A stretch of DNA of 64,000 bases from Saccharibacter sp. 17.LH.SD (GCF_009834805.1 NZ_WVHO01000009.1:622501-686500); one strand, 5' to 3'. Positions 1 through 64,000 are shown, numbered from the stretch's first letter. Made by a program: numbers and translations. The notes: generated by a model not told the origin, from the letters alone.

Positions 1-194
1 AGAACCATGAATAACCCGGCCAAAATCCCCGTGCTGCGGGTGAGTAATGTGGCCGTGCCGCGTCCGGTCATGAAGGCCCCTACACCTTGGCCGCTGCCAA
101 TTCCCAGCCCCCCTCCTTCGCTACGCTGAATCAGGATAACGCCGATCAGGGCCAAGGCAACGATAACCGTGACGATGAGCAGAAAAGTGGTCAT
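1..194 (-). CDS. secG: Preprotein translocase subunit SecG (3' end cut by window)
   Basis: Translating the reverse strand from the ATG at 194 gives a hydrophobic N-terminal helix, then LIQRSEGGGLGIG, a glycine-rich stretch and the start of a second hydrophobic helix. This is the two-helix pattern of SecG, the small inner-membrane partner of SecYE that assists protein export. About 64 codons are visible and the C-terminus lies beyond the left edge. It follows tpiA on the same strand after a gap of about 20 bp; tpiA-secG adjacency is common in bacteria. The identification rests on the LIQRSEGGGLG motif and this context. Confidence 0.85.
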   Translation of the reverse strand, partial: MTTFLLIVTVIVALALIGVILIQRSEGGGLGIGSGQGVGAFMTGRGTATLLTRSTGILAGLFMV

Positions 195-216
195 GGGTGT
201 TAAAAGATCCAAATAG

Positions 217-1008
217 TTATGAAGGCGATGACGATAGGCTCTCTGTAGCAGCACGAATAATGTCTAGAAAGCTTTTTGCTTCCAGACTGGCGCTCCCCAC
301 AAGAACACCATCCAGGCCTTTTATGGAGAAAAGAGATGAGGTTTGGGCCGCCGTAACGGAGCCACCATAGAGGACTGGAACACGAAAGTCATCTACCATA
401 AGGCGCATGGGGAGTAAGGCATGGATAACGTTCAGCTTACGCTGCAATTCTTCGCGGGAAGGTGTAATACCGCTACCAATGGCCCATACGGGTTCATAGG
501 CGACGATTCCTCTGAAGCCACGAGTGAGAGACCCTTCTATTTGGCGCGCTAGAACGCTTGCCGCACGTCCTTCATTTCGTTCAGCCAAATGTTCACCAAT
601 ACAGACAATAGGGATAAGGCCAGCGGCTGTTGCGGCTTTGACTTTTTGACGAATGGCTGCGTCCGTCTCTCCATGGTTTTGCCGACGCTCTGAATGCCCA
701 AGAATGACGTAGGTGACCCCGAGATCAACGAGCATTTTCGCAGAAATATCGCCCGTGAAAGGACCAGAAGGCGCAGGGTAACAGTCTTGTGCCCCTAAAG
801 CCGGACATGAGGGGGATTCATGATGCGCAAGGTTTTTATGGATTTCCGAGAGCTGAGTATAAGGCGGGCAGATAACGGTCTTGATAAAGGGTGGGGGAGG
901 AGCTTGCTCTAAATTTTCCGTCACTTCACGAGCAAGTTTTAAGCCGTGGTCGTGGCGGGCTTGCATCTTCCAATTCCCAATGACGTACTTATTGGATGCA
1001 ATGCTCAT
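217..1008 (-). CDS. tpiA: Triosephosphate isomerase
   Basis: This glycolytic and gluconeogenic enzyme interconverts dihydroxyacetone phosphate and glyceraldehyde 3-phosphate in the cytosol. The 263-residue protein is of normal family length and carries the expected motifs in order: GNWKM near residue 11 (Asn and Lys of the active site), GHSERR with the catalytic His near residue 104, AYEPVWAIG with the catalytic Glu, and YGGSV plus LVGSASL for phosphate binding. A start nine codons upstream is possible, but the ATG at 1008 has a good ribosome site (GGAGAGAG, 4-5 nt upstream) and fits the family N-terminus. It probably heads a tpiA-secG transcript. Confidence 0.95.
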   Translation of the reverse strand: MSIASNKYVIGNWKMQARHDHGLKLAREVTENLEQAPPPPFIKTVICPPYTQLSEIHKNLAHHESPSCPALGAQDCYPAPSGPFTGDISAKMLVDLGVTYVILGHSERRQNHGETDAAIRQKVKAATAAGLIPIVCIGEHLAERNEGRAASVLARQIEGSLTRGFRGIVAYEPVWAIGSGITPSREELQRKLNVIHALLPMRLMVDDFRVPVLYGGSVTAAQTSSLFSIKGLDGVLVGSASLEAKSFLDIIRAATESLSSSPS

Positions 1009-1168
1009 TCTGCTCTCTCCGTCGACATACCGCATTACGTGATAGAAAATGATTCTGAAGATGTGCGGTGCTAGTCAATTTGTCTCGGCATCAGTATGCT
1101 GCTTTCCACTCTAACCGGGTTTACCCGTTAATGCCATCCTCTCCTCTGGATAAGTGACATTCGTTTCT

Positions 1169-3109
1169 ATGATTACTGCTCTGCGTCATTTCGTTGTTGA
1201 CACCTGGATTGGCCGGGTTATCGCTCTTGTATTATTTCTAGCGTTTGTCGGTTTAGGGGGTAGCTTTGTCGGGCTGTCAGGTGGCTTTGGTGGGCTAACG
1301 CCTCAAGATGTGACGCAGGTTGGGCCTTATAAAGTCACAGTGGATGATGTCGAGCGAGAAATTCAAAAGCGCTTAAATTATCTGCAGCAGAGTGGGGTCT
1401 CTCCAGAAGCGCTGCGTGGACCAGGGGTTGCAGAAGACTTAACGCAAGAGAGTTTGCGGGACGTCGTTGTTGCTAAAGCGGCTCAGGCTGTCGGGGAAAA
1501 GAGTGGGATTAACCCAAGTGATGCTCTTGTTCGGCAGACTGTTTTTTCGATGCCTGAATTTGCTGATGCCCAAGGGCAATTCAGTGCACAAAAAATGGAC
1601 CAATTGCTTACCCAGAGCGGGATGTCCCATCAGGATCTTGTTAACCAGGTTCAGCAAACCTTGATGATGCGGACGATGATGTTCGGGTTTGGGCAGGCCC
1701 CACAGGTTCCGTCTGCTGAAATTGAGCAGATCGTGCAATTCTATACACGTGCTCGAAAGGTCGATATTGCGCGTTTTCCTTTCTCAGAGGGGCAGGTTAG
1801 TGGGAATCCTACAGAACAACAGTTGCATCGTTTTTACGACAACCATCCGTGGATGTTTCGAACAGCCGAGTTTCGGCATGTGAAAATTGTTACACTTTTG
1901 CCAGACTCTGTTGCGGCGTCCATTGAGGTTCCTGACGATGTCTTGCAGAAACTCTATAAGGAGCGTGGACGGGACTATAATTTACCGGAGTTACGTACAG
2001 TTCAAGTGCTTGGCTTTGCGGATATGAAGTCAGCTGAAGATGCTGCACAAGCATGGCGTTCTGGCGCACGATGGGAAGATGTGCAAAAGCAGTTCCCCAG
2101 CGCTATCCCGGCTTCTCTGTCGGACGCTCGCCAAGGGGATTTTCCAGACCCAGCCTTAGGGAAGGCCGTTTTTTCTGCTAGTGCTCAGAGTATCGTAGGG
2201 CCTGTGAAAACAGCCGCTGGGTGGAGTGTGATCCATGTTGTTACCGTGACACCGGCGCATGTCGTAACATTTGAGCAAGCACGTGATGGGATGCGATCCG
2301 AAATTCGACATGCTGAGACAGCAACGCGTTTAGGGCAGGTCATGAAGCCTTTTGAAGAGGCAGTCGCAGGATCAACCGAGCTTGATAAAATTCCTACAAA
2401 TTTGGGAGCGGTACCTGGGGCTGGGACACTTGATGAAAGAGGGATGACCCCCGAGGGTGAGGCGGCACCTTTGCCAGGGGATGAGGCAACGCGCAAAGCG
2501 ATTCTTCATCAGATTTTTCTACAGAAAAAAGGTGAGCTTCCTCATGTCGTGTCGCTTCCTAACGGAGGAGCTTTCGCTGTTCTGGTCGATCAAGTGAAAC
2601 CAGGTCATGTAAAAGCCTTTAATGATGCTCGTGCCGATGTTGTGACGGCTTGGCAAGACGAGCAGAAAAAACATGCCCAAGATACTCGCGTAACCTCTCT
2701 TTATCAGGACGCTAAGAAGAATGGGCTGCGTGCGATATTCAAGGCTCAGCAAGAGAAAACAGTCCTGCAAAAGGATGAGATATTCTCACGTTTGCATCCA
2801 CGCAATGATGTGCCAGAGCTGATCACACGTGCTGCGTTTGATCAGAAAATAGGTCAGACGGTGATGCTTGAGGTGGGAGATGCCTATTGGCTCGTCCAGG
2901 TTACGGGTGAGCAAGAGGCTGAGCCCTCTGAAGAAAATATGCTGCGTCAGAAAGTGGGGCAGCAACTCCAGCAGGAATATGCAGGTGATTTGCCAGAGGC
3001 TCTGGGAATGGCGTACCTTCACCAAGTTCCGGTGCATCGCCAAAATTATGATATAATTCATCAAATTACGACGCAATTACAGCAGCGTATGTCAGGTAAT
3101 GTAAGGTAG
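1169..3109 (+). CDS. ppiD: SurA/PpiD-type peptidyl-prolyl isomerase, membrane anchored
   Basis: This is a periplasmic folding factor of the PpiD/SurA type, anchored in the inner membrane. The product is about 646 residues, typical of PpiD. A short cytoplasmic N-terminus (MITALRHF) is followed by one membrane helix rich in V, L, F and G (about residues 15-40), a SurA-like N-terminal chaperone region and a parvulin-like region around residues 230-360. An in-frame GTG start at 1154 would add five residues; I prefer the ATG because PpiD proteins begin M-x-T/A-L-R. Neither start has a strong ribosome site. The stop is 8 bp before trpE, so the two are probably cotranscribed. Parvulin activity is assumed from the family. 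Confidence 0.85.
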   Translation: MITALRHFVVDTWIGRVIALVLFLAFVGLGGSFVGLSGGFGGLTPQDVTQVGPYKVTVDDVEREIQKRLNYLQQSGVSPEALRGPGVAEDLTQESLRDVVVAKAAQAVGEKSGINPSDALVRQTVFSMPEFADAQGQFSAQKMDQLLTQSGMSHQDLVNQVQQTLMMRTMMFGFGQAPQVPSAEIEQIVQFYTRARKVDIARFPFSEGQVSGNPTEQQLHRFYDNHPWMFRTAEFRHVKIVTLLPDSVAASIEVPDDVLQKLYKERGRDYNLPELRTVQVLGFADMKSAEDAAQAWRSGARWEDVQKQFPSAIPASLSDARQGDFPDPALGKAVFSASAQSIVGPVKTAAGWSVIHVVTVTPAHVVTFEQARDGMRSEIRHAETATRLGQVMKPFEEAVAGSTELDKIPTNLGAVPGAGTLDERGMTPEGEAAPLPGDEATRKAILHQIFLQKKGELPHVVSLPNGGAFAVLVDQVKPGHVKAFNDARADVVTAWQDEQKKHAQDTRVTSLYQDAKKNGLRAIFKAQQEKTVLQKDEIFSRLHPRNDVPELITRAAFDQKIGQTVMLEVGDAYWLVQVTGEQEAEPSEENMLRQKVGQQLQQEYAGDLPEALGMAYLHQVPVHRQNYDIIHQITTQLQQRMSGNVR

Positions 3110-3117
3110 AAATAAAA

Positions 3118-4599
3118 GTGAGTGATATTCTTCATACTATTGAGGCAGCGGATCTTTTAACGCCTCTTTCTGTATTTTTACGTCTTAAAGAATTAGCAGA
3201 TGACCCATATCGTCTGTTTTTCGAAAGTGTCGAAGGTGGGGAGACACGGGGGCGTTACTCAATTATCGCCCTCATGCCGGATACGGTTTGGATTTGTAAG
3301 GATGGGAAGGCCACACGAGATGGTGTGGTGCAACCAGAAGGGCCGCTGCCTTCGCTTAATAAATTAATTGAAGAAAGTCAGATTGATCTGCCTGAAGAGT
3401 TACCTTCAATGATTGGAGGTGTCTTCGGTGTGTTAGGGTATGACATGGTCAGGCAAATGGAAGTTTTGCCGCATGCTCCGAAGAATGATCTCGACTTGCC
3501 TGAAGGGGTGATGATTCGTCCCCGTTTATTTGCCGTATTTGATACGGTTAAAGATGAGCTTATTCTGGCCGCTCCTGTACGGCATGAAGACGGGTATCAC
3601 GAGGCAAAACGTTTATTACAACAAGCTCGGGAGGCTTTGCGTAAGCCGTTGGTTGATGAGATCAACCGCCTACCAGAAGGCACGGTGTTGCAAGAACCTA
3701 CCGCGAATATGTCGCATGAACGTTTTCTTGAGAATGTCGTGCGCATTAAGGAGTATATTTCGGCGGGGGATGCGTTTCAGGTTGTTCCAAGTCAGCGTTT
3801 TCAAACACCGTTTCCGCTTTCTGCTTTAGCGTTGTATCGTAGCTTGCGGCGGGTGAACCCGGCTCCTTTCCTGTTCTTGATGGAATTGGATGGGTTTACT
3901 CTGGTTGGCTCTTCTCCAGAAATTCTTGTGCGATTGAATCGCGGGGAAATGACGGTACGTCCCTTGGCAGGGACCCGTCCACGGGGGAGAGATCGAGAGC
4001 ATGATTTGGCATTAGAAAAAGAATTGCTCGCTGATGGGAAGGAATTGGCGGAGCATCTGATGCTTATTGATTTGGGACGAAATGACGTGGGGCGTGTTTC
4101 GCAGCCTGGGTCCGTTGCTGTTCCGGATCGTTTTGTGATTGAGCGCTATAGCCATGTTATGCATATCTCATCGACAGTGACCGGGCAGGTTCGCCCTGAG
4201 TTAAGCATGCTTGATGTATTGTCGGCTGGTTTCCCAGCGGGAACCCTCTCAGGGGCGCCGAAAATTCGTAGTATGGAAATCATTGATGAATTGGAGCCAA
4301 CTCGACGAGGACCTTATGCTGGATGTGTAGGGTATTTCGGCGCGAATGGTGACATGGACACATGTATTGGTTTGCGTATGGCTGTGTTAAAGGACGGTCA
4401 AATGTACGTGCAAGCCGGCTGCGGTGTTGTGGCTGATTCGGACCCAGAAACGGAATATGAGGAGACGCGGGCGAAGGCGCGTGCTCTTTTTAAAGCGGCT
4501 GAAATGGCTGTGCGTCATGCCGCGACCTCTAGAAAAGGCACGCTCTCATCCTTATCTGACTCAGCGGTGAGTCACGAGAAAGAAGGGAATACGCTGTGA
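3118..4599 (+). CDS. trpE: Anthranilate synthase component I
   Basis: It converts chorismate to anthranilate, the first committed step of tryptophan synthesis, using ammonia from TrpG. The 493 residues contain the chorismate-binding landmarks in order: VPSQRF, LVGSSPEILVR, RPLAGTRPRG, LIDLGRNDVGRVS, FPAGTLSGAPKIRSMEII and YAGCVGYF. The N-terminal region carries a feedback-site-like segment. The start is GTG, 8 bp after the ppiD stop, with GGTAGA upstream. Its 3' end overlaps trpG by 4 bp, suggesting translational coupling. No leader-peptide attenuator is visible in the short gap before it. PabB is the main alternative, but trpG-trpD-trpC follow directly. Confidence 0.95.
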   Translation: MSDILHTIEAADLLTPLSVFLRLKELADDPYRLFFESVEGGETRGRYSIIALMPDTVWICKDGKATRDGVVQPEGPLPSLNKLIEESQIDLPEELPSMIGGVFGVLGYDMVRQMEVLPHAPKNDLDLPEGVMIRPRLFAVFDTVKDELILAAPVRHEDGYHEAKRLLQQAREALRKPLVDEINRLPEGTVLQEPTANMSHERFLENVVRIKEYISAGDAFQVVPSQRFQTPFPLSALALYRSLRRVNPAPFLFLMELDGFTLVGSSPEILVRLNRGEMTVRPLAGTRPRGRDREHDLALEKELLADGKELAEHLMLIDLGRNDVGRVSQPGSVAVPDRFVIERYSHVMHISSTVTGQVRPELSMLDVLSAGFPAGTLSGAPKIRSMEIIDELEPTRRGPYAGCVGYFGANGDMDTCIGLRMAVLKDGQMYVQAGCGVVADSDPETEYEETRAKARALFKAAEMAVRHAATSRKGTLSSLSDSAVSHEKEGNTL

Positions 4600-5177
4600 T
4601 TTTGCTAATCGATAATTACGATAGTTTTACCTTCAATCTCGTCCATCATTTTGGGGCGCTTGGGGTTGAATGTGTTGTTAAACGTAATGATGCTCTCAGT
4701 GTGGAGGAGGCGCTTGCCTTAAAGCCTTCTGCCATTGTGCTCTCTCCTGGGCCATGCTCGCCTAATGAAGCGGGCATTTGCTGTGACCTCGTGCGGGAAG
4801 CCGCGGGGAAAATACCGGTGTTAGGGGTCTGTTTGGGGCACCAGGCCATAGGGCAAGTTTTTGGGGCAAAAGTGGTTCGTGCACCTGTACCAATGCATGG
4901 CAAAATTAGTGAAATTTTGCATGATGGGACGGGAGTATTTGAAGGGCTTCCGGAGCCTGTCGGTATGGTGCGGTATCATAGCTTGACGGTTGCTCCAGAG
5001 ACGATCCCTGATGATCTTATCGTGAATGCACGGACAGAAGATGGTGTCATTATGGGATTGCGTCATAGGGCGTACCCCATACATGGCGTTCAGTTTCATC
5101 CAGAAAGTATTGCGTCTGAGTCTGGGCGTCAGCTTTTGGAGAATTTTCTGAAATCCGTCGCCGTGGAAGCTGCTTAA
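4596..5177 (+). CDS. trpG: Anthranilate synthase component II (glutamine amidotransferase)
   Basis: This 193-residue class I glutamine amidotransferase supplies ammonia to TrpE and may also serve para-aminobenzoate synthesis as PabA. It starts DNYDSFTFNL, typical of TrpG/PabA, has the oxyanion segment LSPGPCSPNEAG, the nucleophilic Cys in GVCLGHQAIG and the His-Glu pair in HGVQFHPESI. The GTG start overlaps the trpE stop (GTGA), and its own stop overlaps the trpD start by one base (TAATG), so trpE-trpG-trpD should be translationally coupled in one operon. Confidence 0.95.
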   Translation: MILLIDNYDSFTFNLVHHFGALGVECVVKRNDALSVEEALALKPSAIVLSPGPCSPNEAGICCDLVREAAGKIPVLGVCLGHQAIGQVFGAKVVRAPVPMHGKISEILHDGTGVFEGLPEPVGMVRYHSLTVAPETIPDDLIVNARTEDGVIMGLRHRAYPIHGVQFHPESIASESGRQLLENFLKSVAVEAA

Positions 5178-6283
5178 TGGCGGCGTCAATGGCTGGAGGG
5201 TTTCCGGTTTTTCTTCGCATGGTTGCTGAAGGAAAGGTGCTTTCATCGAAGGATGCTGAAAGTGCCTTTGAGGCGATTATGGGGGGAGATGTCTCTGAGG
5301 TGCAGTTGGCGGCTTTTCTAACAGCTTTGCATGTGCGTGGGGAGACGCCAGAAGAGTTGTTAGGTGCTGTTCGGGCTGTACGTCGTCACATGCTGAAGCT
5401 TTCTCATGTGCCGCCTCATGCCATTGATGTTTGCGGGACAGGGGGGGACGGCCTGAAAACACTCAATGTGTCGACAGCGACGGCGTTTGTTTTGGCTGGG
5501 CTTGGAGTTGATGTGGCCAAGCATGGGGGGCGTGCTCTGTCATCTCGTACGGGCGCGACGGATGTTCTAGAAGCTTTGGGCATTCCTGCCGATGGCAATA
5601 TAGAGAAGCAAGAAGAGCGATTACTTACGCAGCATCTTGCTTTTTTAGCCGCACCTTTGCATCACCCAGCTATGAAGGTCGCTGGTTCGGTTAGGAAAGC
5701 GCTTGGTTTCAGGACATTATTTAATTTGCTCGGGCCGTTATGTAATCCGGCTGGGGTGAGACGTCAGCTTGTTGGTGTGTTTTCTAGCCAGTGGTGTGCC
5801 CCTGTTGCGCGTGTTTTGGGCGAGCTTGGTGGTGTGTCATGTTGGGCGGTGCAGGGGGAAACGGATGAAGGCCCGATTGATGAGTTAACGCTTGCTGGCC
5901 CAACAAAAATTACAGCTTGGGAAAAAGGCAAGCTTTTGCAGCTGGACATAACGCCTGAAATGGCTGGGTTACCTTCTATGCCAGTGAGTGAGCTGCGTGG
6001 AGGTGATGCTGTGGAAAATGCACAATGCATGAAAGCCCTTTTCGAAGGAGAAAAAGGGTGTTACCGCGACACGGTTTTGTTAAATGCAGCCGTGGCTCTC
6101 CATGTGGCTGGTCGCGGTTCTATTCTGACAGAGGGACGCGTTTCATCGCAGGCGTTGAAGGAAAATCTTGCTATGGCAATGCATTCATTAGAGAGTGGTC
6201 TTGCTTTAGGGGCTTTGACACAGGCGCAAAGAGGTGTAAGCCCTCTGTCAAGCGGTGACGCCGCTTTACCTATTCTAAGTTAG
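5177..6283 (+). CDS. trpD: Anthranilate phosphoribosyltransferase
   Basis: It transfers the phosphoribosyl group from PRPP to anthranilate, the second step of tryptophan synthesis. At 368 residues it is slightly longer than most TrpD proteins. The PRPP and metal loop CGTGGDGLKTLNVSTA is at about residues 85-100, followed by KHGGRALSSRTGATDVLEALG, close to the usual KHGNR-S-SGSAD pattern, and later LGPLCNPAG and ETDEGPIDE (metal-binding Asp and Glu). The gene begins one base inside the trpG stop codon and is followed by trpC after 15 bp. Confidence 0.95.
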   Translation: MAASMAGGFPVFLRMVAEGKVLSSKDAESAFEAIMGGDVSEVQLAAFLTALHVRGETPEELLGAVRAVRRHMLKLSHVPPHAIDVCGTGGDGLKTLNVSTATAFVLAGLGVDVAKHGGRALSSRTGATDVLEALGIPADGNIEKQEERLLTQHLAFLAAPLHHPAMKVAGSVRKALGFRTLFNLLGPLCNPAGVRRQLVGVFSSQWCAPVARVLGELGGVSCWAVQGETDEGPIDELTLAGPTKITAWEKGKLLQLDITPEMAGLPSMPVSELRGGDAVENAQCMKALFEGEKGCYRDTVLLNAAVALHVAGRGSILTEGRVSSQALKENLAMAMHSLESGLALGALTQAQRGVSPLSSGDAALPILS

Positions 6284-6298
6284 AGTTTCGGGACGATC

Positions 6299-7264
6299 AT
6301 GATATTTTTGCCACAACGGCCGATGGTTGCCTTTGCTCCCCCAGAGAGTGACGGGCCGTCCCCGGCTTCGGATATGGCTTCCGAACAGACACCTGAAGTC
6401 GGAAAAGCTGATGTGTCGAAATCAGGTGGCGCGATTTCGATGACGGAAGCGGAAAATGAGAGTGAAAAAGGTGCAGACGTGCTTGAGCGTATCTGTGCCC
6501 GTACGCGTCTTGATGTTGAGCAGCGTATGCAGGTGATGCCCTTAAAGGATATTGCTGCGAAAGCGCGTGAGGTGACGATCCCGACACGGGGATTTGGCCA
6601 GGCTCTGCAGCATATTACGGCTGACCGCAGGGTTGGGCTGATTGCTGAAGTAAAGAAAGCGTCACCTTCAGCGGGGATTATCCGTCCTGATTATGATCCA
6701 GCAGGGATTGCGAAATCCTATCAAACAGCTGGAGCTAGCTGTATTTCTGTGCTGACAGAAGGATCGTGCTTTCATGGGAGCACGGATGACCTGGAAGCGG
6801 TACGTGCTGCGTGTAGTCTGCCGATTTTGCGGAAGGATTTTATCCTCCATCCTTGGCAGGTACATGAAAGCCGCATAGTCGGGGCTGACTGTATTCTGCT
6901 CATTATGGCGGCTTTGGAAGAAAATCAGGCAGCAGAGCTGATTGCTTTGGCCCGTGGGTATGGCATGGATGTTCTGCTTGAGGTTCATAATGAGGAAGAG
7001 CTTAATCGCGCTTTGGCTTATGAGAGCTTCCTTATTGGCATCAATAATCGTGATTTGAAGACACTCAAAACCGATTTGCAGACGACTGTTGACCTTGCAC
7101 CGTCTGTTCCTCCGGATCGGCTTGTGATTTCGGAGAGTGGAATTCGTGTCCCAGCTGACCTTGAAAAAGTAGGTGAGGCAGGGTGCAGCGCGGTTTTGGT
7201 TGGTGAATCTCTTCTAAAAGAGCCAGATCCGGGTTTAGCGGCGCGTCGTTTGCTCGGCTTCTAA
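6299..7264 (+). CDS. trpC: Indole-3-glycerol-phosphate synthase
   Basis: It closes the indole ring in tryptophan synthesis. The TIM-barrel motifs are present: LIAEVKKASPSAGII (catalytic Lys and Glu), LTEGSCFHGS, LRKDFI (catalytic Lys), LLEVHNEEEL, INNRDLKT and ISESGI. As read from 6299 the protein has 321 residues with a low-complexity N-terminal extension of about 47 residues. An ATG at 6440 (MTEAENESE...) would give about 274 residues, closer to the family norm, and has AGGTGG upstream. The true start is therefore uncertain. It is a stand-alone TrpC with no TrpF fusion and is the last trp gene here. Confidence 0.93.
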   Translation: MIFLPQRPMVAFAPPESDGPSPASDMASEQTPEVGKADVSKSGGAISMTEAENESEKGADVLERICARTRLDVEQRMQVMPLKDIAAKAREVTIPTRGFGQALQHITADRRVGLIAEVKKASPSAGIIRPDYDPAGIAKSYQTAGASCISVLTEGSCFHGSTDDLEAVRAACSLPILRKDFILHPWQVHESRIVGADCILLIMAALEENQAAELIALARGYGMDVLLEVHNEEELNRALAYESFLIGINNRDLKTLKTDLQTTVDLAPSVPPDRLVISESGIRVPADLEKVGEAGCSAVLVGESLLKEPDPGLAARRLLGF

Positions 7265-7371
7265 TTCATATGACAGAGAGGGAACCAGTGGGACGGGAAG
7301 GGGATGTTTTTCCCTTTTCTTGTAGTGAATCTGGTTTCTATTAAAGTTTTAATAATCCCCAGGAGACTGCC

Positions 7372-8376
7372 ATGGGTATCACGGTGGATGCGTCGTCCCC
7401 ACAGAATGGTCCGGTATTATCAAAAGAGCAGATGGAACGTGCCTATCGGGACATGGTCCTTGTTCGTCGTTTTGAAGAAAAGTCCGGACAGCTTTACGGT
7501 ATGGGAAAGATTGGTGGTTTTTGCCATCTTTATATCGGCCAAGAGGCGGTTGTTGCTGGGATAGGCCTAGCGATGAAGAAAGGGGACCGCTCCATTACGT
7601 CTTACCGTGATCATGGTCAGATGCTCGTAGCTGGGATGACGTCACGTGGCGTCATGGCTGAGCTGACAGGACGATCGGGTGGCTACTCCCGTGGTAAAGG
7701 TGGCTCCATGCATATGTTCTCGCGTGAGCAAGAGTTTTACGGGGGACATGGCATTGTTGGGGCACAGGTCGCGTTAGGTACGGGCCTGGGTTTTGCGAGT
7801 GCTTATCGCGATGAGGGGCGTGCCTCTATCGTGTATCTAGGTGATGGTGCGATTAACCAAGGTCAGGTTTATGAGAGCTTTAATCTAGCGGCTCTTTTTA
7901 AACTCCCATGTCTCTATGTGGTTGAAAATAACCGCTATGGGATGGGGACCGCTATTGACCGTGTGTCCGCCTCCAAAGATCTGTCGAAAAACGGGGCTCC
8001 GTGGGGAATTCCATCGCGTAAAGTTGACGGGATGGATGTCGTAGCGGTGTATCATGCAGCTCAAGAAGCGCTTGAGCATTGTCGCTCTGGGAAAGGGCCT
8101 TTCCTCCTTGAAATGGAAACGTATCGTTATCGTGGGCACTCTATGTCAGACCCCGCGAAATATCGTCAGCGTTCCGAAGTAGAGGAAATGCGTCAAACGC
8201 GTGACCCTATTGAAACGCTCAAAGCTGAGATGAAGCGGCAGGGCGTGGAGGAGAGTTTCTTCAAGGCTGTGGATGCTGACGTCAAAGATATTGTGAAAGA
8301 CGCTGCAGAATTCGCACAAACAAGTCCTGAGCCTGATGAGTCAGAGTTGTGGACTGACGTTTTGGTGGAGGTGTAA
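7372..8376 (+). CDS. pdhA: Pyruvate dehydrogenase E1 component, alpha subunit
   Basis: This is the alpha subunit of thiamine-diphosphate-dependent E1, which decarboxylates pyruvate and hands the acetyl group to lipoylated E2. The 334-residue protein has the family N-terminal segment [23 protein letters not shown], the ThDP-binding signature from [15 protein letters not shown] to ENNRYGMGT, and [15 protein letters not shown] in the regulatory loop region. A good ribosome site (CAGGAG) precedes the ATG. It is the first gene of pdhA-pdhB-pdhC-lpd-lipA, and the roughly 100 bp before it probably hold the promoter. Confidence 0.95.
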
Positions 8377-8378
8377 CC

Positions 8379-9746
8379 ATGGCTTCTCCAATTCTTATGC
8401 CGGCTCTTTCTCCGACGATGACCGAAGGCACAGTGGCGCGGTGGCTCAAGAAAGAGGGGGATCGCGTCACTTCTGGTGAAGTGGTGGCTGAAATCGAGAC
8501 TGATAAAGCCACGATGGAACTTGAGGCTGTTGATGAGGGTGTTTTAGGGCGTATCCTTGTGCAGGATGGCGCTGAGCATATTGCGGTGAATACACCTCTT
8601 GCTATCTTGCTTGAGGAGGGGGATGACGCCTCGGTTCTGGAGACCTTTGATCTCAAAGGTGATGAAAAACCGTCATCGGAAGCTGTACAACCCTCTTCAG
8701 AAAAAAACGTTCCAGCCGCGCCAGCAGCGGCGTCCCAAAGTTTGGTTGAGCCAGAGTGGGGTGAGACGGTCGAGATCACCGTGCGTGAAGCGCTTCGTGA
8801 GGCGATGCGTGCTGAGATGCAGCGTGATGAAGAAGTCTTTCTCCTCGGTGAAGAAGTAGCCGAGTATCAAGGGGCTTATAAGGTCAGCCAAGGGCTTCTT
8901 GATGAGTTTGGTAAAAAGCGTGTTATTGATACGCCGATTGCCGAGCATGGTTTTACAGGGATGGCCGTGGGGGCTGCTCTTGCAGGGTTGAAGCCAATTG
9001 TTGAATTCATGACAATGAATTTTTCCATGCAGGCGATCGATCATATTATCAATTCTGCCGCAAAAACGCGTTATATGTCGGGTGGTCAAATGTCTTGCCC
9101 GATTGTGTTTCGTGGGCCCAATGGGGCTGCAGCTCGTGTCGGGGCTCAGCACTCTCAGTGTTATGCGAGCTGGTATGCTCACGTGCCAGGGTTAAAGGTT
9201 GTCGCACCATGGTCTTCTGCTGATGCAAAAGGGCTTTTGCGGGCGGCTATTCGTGATCCTAATCCAGTTGTCGTTCTGGAGAATGAAATTTTATACGGGC
9301 AAAAATTTCCTTGCCCCGTAGCGGATGATTTCGTTCTTCCTATTGGGAAAGCTCGTATTGAGAGAGAGGGGCGTGACGTGACGCTTGTTGCTTTCTCTAT
9401 TATGGTCGGTGTGGCCCTTGAGGCTGCTGAACAATTGGCAAAGCAGGGGATCGATGCAGAAGTGATTAATCTGCGTTCTCTCCGTCCACTTGATACAGAA
9501 ACGATTATCAAAAGTGTTAAGAAAACCAGCCGAATCGTTTCTGTAGAAGAAGGGTGGCCGGTTGCTGGGATCGGTGCTGAAATTTGCACGGTCGCTGTTG
9601 AGCAAGCCTTCGATTGGCTCGATGCGCCGCCAGCGCGTGTCTGTGGGCTTGATATTCCGCTACCCTATGCCGCTAATCTTGAAAAATTAGCTCTTCCGAA
9701 GCCCGAATGGGTGGTGGATGCTGTGCGCAAGCAGTTTGGAGATTAA
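8379..9746 (+). CDS. pdhB: Pyruvate dehydrogenase E1 beta subunit with N-terminal lipoyl domain
   Basis: This E1 beta subunit completes the ThDP-binding heterotetramer. Residues 1-78 form a lipoyl domain with the modified Lys in [11 protein letters not shown]; a Pro/Ala/Ser-rich linker runs to about residue 125; the transketolase-like beta subunit follows ([46 protein letters not shown]-terminal transketolase domain). At 455 residues it is longer than ordinary E1 beta because of the lipoyl domain, an arrangement known from alphaproteobacteria. The start is 2 bp after the pdhA stop. The lipoyl domain closely resembles that of the adjacent E2. Confidence 0.95.
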
Positions 9747-9751
9747 GATCC

Positions 9752-11002
9752 ATGGCCACTGATATTTTAATGCCAGCTTTATCACCAACCATGAAAACCG
9801 GCACGTTGGCTCGGTGGTTGAAAAAAGAAGGCGATAAGGTTCTTTCAGGCGACTTATTGGCAGAGATTGAAACCGATAAGGCCACAATGGAATTTGAGGC
9901 AGTTGATGAGGGAATTCTGGGGCGTATTTTGGTCCCAGAGGGAACAGCAGATATTCCGGTCAATACGCCTATCGCAATCTTGGTGGAAGAAGGTGAAGCG
10001 GTGCCGGAGGCTCCAGCCAGCGTGCCTTCAGGAGAGAAAGAGGGCGGTGGGGCGTCTGCTGACAAAGCTTCAGTAGCGGCTGCGCCAACATCTTCTTCTA
10101 AAGAAAGTAAGGGTAGCGGAACGAAAGAGGAAAGAATATTTATCTCTCCTCTCGCGCGCCGTTTGGCGAAAGAGCATGGTCTCGATATTGCATCGCTGAA
10201 AGGAACGGGCCCGAACGGCCGTATTTTGAAGCGTGATATTGAGGCGGGATTAAAAGCGGCATCGGGTCAGAAGGAAGAATCGACTTCCGGAGAGAGTGTC
10301 GCTGAGCAAGCAGGCTCTATTGAACGTGTTCCACACTCGACGATGCGGAAAGTTATTGCGCGCCGTTTAACAGAGTCAAAAACACAGGTGCCGCATTTCT
10401 ATGTCTCGGTTGATATTGAGCTTGATGCGCTTTTGGCTTTGCGGAGTAAATTAAATGCTTCGTTGGTCGATGAGGGGGTTAAGATCTCTGTCAACGATAT
10501 GATGATCCGGGCTGTCGCGTTGGCGCTGAAGAAGAGGCCGGGCTTAAATGTCCAGTTCACTGAAACGGAGATGTTGCATTTTAGTGATGTTGACATCGCT
10601 ATGGCTGTTTCAATTCCGGATGGGTTAATTACGCCGATCATTCGTAAGGCAGATCAAAAAACGTTACGGCAGATTAGTGCGGAAGCGCGTGATTTGGCGA
10701 TACGGGCCCGTAAAGGGAAGTTGAAGCCTGAAGAATTCCAAGGTGGGACGTTCTCAATTTCTAATATGGGAATGTTTGGCGTGAAAGATTTTGCCGCGAT
10801 TATTAATCCACCTCAGGCGGCTATTTTGGCCATTGCGGCTGGTGAGAAACGCCCTGTTATTCGTGATGGCGAAGTGCGTGCAGCAACGATGATGACGGCG
10901 ACGTTGTCTGTGGATCATCGTGCTATTGATGGCGCATTGGGCGCACAATGGCTCAACATGCTGCGTGATCTTGTCCAGAACCCTTATTCTCTGGTGATCT
11001 GA
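9752..11002 (+). CDS. pdhC: Dihydrolipoyllysine acetyltransferase (E2 of pyruvate dehydrogenase)
   Basis: E2 forms the core of the pyruvate dehydrogenase complex and makes acetyl-CoA. In this 416-residue protein the single lipoyl domain ([11 protein letters not shown]) occupies residues 1-78. A flexible Ala/Ser/Lys linker leads to the peripheral subunit-binding domain ([15 protein letters not shown], about residues 128-165), and the catalytic acyltransferase domain ends with [13 protein letters not shown], holding the catalytic His and Asp. The ATG at 9752 begins the lipoyl domain exactly; longer in-frame versions overlapping pdhB are unlikely. It follows pdhB by 5 bp. Confidence 0.95.
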
Positions 11003-11005
11003 CCG

Positions 11006-12412
11006 ATGTCTAATCTATTTGACCTTATTGTAATTGGTGGTGGCCCAGGGGGCTATGTGGCAGCGCTACGGGCGAGCCAGCTTGGTATGAATGTAGCGCT
11101 CGTTGAGGATGCGCAGTTAGGAGGGGTGTGCCTTAATTGGGGGTGCATTCCCACCAAAGCTTTACTGCGTTCCGCTGAAGTTTATCAGTCTCTATACAAG
11201 CTGAAAGAATACGGATTATCGGCTGAGAATCCGTCTTTTGATCTCCCAAGTGTTGTGAAACGTTCACGCGATATCGCGGCTCGTATGGGGCGCGGTGTGG
11301 CGCATCTTTTAAAGAAAGCAAAGGTGAAGACCGTCGAAGGGCGTGCTCAACTGGCTGGGCGTTCTGGTGATGTGCATACCGTGTCCGTGTTGAAAGGTGG
11401 GCAGGAGACGACGCGCCTTCAGGCTCCCCATGTTATTCTGGCAACAGGTGCACGGGCCCGTCAGCTTCCAGGTCTGGAGACGGACGGTAAGCTTGTATGG
11501 GGTGCGCGTGAAGCGATGACGCCTGACATGTTGCCAAAGCGGCTTTTGGTTATTGGCTCCGGGGCGATTGGGGTCGAGTTTGCTTCTTTCTATCGCGATA
11601 TGGGATGTGAGGTCACAATCGCTGAAGTTGCGGACCGTATTTTGGTGGCAGAAGATGCTGAGATCAGCATGCAAGCACGTAAGGCCTTTGAAAAACGCGG
11701 GATTGTGATCCATACCAGCGCGAAAGTGGGCTCTCTACAAAAAGGGGATGATCACGTTTCAACAATCCTTGAGACACCTAAAGGGACTGTTGAGCTGACG
11801 GTTGATCGTGTCATTTGTGCGGTTGGTATCACCGGGAATGTAGAAAATCTTGGCCTTGAGCAAACCCGCGCTCAGGTTGAGCGTGGTCATATCATTGTCG
11901 ATGAGTTTTGCCGCACGGATGAGCCTGGTTTATATGCGATTGGCGATGTGGCTGGGGCTCCATGGCTCGCTCATAAAGCAAGCCATGAAGGCGTGCTGTG
12001 TGTCGAGAAAATTAGTGGGCGTTCTCCAGAGCCTCTGCATCCACGGAATATTCCAGGATGCACGTATTCTCATCCACAAATTGCATCAGTGGGTTTGACA
12101 GAAGAAAAAGCAAAAGAAGCGGGTTACCGTATCAAAGTCGGGAAGTTCCCTTTCTTGGCGAATGGGAAAGCTGTTGCTCTTGGTGAGACCGAGGGTATGA
12201 CGAAAACCATTTTCGATGCGGAGACAGGAGAGCTTCTTGGGGCCCATATGATCGGGGCTGAAGTTACCGAAATGATCCAGGGTTATGTGATTGTCCGAAC
12301 CGGGGAGTTGACCGAGGCGGAACTGAGTGAAACAGTCTTCCCGCATCCGACGATTTCTGAGACGATGCATGAATCTGTCTTGGCTGCTTTTGAGGGTGCT
12401 TTGCACATCTGA
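11006..12412 (+). CDS. lpdA: Dihydrolipoyl dehydrogenase (E3)
   Basis: This FAD- and NAD-dependent disulfide oxidoreductase reoxidises dihydrolipoyl groups of the pyruvate dehydrogenase complex. The 468 residues include an N-terminal FAD-binding [10 protein letters not shown], the redox-active disulfide [16 protein letters not shown], a central NAD-binding [13 protein letters not shown], the second FAD motif [16 protein letters not shown] and the C-terminal active-site [10 protein letters not shown]. The spacing of 3 bp after pdhC places it in the pdh operon. Confidence 0.95.
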
Positions 12413-12417
12413 TTTTT

Positions 12418-13395
12418 ATGTCCCAGCATATCGTGATCAATCATCAACAATCTCGGATGGCAGGGCTGCGTCATCCTGAAAAGGCGCACCGGCCTGATAA
12501 CCCGATCCAAAGGAAGCCATCATGGATACGGGTGAAGGCCCCTGGGGCGCATCCTGGTTATCACGAGACACGGGAGTTGATGCGTAAAAATAAGTTAACG
12601 ACCGTTTGTGAAGAGGCTGCGTGTCCTAACATTGGTGAATGTTGGTCGCAGCGTCATGCAACCATGATGATTATGGGGGAGATCTGCACGCGTGCTTGCG
12701 CTTTTTGCAATGTCGCGACGGGTCTTCCTTTGCCACTTGATCGCGATGAGCCTAGTCGTGTCGCAGATGCTGTTGCGACTTTGGGACTGAAACATGTGGT
12801 GCTGACATCGGTTGATCGAGATGATCTTCCCGATGGAGGGGCGCAGCATTTCGCAGAGGTTATCCTTGCGATTCGTGCTTCATCCCCAGAGACGACGATT
12901 GAAGTATTAACGCCCGATTTTTTACGGAAAGACGGGGCGCTTGAAGTTGTGGTTCAGGCCCGCCCTGATGTGTTCAATCATAATATTGAGACGGTGCCTC
13001 GCCTTTACCCTGGGATTCGTCCAGGGGCACGTTACTATCAATCTATTCGTCTATTAGATGAGGCGAAACGTCTTGATCCATCACTCTTTACCAAATCGGG
13101 TCTCATGTTGGGGCTGGGAGAGGAAAAGGCTGAAGTAGGGCAAGTGATGGATGATTTTCGCATTGCCGATGTCGATTTCTTGACGTTGGGGCAGTATTTA
13201 CAGCCAAGCGTTAAGCATGCGCCGGTGAAGCGTTTCGTAACACCGGACGAGTTTTCGGATTATGCTGCATGGGCGCGTGTTAAGGGGTTTTTGCAGGTAA
13301 GTTCTTCTCCCTTAACACGTTCTTCTTACCATGCGGATCGTGATTTTGCAGAGTTACGGGCCAAACGTGTCCGCCGTCTGAAAGGACAAGGTTAA
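12418..13395 (+). CDS. lipA: Lipoyl synthase
   Basis: This radical-SAM enzyme inserts two sulfur atoms into octanoyl groups, here presumably maturing the lipoyl domains of PdhB and PdhC encoded upstream. The 325-residue protein has the LipA-specific auxiliary cluster motif [12 protein letters not shown] and the radical-SAM cluster motif [10 protein letters not shown], then [14 protein letters not shown] and the C-terminal RSSYHAD with the conserved Ser ligand region. It starts 5 bp after lpdA and its stop overlaps the next start, so lipoylation is apparently co-expressed with its target complex. Confidence 0.95.
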
Positions 13396-13859
13396 TGCCA
13401 TCTCACACTGAGAAGCGCATCATCCCTTACACACCGGAGCAGCTTTTTGATCTTGTGGCCGATGTCGGTCGTTATCCAGAGTTCTTGCCGTGGTGCAAAC
13501 GCGCTGTTGTTCGCTCTCGTAATGACAATGAGCTGTTAGCGGATTTGACTGTAGGGTTTGGTCCGTTTTCAGAGACATATACGAGTCGTATTATATTGGA
13601 GCGAGCGCGCCGTATTGTTGTCACGCACGAGCGCGGGCCGTTTAAGTATTTGACGAATCGATGGATTTTCACGCCTGATGAACGTGGGTGCGTGGTCGAT
13701 TTTTATGTTGATTTTGAATTTCGGTCACGTTTGTTGAGCAATGCGATTGGCGTTGTCTTCAACGAAGGGGTGCGCCGTATGGTGAAAGCCTTCACGGCGA
13801 GGGCAAACCGAGTGTATGGTCCCGCAGTGTTGCAAAAGAAACAAAACACAAATTCTTAA
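13395..13859 (+). CDS. COQ10/RatA-like START-domain protein
   Basis: This 154-residue protein belongs to the SRPBCC superfamily, resembling COQ10 (ubiquinone-binding helper) and the RatA family. Seen in the sequence are the family opening EKRIIPYTPEQLFDLVADVGRYPEFLPWCK and the mid-section TNRWIFTP...VDFYVDFEFRSRLL. It overlaps the lipA stop by one base (TAATG) and is probably the last gene of the pdh transcript. A ubiquinone role fits a respiratory acetic acid bacterium better than a toxin role, but the sequence alone does not separate them. Confidence 0.85.
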   Translation: MPSHTEKRIIPYTPEQLFDLVADVGRYPEFLPWCKRAVVRSRNDNELLADLTVGFGPFSETYTSRIILERARRIVVTHERGPFKYLTNRWIFTPDERGCVVDFYVDFEFRSRLLSNAIGVVFNEGVRRMVKAFTARANRVYGPAVLQKKQNTNS

Positions 13860-13903
13860 TGAAGCCTAAATGAAACATGTCGAGGATGTAATACTTTAGG
13901 TTA

Positions 13904-13932
13904 TTGTTTTGTATATATCTTCGTCGTAGGAT
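13904..13932 (+). promoter_or_regulatory. Candidate sigma-70-type promoter of the His-rich protein gene
   Basis: TTGTTT at 13904-13909 and TAGGAT at 13927-13932 are separated by 17 bp, in the AT-rich gap before the small secreted protein gene. A strong ribosome site, AAGGAGGG at 13957-13964, follows before the ATG at 13971. The hexamers match the consensus only in part and no transcript evidence is available. Confidence 0.45.
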
Positions 13933-13970
13933 ACGAGCTGTATCGTCTTAAAGATGAAGGAGGGTTTTTT

Positions 13971-14261
13971 ATGAAGAAATTATCTCTTGTTGCTGTTGCT
14001 TTGGCTGGCCTGACAGTCGCTTCTGCTCCTGCTTTCGCTGCACATCATGGTCATCACCATGGACACCATCATGGTAAGAAGTGCGCTATGAAGAAGGGTG
14101 ACAAGAAGGCAGCTCCTGCTTCAGGTGAGGAGAAGGGCGCTTCTGATGACTTGAACGCATCTTCTTTGCAGAAAGCTCAGACGCCAGTGGCTCCAAGTGC
14201 ACCGGCTGCTCCTGCTGCACCAGCAGCTCCTGGCAATATGCCAGCACCACAGAGCAACTAA
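13971..14261 (+). CDS. Small secreted His-rich protein of unknown function
   Basis: The product has 96 residues. Residues 1-23 are a clear signal peptide (MKK start, hydrophobic core, cleavage after AFA). The mature part starts with a dense histidine cluster (AHHGHHHGHHHGKKC), continues as a Lys/Ser/Ala segment and ends in a Pro-Ala repeat (APAAPAAPAAPG). The strong ribosome site, separate promoter and terminator suggest a well-expressed single-gene unit. The His cluster could bind Ni, Zn or Cu in the periplasm, which is an inference; I recognise no named family. Confidence 0.8.
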   Translation: MKKLSLVAVALAGLTVASAPAFAAHHGHHHGHHHGKKCAMKKGDKKAAPASGEEKGASDDLNASSLQKAQTPVAPSAPAAPAAPAAPGNMPAPQSN

Positions 14262-14287
14262 TTACTGTTTAAATACAGTGGTGGAAG

Positions 14288-14317
14288 CGGCCCCGTTATT
14301 CGGGGCCGTTTTTTTTT
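14288..14317 (+). terminator. Rho-independent terminator
   Basis: A perfect 8-bp stem, CGGCCCCG with CGGGGCCG, around a 5-nt loop is followed by nine T. It ends the His-rich protein transcript and lies directly before the convergent transglycosylase gene. Confidence 0.92.
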
Positions 14318-14320
14318 GCT

Positions 14321-16267
14321 TCACTGTTTGGCTGCCATCGAGGCATAGAGAGACATGTCTGTTTCGATTTGTTCAATGTAATGACGTGTCTCGTGGTAAG
14401 GGATAAGAATAATCCAGTGTAATATCTGGTCGTCATCAGACATTGTGATGGGTGATGCTGGAAGAAATTCTGAGAAATTATTGCGCCATCTCTGTGCCTT
14501 TGCAGGCCCAGCATTATAACCCGCTAATGCGTAGGGAATGACTTGGTTAAAGCGAGATAAAAGATCTTGTAAGTAAAATGAACCAATATGAATATTAATA
14601 TTGGGGTCTGTTAATGCTTGTGGTGTCAGCGACCGTGCGGATAGGCCATGGCGTTGTGCTGTTATTTTAGCCGTGGGATATAGGAGCTGCGCCATGCCGA
14701 TAGCGTGTCGTGGGCTTATGGCATAACGGTCAGTACTACTCTCCTGTCGAATAAGAGCTTGTAGCAAGCCGGAGGGGAGAGATGGGAGCGCGGAATCCTG
14801 TATCTGTACAGGGACGGGGTACCCTTCTGGATAAAGAACAAGCCCGTGCTTAGCGAGGGTACGAGCGGCCATCACAGCGGCTTTGGGAAGGTTAAGGCGT
14901 GTTGCAAGATTTGCGACACTTTGTTGCGCTGCGATATTGCCAGTATGTGCTTGTAGGAAAGAGAGAAATAGAGTGGCGTCTTTATCGTCTCCTTGGCTTT
15001 GTAGAATTTGAGCCGCTTCCACAAGATCTTGCCGAAAAATCGGCGTTCCAGGCGGTAATGAGGGTAGGGCGTTGAGGCGATGTTGTAAGGCTATTAAAAA
15101 ATTGGTTGGTCGTTGACTCTGACTGAGCAGGGAGGTGTGTGTAAGGTGAGCAAGGGCAAGTTGGCCGTAAAATGTTGTCGGATATTGGCTTGCTTTTTGG
15201 TAGAGGTTCGTGGCTTGCGAGACATTATGCTCGGCCTCGGCACACCGTGCGCTCCAGTAGAAACTGGCTGCATGGGGTGATAAAGAAAGATTGTGCGTTA
15301 GAGGAGCAAAACTCTCCTCTGCTTTGTTGGCATTCCCCAGATAAGTTAACCAGACATAGCCATTAAGAATTTGCTCATCTTGTCGTAGGGGGGATGATTC
15401 GGGGAGGGTTCGCCCGCTTGTGAGGACAATAATACGTTGAGCGGTTTGGGTATTGTTGGGTTGACGTAAGAGCAGGCGTGCAAGGGAGAGACGTTCTGTC
15501 GTCCAGAGTTGTGGACGAGGTGAGTTGGCTGTTTGCTCCGCAGCCAAGCCGTGTTGCTGCCAAAGTTGATAGGCCTCGTCTAGAGAGTTGTGTTCTCTAA
15601 GCCATTTAAGACGATAGAGTAATATAGTTGGGTCTTGGAGCGATACTTGTTGAGCGTCAGGTGTATCGGCATCAGGCGCATTAAAATAATAATCCCAGCG
15701 TATTTGGGCACGTGACTGTTCGTCTGGAGTCAGACGATGGATTTGCCGTAATGCGGCGCTTTTATTGCGTTGCTGTTCAAGAAGAATGTAACGATTCCAT
15801 TGATCGTCTTTTGTAAGGGAGGATTGGAAGTTCTGCAGAAAGAGGGCTTCATCCCCTGGCGTTGTGAGGTTCTCGACCCAGAAGTGGCGTATTTTCTTTC
15901 TAGAGATTGATGTGGTGGAGGTGCATGTCAGGAGAGCGGAAAGCTGTGTGAGAGGGTATTTAGGGCAAAGAGCGCGCAGTGTATCGGAGTTTGTTTCTTG
16001 GGCGAGGGCGTTTTGATATCGCCATTCGATTCTATGTTGAAGCGGCCATGAGGGAGATTGCTTTAGGAAGTCGGCATAACGTTGAGCTGGGAAAGAAAGT
16101 GCGTTTGGGGCTGTCAGTGCTTTCCACTCTGTAAGCCGTTCCGCGACGGGAGAAGGATTATCGTCAGGGGTCGCGGCTAGTCCGAGAGGGGTAGAGAAGA
16201 GTAAAAACCCAAAAAATGACGGATAAAGTGCTGCACTGAGATTAATGCGCAAAAAAGAGCCAAGCAT
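14321..16267 (-). CDS. slt: Soluble lytic murein transglycosylase (Slt70-like)
   Basis: This periplasmic enzyme cleaves peptidoglycan between MurNAc and GlcNAc, forming 1,6-anhydro ends. The 648-residue protein has an N-terminal signal sequence (residues 1 to about 31, ending GLA), a long helical superhelix region as in Slt70, and a C-terminal catalytic domain with the glutamate in LIRQESSTDRYAISPRHAIGMAQL, then NINIHIGSFYL and ALAGYNAGPAKAQRW. The ATG at 16267 has AAGGCGG upstream and overlaps the end of the TerC-family gene by 26 bp, so the two are probably cotranscribed. Confidence 0.9.
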   Translation of the reverse strand: MLGSFLRINLSAALYPSFFGFLLFSTPLGLAATPDDNPSPVAERLTEWKALTAPNALSFPAQRYADFLKQSPSWPLQHRIEWRYQNALAQETNSDTLRALCPKYPLTQLSALLTCTSTTSISRKKIRHFWVENLTTPGDEALFLQNFQSSLTKDDQWNRYILLEQQRNKSAALRQIHRLTPDEQSRAQIRWDYYFNAPDADTPDAQQVSLQDPTILLYRLKWLREHNSLDEAYQLWQQHGLAAEQTANSPRPQLWTTERLSLARLLLRQPNNTQTAQRIIVLTSGRTLPESSPLRQDEQILNGYVWLTYLGNANKAEESFAPLTHNLSLSPHAASFYWSARCAEAEHNVSQATNLYQKASQYPTTFYGQLALAHLTHTSLLSQSQRPTNFLIALQHRLNALPSLPPGTPIFRQDLVEAAQILQSQGDDKDATLFLSFLQAHTGNIAAQQSVANLATRLNLPKAAVMAARTLAKHGLVLYPEGYPVPVQIQDSALPSLPSGLLQALIRQESSTDRYAISPRHAIGMAQLLYPTAKITAQRHGLSARSLTPQALTDPNINIHIGSFYLQDLLSRFNQVIPYALAGYNAGPAKAQRWRNNFSEFLPASPITMSDDDQILHWIILIPYHETRHYIEQIETDMSLYASMAAKQ

Positions 16268-16844
16268 TGTAACCGCCTTGAATAATGAGCCTAAGACTTA
16301 CTGCAAAAATGAGAATGAGACCACTCCAGGCAAGCCATCGGAAGCGTTTTAGTAGACGCACGGCAATCAGAGATGCGGTGACGGTTAAAATAACGGAGGC
16401 GATAAGCCCCAGCAGAATAATGATAGGGTGGGAGGTGGCGGCACCACCGACGGCGATGACATTATCAAAACTCATGGCGATATCGGCGATGATGATTTTG
16501 ATAATGGCTTCCCCCACATAAGTAGAGCGTTCTGGGGATTCAGCGGGATGACGGTTGAGGGAGTTGGGTAAGCTTTTCCAGCAGACCCAAAGAAGTAAGA
16601 TGCCGCCAAAAAAAGTTAGCCCGACGATATCTAAAATATGACTTGCGATTAAGGTCATCCCGATACGCAATAAGGCAGAAAATCCCGTACCGTAGATGAT
16701 TGCTGAGCGCCGTTGTTTCTCTGTGAGTCCCTGGGCTGACATAGAAATAACGACGGCGTTATTGGCGGCTAACGTAACGTCAATGAGGATAACAGCAATG
16801 AGGATCAGGGTATCCTGTAGAAACATGAAGAGGCTCATAGGCAT
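16242..16844 (-). CDS. TerC/YjbE-family integral membrane protein
   Basis: This 200-residue protein has about six to seven hydrophobic helices. The signature of the TerC superfamily is visible: an early DVTLAANNAVVISM segment and a later IADIAMSFDNVIAVGGAA segment, each placing acidic residues and Asn inside a helix. TerC/YjbE proteins are linked to metal ion (often Mn) export or metal loading of secreted enzymes; that role is by family only. The gene is divergent from purB, and a GGGAAC ribosome site precedes its start. Confidence 0.82.
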   Translation of the reverse strand: MPMSLFMFLQDTLILIAVILIDVTLAANNAVVISMSAQGLTEKQRRSAIIYGTGFSALLRIGMTLIASHILDIVGLTFFGGILLLWVCWKSLPNSLNRHPAESPERSTYVGEAIIKIIIADIAMSFDNVIAVGGAATSHPIIILLGLIASVILTVTASLIAVRLLKRFRWLAWSGLILIFAVSLRLIIQGGYNAWLFFAH

Positions 16845-16958
16845 GTTCCCTTCTAAAAACCTGCCCTCTTGCTGGACGAGAATGACACGGCAGCTCTGGG
16901 CAAAAGAGTGTTATTTGTCTAATCAGGCAATCATCGTATTTTCTGCCGGAGTTACGTC

Positions 16959-18293
16959 ATGGTTCCCCGTTACTCTCGTCCTCGAATGACGGCTATATGG
17001 TCTCCCGTCAATCGTTACCGTATTTGGTTCGAGATTGAAGCCCTTGCTTGTGAGGCTCTTGCGCGCCGAGGTGATATCCCTCAAGAAGCGGCGCGTGTCA
17101 TCCGTACCAAAGGTGATGCTGCAATGGCAGCGTTTTCAGATGCTGATTTAGCTCGTATTGATGAGATCGAAGCTGAAACGCGTCACGATGTTATTGCCTT
17201 TTTGACGTGGCTGGCAGAGAAGATTGGTCCTGAAAGCCGTTTTGTTCATTTAGGTATGACGTCTTCCGACGTTCTTGATAGTTGCTTAGCAGTACAATTA
17301 ACGCAAGCGGCTGATTTGCTATTGGAAGATATGGATGCAGTTCTTGCTGCCTTGAAAAAACGTGCTTACGAGCACCGTGAAACAGTTACCATTGGCCGAA
17401 GCCATGGTATTCATGCTGAACCAACAAGTTTTGGTTTGAAATTGGCGGGTCATTACGCTGAATTTGCGCGTAATCGTCGCCGGTTGGAAACAGCACGTGA
17501 AGAGATTGCCGTTTGTGCGATTTCTGGTGCCGTTGGAACATATGCACATATTGACCCAGAAATTGAACTTTATGTTGCAGAACATCTGGGTGTTAAGGCT
17601 GAAACAATCTCATCTCAGGTGATCCCGCGGGATCGTCATGCTGCGTTCTTCTGCACATTGGGTGTGATTGCGAGCAGTATTGAACGTTTGGCGGTTGAAG
17701 TTCGTCATCTACAGCGTTCTGAAGTGCGTGAGGCTGAGGAGTTCTTCCATGCTGGGCAGAAGGGCAGCTCAGCAATGCCGCATAAGCGTAATCCCGTTCT
17801 ATCTGAAAATTTGACAGGGTTGGCACGCTTGGTGCGTTCTTATGTCATTCCAGCATTAGAGAATGTTGCGCTATGGCATGAGAGAGATATCAGCCACTCA
17901 TCCGTTGAGCGGAATATTTGCCCTGATGGCACCATCGTTCTGGATTTTGCTCTTGGGCGTCTAGCCTCCATGATGGAGAAGCTGGTTATCTATCCAGACC
18001 AGATGCTTGCCAATGTCGAAAGTCTTGGTGGCGTGGTACATTCAGGCGAAGTCTTGTTGACGCTGGCACGTGCGGGCATTTCGCGTGAAGATTCGTATAA
18101 GATCGTACAGCGTGCCGCGATGGCAACATGGACGAAGCTTGGCCAAAAAGAGGGGCGTACCTTCCGTGAAAATCTGGAAAATGATCCAGATGTTTCAGGG
18201 CGAATTGACAAGGCTGTTATTGATGATGCGCTGGATCCTGCTCGGCATCTGCGCGCTGTGGACACGATCTTCAAACGTGTTTTTGAAGAATAA
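16959..18293 (+). CDS. purB: Adenylosuccinate lyase
   Basis: It catalyses two fumarate-releasing steps in purine synthesis (SAICAR to AICAR and adenylosuccinate to AMP). The 444-residue protein carries TSSDVLDS, GRSHGIHAEPTSFGLKLA with the catalytic His, and the fumarase-superfamily signature GSSAMPHKRNP in the flexible loop. The start at 16959 has GGAG upstream. It is followed by purC-purS-x-purQ-purL on the same strand, all steps of de novo purine synthesis, after a gap of roughly 100 bp. Confidence 0.95.
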   Translation: MVPRYSRPRMTAIWSPVNRYRIWFEIEALACEALARRGDIPQEAARVIRTKGDAAMAAFSDADLARIDEIEAETRHDVIAFLTWLAEKIGPESRFVHLGMTSSDVLDSCLAVQLTQAADLLLEDMDAVLAALKKRAYEHRETVTIGRSHGIHAEPTSFGLKLAGHYAEFARNRRRLETAREEIAVCAISGAVGTYAHIDPEIELYVAEHLGVKAETISSQVIPRDRHAAFFCTLGVIASSIERLAVEVRHLQRSEVREAEEFFHAGQKGSSAMPHKRNPVLSENLTGLARLVRSYVIPALENVALWHERDISHSSVERNICPDGTIVLDFALGRLASMMEKLVIYPDQMLANVESLGGVVHSGEVLLTLARAGISREDSYKIVQRAAMATWTKLGQKEGRTFRENLENDPDVSGRIDKAVIDDALDPARHLRAVDTIFKRVFEE

Positions 18294-18400
18294 GAGCATC
18301 CAATTTACTGATTGTTTCGATTCTCGCATGGTTGGCGTGACCCGTGTAAAAGATACATGGGCACGTCAGTGTTTGGCCGTGCATGAGTAAGGATAGAGTT

Positions 18401-19165
18401 ATGGCCCGCCGTCGTCAGATTTATGAGGGGAAAGCGAAGATTATCTTCGAAGGTCCCGAGCCAGGAACGGTTGTACAATATTTTAAGGATGATGCTACCG
18501 CCGGTAATGGTGCGAAAAGTGGTATTATCACCGGAAAAGGCGTGCTCAATAACCGCATTAGTGAATATCTAATGCTTCGTTTACAGGATATGGGGATCCC
18601 GACCCATTTTATCCGTCGCCTTAATATGCGTGAGCAGTTGGTGAAAGAAGTTGAGATCGTGCCATTGGAAGTGGTGGTGCGTAATGTTGTCGCTGGCTCT
18701 CTTTCCAAACGTTTTGGTCTGCCAGAAGGGGAGCGTTTACCACGCGCCTTGGTAGAATATTATTACAAAAATGACGCGTTGAATGATCCGCTTGTCTCGG
18801 AAAATCATATAACAACGTTCCAATGGGCACATCCTCAAGAGCTTGAGGATATGGAAACATTGGCCCTTCGTGTGAATGATTTCTTGAGTGGGTTGTTGGC
18901 AGGGGTTGGCATTACGCTTGTTGATTTTAAATTAGAGTTTGGTCGCTTGTGGGAAGGCGATGAAATGCGCCTTGTCTTAGCAGATGAGATATCGCCGGAT
19001 AATTGCCGTTTATGGGATATCCGCACGAATGAGAAAATGGATAAAGACCGTTTCCGTCGTGATTTAGGGCGCGTTGAAGAGGCTTATCAGGAAGTGGCAC
19101 GTCGCCTTGGTATTCTGCCAGAGAGCGGAAAAGGTGATAACATGACAGCGGAGAATGAGCAGTGA
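18401..19165 (+). CDS. purC: Phosphoribosylaminoimidazole-succinocarboxamide synthase
   Basis: It joins CAIR and aspartate using ATP in purine synthesis. The 254-residue protein begins [17 protein letters not shown], has [20 protein letters not shown], the [10 protein letters not shown] segment and [10 protein letters not shown] near residue 175. An upstream ATG at 18383 is in frame, but the ATG at 18401 sits 8 nt after AAGGA and gives the usual family length. The 3' end overlaps purS by 4 bp, indicating coupling. Confidence 0.95.
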
Positions 19166-19404
19166 AAGTTCGGGTTTTCGTTTCTCTCAAAGAGGGTGTG
19201 CTTGACCCACAAGGGAAAGCAGTGGGGCATGCTTTGGCGGCGTTAGGTTTTAAAGGGGTGGGCGAAGTGCGCATTGGTCGTGTGGTCGACTTGGATGTGG
19301 CTGCTAAGACAGCTGATGAAGCCCGTAAAGAAGGGGAAGCTATGGCGAAAGCTCTCCTCGCAAATGAAGTCATTGAAGACTTTCATGTGGAGGTCGTTGC
19401 ATGA
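19162..19404 (+). CDS. purS: FGAM synthase subunit PurS
   Basis: This 80-residue protein is the small third subunit of the PurS-PurQ-PurL formylglycinamidine synthase found in Gram-positives, archaea and alphaproteobacteria, where it helps dock PurQ to PurL. Seen are the opening [35 protein letters not shown] and the final [11 protein letters not shown]. Its ATG overlaps the purC stop, and its stop overlaps the start of a secreted-protein gene, both by 4 bp. Confidence 0.93.
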
Positions 19405-19823
19405 AAAAGATGACACGTGTTGGTATGTTGGCTGTGGTCGGTCTTGGGGTTCTCTCCTTAGGACAAGCGGCACAAGCGCAGCGTGATTCCTCTATAACAG
19501 GGAAAGCTTTAGGGGCGATGTGCACCCAGAAAAACGGCGTAAAAATGTGCGACGCTTACCTGTCTGGCGTGATCGATGGTGAAGCGTATTCCCATGAATA
19601 CGGGGAATTGTTGCACGATAATACGCCGGTCGCTTTTTGTGTGCCAGATGGGCAGAAGATGCTACAAATACGTAATGTTGTTGTAGCATGGCTGGCAGCC
19701 CATACAGACGCTTTGTCTCAGCCTGCGGGTAAGGGCGTGTATCGCGCTTTACATGAAAACTATCCATGTGGCTCAACATTGAAGACAGCGAGCCCAGCTG
19801 CGCCGTCAGGGGGAAGCAAATGA
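19401..19823 (+). CDS. Rap1a/Tai-like secreted protein inside the purine operon
   Basis: The product has 140 residues. Residues 1-26 form a signal peptide ending AQA. The mature domain has spaced cysteines and the pattern [38 protein letters not shown] and [10 protein letters not shown], resembling the Rap1a/Tai domain, whose first members are immunity proteins against secreted peptidoglycan amidases but which is also common outside toxin loci. It overlaps purS by 4 bp upstream and purQ by 4 bp downstream, so it should be translated with both. No effector gene lies nearby, so an immunity role is not supported. Confidence 0.75.
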
Positions 19824-20521
19824 AGGTAGGGATCGTTGTTTTCCCGGGGACCAACCGGGAACGCGACATGGTCCAGGCACTGACCTTGGCAACCGGTCGG
19901 GCGCCCAAACTCGTGTGGCATCAGGAAGAGAGTGTCACAGGCTTGGATCTTGTTGTTCTCCCAGGCGGGTTTAGCTTTGGGGATTATTTGCGTAGTGGCG
20001 CCATGGCCGCACATTCACCCATCATGACAGCGGTTCGTCGTTTTGCTGAGCAAGGTGGGTATGTCCTGGGCGTGTGCAATGGGTTCCAAATTCTGACAGA
20101 AGCTCAGCTGCTACCAGGGGCTTTGTTGCGGAATGCTGGGATGCGCTTTCTTTCCCAAGACTGTCATTTAAAGGTTGAGGGAAAGGAGAACATTTTCACC
20201 CATGGGTGGGCAAAAGGGGATGTCTTTCGGGCGCCTCTGGCACATGGTGATGGGAACTATACCGCAGCTCCAGAGATGTTAGATCGCCTCGAAGGTGAGG
20301 GACGTGTGGCGTTCCGTTATTGTCGAGATGATGGGTATATTCAGCATGATGATGCCCAGATCAACCTGAACGGTAGTGCACGCTCTATTGCCGGTGTGCT
20401 GAGTGAAAACCGCCGTGTCTGTGGCATGATGCCGCATCCTGAAAATCTCACTGACCCGGCCCTCGGAGGGACGGATGGAATGCCGCTCTTTAAAGGGATT
20501 GTGGAGAGTCTCAGCACATGA
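19820..20521 (+). CDS. purQ: FGAM synthase subunit PurQ (glutaminase)
   Basis: This class I glutamine amidotransferase supplies ammonia to PurL. The 233-residue protein starts [16 protein letters not shown], has [17 protein letters not shown], the nucleophilic Cys in [11 protein letters not shown] and the His-Glu pair in MMPHPENL. The ATG at 19820 lies inside the stop of the preceding gene (ATGA) and matches the family N-terminus; an in-frame upstream extension would only add unrelated residues. It overlaps purL by 4 bp. Confidence 0.95.
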
Positions 20522-22719
20522 GTTTGAAAGTTGATGGAGATCTGGCACGCTCTTTTGGGCTGACAGATGATGAATATGGCAAGGTGCTGGCCATTATGGG
20601 GCGGACACCGAGCTTAACGGAATTGGGTATTTTTTCGGTGATGTGGTCGGAGCATTGCTCCTACAAATCATCGCGGATGCATTTGAGAACACTGCCAACG
20701 AAAGCGCCATGGGTTATTCATGGGCCAGGCGAAAATGCGGGTGTGATCGATATTGGTGATGGTCTTGCCGCTGTCTTCAAGATGGAGAGCCATAATCACC
20801 CATCCTTTATCGAGCCCTATCAAGGGGCCGCGACGGGTGTCGGTGGAATTTTGCGTGATGTGTTTACAATGGGCGCACGGCCTGTTGCGAACTTGAACGC
20901 ATTGCGCTTTGGCTCCCCCAAAAATGCGGATACGCGCCGTGTTGTTGATGGCGTTGTGCGTGGTATCGGTGGGTATGGGAACTGCATTGGCGTACCAACC
21001 GTTGGCGGGGAAGTAAATTTCCATCCATCGTTTAATGGAAATCCCCTCGTCAATGCCATGACCGTTGGGATTGCACAGAAGGACCGTATCTTCCTCTCCG
21101 CTGCCGCTGGCGTGGGAAATCCCGTTGTGTATGTCGGCTCTAAGACAGGGCGCGATGGTATCCATGGTGCGACCATGTCCTCTGCTGAGTTTGATGAAGA
21201 ATCAAGCTCCAAGCGGCCGACGGTCCAGGTTGGAGACCCCTTTACGGAGAAGCTTCTGGTAGAGGCTTGTCTTGAGTTGATGGCGACTGATGCGGTCATT
21301 TCGATCCAAGATATGGGGGCTGCCGGTCTGACGTCGTCTGCTGTTGAGATGGCGAGCAAGGGAGAGGTTGGGATTGATCTTGATCTTGACCATGTGCCGC
21401 AGCGTGAAGCGAATATGTTGGCTTATGAGATGATGCTCTCAGAAAGCCAGGAACGTATGCTGATGGTGCTGCGCCCTGATCGCACAGAGGTGGCGCGCAA
21501 GATCTTCGAGAAATGGGAACTGGATTTCGCTATTGTTGGTCATCTGACTGATAGTGGGCGGATTACGGTGCGCCATAATGGGAGAGTAGAAGCTGATATT
21601 CCGCTGGGACCATTGGCAGATGAAGCTCCTGTTTATGATCGACCAACAGTGTATGAAGAACCTCCTGCGCTTTTAACGGCACCTTCTGATCCAGCAGGAA
21701 TTGAAGGGGCTTTACGCACTCTGATTGCCTCACCAGATCTCGCCTCACGTGCATGGATTTGGAACCAGTATGACAGTAGCGTTGGTGGCCAGACGTTAAA
21801 ACATCCTGGTGCTGCTGATGCTGCTATTATTCGTGTTGAGGGAACAAAACGTGGGCTTGCGATGACCACGGATTGTACGCCGCGTTATGGCCAAGCTGAC
21901 CCTTATGTGGGTGGATTGCAGGCGGTTGTTGAGGCCTGGCGCAATCTGACAGCGACAGGCGCCAAGCCCTTGGCGATGACCGATAACCTTAATTTCGGCA
22001 GCCCAGAAAATCCGCGTATTATGGGGCAATTCGTCCGGGTGATTAAAGGGCTCGGGGACGCTGGTCGCGCATTAGACTTCCCAATTGTGAGCGGGAATGT
22101 TTCTCTTTATAACGAGACACGTTCTGACACGGGGTTAACGACGGCTATTCAACCTTCTCCTGTTATTGGTGGGGTGGGTGTTCTCGACGATATTGCAACA
22201 GCTGTTGGGATGGCGATGCCTGAACAAGGTGAGCTTTTGCTGATTGGTGAAACCTGGGGCGAGCTTGGCCAGTCTCTGTGGTTGCGCGAGGTTTGTGGGC
22301 GTGAAGAAGGCGCTCCACCACGCGTGGATCTTGCCGCAGAAAAGCGCAATGGCGACTTTATTCGTGAACATATCCAGAAGGGTGTTGTTGCGGCATGTCA
22401 TGATGTTTCTGACGGTGGACTTCTTGTTGCAGTGGCTGAAATGGCCATGGTCAGTGGTGTTGGATGCCGTTTGGAAGCGAATCCAAGCGGAGTATCTCCG
22501 CATGCTTATTGGTTTGGAGAGGATCAAGCCCGTTATGTCGTTGCGACAACACAGGCGGATCATCTCCTAAAAGCCGCAGAAGATGCAGGGGTGCCGGTGC
22601 GTCGCCTTGGCCAGATTGGTGGTGAGCAGATTCACATCCCAGTCGGAATGCAGCTTGACGTGAAGGAGCTTCGTGAGCTTAACAGCGCGTTCTTTCCAGA
22701 TTTGATGGGAGAAGGCTGA
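20518..22719 (+). CDS. purL: FGAM synthase subunit PurL
   Basis: It is the ATP-dependent synthetase subunit that converts FGAR to FGAM. At 733 residues it is the small PurL that needs separate PurS and PurQ, both encoded just upstream. Motifs seen include [37 protein letters not shown] (metal and ATP binding), [16 protein letters not shown], a second-half [12 protein letters not shown] and [16 protein letters not shown]. It starts inside the purQ stop and is followed 2 bp later by bolA. Confidence 0.96.
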
Positions 22720-22721
22720 TT

Positions 22722-22952
22722 ATGCCCATGTCAGCGACTGAGATTGAGCGTACCATCCGTGAAGCTTTTCCTGATGCGCAGATTACAGTGCAGGATTTAG
22801 CAGGGGATGGCGATCACTATGCGTGCGAAGTAGTGAGTGAATCCTTCCGTGGTGTACCGCGTGTTCGGCAGCACCAAATGGTTTATAATGCTTTTGGAGG
22901 GCGTGTTGGTACAGAGCTCCATGCGCTCGCTGTGAAGACACGAACCCCTTGA
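22722..22952 (+). CDS. bolA: BolA-family protein
   Basis: This 76-residue protein is a BolA-type partner of monothiol glutaredoxins, with roles in iron-sulfur cluster handling. It shows the class II KH-like pattern: ERTIREAFPDAQITVQDLAGDGDHYACEVV, a F-x-G loop (FRGVPRVRQHQMVYNA) with the conserved RVRQHQ-V-x-A segment, and ELHALAVKT at the end. It directly follows purL and is followed by the CGFS glutaredoxin gene, its expected partner. Confidence 0.92.
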   Translation: MPMSATEIERTIREAFPDAQITVQDLAGDGDHYACEVVSESFRGVPRVRQHQMVYNAFGGRVGTELHALAVKTRTP

Positions 22953-23066
22953 AAATGAGAAAGCGGCACGGCCTGGGACTTGACTTTGGTTGTGTCGCTT
23001 CCATGTTCAGAAAACAGCCCTCATACGTGCTCGATCAGCTTAGAGCACAGTAAGGAATTTAGTTGA

Positions 23067-23402
23067 ATGAGTGATTCGGTTTTTCAGACCATTCAGAACA
23101 TGATTGATACCCATCCTGTCATGCTCTTCATGAAGGGAGATAAGCTTTTCCCTCAATGTGGGTTTTCCGCACGTGTTGTGCAGATTCTCACACATTTAGA
23201 TACTCCTTTTGAAACAGCAAACGTCCTAGAAAGCCCTGAGCTACGTCAGGGAATCAAAGATTTTTCTCAGTGGCCGACCGTTCCTCAGCTTTATGTCAAA
23301 GGTGAGTTCATTGGCGGATGTGATATCGTCACTGATATGTATCAGAGCGGTGAATTAGAGACTCTTTTGGTTGAAAAGGGTATTGTAAAAGCCTCTGACT
23401 AA
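23067..23402 (+). CDS. grxD: Monothiol glutaredoxin (Grx4/GrxD type)
   Basis: The 111-residue single-domain glutaredoxin has the CGFS active site ([11 protein letters not shown], about residue 30), [28 protein letters not shown] and the cis-Pro TVPQ. Such proteins bind a [2Fe-2S] cluster with glutathione and BolA and pass it to target proteins. The bolA-grxD neighbourhood supports this. A terminator follows directly. Confidence 0.95.
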
Positions 23403-23419
23403 TATTTCAGAGCGTTGGG

Positions 23420-23452
23420 AAGGGGTATACCTATAAGGATGCCCCTTTTTTT
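23420..23452 (+). terminator. Rho-independent terminator after grxD
   Basis: AAGGGGTAT pairs with ATGCCCCTT (one G-T pair) around an imperfect apical stem, followed by a run of T. It would end the pur-bolA-grxD transcript. Confidence 0.8.
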
Positions 23453-23560
23453 ATTGGTTACGGTTTTTATCTCTGTCCTTCTGCGGAAAATCCTGTTTTT
23501 ATGTCCTATCATTAAAGATAACGGGCCGAGCTTAGTTGCTATACCGCTGGAGAATATTAC

Positions 23561-23878
23561 ATGGTGCGTCGCTTAAAGGGTAAACTTGTTCTTGGAATGA
23601 TTGGGGCGAGTTGTCTGATGGGGTCTTCTGCTCATGCAGATCGTGTTTTAACGGACTATGAAGCGCGTAAGTTGACATTCAGCGCCCTTATTGCGCCACC
23701 TGTTCGGCATCATCATGTTGCGCGTTCTTACCTGGCTCGTTTGCATTCACACGCGTCGCATCCGGTTCGTCTTGCAAGCAACAGGGTAGCGCATCACGGG
23801 ATGGTTGTCAGGAACGTAACGTATCGTGGCCATGTCGTATCGCCACATAGCCGGAATACCCATCACCGTCACGGTTGA
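23561..23878 (+). CDS. Small secreted His/Arg-rich protein of unknown function
   Basis: The product has 105 residues. Residues 1-26 are a signal peptide with cleavage after AHA. The mature part is basic and rich in His, Arg and Val (APPVRHHHVARSYLARLHSHASH, ending HHRHG). I recognise no family. It stands alone between the grxD terminator and the convergent yraN gene, whose stop is 3 bp beyond its own. The signal peptide and composition resemble other small periplasmic proteins of acetic acid bacteria, which is a loose comparison. Confidence 0.65.
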   Translation: MVRRLKGKLVLGMIGASCLMGSSAHADRVLTDYEARKLTFSALIAPPVRHHHVARSYLARLHSHASHPVRLASNRVAHHGMVVRNVTYRGHVVSPHSRNTHHRHG

Positions 23879-23881
23879 GTT

Positions 23882-25302
<1,421 letters not shown>

Positions 25303-25311
25303 CTAGAAAAT

Positions 25312-26754
25312 TTACATATTCTGGTGGAGCTTACTGTGACGGCGGCTATAGCCAAAATAAATCACGGCACCAATGATGAGCCAAATAATCAAACGCAACC
25401 ATGTGACGATATCCATAGATAGCATAACGATGGTGCAAGAGATGGCGCCAAGAGCAGGAATAATTATGCCTTTTCCTGGTACACGGAAGCGGCGAGGCGC
25501 ATCAGGGGCTCTCCAGCGAAGAACCATGACACCAACGCATACGATAACAAAGGCGAGCAGCGTGCCAATAGAGGTCATCGCGCCGAGCATGCTGATAGGG
25601 AAACAAGCGGCGAGAAAGGAGCTCATTATTGCGGTTAAAATATGTGAAGACCATGGTGTTTTACGGGTTGGATGAAGCTTAGCAAAAATGGAGGGGATAA
25701 GCCCATCATGCGACATTGCCATGGCAACACGACTTTGACCCAGCAACATGCCGTAAATAACGGACATATAGCCTAGAGCAATTCCCAATTTGATGAGAGC
25801 GGATAGCGTTGGCATATGAATGCTATCCATCACGGTGGCTACGGGGTTTGGATCATTAGCAAGGTCATGATAATTGACGACGCCGACTAAGACCGATGAA
25901 AAGACGACATAAATAACGGCACAGATAAGAAGGCTTCCGACGAGGCTGAAAGGAAGGTCTCGTTGGGGAGAGTGTGAATCTTGTGCGGCGGTTGAAACGG
26001 TATCAAAGCCAACATAGGCAAAAAAGATCATGCTGGCTGCTTGCATGACGCCACTAAAGCCGAAGTGACCAAACTCTCCTGTATTTTTGGGCATAAAGGG
26101 GTGAAAATTGGCCATATTGACGTGCGGAATACATACAGCGATCACAACAGCTACGATCAAGAGCTTGATAGCAACGATCGCTGCATTGATTTTGCTTGAT
26201 TCCCCCGTGCTGCGCATCAAAAGCGCTGTAACGATCCAGATGATGAAAACACTTGGCGCGTTAAACCACGCATGTACCACTGTCCCATCCGCTAACGTAA
26301 CGGGTGTCATAGGCGGGGCGAGGAGGCGTGGGTCTAGAGTAATCCCCCATCCTCGTAGGAGAGAGAAAAAATAACCTGACCAACTGGAGGCAACGGTTGC
26401 GGCAGCAACGGTATATTCTAGGATGAGATCCCAACCGATAATCCATGCGACAATCTCGCCCATGGAGCTATAGGCATAGGAATAGGCTGACCCTGCAACA
26501 GGGAGCATCCCAGCGAGTTCGGCATAACACAAGCCTGCAAACCCACAGGCAATGGCAGCGATTAAAAATGAAATGACAACGGCAGGGCCCGCATGTTGCC
26601 CGGCGGCAACGCCTGTGAGGGAGAAAAGCCCAGCGCCAACCGTGACGCCAATACCAAGGGCCATAAGCTGCCAGGGCCCCATAACGCGTTTTAAATGAGA
26701 AGGTTTTTGACGTTCTTCGACAATAGGTTTGATTCGTAAAAAGGATGTGGCCAT
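25312..26754 (-). CDS. APC-family amino acid permease (copy 4 of tandem array)
   Basis: This 480-residue inner-membrane protein has about 12 hydrophobic helices. It resembles bacterial CAT/YfnA-type permeases of the amino acid-polyamine-organocation superfamily: helix 1 has GIGVTVGAGLFSLTGVAAG (the unwound substrate-binding region), then GLCYAELAGMLPVAGSAYSYAY, GWDLILEYTV, FFAYVGFDTVSTAAQDS, and the C-terminal RRFRVPGKG before the last helices. Substrate specificity cannot be read from sequence. It is the last of four consecutive paralogues and lies 161 bp from the next, the widest gap in the array. Confidence 0.9.
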   Translation of the reverse strand: MATSFLRIKPIVEERQKPSHLKRVMGPWQLMALGIGVTVGAGLFSLTGVAAGQHAGPAVVISFLIAAIACGFAGLCYAELAGMLPVAGSAYSYAYSSMGEIVAWIIGWDLILEYTVAAATVASSWSGYFFSLLRGWGITLDPRLLAPPMTPVTLADGTVVHAWFNAPSVFIIWIVTALLMRSTGESSKINAAIVAIKLLIVAVVIAVCIPHVNMANFHPFMPKNTGEFGHFGFSGVMQAASMIFFAYVGFDTVSTAAQDSHSPQRDLPFSLVGSLLICAVIYVVFSSVLVGVVNYHDLANDPNPVATVMDSIHMPTLSALIKLGIALGYMSVIYGMLLGQSRVAMAMSHDGLIPSIFAKLHPTRKTPWSSHILTAIMSSFLAACFPISMLGAMTSIGTLLAFVIVCVGVMVLRWRAPDAPRRFRVPGKGIIIPALGAISCTIVMLSMDIVTWLRLIIWLIIGAVIYFGYSRRHSKLHQNM

Positions 26755-26915
26755 AGGGCTGTCTCCACCAGAAGGAAATCTAAAAAGACATAATCAAATG
26801 CAAACGAGGCATGTCAGGTAACACTCTGACGCATAATACCATTTTTGTGAAATATTTTTTTCCTCTCCATACAAGGAGAGGAACGGTAGAAAATAACTCG
26901 GGGAGGGGAACTGCC

Positions 26916-28367
26916 TTATTCGGAGGTGGAGGAGGTATTTAATGTGCTGCGGTGAATGCCGTAGCAAAAATAGATGATAATCCCGATCACAAGCCAGCAG
27001 ATGAGGCGGATCCAGGTTGTAATATCCAATGATGCGATGACGACACCACAAGAGAGTATGCCAAGGAGCGGGATGGCGAAAGCACCGCCAGGCATGCGAA
27101 AACGACGTTGTGCGTTAGGCGCTTTAAACCGTAGAATCATGACACCTGCACAGACAATAATGAAAGCAAGCAGGGTGCCGATAGAGGTCATTGCCCCTAA
27201 TATATCAATGGGGAGACAGGCGGAGAGGAGACTGCCCACAATAGCTGTGATGATGTGAGAGATCCAAGGCGTTTTAGAGCGTGGATTGAGGCGTTTAAAA
27301 TAATCGGGCAGGAGGCCATCTTGAGCCATAGCGAGTGAAACACGGCTTTGCCCCATGAGAAGCCCATAAATAACGGATAGATAACCGATGGTAATGCCTA
27401 GCTTAATGATGCTCGAAAACCATGGGAGATGAAGCGTATCAATCACCGTGGCCACGGGGTTGGGGTCGTGTGCCATATGGTGATAATTGACCATGCCGAC
27501 GATAACGAATGAGAAAATTGCATAGATAGCAGCGCAAATCGCCAAGCTGCCTAAAATGCCGACAGGAATGTTCTTTTGAGGGTTTTCGCTATCTTGTGCG
27601 GCTGTTGAGACAATATCAAAGCCGATATAGGCAAAGAAAATCATTCCTGCGGCGCGCATGACACCACTAAAACCAAAATGGCCAAATTCTCCTGTATTGG
27701 GTGGAATAAGCGGATGAAAATTAGCCATGCCGATATGGGGAATGCAGATAATGGTTACGCTTGCGATAATGAGGAGTTTCAAAGCAACAATCACAGCATT
27801 GATCTTGCTGGACTCACGAGTGCCGCGCATAAGGAGCAGCGTAACAGCGAATATGATAAAGATGCTGGGGAGATTGAACCATGCGTGGGTCTGATGCCCA
27901 TCAGGCATTGTCACGAGTGTTGAGGGCGCAGCAAGTAAGCGAGGGTCGATAAAAATGCCCCAACCTTGCAACAAAGATGTAAAATAGCCGGACCAACTGG
28001 AGGCAACGGCCGAGGCATTCACTGTATATTCTAAGATAAGGTCCCAACCGATAATCCAAGCGACAATCTCGCCCATGGCGGTATAGGCGTAGGTGTAAGC
28101 TGAACCAGCCGTTGGCATCATACCAGCAAGCTCAGCATAGCATAAGCCAGCAAAAGCGCAGGCAAGAGCCGCAATGACAAAAGAGATAACAACGGCAGGG
28201 CCAGCATATTGGCCAGCGGCAACGCCCGTGATGGAGAAAAGCCCAGCGCCAATGGTCACACCAATACCGAGAGCAATAAGCTGCCACGGTCCTAAAACAC
28301 GTCGTAATTCTGTTTGCTTCGGGGTATTCGATGTGATCGGTTTGGTGCGCCATATAGGCATGGTCAT
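26916..28367 (-). CDS. APC-family amino acid permease (copy 3 of tandem array)
   Basis: This 483-residue paralogue of its neighbours has the same helix-1 motif (GIGVTIGAGLFSITGVAAG), AELAGMMPTAGSAYTYAY, FFAYIGFDIVSTAAQDSENPQ and RRFRMPGG. The N-terminus WRTKPI and the Ser/Thr-rich tail (TSSTSE) differ slightly between copies. GGAGATG precedes the ATG. The two genes upstream in the array are 45 and 21 bp apart, so they are probably cotranscribed. The copies differ most in the loop after helix 5 and at the C-terminal tail, which may reflect different substrates; that is inference. Confidence 0.9.
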   Translation of the reverse strand: MTMPIWRTKPITSNTPKQTELRRVLGPWQLIALGIGVTIGAGLFSITGVAAGQYAGPAVVISFVIAALACAFAGLCYAELAGMMPTAGSAYTYAYTAMGEIVAWIIGWDLILEYTVNASAVASSWSGYFTSLLQGWGIFIDPRLLAAPSTLVTMPDGHQTHAWFNLPSIFIIFAVTLLLMRGTRESSKINAVIVALKLLIIASVTIICIPHIGMANFHPLIPPNTGEFGHFGFSGVMRAAGMIFFAYIGFDIVSTAAQDSENPQKNIPVGILGSLAICAAIYAIFSFVIVGMVNYHHMAHDPNPVATVIDTLHLPWFSSIIKLGITIGYLSVIYGLLMGQSRVSLAMAQDGLLPDYFKRLNPRSKTPWISHIITAIVGSLLSACLPIDILGAMTSIGTLLAFIIVCAGVMILRFKAPNAQRRFRMPGGAFAIPLLGILSCGVVIASLDITTWIRLICWLVIGIIIYFCYGIHRSTLNTSSTSE

Positions 28368-28412
28368 CGTGTCATCTCCATGATGGTTTATTGGAGGGTT
28401 TGGATGTAGGCA

Positions 28413-29864
28413 TTAGTGCTGAGAGCGGGTTTTTCTCAAAAGACTATGGCGTACGCTATAGGTGAAATAGATCACAAAGCCGAGTGCGAGCCAGAGGATA
28501 AGCCGCAGCCATGTGACATGCCCCATTGAAAGCATAACGCTCCCACACGCAAGGATGCCTAAACAGGGAATAAGAAAATTTCCACCAGGCACACGAAAAT
28601 GACGTGGGGCGTGAGGGGCTTTATAGCGTAGCGCCGTAACACCTATGCAGACGATGATGAAAGCAAGGAGTGTCCCGATAGAAGCCATATCGGCTAAGAG
28701 GCCGATCGGCAGGCAAGCCGCCATGAGTGAACTCACAATAAATGTCATTAGATGCGTTATATTTGGCGTTGAGGAGCGTTTCCCTAAGCGGCCTAGTAGG
28801 GAGGGTAATAGACCGTCATGCGACATAGTCATGACGATACGGCTTTGTCCCATGAGAAGACCATAGATGACCGCAATATAGCCAAGAGTAATCCCCATTT
28901 TGACGACGGAACCAAGCCAAGGCACATGCACAGCATCCATTGCTGTGGCGACAGGGCTTGGATCATTTGCAAGCTTATGGAAGTCTACCACTCCGACTAA
29001 GACAGCGGAAAAGATGACGTATATAATCGCACAGATGGTCTGGCTACCTAGAATGCACAGGGGCATCGTGCGCTGAGGGTTCTTAGTATCTTGCGCTGCT
29101 GTTGAAACGATGTCGAAGCCGATATAGGCCATGAAGGCCAGTCCTGCGGCGCGCATCACACCGCTAAAGCCAAACTGACCAAATTGTCCCTGATTTTGGG
29201 GGATAAAAGGATGGAAATGGGCGCGCTGTATAAAAGGAATACACGCAATAATCATCCCGCTAATGACAAGGACTTTGATCAACACAACAATGGTGTTGAT
29301 ACGGGATGATTCACTCATACCACGCATAAGCAGAGCGGTAACAAGACCAATAATGACAATGCTTGGCGCATTAAACCAAGCATGAGCCATAGTGCCATCA
29401 GGCATTGTTACGGGAGTGAGTGGAGGGGCGAGGAGGCGCGGGTCTAGCTTGATCCCCCAGTCATGCAGAAGCGAGGTAACATAGCCGGACCAACTGGAAG
29501 CAACGGCGGCGGCCCCGACGGTGTATTCTAAAATGAGGTCCCAGCCGATAATCCAGGCGACGCCTTCGCCTAAGCCAGCATAGGCGTAGGAATAAGCTGA
29601 CCCGCCTGTCGGGATCATGCCAGCAAGTTCAGCATAGCATAAGCCAGCAAAGCTTGCGGCGATGGCGGCGATGAGAAAGGAAAGCGTTACCGCTGGGCCG
29701 GCATGTTGACCAGCGGCAATGCCGGTTAATGAAAAAAGACCTGCGCCGATCGTAACACCAACGCCCATGGCAATGAGTTGCCATGGGCCGAAGACACGTT
29801 TGAGCTCAGATTTTGGGTTACTCTCTGAAGAGACAGGTTTTGTGCGCCAAAGAGGCGAAGTCAT
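28413..29864 (-). CDS. APC-family amino acid permease (copy 2 of tandem array)
   Basis: The 483-residue permease has the motifs GVGVTIGAGLFSLTGIAAG, AELAGMIPTGGSAYSYAYAGLGEGVAWIIGWDLILEYTVGAAAVASSW and FMAYIGFDIVSTAAQDTKNPQ. In the motif after YAY it shares AGLGEG with copy 1, where copies 3 and 4 read -MGEI, which suggests that copies 1 and 2 are the closest pair. It ends 45 bp before copy 3. Confidence 0.9.
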   Translation of the reverse strand: MTSPLWRTKPVSSESNPKSELKRVFGPWQLIAMGVGVTIGAGLFSLTGIAAGQHAGPAVTLSFLIAAIAASFAGLCYAELAGMIPTGGSAYSYAYAGLGEGVAWIIGWDLILEYTVGAAAVASSWSGYVTSLLHDWGIKLDPRLLAPPLTPVTMPDGTMAHAWFNAPSIVIIGLVTALLMRGMSESSRINTIVVLIKVLVISGMIIACIPFIQRAHFHPFIPQNQGQFGQFGFSGVMRAAGLAFMAYIGFDIVSTAAQDTKNPQRTMPLCILGSQTICAIIYVIFSAVLVGVVDFHKLANDPSPVATAMDAVHVPWLGSVVKMGITLGYIAVIYGLLMGQSRIVMTMSHDGLLPSLLGRLGKRSSTPNITHLMTFIVSSLMAACLPIGLLADMASIGTLLAFIIVCIGVTALRYKAPHAPRHFRVPGGNFLIPCLGILACGSVMLSMGHVTWLRLILWLALGFVIYFTYSVRHSLLRKTRSQH

Positions 29865-29885
29865 GGAAAATGTCCGTTTGTGGCT

Positions 29886-31343
29886 TCAGGAATTATGACG
29901 GGAAGGCGTGTTGTGAAGGTGACTATGCTTGATGCTGTATGTGAAGTAGATCACGAGCCCCAGAACAAGCCAGATAAGAAGACGTACCCATGTCATGGTT
30001 CCGATAGAGGCCATTACAACACCGCATGAAAGAATGCCCAACGCGGGAACCAGGAATGGCCCACCAGGAACACGGAAGCGGCGTGGAACATCAGGGTTAC
30101 GCAACCGCAGAGCCGTCACACCGGCACACACAATGACGAAGGCAAGAAGTGTGCCAATAGCCGTCATGGCTCCAAGCGCACCAATGGGCAAACAGGCAGC
30201 AAGAATACTGCTGGCGATAGCGGTGAGGATATGAGCGGTCCAGGGTGTTTGGCTTCGTTTGTTGAGGCGTCCAAACGCTGGAGGGATCAGGCCGTCACGC
30301 GCCATGTTAAGGGCAATGCGACTTTGGCCGATGAGAAGGCCATACATGCCAGAGATATAGCCAAGTGTGACACCAATTTTTACGATGGCGGCAAGCCATG
30401 GCATATGCACAGTGTCCATCGCAGTGGCGACAGGGCTTGGGTCATTGGCTAATGTGTGGAAGTCCACAACGCCAACCAGCATGGTTGAGAAGATGATATA
30501 AATGACAGCACATGCAGCAAGGCTACCAAGAATACCAATAGGCATATTGCGTTGGGGGTCTCGGGTGTCTTGCGCGGCGGTTGAGACGATATCAATTCCG
30601 ATATAAGCGAAGAAGGCCATCCCTGCCGCACGAAGGATTCCACTGGGGCCAAAATGCCCAAATTCGCCTTGGTTAGGTGGAATGAAGGGATGAAAATGGC
30701 TCAGTTGAATGAAGGGAACGCAGGCAACAACCATACTCGTGATCACGAGGATCTTCAGCATGACAACTAACGTGTTAAACCGCGCTGATTCACTCGTGCC
30801 GCGCATGAGAAGAGCGGTAATGGCGCAAATGATGATGATACTCGGTGCATTGAACCACGCATGAGCGGTGCTACCATCGGGCATAGTAACAGGCGTGGAG
30901 GGAGGCGCGAGGAGACGTGGATCAATAATGATTCCCCATCCTCTCAGAAGTGATGCTAGATAGCTGGACCAACTAGAAGCGACAGCGGCAGCCCCAACAG
31001 TATATTCTAAGATGAGATCCCACCCAATGATCCACGCCGTGCCTTCACCGAGGCCTGCATAGGCATAGGCATAGGCGGACCCACCTGCCGGGATCATCCC
31101 AGAGAGTTCAGCGTAACATAAGCCCGCAAAGCTGGCTGCAATTGCCGCGATTAAGAAAGAAAGGGTTACCGCTGGCCCGGCATTTTGACCCGCGACAACG
31201 CCGGTAAGGGAAAAGAGGCCTGCCCCAACCGTAACACCAACCCCCATGGCAATAAGACGCCATGGGCCAAAAACGCGTTTAAGACCATCTTGTTGGTCTG
31301 TGTGAGGAGCAATGGGTTTTGTTCGCCATAGTGGCATGGACAT
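29886..31343 (-). CDS. APC-family amino acid permease (copy 1, first gene of array)
   Basis: The 485-residue permease has about 12 helices with GVGVTVGAGLFSLTGVVAG, AELSGMIPAGGSAYAYAYAGLGEG, FFAYIGIDIVSTAAQDTRDPQ and RRFRVPGGPF. It is the first gene of the leftward array, so the array promoter is expected in the 360-bp gap to the divergent lipase-like gene. Family knowledge predicts proton-coupled uptake or exchange of amino acids such as cationic ones; the actual substrate is unknown. Confidence 0.9.
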   Translation of the reverse strand: MSMPLWRTKPIAPHTDQQDGLKRVFGPWRLIAMGVGVTVGAGLFSLTGVVAGQNAGPAVTLSFLIAAIAASFAGLCYAELSGMIPAGGSAYAYAYAGLGEGTAWIIGWDLILEYTVGAAAVASSWSSYLASLLRGWGIIIDPRLLAPPSTPVTMPDGSTAHAWFNAPSIIIICAITALLMRGTSESARFNTLVVMLKILVITSMVVACVPFIQLSHFHPFIPPNQGEFGHFGPSGILRAAGMAFFAYIGIDIVSTAAQDTRDPQRNMPIGILGSLAACAVIYIIFSTMLVGVVDFHTLANDPSPVATAMDTVHMPWLAAIVKIGVTLGYISGMYGLLIGQSRIALNMARDGLIPPAFGRLNKRSQTPWTAHILTAIASSILAACLPIGALGAMTAIGTLLAFVIVCAGVTALRLRNPDVPRRFRVPGGPFLVPALGILSCGVVMASIGTMTWVRLLIWLVLGLVIYFTYSIKHSHLHNTPSRHNS

Positions 31344-31703
31344 CGATGGGCCTCTTAAACCTGACTATTATTCTAGAAATGAACGTAAGATGACCTCCTT
31401 ATAGGGAGTGTATTCGTATAAAAGAAGGAGCTTTTCTCGTTAGAGGGTTAATAATGTGAGATGATAGGAGGGTCTATGATGAAATTTTCTTTCGTTTCCT
31501 TCGTATTGGGAGACTTTATCCTACAATATGCGGCGTTTTTTGCCTCTGACACAGTATGATATTTTTCCCATAGAGGAAGGAGTATCCATTCTCGCTAGAA
31601 GAAAGAAATTTAGTAAAAATGATTAAATTGACGGAATAAGTATTGCAGCCCATAGTGCGAGACTGTCTGTATTATGATTTTATTACAAGAAAGGTAGAGA
31701 GAG
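31344..31703. other. Divergent intergenic region without a gene
   Basis: This AT-rich stretch separates the leftward permease array from the rightward lipase-like gene and should contain both promoters. I see no convincing -35/-10 pair, operator or RNA structure, and no open frame with coding character. Confidence 0.5.
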
Positions 31704-32978
31704 TTGTCCTTCCCATTTGCTGTGAATATGAAATTATTCTCGCTGTTGATGGCAATGGCCATCACCCCTAGTGATCATATTAGTGATAACGCGAGGACGT
31801 TTAAGGAGGCTTTAAAAGAAGCTGTTCCGCTGGCGGTTAGTACGAACTCGTCCACGATGAGTGGAATAGGGCCGTCCAATTTATCAGCCGTTGCTCCTGC
31901 CGTATCTGGAGCTGTCGCCGCATTGGATAAGACAGATTTTAATAAGACTTGGAGTGCTCAAGCATCAAGCAAACAGGCGGCTCTCTTAAGGGAAACTAAA
32001 ACAAATCTTGATTATCTGCATATAGACTCAAAAATTTCGCCTCCTGATAGCGCGTATCAAGCCGAACATTCCCCAACGATAGCGCAGCTTTTAAATGCAG
32101 CGAACGCGGCTTACACGTTGGACCCTGCGGCTCCTAAAGGTTTGCATCCTTTTATTGCGAAGGGCGACCACCAGCAGTTGGCTGTTGTGAACCAAGTAGC
32201 AGGAATGTCCGCGCGTGTTTGGTTAAGTGATAAACGGCAAGTGATTATTGCGTATTCAGGAACGTTTGGTGGCGATACACGAACCGTCAATATTGATCAG
32301 TGTCTTGGCCAGGTTATGGCTGATCTACCTTCTTTGGCAGGTCAGGTCGCGCAAGTGCAGAAAGATGCTGTCCGGTTTGCTGAATATGTTGTGCAACAGG
32401 CGCAACAGCAGGGGATTAGCTCTAATGATGTGTTTGTAACAGGGCATTCATTAGGTGGAGGGCAGGCTCAATACGTAGCACAGCAGACAGGGCTAGGTGG
32501 TGCTTCTTTTGATGGTATTGGTATTCCCACATCAGATACGGCTGTCGGTCATGGCGATAATTTCATTAGCTTTGATGTTTATGGTGATGTCTGGGGAAGT
32601 TACTCATCAGACGTTCAGGCTGATCAGCCTGTAGCACCTAATTTTACGCTAAAAGGTGGGGAGCTTCATCATTGGGGTCACCTCATTATGATTGGGGACC
32701 CGAAGGATCAGGTTGCGCTGCATCAGGACATATCAGCTACGGCAAGCAAAGGTGCTGGGGCTATTTTGGATAACTTCACCAAACATGCGCCAGAGTTTCA
32801 TTATCCTGGAAACCAGGCGAAGGACTTGAATGTTGCGCTCTTCCCATGGTCTCAGGACCAGGACGCAGGTGGGAAGCTTCGCGGTAAGGTTTTTGACGTT
32901 GCGCAAAAGTCCATTGCACAGGCGATCAAAGCAGATCAGGAGAGGAAAGAATATCATTCCTCAGCCCTGCTGCCCTAA
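31704..32978 (+). CDS. Lipase-like alpha/beta hydrolase
   Basis: The 424-residue product contains GHSLGGGQAQYVAQQTG (about residues 247-263), the nucleophile elbow typical of class 3 lipases and DUF2974-type hydrolases, preceded by VIIAYSGTFGGDTR, which resembles the lipase oxyanion strand. Later FDVYGDVWGSY and HHWGHLIMIG could supply the acid and His. The start is uncertain: TTG at 31704 has GGTAGAGAGAG upstream, while the ATG at 31728 begins a weakly hydrophobic stretch. No clear signal peptide is visible. The natural substrate is not evident. The gene is convergent with a lipoprotein gene. Confidence 0.7.
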   Translation: MSFPFAVNMKLFSLLMAMAITPSDHISDNARTFKEALKEAVPLAVSTNSSTMSGIGPSNLSAVAPAVSGAVAALDKTDFNKTWSAQASSKQAALLRETKTNLDYLHIDSKISPPDSAYQAEHSPTIAQLLNAANAAYTLDPAAPKGLHPFIAKGDHQQLAVVNQVAGMSARVWLSDKRQVIIAYSGTFGGDTRTVNIDQCLGQVMADLPSLAGQVAQVQKDAVRFAEYVVQQAQQQGISSNDVFVTGHSLGGGQAQYVAQQTGLGGASFDGIGIPTSDTAVGHGDNFISFDVYGDVWGSYSSDVQADQPVAPNFTLKGGELHHWGHLIMIGDPKDQVALHQDISATASKGAGAILDNFTKHAPEFHYPGNQAKDLNVALFPWSQDQDAGGKLRGKVFDVAQKSIAQAIKADQERKEYHSSALLP

Positions 32979-32995
32979 GAGCGGTTATTCTTTTA

Positions 32996-33025
32996 GGTGG
33001 TGAGTGATGGATATCACTTGCCACC
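32996..33025. terminator. Convergent hairpin between lipase-like and lipoprotein genes
   Basis: GGTGGTGAGTGAT pairs with ATCACTTGCCACC across a 4-nt loop: 13 pairs, two of them G-T. It overlaps the last codons of the leftward lipoprotein gene. There is no T-run on either side, so a role as bidirectional terminator is only suggestive. Confidence 0.4.
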
Positions 33026-34126
33026 AGCAGAAATTGTCACGAGAGCACCTTTTTCTGTGCTTGTTTCAGCAAGAGCATTAATGAATTGGAGCATTGAGAA
33101 AGCTACTTTGCTTTGGAGGTCTTTCTTTGCAACCCAATACCAATAACCTTCATATTTGATGGATACATAAACATTTGTTGGTTCAGCGGTGCTACAATGG
33201 ATGATGATGGCAGGCCGGTCATTTGAATGGGTTGTGGTCGGAGCAACGACCCCCTGATCAACGAGTTTTTGAGGGACTTCCATAGAGCCTGCAATATCTT
33301 GCCAGATAGCGAGCATGGAACGCGTGATCATAGCGACTTGCCCAGGCTTTGAGGCTGTCTGACCGTAGACAATCTCAGCTTGTTCCGTGTTCGGAGGGAT
33401 TTGGAGAGATTGTCTTACTTGGTCTTGTATTGATTTCAGCTCTGTATTGGCCGTTTTGGGCAGAAGCAAGAATGACCGTGCTGGTACGGCAGGCTTCGTT
33501 TTGCTTGCGGGTTCAGGAGGGAGTGTGAGGATGCTGAGGGCATTGTTTTTCTGTAATTCTTTAAGGGCCCGTAAGAGATACGTGAATCGTACGCTCGCTT
33601 GATGGGCATCATCTCCCCCCAGACTGCTTGTCGTGTTGCTTGCTCCTCCCATTGATTGCATGGTGAGCTGTAGAAGCGCGTCGACTGGGAGACCGCTCAG
33701 GATGAGAGGGAAGAGAACCGCCGGTGTGATAGGGCGTAGCACGTTATTGGCAAATTGTACCCCAGAGTAAGGCTGATATGTGACGGTGGGGTTATCAGAG
33801 TACGATAAACCGACAGAGCCTCCAATAAAGCTACTGGCTCCTGCACCGTTCCATGGTGTCCCGCTAATATTGGCGGAGGCGTTACGAGAGAAAGAATAGC
33901 CAGAGATAATTTGTGATGTTTGTAATAATGTTGGGGACATTGAATATCGTAATTGGACGATATTAAAGAGCATTTCTTGATTTTGTTGTTTCCCAATTTC
34001 TTTTTCATAATCCAGCCGATCACGCCGCATATTATGAGGGCCAACAGAAGACGAGCAGGATGCGAGTAAAACTGTAAGAAATATCCAGCCTGACGTGGAT
34101 TTTTTGCGCTTGATGGGGGGAAGCAT
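33014..34126 (-). CDS. Putative lipoprotein of unknown function
   Basis: The 370-residue product has a basic N-terminus, a hydrophobic stretch and a lipobox (LLASC, Cys at about residue 24), so it is probably a lipid-anchored envelope protein. The mature start (RRDRLDYEKEIGKQQNQEMLFNIVQLRYSMSP) resembles a widespread but uncharacterised proteobacterial lipoprotein family with R-D-x-Y-N...Q-LL-N-V/I-R-LRY near the N-terminus. A Gly/Ser/Asn-rich section (about 75-115) follows. No enzymatic motif is apparent. It is convergent with the lipase-like gene. Confidence 0.7.
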   Translation of the reverse strand: MLPPIKRKKSTSGWIFLTVLLASCSSSVGPHNMRRDRLDYEKEIGKQQNQEMLFNIVQLRYSMSPTLLQTSQIISGYSFSRNASANISGTPWNGAGASSFIGGSVGLSYSDNPTVTYQPYSGVQFANNVLRPITPAVLFPLILSGLPVDALLQLTMQSMGGASNTTSSLGGDDAHQASVRFTYLLRALKELQKNNALSILTLPPEPASKTKPAVPARSFLLLPKTANTELKSIQDQVRQSLQIPPNTEQAEIVYGQTASKPGQVAMITRSMLAIWQDIAGSMEVPQKLVDQGVVAPTTTHSNDRPAIIIHCSTAEPTNVYVSIKYEGYWYWVAKKDLQSKVAFSMLQFINALAETSTEKGALVTISAGGK

Positions 34127-34486
34127 TGTCCGTGTAAGCCTTAGTGATTGATGGTGTGCGAGGACGTTTGAGTAAAAGAAAAGCGGCTTGGGTTATGATA
34201 ACCTAAATGAGTCGATAACATGCGTTGCGTTTGCTGTCGGGTTAACATTTACCTGAGCGCGATCCGTTCATTGTTACAGGGGGTTCAGCACTGCCGTTCA
34301 TTCTCACCTGTCTAAGGTTTGCAAGGCCAAATGTCACCCTATGTCTGGTTCAATAATAATCATGTTATGATAATAGGTCAGAAAAGGGTGGTTTTTTTGT
34401 AAGATGAGCCTCGCTTGGTTGGTGATGCGCCATGTGCGGCGTTAGCGACCAGGCCTTTCGCTATATTGCAACATAAGGATTTCATT
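34127..34486. other. Intergenic region before the first hsd operon
   Basis: No gene is visible. It contains a perfect inverted repeat, GGTTAT-G-ATAACC at 34191-34203, which could be an operator, and AT-rich sequence near 34345-34405 that may hold the hsdM promoter. Neither is proven. Confidence 0.4.
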
Positions 34487-36013
34487 GTGGCTGAACAAAT
34501 TTCTCAAGAGACGATTAACAAAGCCCTTTGGAATGCGTGTGATACGTTTCGTGGCACTGTCAGCTCTGACACCTATCGTGATTATGTGTTGACGATGCTG
34601 TTTCTAAAATACATTTCCGATGTGTGGCAGGATCATTATGACAATTATCAAAAAGAATATGGTGATAATCCTGAACTGATAGAGGCGATGCTTCATCAGG
34701 AGCGTTTTGTTCTGCCCAAAGGGGCGGATTTCTACACGCTTTATAAAGAACGTAACGCCCCTGGTAATGGTGAGCGGATTGATAAAGCTCTTCACGCTAT
34801 TGAGGAAGCAAACGGGACCAAATTAAAGGATGCAGGGAAAAGCGTCTTCCAAGATATCAGTTTTAATTCTGATAAGCTGGGGGATGAAAAGCAGAAGAAC
34901 ATTATTCTGCGCCATTTGTTGGAAGATTTTTACAAAACCGAGCTGAATTTACGCCCTTCGCGCGTGGGGAATTTGGATGTCATCGGTAATGGCTATGAAT
35001 ATCTTATCGGGAAATTTGCCGCATATGGTGGGCAGAAGGCCGGGGAGTTCTATACGCCAGCCGAAGTAAGTGACGTGCTCTCCCGTCTGTTAGCGCCCCA
35101 GCCGGGAGAGATGATTTGTGACCCTACCTGTGGGTCGGCCTCTTTGCTGATGAAATGCGGTCGATATGTCACGAATCATTATAACCACAGCAAAGATTAT
35201 GCTTTGTTCGGTCAGGAGGCGATTGGCTCCACATGGTCTTACGCCAAGATGAATATGTTCCTGCATGGGGAGGATAATCATCGCATTGAATGGGGCGACA
35301 CGATACGCAACCCTAAATTATTGGATGACCAGGGCCATCTCATGCGTTTTGATGTGGTGACGGCTAACCCGCCCTTTAGTCTTGATAAATGGGGGCATGA
35401 GGAGGCGGAGCATGATCTTTTTCATCGCTTCTCGCGAGGGATCCCACCCAAAACGAAAGGGGATTATGCTTTCATTTTGCATATGATTGCGACGATGAAA
35501 GAACGTACGGGCCGGATGGGGATCATCGTGCCGCATGGCGTTTTGTTTCGCGGGAGTTCGGAAGGTAAAATTCGTCGAAAATTGATTGAAGAAAATTTAT
35601 TGGATGCGGTGATAGGCCTGCCGGAAAAACTGTTCTTCGGCACGGGCATTCCGGCGGCGATTTTAGTGTTCCGCAAAGACCGTAAAACAAAGAATGTTCT
35701 GTTTATTGATGCCAGCCGGGAGTTTAAGGCGGGGAAAAACCATAATTTATTAACCGAAGAAAATATTACGAAAATTGTGGATACGTATCGTGCACGGAAA
35801 GATGTGGAGAAATATGCTCATCTTGCTACGTGCGAAGAGATTAAAGAGAATGATTACAATCTGAATATTCCGCGTTACGTTGATACATTCGAGGCAGAGG
35901 AAGACATTGACCTGAACGCCGTGCGTGCTGAACGGGCCGAGATCAAGGCAGAACTGGCAACGTTAGAAGCGCAGATGGAGGCTTATTTGAAGGAGTTGGG
36001 TTATGCTTCCTGA
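34487..36013 (+). CDS. hsdM: Type I restriction-modification methyltransferase subunit (system 1)
   Basis: HsdM methylates adenine in the target defined by HsdS. The 508-residue protein opens EQISQETINKALWNACDTFRG (N-terminal helical domain of HsdM), has the SAM motif around FYTPAEVSDVLSRLL...CDPTCGSASLL and the N6-adenine catalytic motif NPPF (TANPPFSL). I chose the GTG at 34487 because AAGGAT lies about 7 nt upstream and the family starts there; a longer frame from 34415 adds unrelated residues. The C-terminus is helical and acidic. Its stop overlaps hsdS by 11 bp. Confidence 0.92.
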   Translation: MAEQISQETINKALWNACDTFRGTVSSDTYRDYVLTMLFLKYISDVWQDHYDNYQKEYGDNPELIEAMLHQERFVLPKGADFYTLYKERNAPGNGERIDKALHAIEEANGTKLKDAGKSVFQDISFNSDKLGDEKQKNIILRHLLEDFYKTELNLRPSRVGNLDVIGNGYEYLIGKFAAYGGQKAGEFYTPAEVSDVLSRLLAPQPGEMICDPTCGSASLLMKCGRYVTNHYNHSKDYALFGQEAIGSTWSYAKMNMFLHGEDNHRIEWGDTIRNPKLLDDQGHLMRFDVVTANPPFSLDKWGHEEAEHDLFHRFSRGIPPKTKGDYAFILHMIATMKERTGRMGIIVPHGVLFRGSSEGKIRRKLIEENLLDAVIGLPEKLFFGTGIPAAILVFRKDRKTKNVLFIDASREFKAGKNHNLLTEENITKIVDTYRARKDVEKYAHLATCEEIKENDYNLNIPRYVDTFEAEEDIDLNAVRAERAEIKAELATLEAQMEAYLKELGYAS

Positions 36014-37124
36014 GGGGTGGAAACTAACGAGTGCAGGACGAGAATGTTTTTCTATAGTCTCGGGGCGTAATAAACCGCAAGAATTCTCAGGTAATATTCC
36101 ATGGATTACCCTTCCTGAAATTGCTGGATGTTATGTGCCATCATACAAACAGACCAAATATATTTCAAAAGATACTATACAAAAATCAGGAGCAAAGTTG
36201 GTACCGCAAGGTAGTGTCGTAATATCTATAGCTGGGGAACTAGGATTAGTAGCGATTGCAAAATCTAGCGTAACATTAAATCAGCAATTGCATGCTTTTG
36301 TTTGTAAAAAAAGTATAAACAACGAATTTTTTGCACAGTATATTAGGATGCAGAAGAATTTTCTGTATCAAAGAGCTTCAAAGACTACCATCCCATATCT
36401 TAATAAAGAAAATTGTGAGTCTATACCTATTCTTCTCCCCCCTCTTCCTGAACAAAAGAAGATAGCGGCGATCCTTTCGACGTGGGATCGGGCGATTGAG
36501 GGGACGGAAAGGCTTCTGGCCAACAGCCAAAAGCAGAAGAAAGCCCTCATGCAGCAACTTCTCACCGGCAAAAAACGTCTGCCTGATTTTGCTGGGGAGT
36601 GGGCAATTAAAAAGCTCGACGATATTGCCAATATTCAAACAGGAAGTTCCAATCGCCAAGATGCGTCTTCTAATGGAATATATACTTTCTTTGATCGTTC
36701 TGAGGAGATTAGAAAAAGCAACAGATATCTATTTGACTGCGAAGCAGTCATCGTTCCTGGGGAAGGACAGAATTTCATACCTAAATATTTTTTTGGAAAA
36801 TTTGATCTTCATCAAAGAACTTATGCTATTTCAGGCTTCCGTGAATGCGATGGGAAGTTTATTTTCTATTTAATTAGCCATAATAAGGCATATTTTCTCG
36901 CACAAGCTGTGGGTTCGACTGTTAAATCATTACGCTTACCAATGTTTCAAAAAATGACTTTGGAGTTTCCCCCCCTCCCAGAACAAAAAGCCATAGCCGC
37001 CGTTCTCACCACAGCAGATAATGAAATCACAACCATTGAGGTTGATCTTGCGCGTTTACGCCAAGAGAAAAAGGCGCTGATGCAGCAGCTTTTGACGGGT
37101 AAACGTCGAGTGACGATTGACTAG
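36003..37124 (+). CDS. hsdS: Type I restriction-modification specificity subunit (system 1)
   Basis: HsdS holds two target recognition domains that define a bipartite DNA site. The 373-residue protein has TRD1 (about 1-140), a conserved helical spacer LPPLPEQKKIAAILSTWDRAIEG...KKALMQQLLTGKKRL, TRD2 (about 195-320) and a near repeat of the spacer at the C-terminus, FPPLPEQKAIAAVLTTADNE...KKALMQQLLTGKRRV. The TRD-coding parts are clearly AT-richer than the spacer and neighbouring genes, as expected for exchangeable TRDs. AAGGAG precedes the ATG. The gene lies between hsdM and hsdR. Confidence 0.92.
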   Translation: MLPEGWKLTSAGRECFSIVSGRNKPQEFSGNIPWITLPEIAGCYVPSYKQTKYISKDTIQKSGAKLVPQGSVVISIAGELGLVAIAKSSVTLNQQLHAFVCKKSINNEFFAQYIRMQKNFLYQRASKTTIPYLNKENCESIPILLPPLPEQKKIAAILSTWDRAIEGTERLLANSQKQKKALMQQLLTGKKRLPDFAGEWAIKKLDDIANIQTGSSNRQDASSNGIYTFFDRSEEIRKSNRYLFDCEAVIVPGEGQNFIPKYFFGKFDLHQRTYAISGFRECDGKFIFYLISHNKAYFLAQAVGSTVKSLRLPMFQKMTLEFPPLPEQKAIAAVLTTADNEITTIEVDLARLRQEKKALMQQLLTGKRRVTID

Positions 37125-37154
37125 CGCTTTTTAATGTTAGGATAGTGATCCCTT

Positions 37155-40100
37155 ATGTCCTCCGCTCCACGGTTTCAGGAAGAATATAGCGCCAAATTGC
37201 CCGCTCTGGCGTTGCTGAGCACGCTTGGCTGGCATTTTTTACCGCCTTCTGAAGCCTTGGCCTTGCGTGGGGGAGATCAAGGGGCGGTGGTGCTGGGCTC
37301 GCTTTTGAGGGAAGAACTTCAGAAGCGTCGCTTTGTCTTTGAGGGGCGCGCGCATGCTTTGTCGGACCAAGCGATAAATCGCCTCATCTCCATTGTCTCC
37401 CAGCCGGACTTTGTGTCTGGCTTGCGGGATGCGAATGAGAAAATGACCACGCATCTGCTCTACGGCATTGCCGTGACAGAGTTTATTGATGGCCGTAAAG
37501 CGACCCCGACCATTGAGTTGATTGACTGGCATAATCCAGATCAAAATAGTTTTACCTTTACGGAAGAATTCAGCGTTACCCGTACAGACCAAACGCAAAC
37601 CCGCCGGCCGGATATTGTGTGTTTCGTCAATGGGATTCCCTTGGCAGTGATTGAGGCGAAACGCCCAGATGGTCAGCCGGGGAAGGGGCCAACGGTTGAG
37701 GCGGGTATCTCTCAAACTCTGCGGAATCAGCGAAAAGATGAAATTCCACAGCTTTTTGCTTATAGCCAGTTGCTGCTGTCCATCACGGGTTATGAGGGAC
37801 GTTATGGCACCTGTGGCACCCCACTAAAATTTTGGGCCTCATGGACGGAGGAAGATATTCCAGAAAGAGAGATGGAGCGCCTTAAAAACACACCACTCTC
37901 TACAGCACAAAAAGATATACTTTTTCGAGAGCGTAAAAAACTGATCGTGCATGGTTTGATACTTGGTCTTCTCGCCCCTTAGTCGTGACGCATCAAGACC
38001 GGCTTTTGATCGGGTTGCTCTCACCTCAACGTTTATTGGAGATGACGCGGTTTTTCACGCTGGTAGACCGCAAAAACGGCAAGATCATCGCTCGATATCA
38101 GCAGGTTTTTGGCATTAAGCGTTTGTTGGAGCGTATTAAGTCCCGCCGTCATGATGGTGGGCGTGAGGGCGGGGTTGTTTGGCATACAACGGGGTCTGGT
38201 AAGTCCTTCACGATGGTGTTCCTCAGCCGTGCGCTTATTTTGGACGAGGCGTTGAAGCAATGCCGTATTTTAGTGGTGACGGACCGTAAAGATTTGGAGC
38301 GCCAACTCAGTACGACGTTTTCGACAGGCGGGGAGTTGGCCGATAAAAAAGATAAGCAAGAGGCGTTAGCTACGTCGGGCCGGCGTTTGGCACAGCAGAT
38401 TGGGCATGGGAATGAGCGTATTATCTTCTCGCTCATCAATAAATTTCATACCGCTACAGGGTATCCCGAATGCCATAATGACAGTGCGGATATTATTGTG
38501 TTGGTGGATGAGGGCCATCGTAGCCAGGGCGGTGAAAATCATGCCCGCATGAAACATGCTTTGCCGAATGCTGCTTTTATCGCTTTTACTGGTACGCCTT
38601 TATTGAAAGGTAGCGCGACGACGAGCCGTTTTGGCAAACTTATTCATTCTTATACCATGCAGCAGGCTGTGGCGGATGGCACCGTTACCCCGTTGTTATA
38701 TGAGGAACGTAGGCCGGATTTAGAGGTGAATGACCGCGCTATTGATGCCTGGTTTGAGCGCATCACACAGGGGTTAACAGAGCCGCAAGTGACGGACCTT
38801 AAAAAGCGTTTTGCTCGGGCCAATCAGCTCTATAAAGCAGATGATCGCATCCGATTGATTGCGATGGATCTGGCGACGCATTTTGACAATAATATTGATA
38901 AAGATCTCAAAGGGATGCTGGCGTGTGACAGTAAGCTCTCCGCTATTCGATACAAGCAATATCTTGATGATGTCGGGTTGTTTGAAAGCGCTATTGTGAT
39001 GAGCCCCCCTGATACACGTGAAGGGCATACGGAGGTTGATGAGTGCAAACAACCCGAGATTCAACGTTGGTGGAAGGAGAATGTGGGAGACCAGAATGAG
39101 GATGACTATACGCGGGATGTTATTGAGCGTTTTGAAAAAGACCCCAATCTGAAATTAATTATTGTTGTTGATAAATTATTGACGGGTTTTGATGAACCTA
39201 AGAATACTGTGCTGTATATCGATAAGCCTTTGAAACAGCATAACCTGCTGCAAGCTATTGCCCGTGTGAACCGTTTGCATGACCAAAAGAAGCATGGAGT
39301 GCTGATTGATTATCGCGGTATTTTAGCGGAGCTTGATACAACCTTGGCGAAATATGAGGAGCTCGCCGCAAAAAATGTTGGTGGGTATGACCCCAATGAT
39401 CTCGCTGGGTTATATCGTCAAATGGGTGTGGAATATCGCGAACTCCCGGCTTTATATAAGGCGCTCTGGGATGTATTCGATGGTGTGAAGAATACAAGCG
39501 ACTTTCAGCAGCTGCGGTCTGTGTTGGTTCCTCGTATGGAAGAGGAGCATGGCCAGATGGTGGATGTTAATCTGAAACGGCGTGATGATTTCTATGAAGT
39601 ATTGGCAAAGTTTGCTGCTTGTTTAAAAGTTGCGTTGCAATCTGTTGCTTTCTTTGAGGATACGAGTTTCACGGAGGAGGACCGTCGTAATTACAAAGAG
39701 ACGTTAAAGCAGATGACCAGTCTGCGTCAGATGATCTTACAAGATACAGGCGAGACGATCGATTTTGATCATTATGCCGAGCAGGTGAAGAAGCTGCTTG
39801 ATCGGCATGTGGCGGGTGTGACAGTTCATGACTCTGAAGGGGTCTATGCGGTTGGCCGTATGGGGCAGAGACCAGAGGATGCGCCAGTAGAAAATTGGAG
39901 CGAAGAAAAAACGCGCAATGAGGCTGATCTCATTCGTTCTCGTGTGACGAAAGTCATTGAATATGACATGCAAGATGACCCTTATGCACAGGAAGCTTTC
40001 TCCAGCTTATTACGAAAAGTTATTGAAGAAACAGAAAGCCTATTTGACCATCCCTTAAAACAATTCATGCTTTTTAAAGAGTTTGAAGAGCAGGTTGAGC

Positions 40101-40444
40101 AGCGAAAATTGGATGATATTCCTTCTGTTTTTGATGGGCACCGTCATGCGCAATCTTATTACGGGGTGTTAATAAGAGCGCTTCCCGATATTTTCAATCA
40201 TAAGCGAACGGAGGCTGAACAGCAGTCTTGGATTGATTTGGCCTTTAAGATGGATCGCATTGTCGATAAGGCTGTTCGAGAAAATTCGCTTAATCGTACG
40301 GATATGGAAAGAACAGTACGCAAAGAGCTGCTTCCTTTATTATTTACAATGGGGCAGAAGGTGGGTTTTGGGGTGGATAAGGCCCAAGAGATACTTGAAC
40401 AGGTGATACAAATCATGCGCGTGGGTTCCATGGAGGCACCATAA
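37155..40444 (+). pseudogene. hsdR: Type I restriction endonuclease subunit, split by a frameshift (system 1)
   Basis: Two adjacent frames together encode one HsdR of normal length (about 1,095 residues). Part 1 (37155-37982) carries the N-terminal nuclease domain with RRPDIVCFVNGIPLAVIEAKRPDG. Part 2 (readable from 37937, earliest start codon 37985, to 40444) carries the motor: HTTGSGKSFTMVFL (Walker A), DEGHRSQ, AFTGTPL and LLTGFDEP. The frame changes within six A at 37935-37940; adding one A joins ERKK to TDRAWFDTW and continues into DRLLIGLLSPQRLLE. Part 2 has no stop back to the A-run, so this single indel explains the break. Cleavage is probably lost, while modification by HsdM/HsdS could persist. 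A sequencing error cannot be excluded. Confidence 0.88.
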
Positions 40445-40455
40445 GGTTGAGCAGG

Positions 40456-41199
40456 ATGGAACGAGTATTATTCTATGGTGGAGAACCTATCCGTATCACA
40501 CTCATACCGTGCACGCGCTTACGCACAAAGTTGCGTATTAAAGTCCAGCCAGATCTGAGTGTTCAGGTTATTGTTCCAGAAGGTACATCGGAGGTCGATT
40601 TAGAGCATGCGTTACGCCAAAAAACGCGGTGGATTTGGCAGAAATTACAGGGTTTCAAGTCTGTTCAAGAACATGTGATCCCGCGTGATTATGTTAGCGG
40701 AGAAAGCCATTTCTATCTCTGGCGGCGGCATGTTTTAAAAATATATCATCTGCCTGATGCTCCTGAGAGAGTGAGGATGTTCCGCAGTCAAATAGAAATA
40801 TCAGTCCAGAAGCGTCATGCTTTACGCATCCAAAAGCTGTTGGAATTATGGTATTTTACACGGGCACAAGAGGTATTTCGTGCACGTCTGAATGTATTTC
40901 TCCCGTCAATGCGTTGGGTCATACGTTCCCCTGAGTTGAAATTACAGGTCATGCGGATGCAGTGGGGAAATTGCTCGCCAGAAGGTGATATCATTACCCT
41001 TAACCCATATTTGGTAAAAGCCCCGCGTGATTGTATTGATTACGTCATTTTACATGAGATGTGCCATTTAAAGGAACATAACCATGGTCCTGGTTTTTGG
41101 CAGCTTCTCGGGTATGTCATGCCAGATTGGAAGCGCCATAAAGCACGACTGGATGAGATGGCTGAATTACTCCTAGGGAGCCATAGTTTTTTACGCTGA
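40456..41199 (+). CDS. YgjP-like (M48/DUF45) metallopeptidase
   Basis: The 247-residue protein has the zinc metallopeptidase motif HEMCHLKEHNHGPGFW (HExxH-x5-H type) near residue 200, preceded by MRMQWGNCSPEGDIITLNPYLVKAP, typical of the YgjP/DUF45 family. Genes of this family often follow hsdR in type I operons; their function there is not established. The ATG at 40456 is preferred over a TTG at 40447 because AAGG lies 9 nt upstream. It starts 11 bp after hsdR and is probably in the same transcript. Confidence 0.85.
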   Translation: MERVLFYGGEPIRITLIPCTRLRTKLRIKVQPDLSVQVIVPEGTSEVDLEHALRQKTRWIWQKLQGFKSVQEHVIPRDYVSGESHFYLWRRHVLKIYHLPDAPERVRMFRSQIEISVQKRHALRIQKLLELWYFTRAQEVFRARLNVFLPSMRWVIRSPELKLQVMRMQWGNCSPEGDIITLNPYLVKAPRDCIDYVILHEMCHLKEHNHGPGFWQLLGYVMPDWKRHKARLDEMAELLLGSHSFLR

Positions 41200-41377
41200 T
41201 GCAGCGTTGGATTATTCTCTCTGTCTCATGTTCGGCGTATAAAATGCCGCCATGGTGAAAACGGCCACTATGATATGATTTAAGTGCGATATAGTAACGA
41301 AATCACGAAAATATGATTGGCGACTCTTTCCAAAAAATGCCCTTCTTTATTTAAGGATCTTTAAGAGGGGCGCCGCT

Positions 41378-42199
41378 ATGTTACGTCGCGTATTTCCACT
41401 TACGAGGGGGCGTGTTGTTGGGTTTTCTTTCCTTGTAGGGCTTGCCATTGTTTCTCTCATGGTGGTGCTTCCTGGGAATGGGGCGGCAGATACGGCATCA
41501 TCAAAAACGATCACACCGACGGTTATTCTCGTTCATGGTGCGTTTGCTGATGGGTCTAGTTGGAGCGGGGTTATCCAGCGTCTCGAGAGAGCGGGTATTC
41601 GGTCCGTAGCGGTGCAAAACCCCTTAACGTCGTTGGATGATGATGTTGCTGTAACGAAGCGTGCCATTGCGCAAGCCCCAGGGCCGGTTGTGTTGGTGGG
41701 GCATAGTTGGGCGGGTATGGTGATTACCCAAGCAGGGGATGACCCTAAAGTGAAGGCACTGGTTTATGTGGCGGCCTTTGCGCCGGATAAGGGTGAAAAT
41801 GTCGTTGCGATTGAAAAGAGAGGCCCGAAAGGTCTGGGTAATCCCCAGATTGTGAAAGATGATTTCAATTTCCTTCATTTGACATCAGATAGTTTTGTGC
41901 GGGACTTTGCGGCGGATATTCCACAAGAGCAAGCGAGAGTTCTTTCTGCTGTTCAGGGACCATGGGCCGAAAAAGCGCTCTTGCAGCCTGTAACATACGC
42001 AGCGTGGGAAACTAAGCCTTCGTGGGATATCGTTACGGAAGACGACCATATGATTTCGCCACTTTTACAGGAGACGATGGCTGCGCATATTAAGGCCCAT
42101 ACGTTACGGATTAAATCGAGCCACGTGGTCATGATAAGCCATCCTCGTGAGGTGACGGCAGAGATTATGAATGCCGTAGCGTATGTTAAAACGCACTGA
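41378..42199 (+). CDS. Secreted alpha/beta-hydrolase esterase
   Basis: The 273-residue product has an N-terminal hydrophobic signal or anchor (about residues 12-36, ending GAADT). The hydrolase fold shows the oxyanion strand ILVHGAFADGSSW, the nucleophile elbow LVGHSWAGM, an acidic residue in VTEDDHMI and the catalytic His in SSHVVMISHP. The pattern matches the EstC/salicylate-esterase-like and hydroxynitrile-lyase-like branch. AAGAGGGG precedes the start. Its substrate is unknown. It stands alone between the hsd operon and glyA. Confidence 0.82.
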   Translation: MLRRVFPLTRGRVVGFSFLVGLAIVSLMVVLPGNGAADTASSKTITPTVILVHGAFADGSSWSGVIQRLERAGIRSVAVQNPLTSLDDDVAVTKRAIAQAPGPVVLVGHSWAGMVITQAGDDPKVKALVYVAAFAPDKGENVVAIEKRGPKGLGNPQIVKDDFNFLHLTSDSFVRDFAADIPQEQARVLSAVQGPWAEKALLQPVTYAAWETKPSWDIVTEDDHMISPLLQETMAAHIKAHTLRIKSSHVVMISHPREVTAEIMNAVAYVKTH

Positions 42200-42311
42200 A
42201 TGCAAGGCTGAGAGTAGGGTATCGGGGACGTTCTTTTGCAAGGTAGTGATAGACGTTTTTCGGTGGTGCCTTTATAAGGAAAGTGAGTAATTTCCGGAGA
42301 CAGGGACGACG

Positions 42312-43607
42312 ATGCCTGAACATACCAGCCAGACTGATCTAAAATCTTTCTTTCATAGCCCGCTGAAAGAACGTGATCCAGCCGTTAGTGCGTTGCTCAA
42401 TAGTGAGCTAAAACGCCAACAAGATGGGATTGAGCTGATTGCCTCAGAGAACATGACGTCTTTTGCCGTTATGGAAGCGCAAGGATCTGTCTTAACGAAC
42501 AAATACGCTGAGGGTCGCCCTGGACGTCGTTATTATGGCGGGTGTATTGAGGTTGATAAGGTTGAAAGCCTAGCGATCGAGCGTGTTACCAAGCTCTTTG
42601 GCGCTGAGTTTGCGAATGTTCAGCCACATTCTGGCGCTAATGCTAACCAAGCGGCTTTTATGGCGCTGGGCAAACCAGGTGATACCATCCTGGGGATGAG
42701 CCTGGCCGCTGGTGGGCATCTTACCCATGGTGCCGCGCCAAACTATTCAGGTAAATGGTTCAACGCTGTGCAATATGGTGTGCGCGGGGAAGATGGTTTG
42801 CTCGATTATGAAGAAATGGAGCGCCTGGCCCGTGAACATAAGCCACGTATCATCGTAGCGGGTGGCTCAGCGTATCCACGTCATATCGACTTCGCACGTT
42901 TTCGTCGTATTGCGGATGAGGTTGGGGCCTCTTTGATGGTGGATATGGCCCATTATGCAGGGTTGGTTGCGGCTGGTCTTTATCCAAGCCCAGTTCCTTA
43001 TGCAGATATCACAACGTCAACGACGCACAAGACACTGCAAGGCCCTCGCGGGGGGATCATCCTGACGAATGATGCTGAGTTGTTCAAAAAAATTAACTCT
43101 GCTGTGTTCCCAGGGCTTCAAGGTGGCCCGCTTATGCATGTGATCGCTGGTAAGGCGGTGGCTTTTGGTGATGCGTTGAAGGATCACTTCAAGGTTTACC
43201 AGCAGAACGTTCTTAAAAATGCTCGTGCATTGGCTGATGAGCTGTCATCACGTGGTTTCAATATCGTGACTGGTGGGACGGATAGTCACATCGTGCTCGT
43301 TGACCTTCGCCCAAAGAAGGTGACGGGGAAGAAAGCTGAAGAGCTGATGGAACGCGCAGGAATTACGGCGAATAAGAATGCTATTCCGTTCGATCCAGAA
43401 AAACCTTTCGTGACGTCTGGGGTACGTTTGGGCAGCCCAGCGGCAACGGCACGTGGTTTCGGTGAAGCAGAATTCCGCGAAATTGGTCGTATGATTGACG
43501 AAGTGCTGAGCGCTGGGGAAGACGATACAGCGACAATCGAGCGTATCCATAAGGAAGTGCTTGAATTGTGCCATCGTTTCCCAATTTACGATCGCGCATC
43601 AGCGTAA
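42312..43607 (+). CDS. glyA: Serine hydroxymethyltransferase
   Basis: This PLP enzyme interconverts serine and glycine and feeds one-carbon units to tetrahydrofolate. The 431-residue protein has [48 protein letters not shown] and the PLP lysine in [15 protein letters not shown]. Length and motifs are normal for bacterial GlyA. The roughly 110-bp leader shows no riboswitch I recognise. A hairpin follows the stop. Confidence 0.96.
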
Positions 43608-43618
43608 GATGTCTCGTT

Positions 43619-43646
43619 CCAGCGTTGGCCGTTCTGTCAACGCTGG
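43619..43646. terminator. Convergent hairpin after glyA
   Basis: CCAGCGTTG and CAACGCTGG form a perfect 9-bp stem with a 10-nt loop between the convergent glyA and helicase genes, overlapping the last helicase codons. It lacks a strong T-run, so it may only block transcript decay or act in both directions weakly. Confidence 0.5.
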
Positions 43647-44818
43647 AGTGTATCGTGTGTGACGATACGAATGCGGTGATTAATATGCCGCTCAATCTCT
43701 CTCAATAGCCCTCTTTCAGTCACAGAGATGAAAGAAAGGGCGCGGCCGCTGCGGCCCGCGCGCGCGGTACGCCCGATGCGGTGTACATAAGTGTCCGGTT
43801 TGGGGGGGAGATCCACATTGATGACAAGTTGAATATCCTCGATATCAAGCCCGCGCGCTGCGATGTCTGTGGTGACAAGTATGTTCTGTGTGTCGCTCTG
43901 GAAACGGGCAAGAGCTTGTTTGCGTTCTCCGGGTGTTTGTCCGCCATGAAGGGCAAGGGCGTTGAAGCCTTTCCTCCGTAATAGACGTGCGAGCGCGTCC
44001 GCACGGTGTTTCGTCTTGACGAAAAGAATGCTTCTTCCTTGAGGAAGGCTTTGCGTAAAGAAGGTGAGAAGCGTTTTCTCTTTCTCATGTTCTTCAATAA
44101 AGAGGGCGCGTTGGCGGAGACGGCGGGGTGTAACGCTTTCTTCTGGAAGAAGAATACGCACCGGGTCATGTGTCACCTTACGGGCCAATGCCATGACGGG
44201 CTCAGGGAGGGTGGCAGAGCAGAAGACTGTTTGAGGGCGATCAGCCATATAGGGCACAAGGGCCGTCATGCTTTCTGAAAATTCTTCATCCAAAAGGCGG
44301 TCAGCTTCATCGAGTACGAGATAGATGAGTTCGCTCAGGATAAGCTCTCCATTATCGACAAGCTCTAAAAGCCGACCATGCGTGGCAACGATAATATCCG
44401 CGCCCTCTGCGAGGGCACGTGTCTGTTGAGCGCGCGGGACACCTCCACAAATAACGCGTGTCCGGACAGAAAGTTGGCGCCCTAATTGCCGGCAAATACC
44501 CGCCGTTTGCATGGCAAGGTCGCGTGTCGGTTCAAGAATGAGGATACGTGGTGTTGAGAAGTCCTCAGTTCCTTCCTTCTCTTTGATATGAGCGAGTTTT
44601 TGTAGGGCAGGGAGAACAAAGGCTGCGGTTTTGCCTGTTCCTGTCTGGCTGGGGAGGAGAACATCGCGCCCTTGTAAGAGGGCGGGAATGCCTTCTTGCT
44701 GGATCGGTGTCGGGCGTTTCATCCCTAAGGTCCGTGCGGTTTGGCAAAGAACAGGAAGAAGGCCAAGGCTCTCGAAGTCTGTTTGTGATGAGGGGGAAGG
44801 AGGGGATGAGGGGGCCAT
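43637..44818 (-). CDS. DEAD-box RNA helicase (RhlE/DbpA-type)
   Basis: The 393-residue protein contains all core helicase motifs: the Q motif (LGMKRPTPIQQEGIPALL), SQTGTGKTAAF (I), PTRDLAMQ (Ia), LDEADRLLDEEF (II), SATLP (III), ILFVKTKHRADALARLL (IV), VTTDIAARGLDIEDI (V) and YVHRIGRTARAGRSG (VI). It has only a short C-terminal extension and no RNA-binding tail, so the specific member (RhlE, SrmB or other) is not determined. Expected roles are ribosome assembly or RNA turnover. Divergent from the ELM1-like gene. Confidence 0.93.
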   Translation of the reverse strand: MAPSSPPSPSSQTDFESLGLLPVLCQTARTLGMKRPTPIQQEGIPALLQGRDVLLPSQTGTGKTAAFVLPALQKLAHIKEKEGTEDFSTPRILILEPTRDLAMQTAGICRQLGRQLSVRTRVICGGVPRAQQTRALAEGADIIVATHGRLLELVDNGELILSELIYLVLDEADRLLDEEFSESMTALVPYMADRPQTVFCSATLPEPVMALARKVTHDPVRILLPEESVTPRRLRQRALFIEEHEKEKTLLTFFTQSLPQGRSILFVKTKHRADALARLLRRKGFNALALHGGQTPGERKQALARFQSDTQNILVTTDIAARGLDIEDIQLVINVDLPPKPDTYVHRIGRTARAGRSGRALSFISVTERGLLREIERHINHRIRIVTHDTLQR

Positions 44819-44888
44819 GATGAATGTTCTTGTCAGATGGAAGTGAATTCGAGAGATAGAGAGTTGTTATCCCTGACGGAGCCTGCCG

Positions 44889-45824
44889 ATGCATGCAACA
44901 CTTATAGCAGAAAATTTTGTTGGAATGTGGTCTCAGGCGAGAGGTTTAGCAGAGAGAGCCGGTTTTCGACACAGTCAGCAGCCCATCATAAAACGTGAGA
45001 CTATCTGGAAACGGCTCCCATCACGATTATGGGTGCGCCCGTTGAGCGTGATTGAACCGATACAGCTTTCTCCTGAAACACGGCTGATCATGAGTGTTGG
45101 CGGTTGCGGTGCGGTGGTTGGGGCTGCGTTAGGGAAGCGTTATGGTCTTCCTGTTGTGCAGATTCAAAATCCACGGACGTCTCTTCACCCCTATGCTCTC
45201 GTGGTTGCGAATACGCATGATCGTTTAAAGGGAGAGAATGTGTGCGTGGCAAGGACGGCCATGCATGGCGTGACGGAGGATTTTCTACAGCAGGCACGGC
45301 AGCGCTGGGCCTCTATCATACGATGTGATGATAAGCCCGTTTTAGGTGTATTGCTGGGGGGATCTAACGGTCGGTATCGTTTTGGGGAGCTGGAGGCACA
45401 GATCATTGCTGATAAAATGGAGGCCTTCATCAAACAGCATCAGGTGCATTGTGTTGTGACCTCGTCACGGCGGACAAGTGAGCGAGCGGTGGCTCTTCTT
45501 AAAAAGCGGCTTGAGCCTTACGGAGCATGTTTTAGGGGGGGGGAGGGGGAAGAGAATCCTTATGCCGGTATTTTGGCGTGTTCGGATTGTCTGGCTGTGA
45601 CAACTGATAGTGTGTCAATGATTTCTGAAGCCGTGGCGACGACACAACCTGTTGGTATTTTGCCTTTAACGGGGCATTCCACACGTATAGGAGAATTTAT
45701 TGATCTCCTGATGAGGGTTGGGCGCGTACAGTCTTTTGATGTTAATATGGCGCGTCAGCCGGTAGAAAAACTTGACGATACTACGCGAGCGGCAGAAGAA
45801 ATACATCGTCGCATTATGCTCTGA
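44889..45824 (+). CDS. ELM1-like (mitochondrial fission ELM1 family) protein
   Basis: The 311-residue protein resembles the bacterial members of the ELM1 family, which share a glycosyltransferase-like fold: SVGGCGAVVGAALGKRYGLPVVQIQNPRTSL, RPVLGVLLGGSNGRYRFG and DCLAVTTDSVSMISEAVATTQPVGILP. In plants ELM1 recruits a dynamin; in bacteria the function is not known, though the fold and operon contexts hint at envelope sugar metabolism. It is followed after 17 bp by a large gene of unknown function and probably shares its transcript. Confidence 0.82.
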   Translation: MHATLIAENFVGMWSQARGLAERAGFRHSQQPIIKRETIWKRLPSRLWVRPLSVIEPIQLSPETRLIMSVGGCGAVVGAALGKRYGLPVVQIQNPRTSLHPYALVVANTHDRLKGENVCVARTAMHGVTEDFLQQARQRWASIIRCDDKPVLGVLLGGSNGRYRFGELEAQIIADKMEAFIKQHQVHCVVTSSRRTSERAVALLKKRLEPYGACFRGGEGEENPYAGILACSDCLAVTTDSVSMISEAVATTQPVGILPLTGHSTRIGEFIDLLMRVGRVQSFDVNMARQPVEKLDDTTRAAEEIHRRIML

Positions 45825-45841
45825 ACAGAGAAGGCAGGTTT

Positions 45842-47728
45842 ATGCTCAATGTCTGTACGTTTGGCCCTCAAGGGGGCAATGTCTTGTATAAAGCATTGTC
45901 TCATCCCTTGGTGGTGGATGTCTTGCGAGCGTTAGAACGTGAATTGTCTGGTCGGTTTTTTGCGATCTATGACCCAGAAGGGTATCTCCCAACGCTTATA
46001 GGGCTGAACCCCGCATTGAAGCCCAGCGTGGTGTTGACCCATGACACAGAGCAGGTTGGGAAGCCTGATGGTTTAGGAGGAACACTGAAAGCCCTCGTGG
46101 AGCTTCCGGCCGTTGAGGTAGAGTGTGTTCTGGTGGCGTCGTTTGAGCATGCCAAGATGCAGGCACGTCTAGAGGGGCTTTTAAATGGGCGTCCTCTCTA
46201 TAGTTTGGAAAAAGCGCGCCTTCCATCGTCATTCCTTCCTTATAAACGACGTTATTTAGATAAACTTAATTTTGCGACGAATTTTGCTTTCTTTCGCGAT
46301 CATGAAGAATTTTCAACGCGTTTGGTTACGGCCAATTATTGGTCAAATTATGGGGCAGAAAAACTCATCTATTGGTTCCGTCTTTTTGATCAAAATGGGC
46401 ATGTTCTGGCGGAGTGGGAGCACAGCCTGACGGAGGCGAATGCGAGCGTTGTGGTGGATAGTCGTGAGGTGCGACAGCGCTTTAACCTTCCTCCCTTTAC
46501 CGGACAGCTCTTTGTGCATGTTATTGGGGCGAAGGGGCATGATGTTGTTAAATATGCGCTTGATACGTTTGGCCGAAACGGAAACCCGAGCCTCTCGGTA
46601 ACGCACGACGCTAATTCTTGGCCATCAATGCGTTTTGCTACGCTACCAGCGCCCGACCGAGATGAAATCGTCACGGTTTGGTTACAGAATAGCCATGGCA
46701 CATCCATTCCTGAGGGGGCGATTACCTTTAATCCGATGGGGGAGGAGGATCATCGCTCCATAGTGCGGGAGATTAGGCCTTACGAGACGGTAGCTGTGGA
46801 TGTTGGCACGCTTTTCCCTGAGCTCACATGGCCAGCACAGTTGGAGCTCCGTTCAGGGCAACATGTTGTCCGGCCGCGCTACGAGATTAAACAACGCGGG
46901 CGGACGCGGATTGCGCATCTTAATGTTGAGCGGCGTGATTTAACACCAGACCCTGCGATCAAAGCTTTCCCAGCCTCTCTGGGGCGTGGTTTTGTTTTAC
47001 CGTTCCCTGTTTTGGACCCTCAACGGTTTGAGAGCATCGTGCAGCCTAACCCGATGTCAGAGGCGGTTAAAACATTACCTCTTCGTATTGATATTTTTGA
47101 CGAAGAAGGGCGTGAGGTTGGTTCTCATTTTTTAGGAAATTTACCACGACATCATCGTAAAGCTCTCGCCTTGCATGAGTTAACAGACCAGGCAGGCCAT
47201 GCGGATCTCGTTTATGATTTTCGTGACGGAGGGGAGGCTGACGGGTGGTTACATGCTTTGATGCGTTATCGCGACCGGCAAAGTGACCACGCGGCTGAAA
47301 CGAGTTTTGGGGGGCATATTTTCAACACGGTGATGACCTGGCGCTCAGAACCGCAATCATATTCAGGGCCACCACCCGGCTTGACGACGCGTCTGTTTCT
47401 CAAGCTTGGGCAGAATGATGAAAATATGTCCTTCTGGAGCTTTTGTTGCCTCATTTATCCAACGTCAGTCGCTGGGCGTAAACCATCCGAAACGGATTTG
47501 CATCTCTATCGTGCGGATGGTGGAAAGGTCGCGCAGACACGGATAAGCCTGCAGCCTTCTGGCTCCTTCATTGTACGCCCATATCAGCTCTTCCCAGAAG
47601 ACGCGTTGCAAGAGGCTGGGGAAGGCGGGTATGTGCTGATCCGTGATTTAACCTGCCGTTTATTTGGGTATCATGGATTGGATAACGGCCAAGGGGCATT
47701 CTCTTTAGACCATATGTTTGGCTTTTAA
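45842..47728 (+). CDS. Large protein of unknown function downstream of ELM1-like gene
   Basis: The 628-residue protein has no signal peptide or membrane helix. An N-terminal alpha/beta part (residues 1 to about 130, with LYKALSHPLVVDVLRALERE and SVVLTHDTEQVG) is followed by a long beta-rich region with many Trp, His and Phe residues (NYWSNYGAEKLIYWFRLFD, HVIGAKGHDVVKYALD, LFLKLGQNDENMSFWSFCCLIYP) ending SLDHMFGF. I do not recognise a characterised family. AGGCAGG precedes the ATG. The short spacing to the ELM1-like gene suggests a joint role. Confidence 0.75.
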   Translation: MLNVCTFGPQGGNVLYKALSHPLVVDVLRALERELSGRFFAIYDPEGYLPTLIGLNPALKPSVVLTHDTEQVGKPDGLGGTLKALVELPAVEVECVLVASFEHAKMQARLEGLLNGRPLYSLEKARLPSSFLPYKRRYLDKLNFATNFAFFRDHEEFSTRLVTANYWSNYGAEKLIYWFRLFDQNGHVLAEWEHSLTEANASVVVDSREVRQRFNLPPFTGQLFVHVIGAKGHDVVKYALDTFGRNGNPSLSVTHDANSWPSMRFATLPAPDRDEIVTVWLQNSHGTSIPEGAITFNPMGEEDHRSIVREIRPYETVAVDVGTLFPELTWPAQLELRSGQHVVRPRYEIKQRGRTRIAHLNVERRDLTPDPAIKAFPASLGRGFVLPFPVLDPQRFESIVQPNPMSEAVKTLPLRIDIFDEEGREVGSHFLGNLPRHHRKALALHELTDQAGHADLVYDFRDGGEADGWLHALMRYRDRQSDHAAETSFGGHIFNTVMTWRSEPQSYSGPPPGLTTRLFLKLGQNDENMSFWSFCCLIYPTSVAGRKPSETDLHLYRADGGKVAQTRISLQPSGSFIVRPYQLFPEDALQEAGEGGYVLIRDLTCRLFGYHGLDNGQGAFSLDHMFGF

Positions 47729-47800
47729 AAAGGCGTTAGGTGATGGGGAGGCTCTTGTCAGTGAGCCTCTTGGCTGGTAGAAAGCCGCTCATTACATCAT

Positions 47801-47875
47801 GGGTGCGTAGCTCAGCGGTAGAGCACTGCCTTCACACGGCAGGGGTCACAGGTTCAATCCCTGTCGTACCCACCA
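47801..47875 (+). tRNA. tRNA-Val (anticodon CAC)
   Basis: The acceptor stem GGGTGCG pairs with CGTACCC (one G-T pair). The D arm (GCTCAGCGGTAGAGC), the anticodon stem CTGCC/GGCAG with loop TTCACAC (anticodon CAC, valine) and the T arm (ACAGGTTCAATCCCTGT) are all present, and CCA is encoded. The 3' half and about 40 bp beyond it recur in decayed form at 55311-55394, suggesting that an element integrated here. Confidence 0.97.
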
Positions 47876-47914
47876 TGATCAAAAACCATTCCCCCCAGAA
47901 AATAGCCAGTTTTC
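47829..47914 (+). repeat. Left copy of tRNA-Val 3'-end direct repeat (candidate attL)
   Basis: This segment comprises the anticodon loop to the 3' end of tRNA-Val plus about 40 bp downstream, ending AATAGCCAGTTTT. It matches 55311-55394 with about fifteen differences by eye. The left copy is the functional tRNA; the pair brackets the second hsd operon. Confidence 0.7.
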
Positions 47915-48145
47915 GTTTGTTTTTGTGCATGTAGCCGTAGTGTTGTGCGTTCACGGAAGTTCATCGGAATGCACGATTCATCGTTATAATTGACACGGCG
48001 GTTTAGCCGTGAGGATAGCTCGGGCCTGCTAAGACAGCGCGGCATTCAGCACGCACATTCCCATAATCCCGCATCATTGTAGGAAGTTCTTCCAAGTCAG
48101 TATAAGCCTGCAATTCATGTGCTATTCCGGCGCAGTATATCGTCT

Positions 48146-48227
48146 GGTGCTGTCACATTAATTTTTGCGTGTTAGATGAGGACATGAGCAAGCCTACAGT
48201 GAGTTACAAACGGTATCGATTTCCGCG
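48146..48227 (+). mobile_element. Remnant of an IS6-family element left end
   Basis: GGTGCTGTCACATT and TTTTTGCG near 48146-48170 resemble the terminal repeat of IS6-family elements, and the reading frame at 48184 (MSKPTVSYKRYRFPR) resembles the opening of their transposases. The similarity ends after about 15 codons, so only the left tip remains. The call is from memory of family ends and should be treated as probable. Confidence 0.5.
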
Positions 48228-48245
48228 TGTTCTGATGGTTTCCCA

Positions 48246-48593
48246 TCAGAGAACATGAAATATTGAAGCGGTAAACCACGCAGTTAAGAACGCAACTAAG
48301 AGCGAAGGTATAAAACTTATTAATGTCACTATCCATAAAATAGTGTTTATTGGGCGGCGACGTATTAGCTCCACAGACACCAATAAGAAATTAATAACAA
48401 CGAAGAGCGGCATTGCTTGGAAAAGAAGAGTTAGGGAACATAGAAAAAAAAACGCCCCCGAGTTTCTGCTGGGTGGCATGTCCCATAAAAAAAGTGAGCA
48501 TACTGCCACTGCGAGGGAAGGGTATGCAGCACAGACGTCTGTGAGCAGCATGATAAGTAAGAGAATTGTTTTCCGTCGAGACAAAATGTCCAT
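48246..48593 (-). CDS. Small membrane protein of unknown function
   Basis: The 115-residue product has three or four hydrophobic segments (TILLLIMLLTDVCAAY, FFFLCSLTLLFQAMPLFVVI, TLISFIPSLLVAFLTAWFTA) and a basic loop (ELIRRRPIN), consistent with a small inner-membrane protein. No family recognised. It lies inside the candidate tRNA-Val island between IS remnants, so a cargo role is plausible. Confidence 0.5.
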   Translation of the reverse strand: MDILSRRKTILLLIMLLTDVCAAYPSLAVAVCSLFLWDMPPSRNSGAFFFLCSLTLLFQAMPLFVVINFLLVSVELIRRRPINTILWIVTLISFIPSLLVAFLTAWFTASIFHVL

Positions 48594-48669
48594 CCTACAC
48601 TGATTATAAATTTTGAATCCTTCACCTATAAATGTGTAACATAGTGGTGACCTCCTATCGTTTTTTTCG

Positions 48670-49104
48670 TTACTCCTCGATGCGGCCAGGAAGCTTGGGC
48701 CAATGGCCGTAGATTATTTTTGTGTTGGCGAGGCGTTCGATTTCAGCGAGATAAGTTTGGGTTTTGGGGCCGCCGCGTGCTTTGTAATCGACCATGCCCT
48801 GTTGGGTCTTAATATGATCTGCTGTAGCGGCGATGAGGACAATAGAGAGGAAGGATGATGCTGTTTTTTCATAGCGTGTTGTGACAGCCCGCCATGTTGT
48901 GATGTGCCTCTTCCTTTTTGTTGACCTAGCGTGGGATAGTATCTGCAATATTAGATATCGTATAAGGTAGGAAAAATTATCGTTAATGGGCCGTATCGTA
49001 TCCCGAGAAAAACAGGCGTTAGGTTCGCGGTCCCCAGTGTAAGCTGGATGTGCTTCTGAACGAGAAATGGGCTTCTTTCTTATTGTCGCCCCAGTCGGTA
49101 TCAT
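48670..49104 (-). pseudogene. IS5-family transposase remnant (C-terminal fragment)
   Basis: A 144-codon frame contains WRAVTTRYEKTASSFLSIVLIAA, which matches the conserved end of IS5-family transposases (IATRYEKTA-x-NFLS-x-x-x-LAA). The catalytic DDE residues upstream are missing, and the sequence before and after that motif is unrelated, so this is a fused remnant rather than a working gene. It lies head-to-head with hsdM of system 2, 31 bp away. Confidence 0.55.
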
Positions 49105-49135
49105 TGCCTCAAAACATGACCCTTAGGAGCGTATT

Positions 49136-50656
49136 TTGAGCATTGAGAAAACCTTGTTTGCTGCAGCTAACAAAATGCGTGGGGCTATGGATGCTGGGGA
49201 GTATAAGCATATTGCCCTTGGCTTGTTGTTTTTACGCTATGTCTCAGAAGCGTTCGTTCGTCAGAGAGAGGTGATTGTTTCTGAAGGGGGAGACCCAGAG
49301 GATCGCGACGAATATCTGGCTGAAAGTGTCTTTTTTGTTCCCCAAGTTGCGCGATGGGAGACATTGAAGGCAGAGGCGAAAGATACGCAAATCGGCATCA
49401 AAATTGATGAGGCGATGCGCAAGATTGAGGCTGAAAACCCGATCTTGAAAGGGGCTCTTCCTAAAGGGTTTGGGCGTGAGAGTATCGCGCCGACCTTACT
49501 CAGTGGGTTGATTGATTTATTTTCTAACAAGCTGCCCTTGAATGGCACTCAAGCAGACTTTGACCTGATCGGTCGGGTTTATGAATATTGTATTGGTGAG
49601 TTTGCCGGAGAAGAGGGCAAGCGGGGTGGAGAATTCTACACGCCAAAATCCATTGTTGAGACGTTGATTGAAATGATCGAGCCGACTCATGGGCGCGTCT
49701 ATGACCCGTGCTGCGGGACGGGAGGCTTCTTTGTTCAGTCAGAAAAGTTCATAACTGCCCACCAAGGGCGACGCGATGATATCGCTATTTACGGGCAGGA
49801 GAGGAACCATACGACGTTTGGGCTTGCCCGGATGAATCTTGCGATCCGTAGTATCTTTGCTGATGTACGCTGGAATTCAGAGGGTACTTTGCTGCGTGAT
49901 GAGTTCTCTGATGAACGGTTCGATTATATCCTCGCAAATCCGCCCTTTAATATTAAAGACTGGTCGGGAAAGCTGTTGCGAGAAGACCAGCGCTGGCGGT
50001 TTGGAGTGCCACCTGTTGGTAATGCGAACTTTGCGTGGATCCAGCATATCTATGCTCACCTATCGGCCAGAGGAATTGGCGGTGTTGTCATGGCGAATGG
50101 TTCCATGTCGTCCATGTCCGGTGGGGAAGGAGAGATACGCGAGGCTTTGGTAAAAGGTGAGGCCATTGATTGCATGGTCGCTCTCCCGGGTCAGCTCTTT
50201 TACGGCACACAGATTCCGGCGTGTTTGTGGATTTTGGCCAAAGACAAATCCAACGGTCTCGCTATGGATGAGAAACTGCGTGATCGACGTGGCGAGGTGC
50301 TTTTTATTGATGCGCGAAAGATGGGGGCTCTTGTTCCTGGTTCTCGCAAGCAAAAGGAACTTTCAGCAGAGGAAGTGCACCATATCGCGGCTACCTATCA
50401 CGCATGGCGTGGCGAAACGCGTGATGGTGCGTATGAGGGTGTCCCCGGCTTCTGTAAGTCAGCGACCACAGAAGAGATTGCCGCTAATGGGTTTGTCCTC
50501 ACGCCCGGCCGTTATGTAGGCGCTGAGGCGGTTGAAGAAGATGACGAACCCTTTGAGGAAAAATTCTCCCGCTTGAAAGCGATATTGCAGAAGCAGTTCG
50601 CTGAAGGTCGCCGGTTAGAGGCTGAGATTGAGAAGCGGTTGGGAGAGTTGGGATGA
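49136..50656 (+). CDS. hsdM: Type I restriction-modification methyltransferase subunit (system 2)
   Basis: The 506-residue HsdM opens SIEKTLFAAANKMRGAMDAGEYKHIALGLLFLRYVSEAF. It has FYTPKSIVETLIEMIEP, the SAM motif DPCCGTGGFF and the adenine methylation motif NPPF (ANPPFNIKDW), then GSMSSMSGGEGEIRE and LPGQLFYGTQIPACLW. The start is TTG with AGGAG about 6 nt upstream. It is clearly a different subfamily from the system 1 HsdM. Its stop overlaps hsdS by 4 bp. Confidence 0.93.
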   Translation: MSIEKTLFAAANKMRGAMDAGEYKHIALGLLFLRYVSEAFVRQREVIVSEGGDPEDRDEYLAESVFFVPQVARWETLKAEAKDTQIGIKIDEAMRKIEAENPILKGALPKGFGRESIAPTLLSGLIDLFSNKLPLNGTQADFDLIGRVYEYCIGEFAGEEGKRGGEFYTPKSIVETLIEMIEPTHGRVYDPCCGTGGFFVQSEKFITAHQGRRDDIAIYGQERNHTTFGLARMNLAIRSIFADVRWNSEGTLLRDEFSDERFDYILANPPFNIKDWSGKLLREDQRWRFGVPPVGNANFAWIQHIYAHLSARGIGGVVMANGSMSSMSGGEGEIREALVKGEAIDCMVALPGQLFYGTQIPACLWILAKDKSNGLAMDEKLRDRRGEVLFIDARKMGALVPGSRKQKELSAEEVHHIAATYHAWRGETRDGAYEGVPGFCKSATTEEIAANGFVLTPGRYVGAEAVEEDDEPFEEKFSRLKAILQKQFAEGRRLEAEIEKRLGELG

Positions 50657-51834
50657 AGGGGTGGAAAACTCGTAAACTGGGCGATTTGATAGAATTAAAA
50701 CGTGGCTATGATCTTCCATACTCCAAGCGGGAGAAGGGAGATTTTCCGATTATATCATCTTCGGGATTAAGTGGTTATCATTCGGCTTACAAAGTAAAAG
50801 GACCGGGTGTTATTGCTGGACGATATGGTACAGTTGGACAGATATTTTTCTGTAGACACCCTTTTTGGCCATTAAATACGTCATTGTATATAGTTGATTT
50901 TCGAGAAAACTTTCCTAGATTCTGTTATTATTTCTTAAAAACGTTGGACTGGCACCAATTTAATGACAAGAGTGGCGTCCCTGGTGTCAATCGCAATGAT
51001 GTTCATCAAGAGAGAGTAAAGTTCCCCCCACTCGCCGAACAAAAAGAAATAGCGGCTGTTCTGGGAGCGTTAGACGACAAGATAGAAAATAATCGCAAGA
51101 CAGCAGCAACATTGGAGGAAATGGCGCGGGCATTGTATCGTTCGTGGTTTGTTGATTTTGATCCCGTTCATGCGCGCGCGGCAGGTCGTGCTCCTGCTCA
51201 TATGGATGCGGCTACGGCTGCCCTTTTCCCTGATCGTTTCGGGGAAGATGGGCTGCCGGAGGGGTGGCATATATGTCATATAGGAGATGAATTAGAAATT
51301 TTTGATTCAAAACGGAGACCATTATCAAAGGCCCAGCGGTTGAAAAAAAATGGGAGTATTCCGTACTATGGAGCAACTTCTGTGATGGATTATGTAGATG
51401 AGTTTCTTTTTGATGAGGAGTTGTTACTGCTTGGAGAGGACGGATCAGTTATCCAAGAGAGTGGGAGGCCGTTTACCCAATATATATGGGGGCCGGCCTG
51501 GGTGAATAACCATGCTCATGTATTAAAAGGTAAGAATATTTCAATTCCTCATTTAAAATGTTTCTTTGATCAAGTGGATATTTCAGGTTTTGTAAATGGA
51601 GCTGTTCAAATGAAGTTAAATCAGAGTAACTTAAAAAAAATTCCCTTTTTGAAGGCATCTTTAATAGTACAGAAAAAGTTTGATAGTATTGTAACCATGT
51701 GGTTCCAATATATTCGTTCTCTAAGAGAACAATCCCAAACCCTCACTACCCTACGTGACACACTTCTCCCTCGTCTCATGTCGGGAGAGCTAAGGGTGGG
51801 GAAAGCGAAAGAAATGGTCGAGGAGGTTCTTTGA
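50653..51834 (+). CDS. hsdS: Type I restriction-modification specificity subunit (system 2)
   Basis: The 393-residue HsdS has TRD1 (about 1-120), the central conserved region FPPLAEQKEIAAVLGALDDKIENNRKTAATLEEMARALYRSWFVDFDPV (about 117-170), TRD2 (about 205-350) and a C-terminal conserved helix TLTTLRDTLLPRLMSGELRV. The TRD-coding parts are AT-rich against their surroundings, as in other hsdS genes. The start overlaps the hsdM stop (ATGA), and hsdR follows after 4 bp. Confidence 0.93.
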   Translation: MKGWKTRKLGDLIELKRGYDLPYSKREKGDFPIISSSGLSGYHSAYKVKGPGVIAGRYGTVGQIFFCRHPFWPLNTSLYIVDFRENFPRFCYYFLKTLDWHQFNDKSGVPGVNRNDVHQERVKFPPLAEQKEIAAVLGALDDKIENNRKTAATLEEMARALYRSWFVDFDPVHARAAGRAPAHMDAATAALFPDRFGEDGLPEGWHICHIGDELEIFDSKRRPLSKAQRLKKNGSIPYYGATSVMDYVDEFLFDEELLLLGEDGSVIQESGRPFTQYIWGPAWVNNHAHVLKGKNISIPHLKCFFDQVDISGFVNGAVQMKLNQSNLKKIPFLKASLIVQKKFDSIVTMWFQYIRSLREQSQTLTTLRDTLLPRLMSGELRVGKAKEMVEEVL

Positions 51835-51838
51835 CATC

Positions 51839-54800
51839 ATGGCATGGGTGAGTGAAGCAGAGCTGGAAACACATTTCATGGAAAGCCTTGTGCCGTTGGG
51901 TTATAGACTGGCGCAGGGCAGGGATGTGTCCCCAGAACATCGCTCACCATTACGGGAAAGCTTTCGTGATGCCATTCTCACTTCGGTTTTTTCAGAGAGC
52001 TTAAAACGCCTTAACCCGACTTTTCCGGCCTCAGCGTTAAAAGAAGCGGCGCGACGGGTGCTGAATACTGTCTTTACGACAGATATTTTACAAGAAAATC
52101 GCCGCCTGCATGAGCTGATGGTCGGTGGCGTGCCAGTTACATTTACGTCGCCTGATGAACAAGAAGAACGGCATGAACGCGTTCGGCTTGTTGACTGGAC
52201 AAACCAAGCCAATGATTGGTTGGCTGTGCGCCAGTTCGATATAGCTGGGGCAACGGTGCGTATTCCTGACGTTGTGCTCTTCCTAAACGGCTTACCGCTG
52301 GTTGTGGTGGAGCTTAAGACAATCACAGGGGCGGATATTAAGGCCGCATGGAACCAAATTGCGACCTACAAGCATGATATTCCTGAGCTTTTCCGTACCA
52401 ATCTCTTTACGATTATTTCAGATGGAATGCAGGCTCGCTATGGATCACTCTCGGCAGAGTTTGATCGATATATGGGGTGGCGAACCGTTGATGGACATAC
52501 GCTTGTTCCTCATGGCTCCACGCTAGAGCTCGCGACATTGGCAGAGGGGCTTCTGGCCCCAGCAATTATGCTGGATATGTTGCGTTGGTTTACCGTGTTT
52601 GAGGATGATGGCCGTGGGTTGAGCAAGAAAATAGCAGGATATCATCAGTTCCATGCTGTGCAGAAAGCTCATAGTTCCATAATGGTAGCACAAGAGCGGG
52701 ACGGCAAAGCAGGGGTGATTTGGCATACGCAGGGCTCTGGAAAAAGTCTTCTGATGGCTTTCCTCTCTGGTCGTGTCATGCGCGACCCTGCCATGAAAAA
52801 CCCCACTCTCCTTGTGCTGACAGATCGGAATGACCTGGATAATCAGCTTTTCGCAACGTTTGCGCGGTGTAAGGGGATTTTGGGTGAAGAGCCCATACAG
52901 ATTGATAGCATACAGGATTTGAAACAGACATTAAGCCGTGAGAGTGGGGGAGTTATCTTCTCGACGATCCAAAAATTCCGGCCAGATGGAGGCGAAGACT
53001 TCCCGGAGCTTACTGATCGTTCAAACGTGATTGTGTTGGTCGATGAAGCTCATCGCACACAATATAATTTGGAAGAAAAGATCGATAGAAAGACAGGTCA
53101 GATTAAAAAAGGCTTAGCCTTCCATCTTCGGCGTGCTTTGCCTCATGCCGTGTATGTTGCCTTTACAGGCACTCCAGTTGAGTTGGTTGGGGCTGATACG
53201 CGCGGTGTGTTTGGTGATTATATCGATATCTATGATATTGCACAGGCTGTTGCAGATCGCGCTACGGTGCCGATTTATTATGAATCCCGCGTCGTGAAAA
53301 TTGACCTGGATGAAGAGATTACAGCCATCCTTGATGATGAGTTCAGTGAAGCTACCGAAGCCTTACCAGAAGACCAAGTAACGGCTAAAGCACGGAAATG
53401 GGCCCGCGTGGAAGCGTTAGTGGGGGCAGACAAGCGGCTTGATATGGTCGTTGCTGATATTCTGGATCATTTCAACGCGCGTTTACAGGCGATGAATGGG
53501 AAAGCCATGATCGTCTGTATGAGCCGTCGTATTTGCGTGGAAGTGTATAAACGCATTATCGCGGCATACCCTGAATGGGGCGGCGAAACGGATGATACGG
53601 GCTGTGTAAAGGTCGTTATGACAGGCTCTGCGACTGACCCGCAAGAATTCAAGCCTCATATACGGTCCAAAGCGCGGCAGGAAATAATCCGTAAGCGTTT
53701 TAAAGATGCAAAAGACCCGCTAAAATTGGTGATCGTCCGCGATATGTGGCTTACAGGCTTTGATGCGCCCTGTATGCATACGCTGTATGTTGACAAACCT
53801 ATGCGTGGTCATGGGCTGATGCAGGCCATCGCACGGGTTAACCGCGTGTTTGAGGACAAGCCTGCGGGCCTTGTTGTCGATTACATTGGGATTGCCGCTG
53901 AGTTGAAGGCTGCTTTAGCGCATTATTCCAAGACGGATCAGGATGAAACAGGCATTGATGAAGGGGAGGCGGTTGCGGCGTTCCTCGATGCGCTCGATGT
54001 TTCACGTGCACAGTTCCATGGGTTTGATTACAGCAAAGCTTTGGATGGTACGCCAGGGGAACGCTTAGCTATTTTACCGAATGCCCTTGAGTATCTTTTA
54101 GAGAAAGATCGTGAGAGCGATAAAGAAACAAAACGTTTTCGACATGCCGTAGCGGCGTTGGTGAAGGGGTATAAGCTCGCTTCTGGTAATGCGCGTGTGA
54201 GAGAGTATGCGACGGAGGTTGCCTTTTTTGTTGCTGTGCGCTCCAGCTTGGACAAGCTTGATGCGGGAGGGGGGAACCGTACGCATGACGACCGTGATGT
54301 TGCTATTCAGCAGCTCGTTAATAAGGCTGTGACGTCCACAGAAGTAATCGATATCTTGTCTGTTTGCGGCATTAAACGGCCCGATATTAGCGTTCTCTCC
54401 GAAGAGTTTCTGTTAGAGCTGCAAGGGATGAAGCAACGCAATCTTGCAGTTGAAGCGTTAAAGAAACTGCTTGACGGGCAGATTAAGGCGCGAACACGAA
54501 CAAATGTTGTTCAGCAGGAGGCTTTCTCGACACGCCTTAAGGAAGCCATAGCGCGGTATCACAATCGTAGTGTAACAGCCGTGCAGGTTCTGCAAGAACT
54601 GATTAATCTTGCAAAAGATGTGCAAAATGAGCCTCAGGACGGTTACAGTAAAGAAGAGCGCGCTTTTTACGATGCGCTGGCACAAAATAAGAGTGCTGTG
54701 GAGCTAATGAGCAATCAGGAGCTCCGTGTTATCGCTACAAAATTGGTGCTGACTGTGCGTAATAACGCAGGTGTGGATTGGTGGAAACGTGACGATGTGC

Positions 54801-54919
54801 GTGCCAAAATGAGGGTGGCAATCAAGCGCATTCTTAAACATTATGGTTATCCACCCGATATGACATCAAATGCGGTTAAGCTTGTGTTGAAGCAGGCAGA
54901 AGCTTTGGCTGTGGGGTAA
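51839..54919 (+). CDS. hsdR: Type I restriction endonuclease subunit (system 2)
   Basis: The 1,026-residue HsdR is intact. The N-terminal nuclease domain has RIPDVVLFLNGLPLVVVELKT (PD-ExK type). The motor domains have WHTQGSGKSLLMAFLSG (Walker A), VLTDRNDLDNQLF, LVDEAHRTQYN (DEAH box), YVAFTGTPVEL, MWLTGFDAPCMHTLYVDKPM and MQAIARVNRVF. The C-terminal helical part binds the complex. It is the last gene of the operon; the reading frame has no interruption, unlike the hsdR of system 1. Confidence 0.95.
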   Translation: MAWVSEAELETHFMESLVPLGYRLAQGRDVSPEHRSPLRESFRDAILTSVFSESLKRLNPTFPASALKEAARRVLNTVFTTDILQENRRLHELMVGGVPVTFTSPDEQEERHERVRLVDWTNQANDWLAVRQFDIAGATVRIPDVVLFLNGLPLVVVELKTITGADIKAAWNQIATYKHDIPELFRTNLFTIISDGMQARYGSLSAEFDRYMGWRTVDGHTLVPHGSTLELATLAEGLLAPAIMLDMLRWFTVFEDDGRGLSKKIAGYHQFHAVQKAHSSIMVAQERDGKAGVIWHTQGSGKSLLMAFLSGRVMRDPAMKNPTLLVLTDRNDLDNQLFATFARCKGILGEEPIQIDSIQDLKQTLSRESGGVIFSTIQKFRPDGGEDFPELTDRSNVIVLVDEAHRTQYNLEEKIDRKTGQIKKGLAFHLRRALPHAVYVAFTGTPVELVGADTRGVFGDYIDIYDIAQAVADRATVPIYYESRVVKIDLDEEITAILDDEFSEATEALPEDQVTAKARKWARVEALVGADKRLDMVVADILDHFNARLQAMNGKAMIVCMSRRICVEVYKRIIAAYPEWGGETDDTGCVKVVMTGSATDPQEFKPHIRSKARQEIIRKRFKDAKDPLKLVIVRDMWLTGFDAPCMHTLYVDKPMRGHGLMQAIARVNRVFEDKPAGLVVDYIGIAAELKAALAHYSKTDQDETGIDEGEAVAAFLDALDVSRAQFHGFDYSKALDGTPGERLAILPNALEYLLEKDRESDKETKRFRHAVAALVKGYKLASGNARVREYATEVAFFVAVRSSLDKLDAGGGNRTHDDRDVAIQQLVNKAVTSTEVIDILSVCGIKRPDISVLSEEFLLELQGMKQRNLAVEALKKLLDGQIKARTRTNVVQQEAFSTRLKEAIARYHNRSVTAVQVLQELINLAKDVQNEPQDGYSKEERAFYDALAQNKSAVELMSNQELRVIATKLVLTVRNNAGVDWWKRDDVRAKMRVAIKRILKHYGYPPDMTSNAVKLVLKQAEALAVG

Positions 54920-55642
54920 TAAAGGGCGAAGCAGGATGGAAATGTTTGAGGCTCGGAGCGTAGAGTGGGGTTAAGGGCTAGACCCATTTCCAATTGAGCA
55001 ATATTCCTTCCTATCGACTTTACTAGCATGCCCTTCTTTTGCGTTACATATAATAGTAAGAAAGAGAGGAGAATGTCTGCTGGGAAAAGTATTTCATAAT
55101 TTTAAGAGGTTGTCATTTATCGTGATTATGCGTGTTAGGTGATGGCTTTTAGGGTCTGGAGTGAAACTTTTTTCCAGATGTAGTTACTAAAATATTGACC
55201 CAGATTTATGTATTTTCTCGTCCTTTCAATCATAATGTATTTGTTTTTAGAATTGGCTATAAGGCTAAAGAAAATAAGTTTTTTTAACAGGGAAGAGACT
55301 TTCAAGCTCGCTTTCACACGACAGGGGTTACAGGTTTTATTCCTGTCGTAACCATTATGATTAAAAGCTGTTTCCCCAGAAATAGCCAGTTTTTGCGTGA
55401 GTGTTCCGTAAAATAGAAATTTTCCATTCCTCGTCTTAATCCTTTTTTCCTGTTTTTTCCACGCGAGTCTTTAGAATTTACTGGCAAGTTTTTGCACAGT
55501 CCTTGCAGAGTTAGGGAGGCTCCTAAACTTCAGTGGTTTTGACAACGGCCTGCATTAAGCTTGCTACCGACAAGCGTAAAAAGACAGGAAATCGTATCAA
55601 ACCTTCATGACGGTATGTCTAAAGCGAGCAGGAAGAGAAATC
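54920..55642. other. Gene-poor AT-rich region at the right end of the tRNA-Val island
   Basis: No supported gene lies here. It contains the decayed tRNA-Val repeat (55311-55394). A TTGACA at 55539 could be a -35 element for the following hicB-like gene, but no good -10 follows. A short leftward frame at 55135-55317 is Lys- and Ile-rich and looks non-coding. Confidence 0.5.
55311..55394 (+). repeat. Decayed copy of tRNA-Val 3' end (candidate attR)
   Basis: TTCACACG-x-CAGGGG-x-ACAGGTT and CCTGTCGTA-x-CCA repeat the tRNA-Val anticodon loop, T arm and acceptor 3' strand, and the match continues to TAGCCAGTTTT. Most differences are C to T. The acceptor and T stems are disrupted and no 5' half exists, so it is not a tRNA gene. 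Confidence 0.7.
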
Positions 55643-56069
55643 ATGAAATATGCCTACCCGGTTGATTTTGAAGGAAACTCCGATGGAATCATAACAGCCG
55701 CCTTTGCCGGGCTTCCTAGTGCGACAAGACGGCCGTAAGAGTCAGGAATGCTTAAAAGAAGCGTCTGACCTGTTAGTGGCCGCCTTATCTTTTTATTCGG
55801 AAGATGGTCTGCCACTGTTCAAACCAACACCAGCATACGGACGCCCGCTTGTCTATGTGCCTGTATTAGAGTCTATGAAATTTGCGCTGCGTGAAGCGAT
55901 GATTGAGCAGAAACTGATAAACGGCGCCCTTGGTGAACGTCTAGGCGTCTCTGAAGTGATCATCCGCCGCTTGCATGAAAGCAAAGTAAGTCGTGTAGAG
56001 GAAGCCTTAAAGGTTGTAGGGTTACAACCCGCAATCAATGTAAGCCCAGCAATGGAGATCGTAGCATAA
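55643..56069 (+). pseudogene. hicB: HicB-like antitoxin gene with frameshift
   Basis: The ATG at 55643 has AGGAAGAG upstream and encodes MKYAYPVDFEG...AFAGLPSA, the HicB N-terminus, then runs into a stop near 55736. A second frame (from about 55704 to 56069) continues the protein: RQDGRKSQECLKEASDLLVAAL, GLPLFKPTPAYGRPLVYVP, and a C-terminal helix-turn-helix (MIEQKLINGALGERLGVSEVIIRRLHE). One indel at about 55700-55712 joins them. No hicA toxin gene is visible in the 250 bp upstream, where it usually lies. Translation from an internal start could still make the DNA-binding part. Confidence 0.7.
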
Positions 56070-56218
56070 TGTCAGGTCAAGAGAAACAAGATGTCGTCAC
56101 AAGGTTAAAGGTAGTGTTCATTACAATATTATGGTCAGTACTCATTAGTGTGGGGGGGGGCACTCTTTATCTTTCTCTGGGTAGCCACATGGTATGGACT
56201 CTTGGAGTTTTCAATTAA
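56069..56218 (+). CDS. Possible small membrane protein (49 residues)
   Basis: The ATG overlaps the stop of the hicB-like gene by one base (TAATG). The product MSGQEKQDVVTRLKVVF... has one hydrophobic segment. A run of nine G (56152-56160) lies in the middle; in a shifted frame the hydrophobic segment continues more convincingly (ALFIFLWVATWYGLLEFSI), so a frameshift is possible. Coding status is uncertain. Confidence 0.3.
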   Translation: MSGQEKQDVVTRLKVVFITILWSVLISVGGGTLYLSLGSHMVWTLGVFN

Positions 56219-56513
56219 TGACCAGACAAAAACCGCGTTACTAAAGATGGATCTTTATCAAGCATAGCGAGCAATACCATGGCCGGGCCTGTAGGGGATC
56301 GCCGCCTTTGCTCCCAATTTTGGAAAGTTCCTTTCACAACGCCAATGGTCTTAGAAAATTCAGCTTGTGACAGGCCAGCCCTGGCACGAATATGTTCAAT
56401 ATCGACGCGGGGAACAGACACTTCAGGACGAGGGCACTTCCATCTTTCCCGTGAGCAAAATCAGGTGCTTCTTTCAGTCCAAGCAAAACACTTTCACCGG
56501 CCTTAACCAGCAT
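56215..56513 (-). pseudogene. XRE-type antitoxin gene with frameshift
   Basis: The 3' frame (from 56421) encodes a helix-turn-helix, VDIEHIRARAGLSQAEFSKTIGVVKGTFQNWEQRRRSPTGPAMVLLAML, as in HigA/NadS-type antitoxins. The expected N-terminus (MLVKAGESVLLGLKEAPDFAHG, ATG at 56513) is present in another frame, and the two join near 56430-56445 with one indel. The partner toxin is not visible. The short form from 56421 might still be made, but its N-terminal part would be missing. Confidence 0.65.
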
Positions 56514-56667
56514 AAAGGTGCTCGGTTGTGTATGCGCCCATATCAGGGGCCATGAAATTCGCTTTGCATGACAAATGAGCAAAAGATGCGTAAAGTGTTT
56601 CCTGGACAGTCCAGTGACATAGGCATTTGTGCGTATGATAGTGATTTAAAATAGGAATGATAAGCCC

Positions 56668-57360
56668 ATGAAGCTCCTTCGTCTTTTCTCTCTCATCGTG
56701 GGAGCAACATTGGCTTATGGTTCTGCGCAAGCGGCGGATGAAACGCCGAGCGATTTCTCACCGTCAGAAATGGGAAACCTTAAGTGTAGTGTGTATAATG
56801 CATATCAAGGCCGGACGAGCCATTTTTTTATGCTTTCATGGGTGCAGGGCTATTTGTCGGGTACAGATACTATCCGAGTAGTTATATTTAAACAAAAAAG
56901 TATTCTCAGTGCAGTGAAAGATAATAACGGCATTATTCCAATGCTTAATACTAATTGCTCTAAAGAGAGTGATAATACATTGTTGCAAGTCTCTATGATT
57001 ATGTTTTTGAATTTTAATTCAGATTCACAAAAAGAAAAGTTCAGCGACGGGCAGGGAGACCAAAAAACTTACTTAGATTTAGGAGTTGGGCATAAGACAT
57101 GCGATTTCTTCAACCTTCACCAGAAGGATAAGATGGGTCTTCTTGCTCTGTCATGGTTTCAAGGTCAACTAGTAGGGATGGATAACGCCTTAGCTTTTGG
57201 CACGTTGGGAGACAGTTTTCTTGGTAAGGTTAGCGATAGAAATGAGCTCAATGAGGCCTTCGTTCAATCATGCAGAGCGAACCCATCTCAACTGATATCA
57301 ACTGTTGGAGGTAGGGTATTTCTTAATGCTGCAAAAAAAATGCGGGCTAAAAGCCAATAA
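56668..57360 (+). CDS. Secreted protein with two HdeA-like repeats
   Basis: The 230-residue product has a signal peptide (residues 1-22, cleavage after AQA). The mature part is a tandem duplication: repeat 1 has LKCSVYNAY...FMLSWVQGYLSGTDTI and a later Cys (NTNC); repeat 2 has KTCDFFNLH...LALSWFQGQLVGMDNA and QSCRANPSQLI. The Cys-x(2)-Phe/Tyr, W-x-QG and second Cys pattern recalls HdeA-type acid chaperones and Rap1a-like domains. A role in acid stress is inference. AGGAATG lies 10 nt before the ATG. A fragment of a paralogue lies at 59294-59404. Confidence 0.7.
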   Translation: MKLLRLFSLIVGATLAYGSAQAADETPSDFSPSEMGNLKCSVYNAYQGRTSHFFMLSWVQGYLSGTDTIRVVIFKQKSILSAVKDNNGIIPMLNTNCSKESDNTLLQVSMIMFLNFNSDSQKEKFSDGQGDQKTYLDLGVGHKTCDFFNLHQKDKMGLLALSWFQGQLVGMDNALAFGTLGDSFLGKVSDRNELNEAFVQSCRANPSQLISTVGGRVFLNAAKKMRAKSQ

Positions 57361-57391
57361 GGCCAGGAATTACGAGAAAGCACGAGACATT

Positions 57392-57424
57392 CGCCCATTT
57401 TTAAGCGGACGATGGGCGCTTTTG
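57392..57424 (+). terminator. Possible terminator of the HdeA-like gene
   Basis: CGCCCAT pairs with ATGGGCG (7 bp) around a 13-nt loop, followed by CTTTT, 30 bp after the stop codon. Confidence 0.55.
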
Positions 57425-57477
57425 GAGAGAGCCTATTCTAAGCGAAAACTTAACGAAGTTCAGCTCTTACCTCTTCT

Positions 57478-57788
57478 TTAGAGTATATTGATGGCGCGAT
57501 GAATGTGAGGTGCTGGCGTGACGAAACGAATAGAAACCTCCTTTCCGGTCGCCTAAGCAATGCGCTCGAGCATTTTAACCGTTGGAGAGCGCTCTCCTGC
57601 TTCTAAGCGAGCGATGCTTGATTGAGTGGTGCCAAGCCTTTCGGCAAGTTCGGTTTGCGTTAACTCGGCTTTCTTTCTCATGGTGACGATGGCTTTAACC
57701 AAATCATAGTTTGCCTTAGAGGCTTTATAAGCCTTGGAAAACCATCGTCTTTCATGAAGTATTTCTTGAGGGTGCTGGGCTTAGTCAT
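57478..57788 (-). pseudogene. HigA-like XRE antitoxin gene with frameshift and nonsense codon
   Basis: From the ATG at 57788 the frame reads MTKPSTLKKYFMKDDGFPR. After an indel near 57732-57742 it continues in another frame as KAYKASKANYDLVKAIVTMRKKAELTQTELAERLGTTQSSIARLEAGERSP, a helix-turn-helix antitoxin pattern. A TAG at 57553-57555 falls where the family reads RIAEATG, and the frame then continues ATGKEVSIRFV to a TAA at 57478. Two independent lesions make this a pseudogene. No toxin partner is visible beside it. Confidence 0.7.
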
Positions 57789-57910
57789 GATTTCTGATCA
57801 GAAATAACGCTTTTCATCATACTTATCTCTTTCATATGGGAAGAAACGTTATTCTTTAAATTCTAAAAAACTCTAGTAAGCGTTAAAGAACTATTCCTGC
57901 TCACACACAT

Positions 57911-57950
57911 AAAAACAATTGAGTCCTCCAATGGGGCCTCAATTGTTTTT
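57911..57950. terminator. Strong bidirectional terminator after adh
   Basis: AAAAACAATTGAG and CTCAATTGTTTTT form a perfect 13-bp inverted repeat with T-runs on both strands. It ends the leftward alcohol dehydrogenase gene, 24 bp beyond its stop. Confidence 0.88.
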
Positions 57951-57974
57951 ATTGATTCACAATTTTTGCTGTAT

Positions 57975-58988
57975 TTATTTGTGATTAAATCCTACGACCA
58001 TTCTACCGCGGATTTTTCCTGCTTCCATTTCCTCGACGATCTCTTGAACTTCGTCAAGTTTCCGCATAGTCACCTTGGGGACGACTTTTCCTTCTGCTGC
58101 AAATTGGAAGGCTTCCGCCAAGTCACTGCGTGTGCCTACAAGAGAGCCGACGACCTCAATGCCATCAAGAACAAGACGGGGAATGCTGAGATCCATCTTT
58201 TCAGGGGGTAGGCCAACCGCCACAACACGACCACCTGCACGGACCGCATCAACCGCAGAGTTAAAGGCCAGTCGCGAGACAGCAGTGACAACAGATGCGT
58301 GTGCGCCGCCACATTTTTCCTGAATAATAGCGGGGACATCATCCGTTTTTGGGTTAAGCGTTAAAGTTGCGCCGAGCGAACGGGAAAATTCAAGCTGAGC
58401 ATCATTGATATCAATGGCGATGACTTTGGCATTAAAGACATTATGGGCATATTGCAGAGCGAGGTTTCCAAGCCCTCCAAGACCATAAATGGCAATCCAT
58501 TGGCCCGGTCTAATACCCGATACTTTGACGGCTTTATAGGTTGTTACTCCGGCGCATGTAATGCTGCTGGCGGCGGCTGAATCAAGACCATCTGGCACTT
58601 TGACAGCATAGTCGGCAGGGACAATGCATTTTTCTGCCATAGCGCCGTCTACCGTATAGCCCGCATTTTTGACATTACGGCATAGTGTTTCGCGGCCTGT
58701 TGTACAATATTCACAATGGCCACATCCGCTATAAAACCACGCAACACTCGCACGATCACCCACTTTGAGGGCCGTAACATCTGGCCCTACTTCCGTAACG
58801 ATACCAATGCCCTCATGCCCGATGATGACGCCTGTTTTATCGCCGAAGTCACCTTTCAAAACATGGATATCGGTATGGCAGACGCCGCAACATTCCATTG
58901 TAAGCAGGGCCTCACCATGGCCTGGAGCACGGATCTCGCGTTCTACGATTTCAGCTTTACGGTTCTTCCCAACGACAGCAGCTCTCAT
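57975..58988 (-). CDS. adhP: Zinc-dependent alcohol dehydrogenase (AdhP type)
   Basis: The cytosolic 337-residue NAD-linked dehydrogenase has the catalytic zinc site [14 protein letters not shown] and [12 protein letters not shown], the structural zinc cluster [15 protein letters not shown], the Rossmann motif [13 protein letters not shown], and the conserved [10 protein letters not shown]. It resembles AdhP of E. coli, which oxidises ethanol. The ATG at 58988 follows GGAGGG by 6 nt; an upstream in-frame extension is not needed. It stands alone with its own terminator. Confidence 0.93.
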
Positions 58989-59557
58989 GACAATCCCTCC
59001 GGATCGTAAATTTTTTTTCACAAGAGTGAGCCTAGCGCATCTCTGTTGTTTTCAGCCGATAGATCTCTGCAGGGCGAATATGCAGTGGTGGGATGGCTGG
59101 GACGTTCACATAAGAAAGGGGAGGAGGTTTTTGAGAGTAGGCTCTCTGCCCTTCTTCATGGGGATTTGGGCGTGCAGGACCTTACCTTATTGGTGGGCTG
59201 TGTCTCTGAATGTGTGTCCACCATTTGCGCGATTCATTGCACGGCAGCAAAAATAATCGCGTTGACGTGGCTCTAGGGATCGTAAAGTTATAATCCACAA
59301 TTGATGCAAGCTTAACAGACCCTAATCCATCTCAACAAATATCAGATGTTGGGGCTGTTATGTTTCTGAAGCTTGCCCAAAAATTCGTGTTAAATAACCA
59401 GTGACTACACTTCATTGACCACGCCACAGGGATATCCACTGAATTTCAGTAAATGTCCCTGCTGTGTTGCTTCCCAAATGCTTTGTTATCTTACGCATTT
59501 AAAGAGCAGCGTATAAAAGATGGGAAGAAATGAGGTGTGTGGTGTTTGATAAGGTGA
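58989..59557. other. Gene-poor region with a paralogue fragment
   Basis: It should hold the adhP promoter. A rightward frame at 59046-59276 has no recognisable family and no good ribosome site, so I do not call it. The only interpretable piece is the fragment at 59294-59404. Confidence 0.5.
59294..59404 (+). pseudogene. Fragment of a second HdeA-like repeat protein
   Basis: The frame ending at the TGA 59402-59404 reads DPNPSQQISDVGAVMFLKLAQKF near its end, which matches the C-terminus of the protein at 56668-57360 (ANPSQLISTVGGRVFLNAAKKM). A stop at 59291 and absence of the rest of the protein show it is a remnant. Confidence 0.55.
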
Positions 59558-60319
59558 TCAATATTCATCTAAAGCGCTGAGAACCATGTCAGCGGCGAGT
59601 GCACTGCTATGTTGTTGCTGGCCTGTAATGAGACGACCGTCACGGATGGCAAAAGCTTCATTTGGGCCACGACATACAAAAGTTGTGCCAGAAATTTTAG
59701 TGGCTTCATCTTGGATAGTGTACGTATTCAACTTTGTGCCGAAAGCGGTATTGATTTCTTCTTCCTCTTCGTCAGTGAATCCTGTCCATTTTTTCCCATC
59801 GGCTAACAACCGACCATCGGAAAGCTTTGTCCAAAGCAGAAGAGAGGAACCGTGGCAAATTGTCGCAACAATCTTACCTTTTTCGTAAAAGGAGGCGATT
59901 AATGCGTGGAGTGCCGTGTCATCTTTAAAGGTGAGGAGTGGCCCACCGCCGCCAGCAACCCAGACAGCATCGTAATCGTCCACATTGATGGAACTGATCG
60001 ACAATGTATTTTTCAGCATCGCTGCGAATTTCGCATGATGCACGAAGCCAAGCGTAATAAGGTCATCGGCATAAGCACCGTTAAGTGTGCGTGGGTCGCT
60101 ATGGGTGTCGATCAAGACTTCCCCACCTTTGGGAGAGGCTAAATCCACGTGATGGCCAGCTTCTATGAAGGATAGGAAAGCACGCGTCATTTCTTCACCA
60201 AAGAACCCAACTGGAAACCCTTTGAGATCAGCAGTATTGGACACAATTGATAGAATGCGACGTGGTTTATGCTTTACGCCGAAACGGCTTTCAAATTTGA
60301 TATCAGATGCAGTAGACAT
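59558..60319 (-). CDS. DJ-1/PfpI superfamily (HchA-like) protein
   Basis: The 253-residue protein belongs to the class I glutamine-amidotransferase-like DJ-1/PfpI superfamily. It has GFFGEEMTRAF, the ASPKGG strand, DYDAVWVAGGGGPLLTF and the nucleophile elbow IVATICHGSSLLL with the reactive Cys, then TGFTDEEEEEINTAFG and TGQQQHSS. It resembles HchA-type glyoxalase III or protein-repair proteins in length and layout, suggesting defence against reactive aldehydes; this is by family. Single gene, leftward. Confidence 0.85.
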   Translation of the reverse strand: MSTASDIKFESRFGVKHKPRRILSIVSNTADLKGFPVGFFGEEMTRAFLSFIEAGHHVDLASPKGGEVLIDTHSDPRTLNGAYADDLITLGFVHHAKFAAMLKNTLSISSINVDDYDAVWVAGGGGPLLTFKDDTALHALIASFYEKGKIVATICHGSSLLLWTKLSDGRLLADGKKWTGFTDEEEEEINTAFGTKLNTYTIQDEATKISGTTFVCRGPNEAFAIRDGRLITGQQQHSSALAADMVLSALDEY

Positions 60320-60777
60320 GGTGGGCTCTCGATCAGTGGTGTAACAGCGCTAAATGTTTAGGGATATCCAAGGAACTTCTTCCCTTTATACAATCCGGCC
60401 ATGCTGTTGACCATATCTGTTTGGATCAACCAGGTAAAGTGATGGTCTGTTTAATCTCTAATTTTTCATTCGTCTGGGAGTGTAAAGAGGGAGTAATGAG
60501 ATAAGCGATGGATCTGTTGCAACGTTTTAGGTGCGCTGAAAAACAATAAGTCAGGAGATTCTCAGCTCATTCAAAACTCTGCAGCAAAGTTGCTTTACGA
60601 AACAAAAATTCTCCCGTACAAAATGTTACGAATTATAAATGAATTGATATCTATTTAGCGAGGGGAGGTCGGGAAATCGTTTTATTCAGCCGACGAAGGC
60701 TCTCCGCACTATGTGTCGCACCGCTGTTGGCAATGGCGGTGTTGAAGCAAAAACAGACTCAATCAGGGAAAAGCTTC
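60320..60777. other. Intergenic region with a candidate IS6 end
   Basis: No gene is visible until 60778, although an in-frame upstream extension of the beta-propeller gene reaches 60727. It contains CTGTTGCAACGTTT at 60514-60527 followed by GG...CTGAAAA, similar to the left end of the IS6-family element at 61759. The promoter of the beta-propeller gene is not evident. Confidence 0.45.
60514..60543 (+). repeat. Degenerate IS6-like terminal sequence
   Basis: CTGTTGCAACGTTT and the following CTGAAAA match the first 30 bp or so of the IS at 61759 with several changes. It may be the trace of a second IS copy on the left of the beta-propeller gene. Confidence 0.4.
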
Positions 60778-61755
60778 ATGTCGGCACGCAGGTTCGTATC
60801 CATCCCGCTCAACCAGCCTTGCCAGGCTTTGGCAGTTTCCCGCCGCGGCGATATGATCGCAGCGTATAAAAATTTTGGCGGCCTGATCTCCGTCTATGAT
60901 GTCTCAGGCAAGCTTCTGGCCGCCGTCGAGCGGACCGGACCGGATGTGAGCAAGGAGATCTACTTCACAGACAACGATCTGGTGATTTCCGATCCGAGAG
61001 ACCCGTATAGAGAAACGTGCTCCTTTCAGGCGATCGATATGAAACGCTCGGGAGAGGTCTCGTTTTCTGCGGCCCTGAGCGAGCGGCCCCGCTTCAAGTG
61101 GCAGGCTGGGCAGATCGCTTTGTCTGAAACGGGACGTCACATCCTTACCAACCCTAATACTGGGACGGCCGAAGACATTACACTTTATGACAGTCATGCA
61201 ATCGAAACCTGCCGTTTCCCAAATAGGGTGATTAAAGTGCTCGCGAGGGCGATCGCCATCCATGAGGGAACGGATCGCATCGCATTGGCGACATCACGGG
61301 AGGGAATCAATCTCCTGTCGATCAGCACGGGAGAGATCGTCCGGACCCTCGAAGGCTTATTCGGTGATTTTATACCGGCAGAGAGAATGGCTTTCTCAAG
61401 CTGCGGTCGGTTCCTCGCTGTCAGTCGTACCATTTCGAGTTCAGTACTGCAGCGCGCCTATGTCGGTGGCCTCCGCATCTATGACGCGGCAAGCGGCGCG
61501 CTCCTGCATGAGTCCGACACCCATGGCGAGTGTCCGGACCGTCTCGAATGGTGGGAACACATGCGCTCCTTCAACGCGCAAGTCAACGACGACTACATCA
61601 TCATCCGCGAACGTAACGGCCAGTTTACGGCCAGCACGCGGACTATTCCCGGCCTGATCGACGCTGTGGCGATCCCGGGCACCAGCACGATCGCCTACAT
61701 GCGTTGCGGTCTCCTGCGTTCGAGCAAGATCGAATTTCTGGACCTGGGAGCGTAA
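60778..61755 (+). CDS. Beta-propeller (WD40-like) protein of unknown function
   Basis: The 325-residue product consists of repeated four-stranded units of the type AVSRRGDMIAAYKNFGGLISVYDVSG, ALSETGRHILTN...ITLYDS, IAIHEGTDRIALATSREGINLLSISTG and FSSCGRFLAVS...LRIYDAASG, i.e. a propeller with WD40/YncE-like blades and no signal peptide. The start at 60778 has AGGGAAAAG upstream. The gene is clearly GC-richer than its surroundings and ends 3 bp before the IS6-family element, so it looks recently acquired. Function unknown. Confidence 0.65.
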   Translation: MSARRFVSIPLNQPCQALAVSRRGDMIAAYKNFGGLISVYDVSGKLLAAVERTGPDVSKEIYFTDNDLVISDPRDPYRETCSFQAIDMKRSGEVSFSAALSERPRFKWQAGQIALSETGRHILTNPNTGTAEDITLYDSHAIETCRFPNRVIKVLARAIAIHEGTDRIALATSREGINLLSISTGEIVRTLEGLFGDFIPAERMAFSSCGRFLAVSRTISSSVLQRAYVGGLRIYDAASGALLHESDTHGECPDRLEWWEHMRSFNAQVNDDYIIIRERNGQFTASTRTIPGLIDAVAIPGTSTIAYMRCGLLRSSKIEFLDLGA

Positions 61756-61758
61756 AGG

Positions 61759-62579
61759 GCCCTGTTGCAAAGTTTGGGCTGATATCTGAAACCATTGTCG
61801 GCTTTGAAGCGGAGCTGTTGGGATGAGTGATTTCAAAGGGCGTTATTTTCGAGGCGAAGTGATCTTGTGGGCGGTTCGTTGGTATTGCCGCTACGGGCTC
61901 AGCTACCGTGACCTTAAAACCAGGCTGGCCGAGCGTGGTGTGAGCGTTGATCATTCAACGATTTACCGTTGGGTTCAGCGCTATGCGCCCGAAATGGAGA
62001 AACACTTGTGCGCTGGTATTGGAAACGCCCGGGCTTCGTGCGCAGTTGACGGGTTGATGAGACCTACATCAGGGTCAAAGGAAAGTGGACGTATTTGTAT
62101 AGGGCCGTCGACAAAGACGGGTGATACGATTGATCGTTATCTGTCTCCGACCCGGAATGCCAAAGTGGCCAAGGCGCTGAACGGTCTGAAAGACTGGGAG
62201 AAGCCCGAGATGATCAACATGGACAAGGCCTCGACCTACGGCATTGCGATCAGCGAACTCAAGAAAGACGGAAAACTTCCGGATACGGTGAAACACCGTC
62301 AGGTGAAGTATCTGAATAACGTGATTGAATCTGATCATGGCAAGCTCAAGCAGCTCATCAAGCCGGTTCGTGGGTTCAACACCCTAAAAACAGCCTACGC
62401 GACGATCAAGGGTTTTGAGGTTATGCACGCCCTTAAAAAAGGACAGGCCTCACTCTGGCAATATCAGAAAGGCCTCATGGGAGAAGCACGTCTGGTCGAA
62501 AGACAATTCGGCGTTTACACCGTTTGAAATGCAAAATAAATTAAGTGGTTGCGTCCTTAACCTAACTTTGCAACAGGGC
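61759..62579 (+). mobile_element. IS6-family insertion sequence, defective
   Basis: The element is bounded by inverted repeats GCCCTGTTGCAAAGTT (61759-61774) and AACTTTGCAACAGGGC (62564-62579), 16 of 16 matching, and is about 820 bp long, the usual IS6-family size. No matching 8-bp target duplication is visible in the immediate flanks. Its transposase gene is damaged. Confidence 0.9.
61823..62527 (+). pseudogene. IS6-family transposase with compensating frameshifts
   Basis: The 234-codon frame starts FKGRYFRGEVILWAVRWYCRYGLSYRDL with the family's HTH, and ends with INMDKASTYG (second catalytic Asp) and VIESDHGKLKQLIKP (catalytic Glu). Between about 62005 and 62122 the frame is wrong: the true sequence (LVRWYWKRPGF...RVDETYIRVKGKWTYLYRAVDKDG), including the first catalytic Asp, lies in another frame and contains a TGA in place of the Trp of SWRVDE. 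About five residues before KALNGLKDW are also missing. The protein cannot be active as read. Confidence 0.85.
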
Positions 62580-62743
62580 ATTGCAATTACCTATTAGATC
62601 AGCCTTACATCATCACCAATTAGTACTCTCAAGCCGATACTCAAATTTTGAAAAGGGCTTGCTGTAAACGGTAATTTTATTTCATAATTGTAATCAATTT
62701 AGTCCTATCTAGGAATGTGTCCGCATGCAAAAAGGGGGATGTT

Positions 62744-63433
62744 ATGCACGTTGTTATGTTGCTGTATCCGGGGTTTGACCAACTCGATTTAACAGGACCA
62801 TTTGAAGTGATGGGGCGTTTCCCAGAAATGGACATACATTTGGTTTGGAAAAACTTGGATCTCGTAAAGGACAATTTAGGTCTTCAATTAAGTCCAACAA
62901 AAACATTTTTCGACTGTCCGCAGGCTGATATTTTATTTGTGCCTGGAGGGCCAGGGCAGTTGTCCTTAATACAAGATCAAGATGTTTTGGATTTTCTGTC
63001 CAAACAAGCCGCTGGAGCGTCATGGGTAACGTCAGTTTGTACGGGTTCTCTTGTTCTGGCAGCCGCTGGGTTATTAAGTGGCTATCGGGCGACATGTCAT
63101 TGGTTGTCGATTAACCAGCTTTCTTTGTTTGGCGCTATCCCAGTGTCGGAGAGGGTTGTTCGTGATCGGAATCGTGTCACAGGTGCGGGAGTGACATCAG
63201 GTATTGATTTTGCTCTGACATTTTGCGCAGAACTTTTTGGAGAGGATCGCGCCCGACGGGTTCAACTGGCAATGGAATATGATCCTGCTGCTCCCTTTCA
63301 TGATGGTAGCCCTGCAAGGGCAGATCCACATATCGTGGAAGCTGTTCGAGAGGCTTCAAAAGAATTTCAAAAGCTTCGGGAGGAGGTGGCGTTGTCGGTG
63401 AGTAAAAAGATCAAAGCACGTCAGAAGCTGTAG
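62744..63433 (+). CDS. DJ-1/PfpI family protein (isonitrile hydratase-like)
   Basis: The 229-residue protein has the family opening MHVVMLLYPGFDQLDLTGPFEV, the strand ADILFVPGGPGQ, and the nucleophile elbow SVCTGSLVLAAAGLLSGYRATCHW with reactive Cys, close to the isonitrile hydratase (InhA) and GlxA N-terminal branch. No C-terminal AraC DNA-binding domain is present, so it is an enzyme-type member. The ATG at 62744 follows AAGGGGG by 5 nt. It is 164 bp downstream of the IS. Confidence 0.85.
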   Translation: MHVVMLLYPGFDQLDLTGPFEVMGRFPEMDIHLVWKNLDLVKDNLGLQLSPTKTFFDCPQADILFVPGGPGQLSLIQDQDVLDFLSKQAAGASWVTSVCTGSLVLAAAGLLSGYRATCHWLSINQLSLFGAIPVSERVVRDRNRVTGAGVTSGIDFALTFCAELFGEDRARRVQLAMEYDPAAPFHDGSPARADPHIVEAVREASKEFQKLREEVALSVSKKIKARQKL

Positions 63434-63459
63434 AATTAAGAGTTAGAATTCTCTTTTTC
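63432..63459 (+). terminator. Possible terminator between convergent genes
   Basis: AGAATT and AATTCT form a 6-bp stem with a 9-nt loop, followed by CTTTTTC, just at the end of the DJ-1-like gene and touching the stop of the leftward gene. Confidence 0.4.
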
Positions 63460-64000
63460 TACGAAGAAGATAGGGTGTTTCTACCGTCACTTTGCAACCA
63501 TTTAGTAAGGTGAGATAATATACTGTGTATATCCTTCTTGAAGGAATAAAAGTTTTTGTTTGGTTTTAACGTATTAAGATTAAGATAGCATTGCCGATTA
63601 ATCTCAATTTGAAGAGTATGTTGTTTCTGTGCGCGTTGACTGTAGTGGTTGGTGATATAACCGCCAGCATAGGGTGTATTACGTTGGACGTGATACCCTC
63701 TCTGAGAAAAAGCATTATCGATGAAATCAATTAAGACAGGAGCGCAAGACTGTCCGTGTACGTCACCGAGGACAATATCGCATGGGCGTTGTTGGGCTAA
63801 AGGTGGCATTGAGTGAATATCAAGAAGAACCGAGAACCCGAATGTCTCAGTAAGTTGTTTCTGCGTATCTTTTAAAAGTTTATGATAGGGAACCCAACAG
63901 GCAAGAAGACGTTTCTCGGCTTCGGCAGCGGGTAGGCAATAACGGTAAATGGCACGTCCCGGAGAGATACATCGGGGGATGACACCATATCCAGCGCTTA
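63459..64000 (-). CDS. N-formylglutamate amidohydrolase family protein (5' end cut by window)
   Basis: The reverse strand is open from the right edge to the stop at 63459, giving about 180 residues of the C-terminal part. Visible are GYGVIPRC near the edge, LLDIHSMPPL (metal-binding DxHS), DIVLGDVHGQSC, NTPYAGGYITNHY with the conserved G-G-Y, and LQIEINRQCYLN, matching the HutG/N-formylglutamate amidohydrolase family (zinc-dependent, releasing formate in histidine or related breakdown). The start codon lies beyond the window. The true substrate is uncertain. Confidence 0.88.
   Translation of the reverse strand, partial: SAGYGVIPRCISPGRAIYRYCLPAAEAEKRLLACWVPYHKLLKDTQKQLTETFGFSVLLDIHSMPPLAQQRPCDIVLGDVHGQSCAPVLIDFIDNAFSQRGYHVQRNTPYAGGYITNHYSQRAQKQHTLQIEINRQCYLNLNTLKPNKNFYSFKKDIHSILSHLTKWLQSDGRNTLSSS

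Follow-up and report, generated by a model that had tools for sequence, protein, structure and literature searches.

What kind of element lies between a valine tRNA gene and a worn copy of its 3′ half in Saccharibacter sp. 17.LH.SD, and how does a restriction operon come to sit inside it? The window, that is, the whole stretch of 64,000 nucleotides that we analysed, corresponds to bases 622501–686500 of contig C9 in a genome of 2.1 Mb, and Saccharibacter floricola and Saccharibacter sp. EH611 served as genus mates for comparison. A sequence-only reading of the window had proposed a type I restriction-modification island that used tRNA-Val(CAC) as its attachment site and later lost its integrase. 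tRNA-Val(CAC) is the sole tRNA that ARAGORN reports in the window, and the 628-aa gene to its left (45842–47728) forms a conserved pair with it in Saccharibacter, Bombella, Gluconobacter, Asaia and others. In many relatives the FGase (N-formylglutamate amidohydrolase, Pfam) gene and then tRNA-Val(GAC) come after tRNA-Val(CAC). The two valine tRNAs are 1.8 kb apart in genome G198, where tRNA-Val(CAC), the FGase gene and tRNA-Val(GAC) make up a compact site, about 2.4–8.8 kb apart in Bombella-type genomes, and 16.6 kb apart in the window genome, where the FGase start is at 63459 and tRNA-Val(GAC) falls just beyond the window (window-equivalent 64428–64502). All that can be read from the compact G198 arrangement is that the complete interval separating both tRNAs varies; an empty site with the tRNA joined to the sequence right of 55394, which the sequence-only reading had proposed to look for in related genomes, was found in no relative searched. 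The features of the locus are collected in Table 1, where "GAC prophage" denotes the prophage that the window genome carries at tRNA-Val(GAC).

Table 1. Features at and beside tRNA-Val(CAC), in window positions.
Feature	Position	Strand	Basis or match
tRNA-Val(CAC), integration target, intact	47801–47875	+	ARAGORN; follows the 628-aa gene in 21 relatives too
Left att repeat copy: tRNA 3′ half, CCA, 38 bp trailer	47828–47913	+	BLAST against own genome
Phage left-end remnant	47876–48123	-	72% over 247 bp, GAC prophage left end
IS6-type 5′ fragment, transposase gene start	48144–48240	+	Matches copies on contig C10
115-aa ORF, membrane-like segments, no family match	48246–48593	-	Translation, family search
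IS5-type transposase gene fragment	48796–48895	-	Matches on acetic acid bacterial plasmids (see text)
hsdM, type I methyltransferase subunit, 506 aa, TTG start	49136–50656	+	Pfam N6_Mtase, HsdM_N
hsdS, specificity subunit, 393 aa, two target-recognition stretches	50653–51834	+	Pfam Methylase_S, 2 stretches
hsdR, type I restriction subunit, 1026 aa	51839–54919	+	Pfam HSDR_N, SWI2_SNF2, T1R_D3-like, T1RH-like_C
AT-rich stretch, 37% GC, no integrase trace	54920–55309		Similarity to integrase ends no better than shuffled
Right att repeat copy, decayed, 81–82% identity	55310–55393	+	BLAST, local alignment
Flank like the sequence right of the GAC prophage attR (C1)	55395–55509	+	75%
HicB-like antitoxin gene, frameshifted	55644–56069	+	Stops in frame from 55632; PHROG 497
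Helix-turn-helix regulator, phage family	56215–56421	-	PHROG 2104, E 1e-20

The degraded tRNA-Val 3′ half with its trailer, from which the sequence-only reading had started, is real. When the genome was searched with tRNA-Val(CAC), tRNA positions 28–113 matched the right copy (81%, E 2e-15), and local alignment of the repeat scored 53.5, whereas the 14 kb downstream reached no more than 20 when shuffled 20 times. Alignment of both copies bore the repeat out with slightly corrected boundaries (Table 1), so that a direct repeat of the tRNA 3′ end, as in tRNA-integrated elements, is present at the far boundary. No third att copy was found between 55394 and tRNA-Val(GAC). By type the right copy belongs with tRNA-Val(CAC), to whose gene it aligns with a score of 53, as opposed to 26.5 for the GAC gene. 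The trailer is conserved in its own right, since several Bombella and Asaia genomes have a motif like CAGAAAA..GC.GTTTTT behind tRNA-Val(CAC). The bias towards C-to-T differences that had been described is genuine, in that 9 of the 18 substitutions from left to right copy are C to T and one is G to A, although the sites behind it are few.

The same att anatomy was observed at five other valine-tRNA element ends, with copies that are 88–100% identical, and every att copy compared starts within tRNA positions 23–31. In the GAC prophage, which is split over two contigs (C9:686928 onward plus C1:1–27655; L009:18428–20000, L062, L105 and L106), the att copies agree in all 88 bp, starting at tRNA position 26, and a tyrosine integrase gene (C1:26351–27505) ends shortly before the right-end att. 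Because it has terminase, portal and baseplate genes, we consider the GAC prophage to be a tailed phage, and it is apparently complete. It resembles the window element in att anatomy, left end and genomic neighbourhood, but differs from it in this completeness, in possessing an integrase and in its identical att copies; no hsd operon was seen in the stretches of it that were read. In genome G011, about 38.6 kb of phage-like DNA follow tRNA-Val(CAC) (C7:2698–41467), with an att copy of 58 bp (100%) and an integrase 51% identical to that of the GAC prophage, and in Acetobacter phage phiAX1, 54 bp of the tRNA-Val(GAC) 3′ half adjoin the integrase; the integrases of G011, the GAC prophage and phiAX1 are pairwise 51–62% identical. 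The G011 prophage and phiAX1 share with the window element the use of the valine tRNA 3′ half as att, but they are complete phages, with no restriction operon in the regions read. Genome G105, which belongs to another genus, carries a 26-kb island at tRNA-Val(GAC) (C2:135494–161685) with an integrase beside the tRNA and an att copy of 98%.

Integration of temperate phages of acetic acid bacteria at tRNA 3′ ends has been described for phiAP1, which uses tRNA-Ser (PMC8566455). A search of IMG/VR with the GAC prophage integrase and the flank at 55.4 kb returned no other related phage, only a single record with a 100% identical integrase that is probably the genome's own prophage; the tRNA-Val 3′ motif is present in 103 stretches of IMG/VR contigs. 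G105 also has a decayed element of its own at tRNA-Val(CAC), with an att copy of 88% located 3.5 kb off (L240:10527–14143) and a D12-class adenine methyltransferase gene inside. In EH611 (G001:C2; L121:1700–2100), an integrase gene adjoins a tRNA 3′ fragment of a non-valine type, followed by a trailer motif and then by short phage-end and IS5 fragments resembling those of the window.

Since the repeat is significant and the same att boundary recurs at the five other element ends, we read the interval as an integrative element. It is conceivable that the right repeat is no att site and is instead the decayed rest of a duplicated valine tRNA gene, given that valine tRNA genes have been duplicated, as their closely spaced pair at this locus in many relatives shows. 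We regard this as highly improbable, as the copy holds only the anticodon stem onward and begins at the boundary common to the five element ends, which a decayed whole tRNA gene is not expected to share; its CAC type also speaks against a duplicate, and a third valine tRNA at the locus was seen in no relative scanned.

The left end of the interval tells what the element may have been. Positions 47893–48123 share 72% identity with the GAC prophage's left end, and within them 48033–48122 is a fragment of a small lipoprotein-like phage ORF (73% to the GAC prophage ORF) that matches PHROG 26778, a family of unassigned function. The same kind of phage left end lies directly at tRNA-Val(CAC) in both S. 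floricola and EH611, and together with the similarity to the GAC prophage this indicates that the left end of the island is phage DNA. Phage DNA between the att copies amounts to this left end of about 230 bp, with no structural genes. To its right we found, as the sequence-only reading had stated, IS6 and IS5 remnants and a small ORF with membrane-like segments (Table 1). The IS5-type fragment reaches at most 82% identity with IS5 transposases annotated on plasmids of acetic acid bacteria and is 79% identical to sequence in EH611 and S. floricola; both IS fragments show later wear of the element.

At the right end, the integrase gene is missing. Related prophages carry it beside the right att, and the corresponding place in the window is the AT-rich stretch that follows hsdR (Table 1). 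A tblastn search with 19 ORFs from integrase loci gave no convincing integrase remnant in 47876–64000, and an integrase gene is present next to neither boundary, for which reason we term the element decayed. The claim that an integrative element used tRNA-Val(CAC) and then lost its integrase is supported, with a right att copy at 82% in comparison to 100% over 88 bp at the sister tRNA.

Beyond the right repeat, the first 115 bp resemble the flank that follows attR of the GAC prophage (flank-only alignment score 50.5 vs a shuffled maximum of 28), and the counterpart on C1 runs into a regulator gene that is also present inside the GAC prophage. Neither of the other two Saccharibacter genomes was found to contain these 115 bp. 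Judged from this likeness, they are probably the end of another phage-like element, and the expectation that the sequence right of 55394 would be native to the site was not substantiated. The simplest reading, in our view, would be a stack at both valine tRNAs, composed of an element, an att copy and the end of an older element, and the frameshifted HicB-like gene and the phage-type regulator fit this reading. The rest of the stretch up to 63458 holds genes for an alcohol dehydrogenase (57975), a DJ-1/PfpI-like protein and an IS6-type transposase; in no relative searched does 55395–63458 lie beside the tRNA, and EH611, S. floricola and Bombella dulcis have no counterpart with matching neighbours for either the alcohol dehydrogenase or an exported protein (56668). 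The gene for the exported protein (56668–57360) has a 70% match to its 3′ end (57280–57339) at 59324–59383, beyond the alcohol dehydrogenase gene, as though a further copy of it had decayed there.

In this worn surrounding, the hsdM-hsdS-hsdR operon had been called intact, and it is: all three genes are full-length open frames with every expected Pfam domain, and Pfam and PADLOC match over the full length. The HsdM translation contains the motifs DPCCGTGG and NPPF, and that of HsdR a PD...ELK nuclease motif, TQGSGKS and DEAH. As in other type I restriction-modification systems, three subunits with the expected domains are encoded in one operon and nothing about it is unusual. Presumably the operon is a working defence of the usual sort, which methylates and restricts DNA. 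The closest operon relative found lies in the G105 island, with HsdM at 83%, HsdR at 76% and HsdS at only 39% identity. The 628-aa chromosomal neighbour of the tRNA, which is vertically inherited, is 62% identical between the window genome and G105, and the higher values of HsdM and HsdR point to horizontal exchange of the operon. The operon was found in neither genus mate at the set limit. Plasmid-borne hsd genes were considered as closer relatives, but the best HsdR among them reached 67% (Paracoccus yeei), so G105 remains the closest. Among distant hsdR relatives (about 53% and below), none was seen near valine tRNAs and a few are near other tRNAs; the single case of the G105 island hints that the operon may travel with tRNA-Val elements. 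Known phages matched the island DNA just three times, in short stretches within the hsd region and in unannotated fecal records.

Selection for the operon, as suggested by the sequence-only reading, is plausible. Compared with the G105 operon, pN/pS is 0.14 for hsdM and 0.19 for hsdR, with synonymous sites saturated, which reflects purifying selection over the joint history of both operons, mixing the time before and after arrival here; the values are therefore not specific to the time since arrival. The window also holds a second, unrelated type I operon (34415–41199) with hsdM (34415–36013), hsdS (36003–37124) and an hsdR split in two frames (37155–37982 and 37985–40444), after which an ORF resembles a YgjP-type metalloprotease.

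Taken together, the interval is likely to be a decayed prophage at tRNA-Val(CAC) that holds an intact, horizontally exchanged hsd operon, with at least two elements probably stacked at the site. The prophage reading follows from the likeness of the left end to the GAC prophage, from the phage ends at tRNA-Val(CAC) in the genus mates and from the complete tRNA-Val(CAC) prophage with integrase and att in G011, and the identity of the vehicle hangs on one end with its 230 bp or so of phage DNA. Accepting this, a temperate phage with a phiAX1-like integrase would have entered the 3′ end of tRNA-Val(CAC) by means of its tyrosine recombinase, with a regenerated tRNA to the left of it and another tRNA 3′ half with trailer to the right. 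The prophage would then have decayed, losing its structural genes and the integrase at the right att, and IS6 and IS5 copies would have arrived and been broken; the short left end is all the phage DNA left. Inside it lies the type I operon, whole, exchanged horizontally with other acetic acid bacteria and presumably active, and the right att copy abuts the probable end of the other phage-like element.

How the operon came to be inside is a separate matter, on which the label of a type I restriction-modification island proved too specific: nothing shows that hsd came in the same event. Given the phage sequence at its left end and no date for the entry of hsd, the interval is better named a ruined prophage in which restriction genes lie. 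A consideration that counts against the decayed-prophage reading is that the closest relative of the operon sits in no phage but in the transposon-rich G105 island with its integrase at the tRNA end; that no relative searched offers an empty site and that a native origin of the right flank was not demonstrated also count against it. This island, att-bounded like the window element and holding the closest hsdM and hsdR, would suit a scenario in which 47.9–55.3 kb is an island of the G105 kind that integrated whole with its hsd cargo, the phage-like 230 bp stemming from an earlier occupant. We think this quite unlikely. The G105 island differs from the window element in occupying the sister tRNA, in retaining integrase and transposons, in its better preserved att copy and in its other hsdS; its integrase adjoins the tRNA, where the window has the phage left end, and of the other island genes compared, a weak regulator match alone is shared. 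More weight belongs to the possibility, against which we nevertheless lean, that hsd was inserted later into the decayed prophage by IS-mediated or homologous recombination unrelated to the att sites. The IS6 and IS5 fragments directly left of hsd would agree with this, as would the far greater divergence of HsdS than of HsdM and HsdR, according to which parts of the operon recombine. However, no IS end or target duplication was found flanking hsd, and the nearest hsd relative likewise lies in a tRNA-Val island. A later insertion is compatible with the account of the repeat given above and differs only in the timing of hsd.

The locus clearly illustrates an event of an ordinary kind, at an integration site that several related bacteria also use. 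What it adds is a graded set of elements, some fresh and some decayed, at a single pair of sites, with att copies at 100% in the sister-tRNA prophage, 98–100% in complete elements of related genera, and 88% and 82% in the two decayed elements. In the window, moreover, the restriction operon outlasts most of the surrounding element. A wider picture, tentative and on balance rather doubtful, is that the twin valine tRNA genes are an integration hotspot in acetic acid bacteria, where one type I cassette moves between genera and between both isoacceptor sites with constant M and R and exchanged S, outliving each vehicle. If this twin-site picture were true family-wide, defence genes of acetic acid bacteria could well be sought at this locus.
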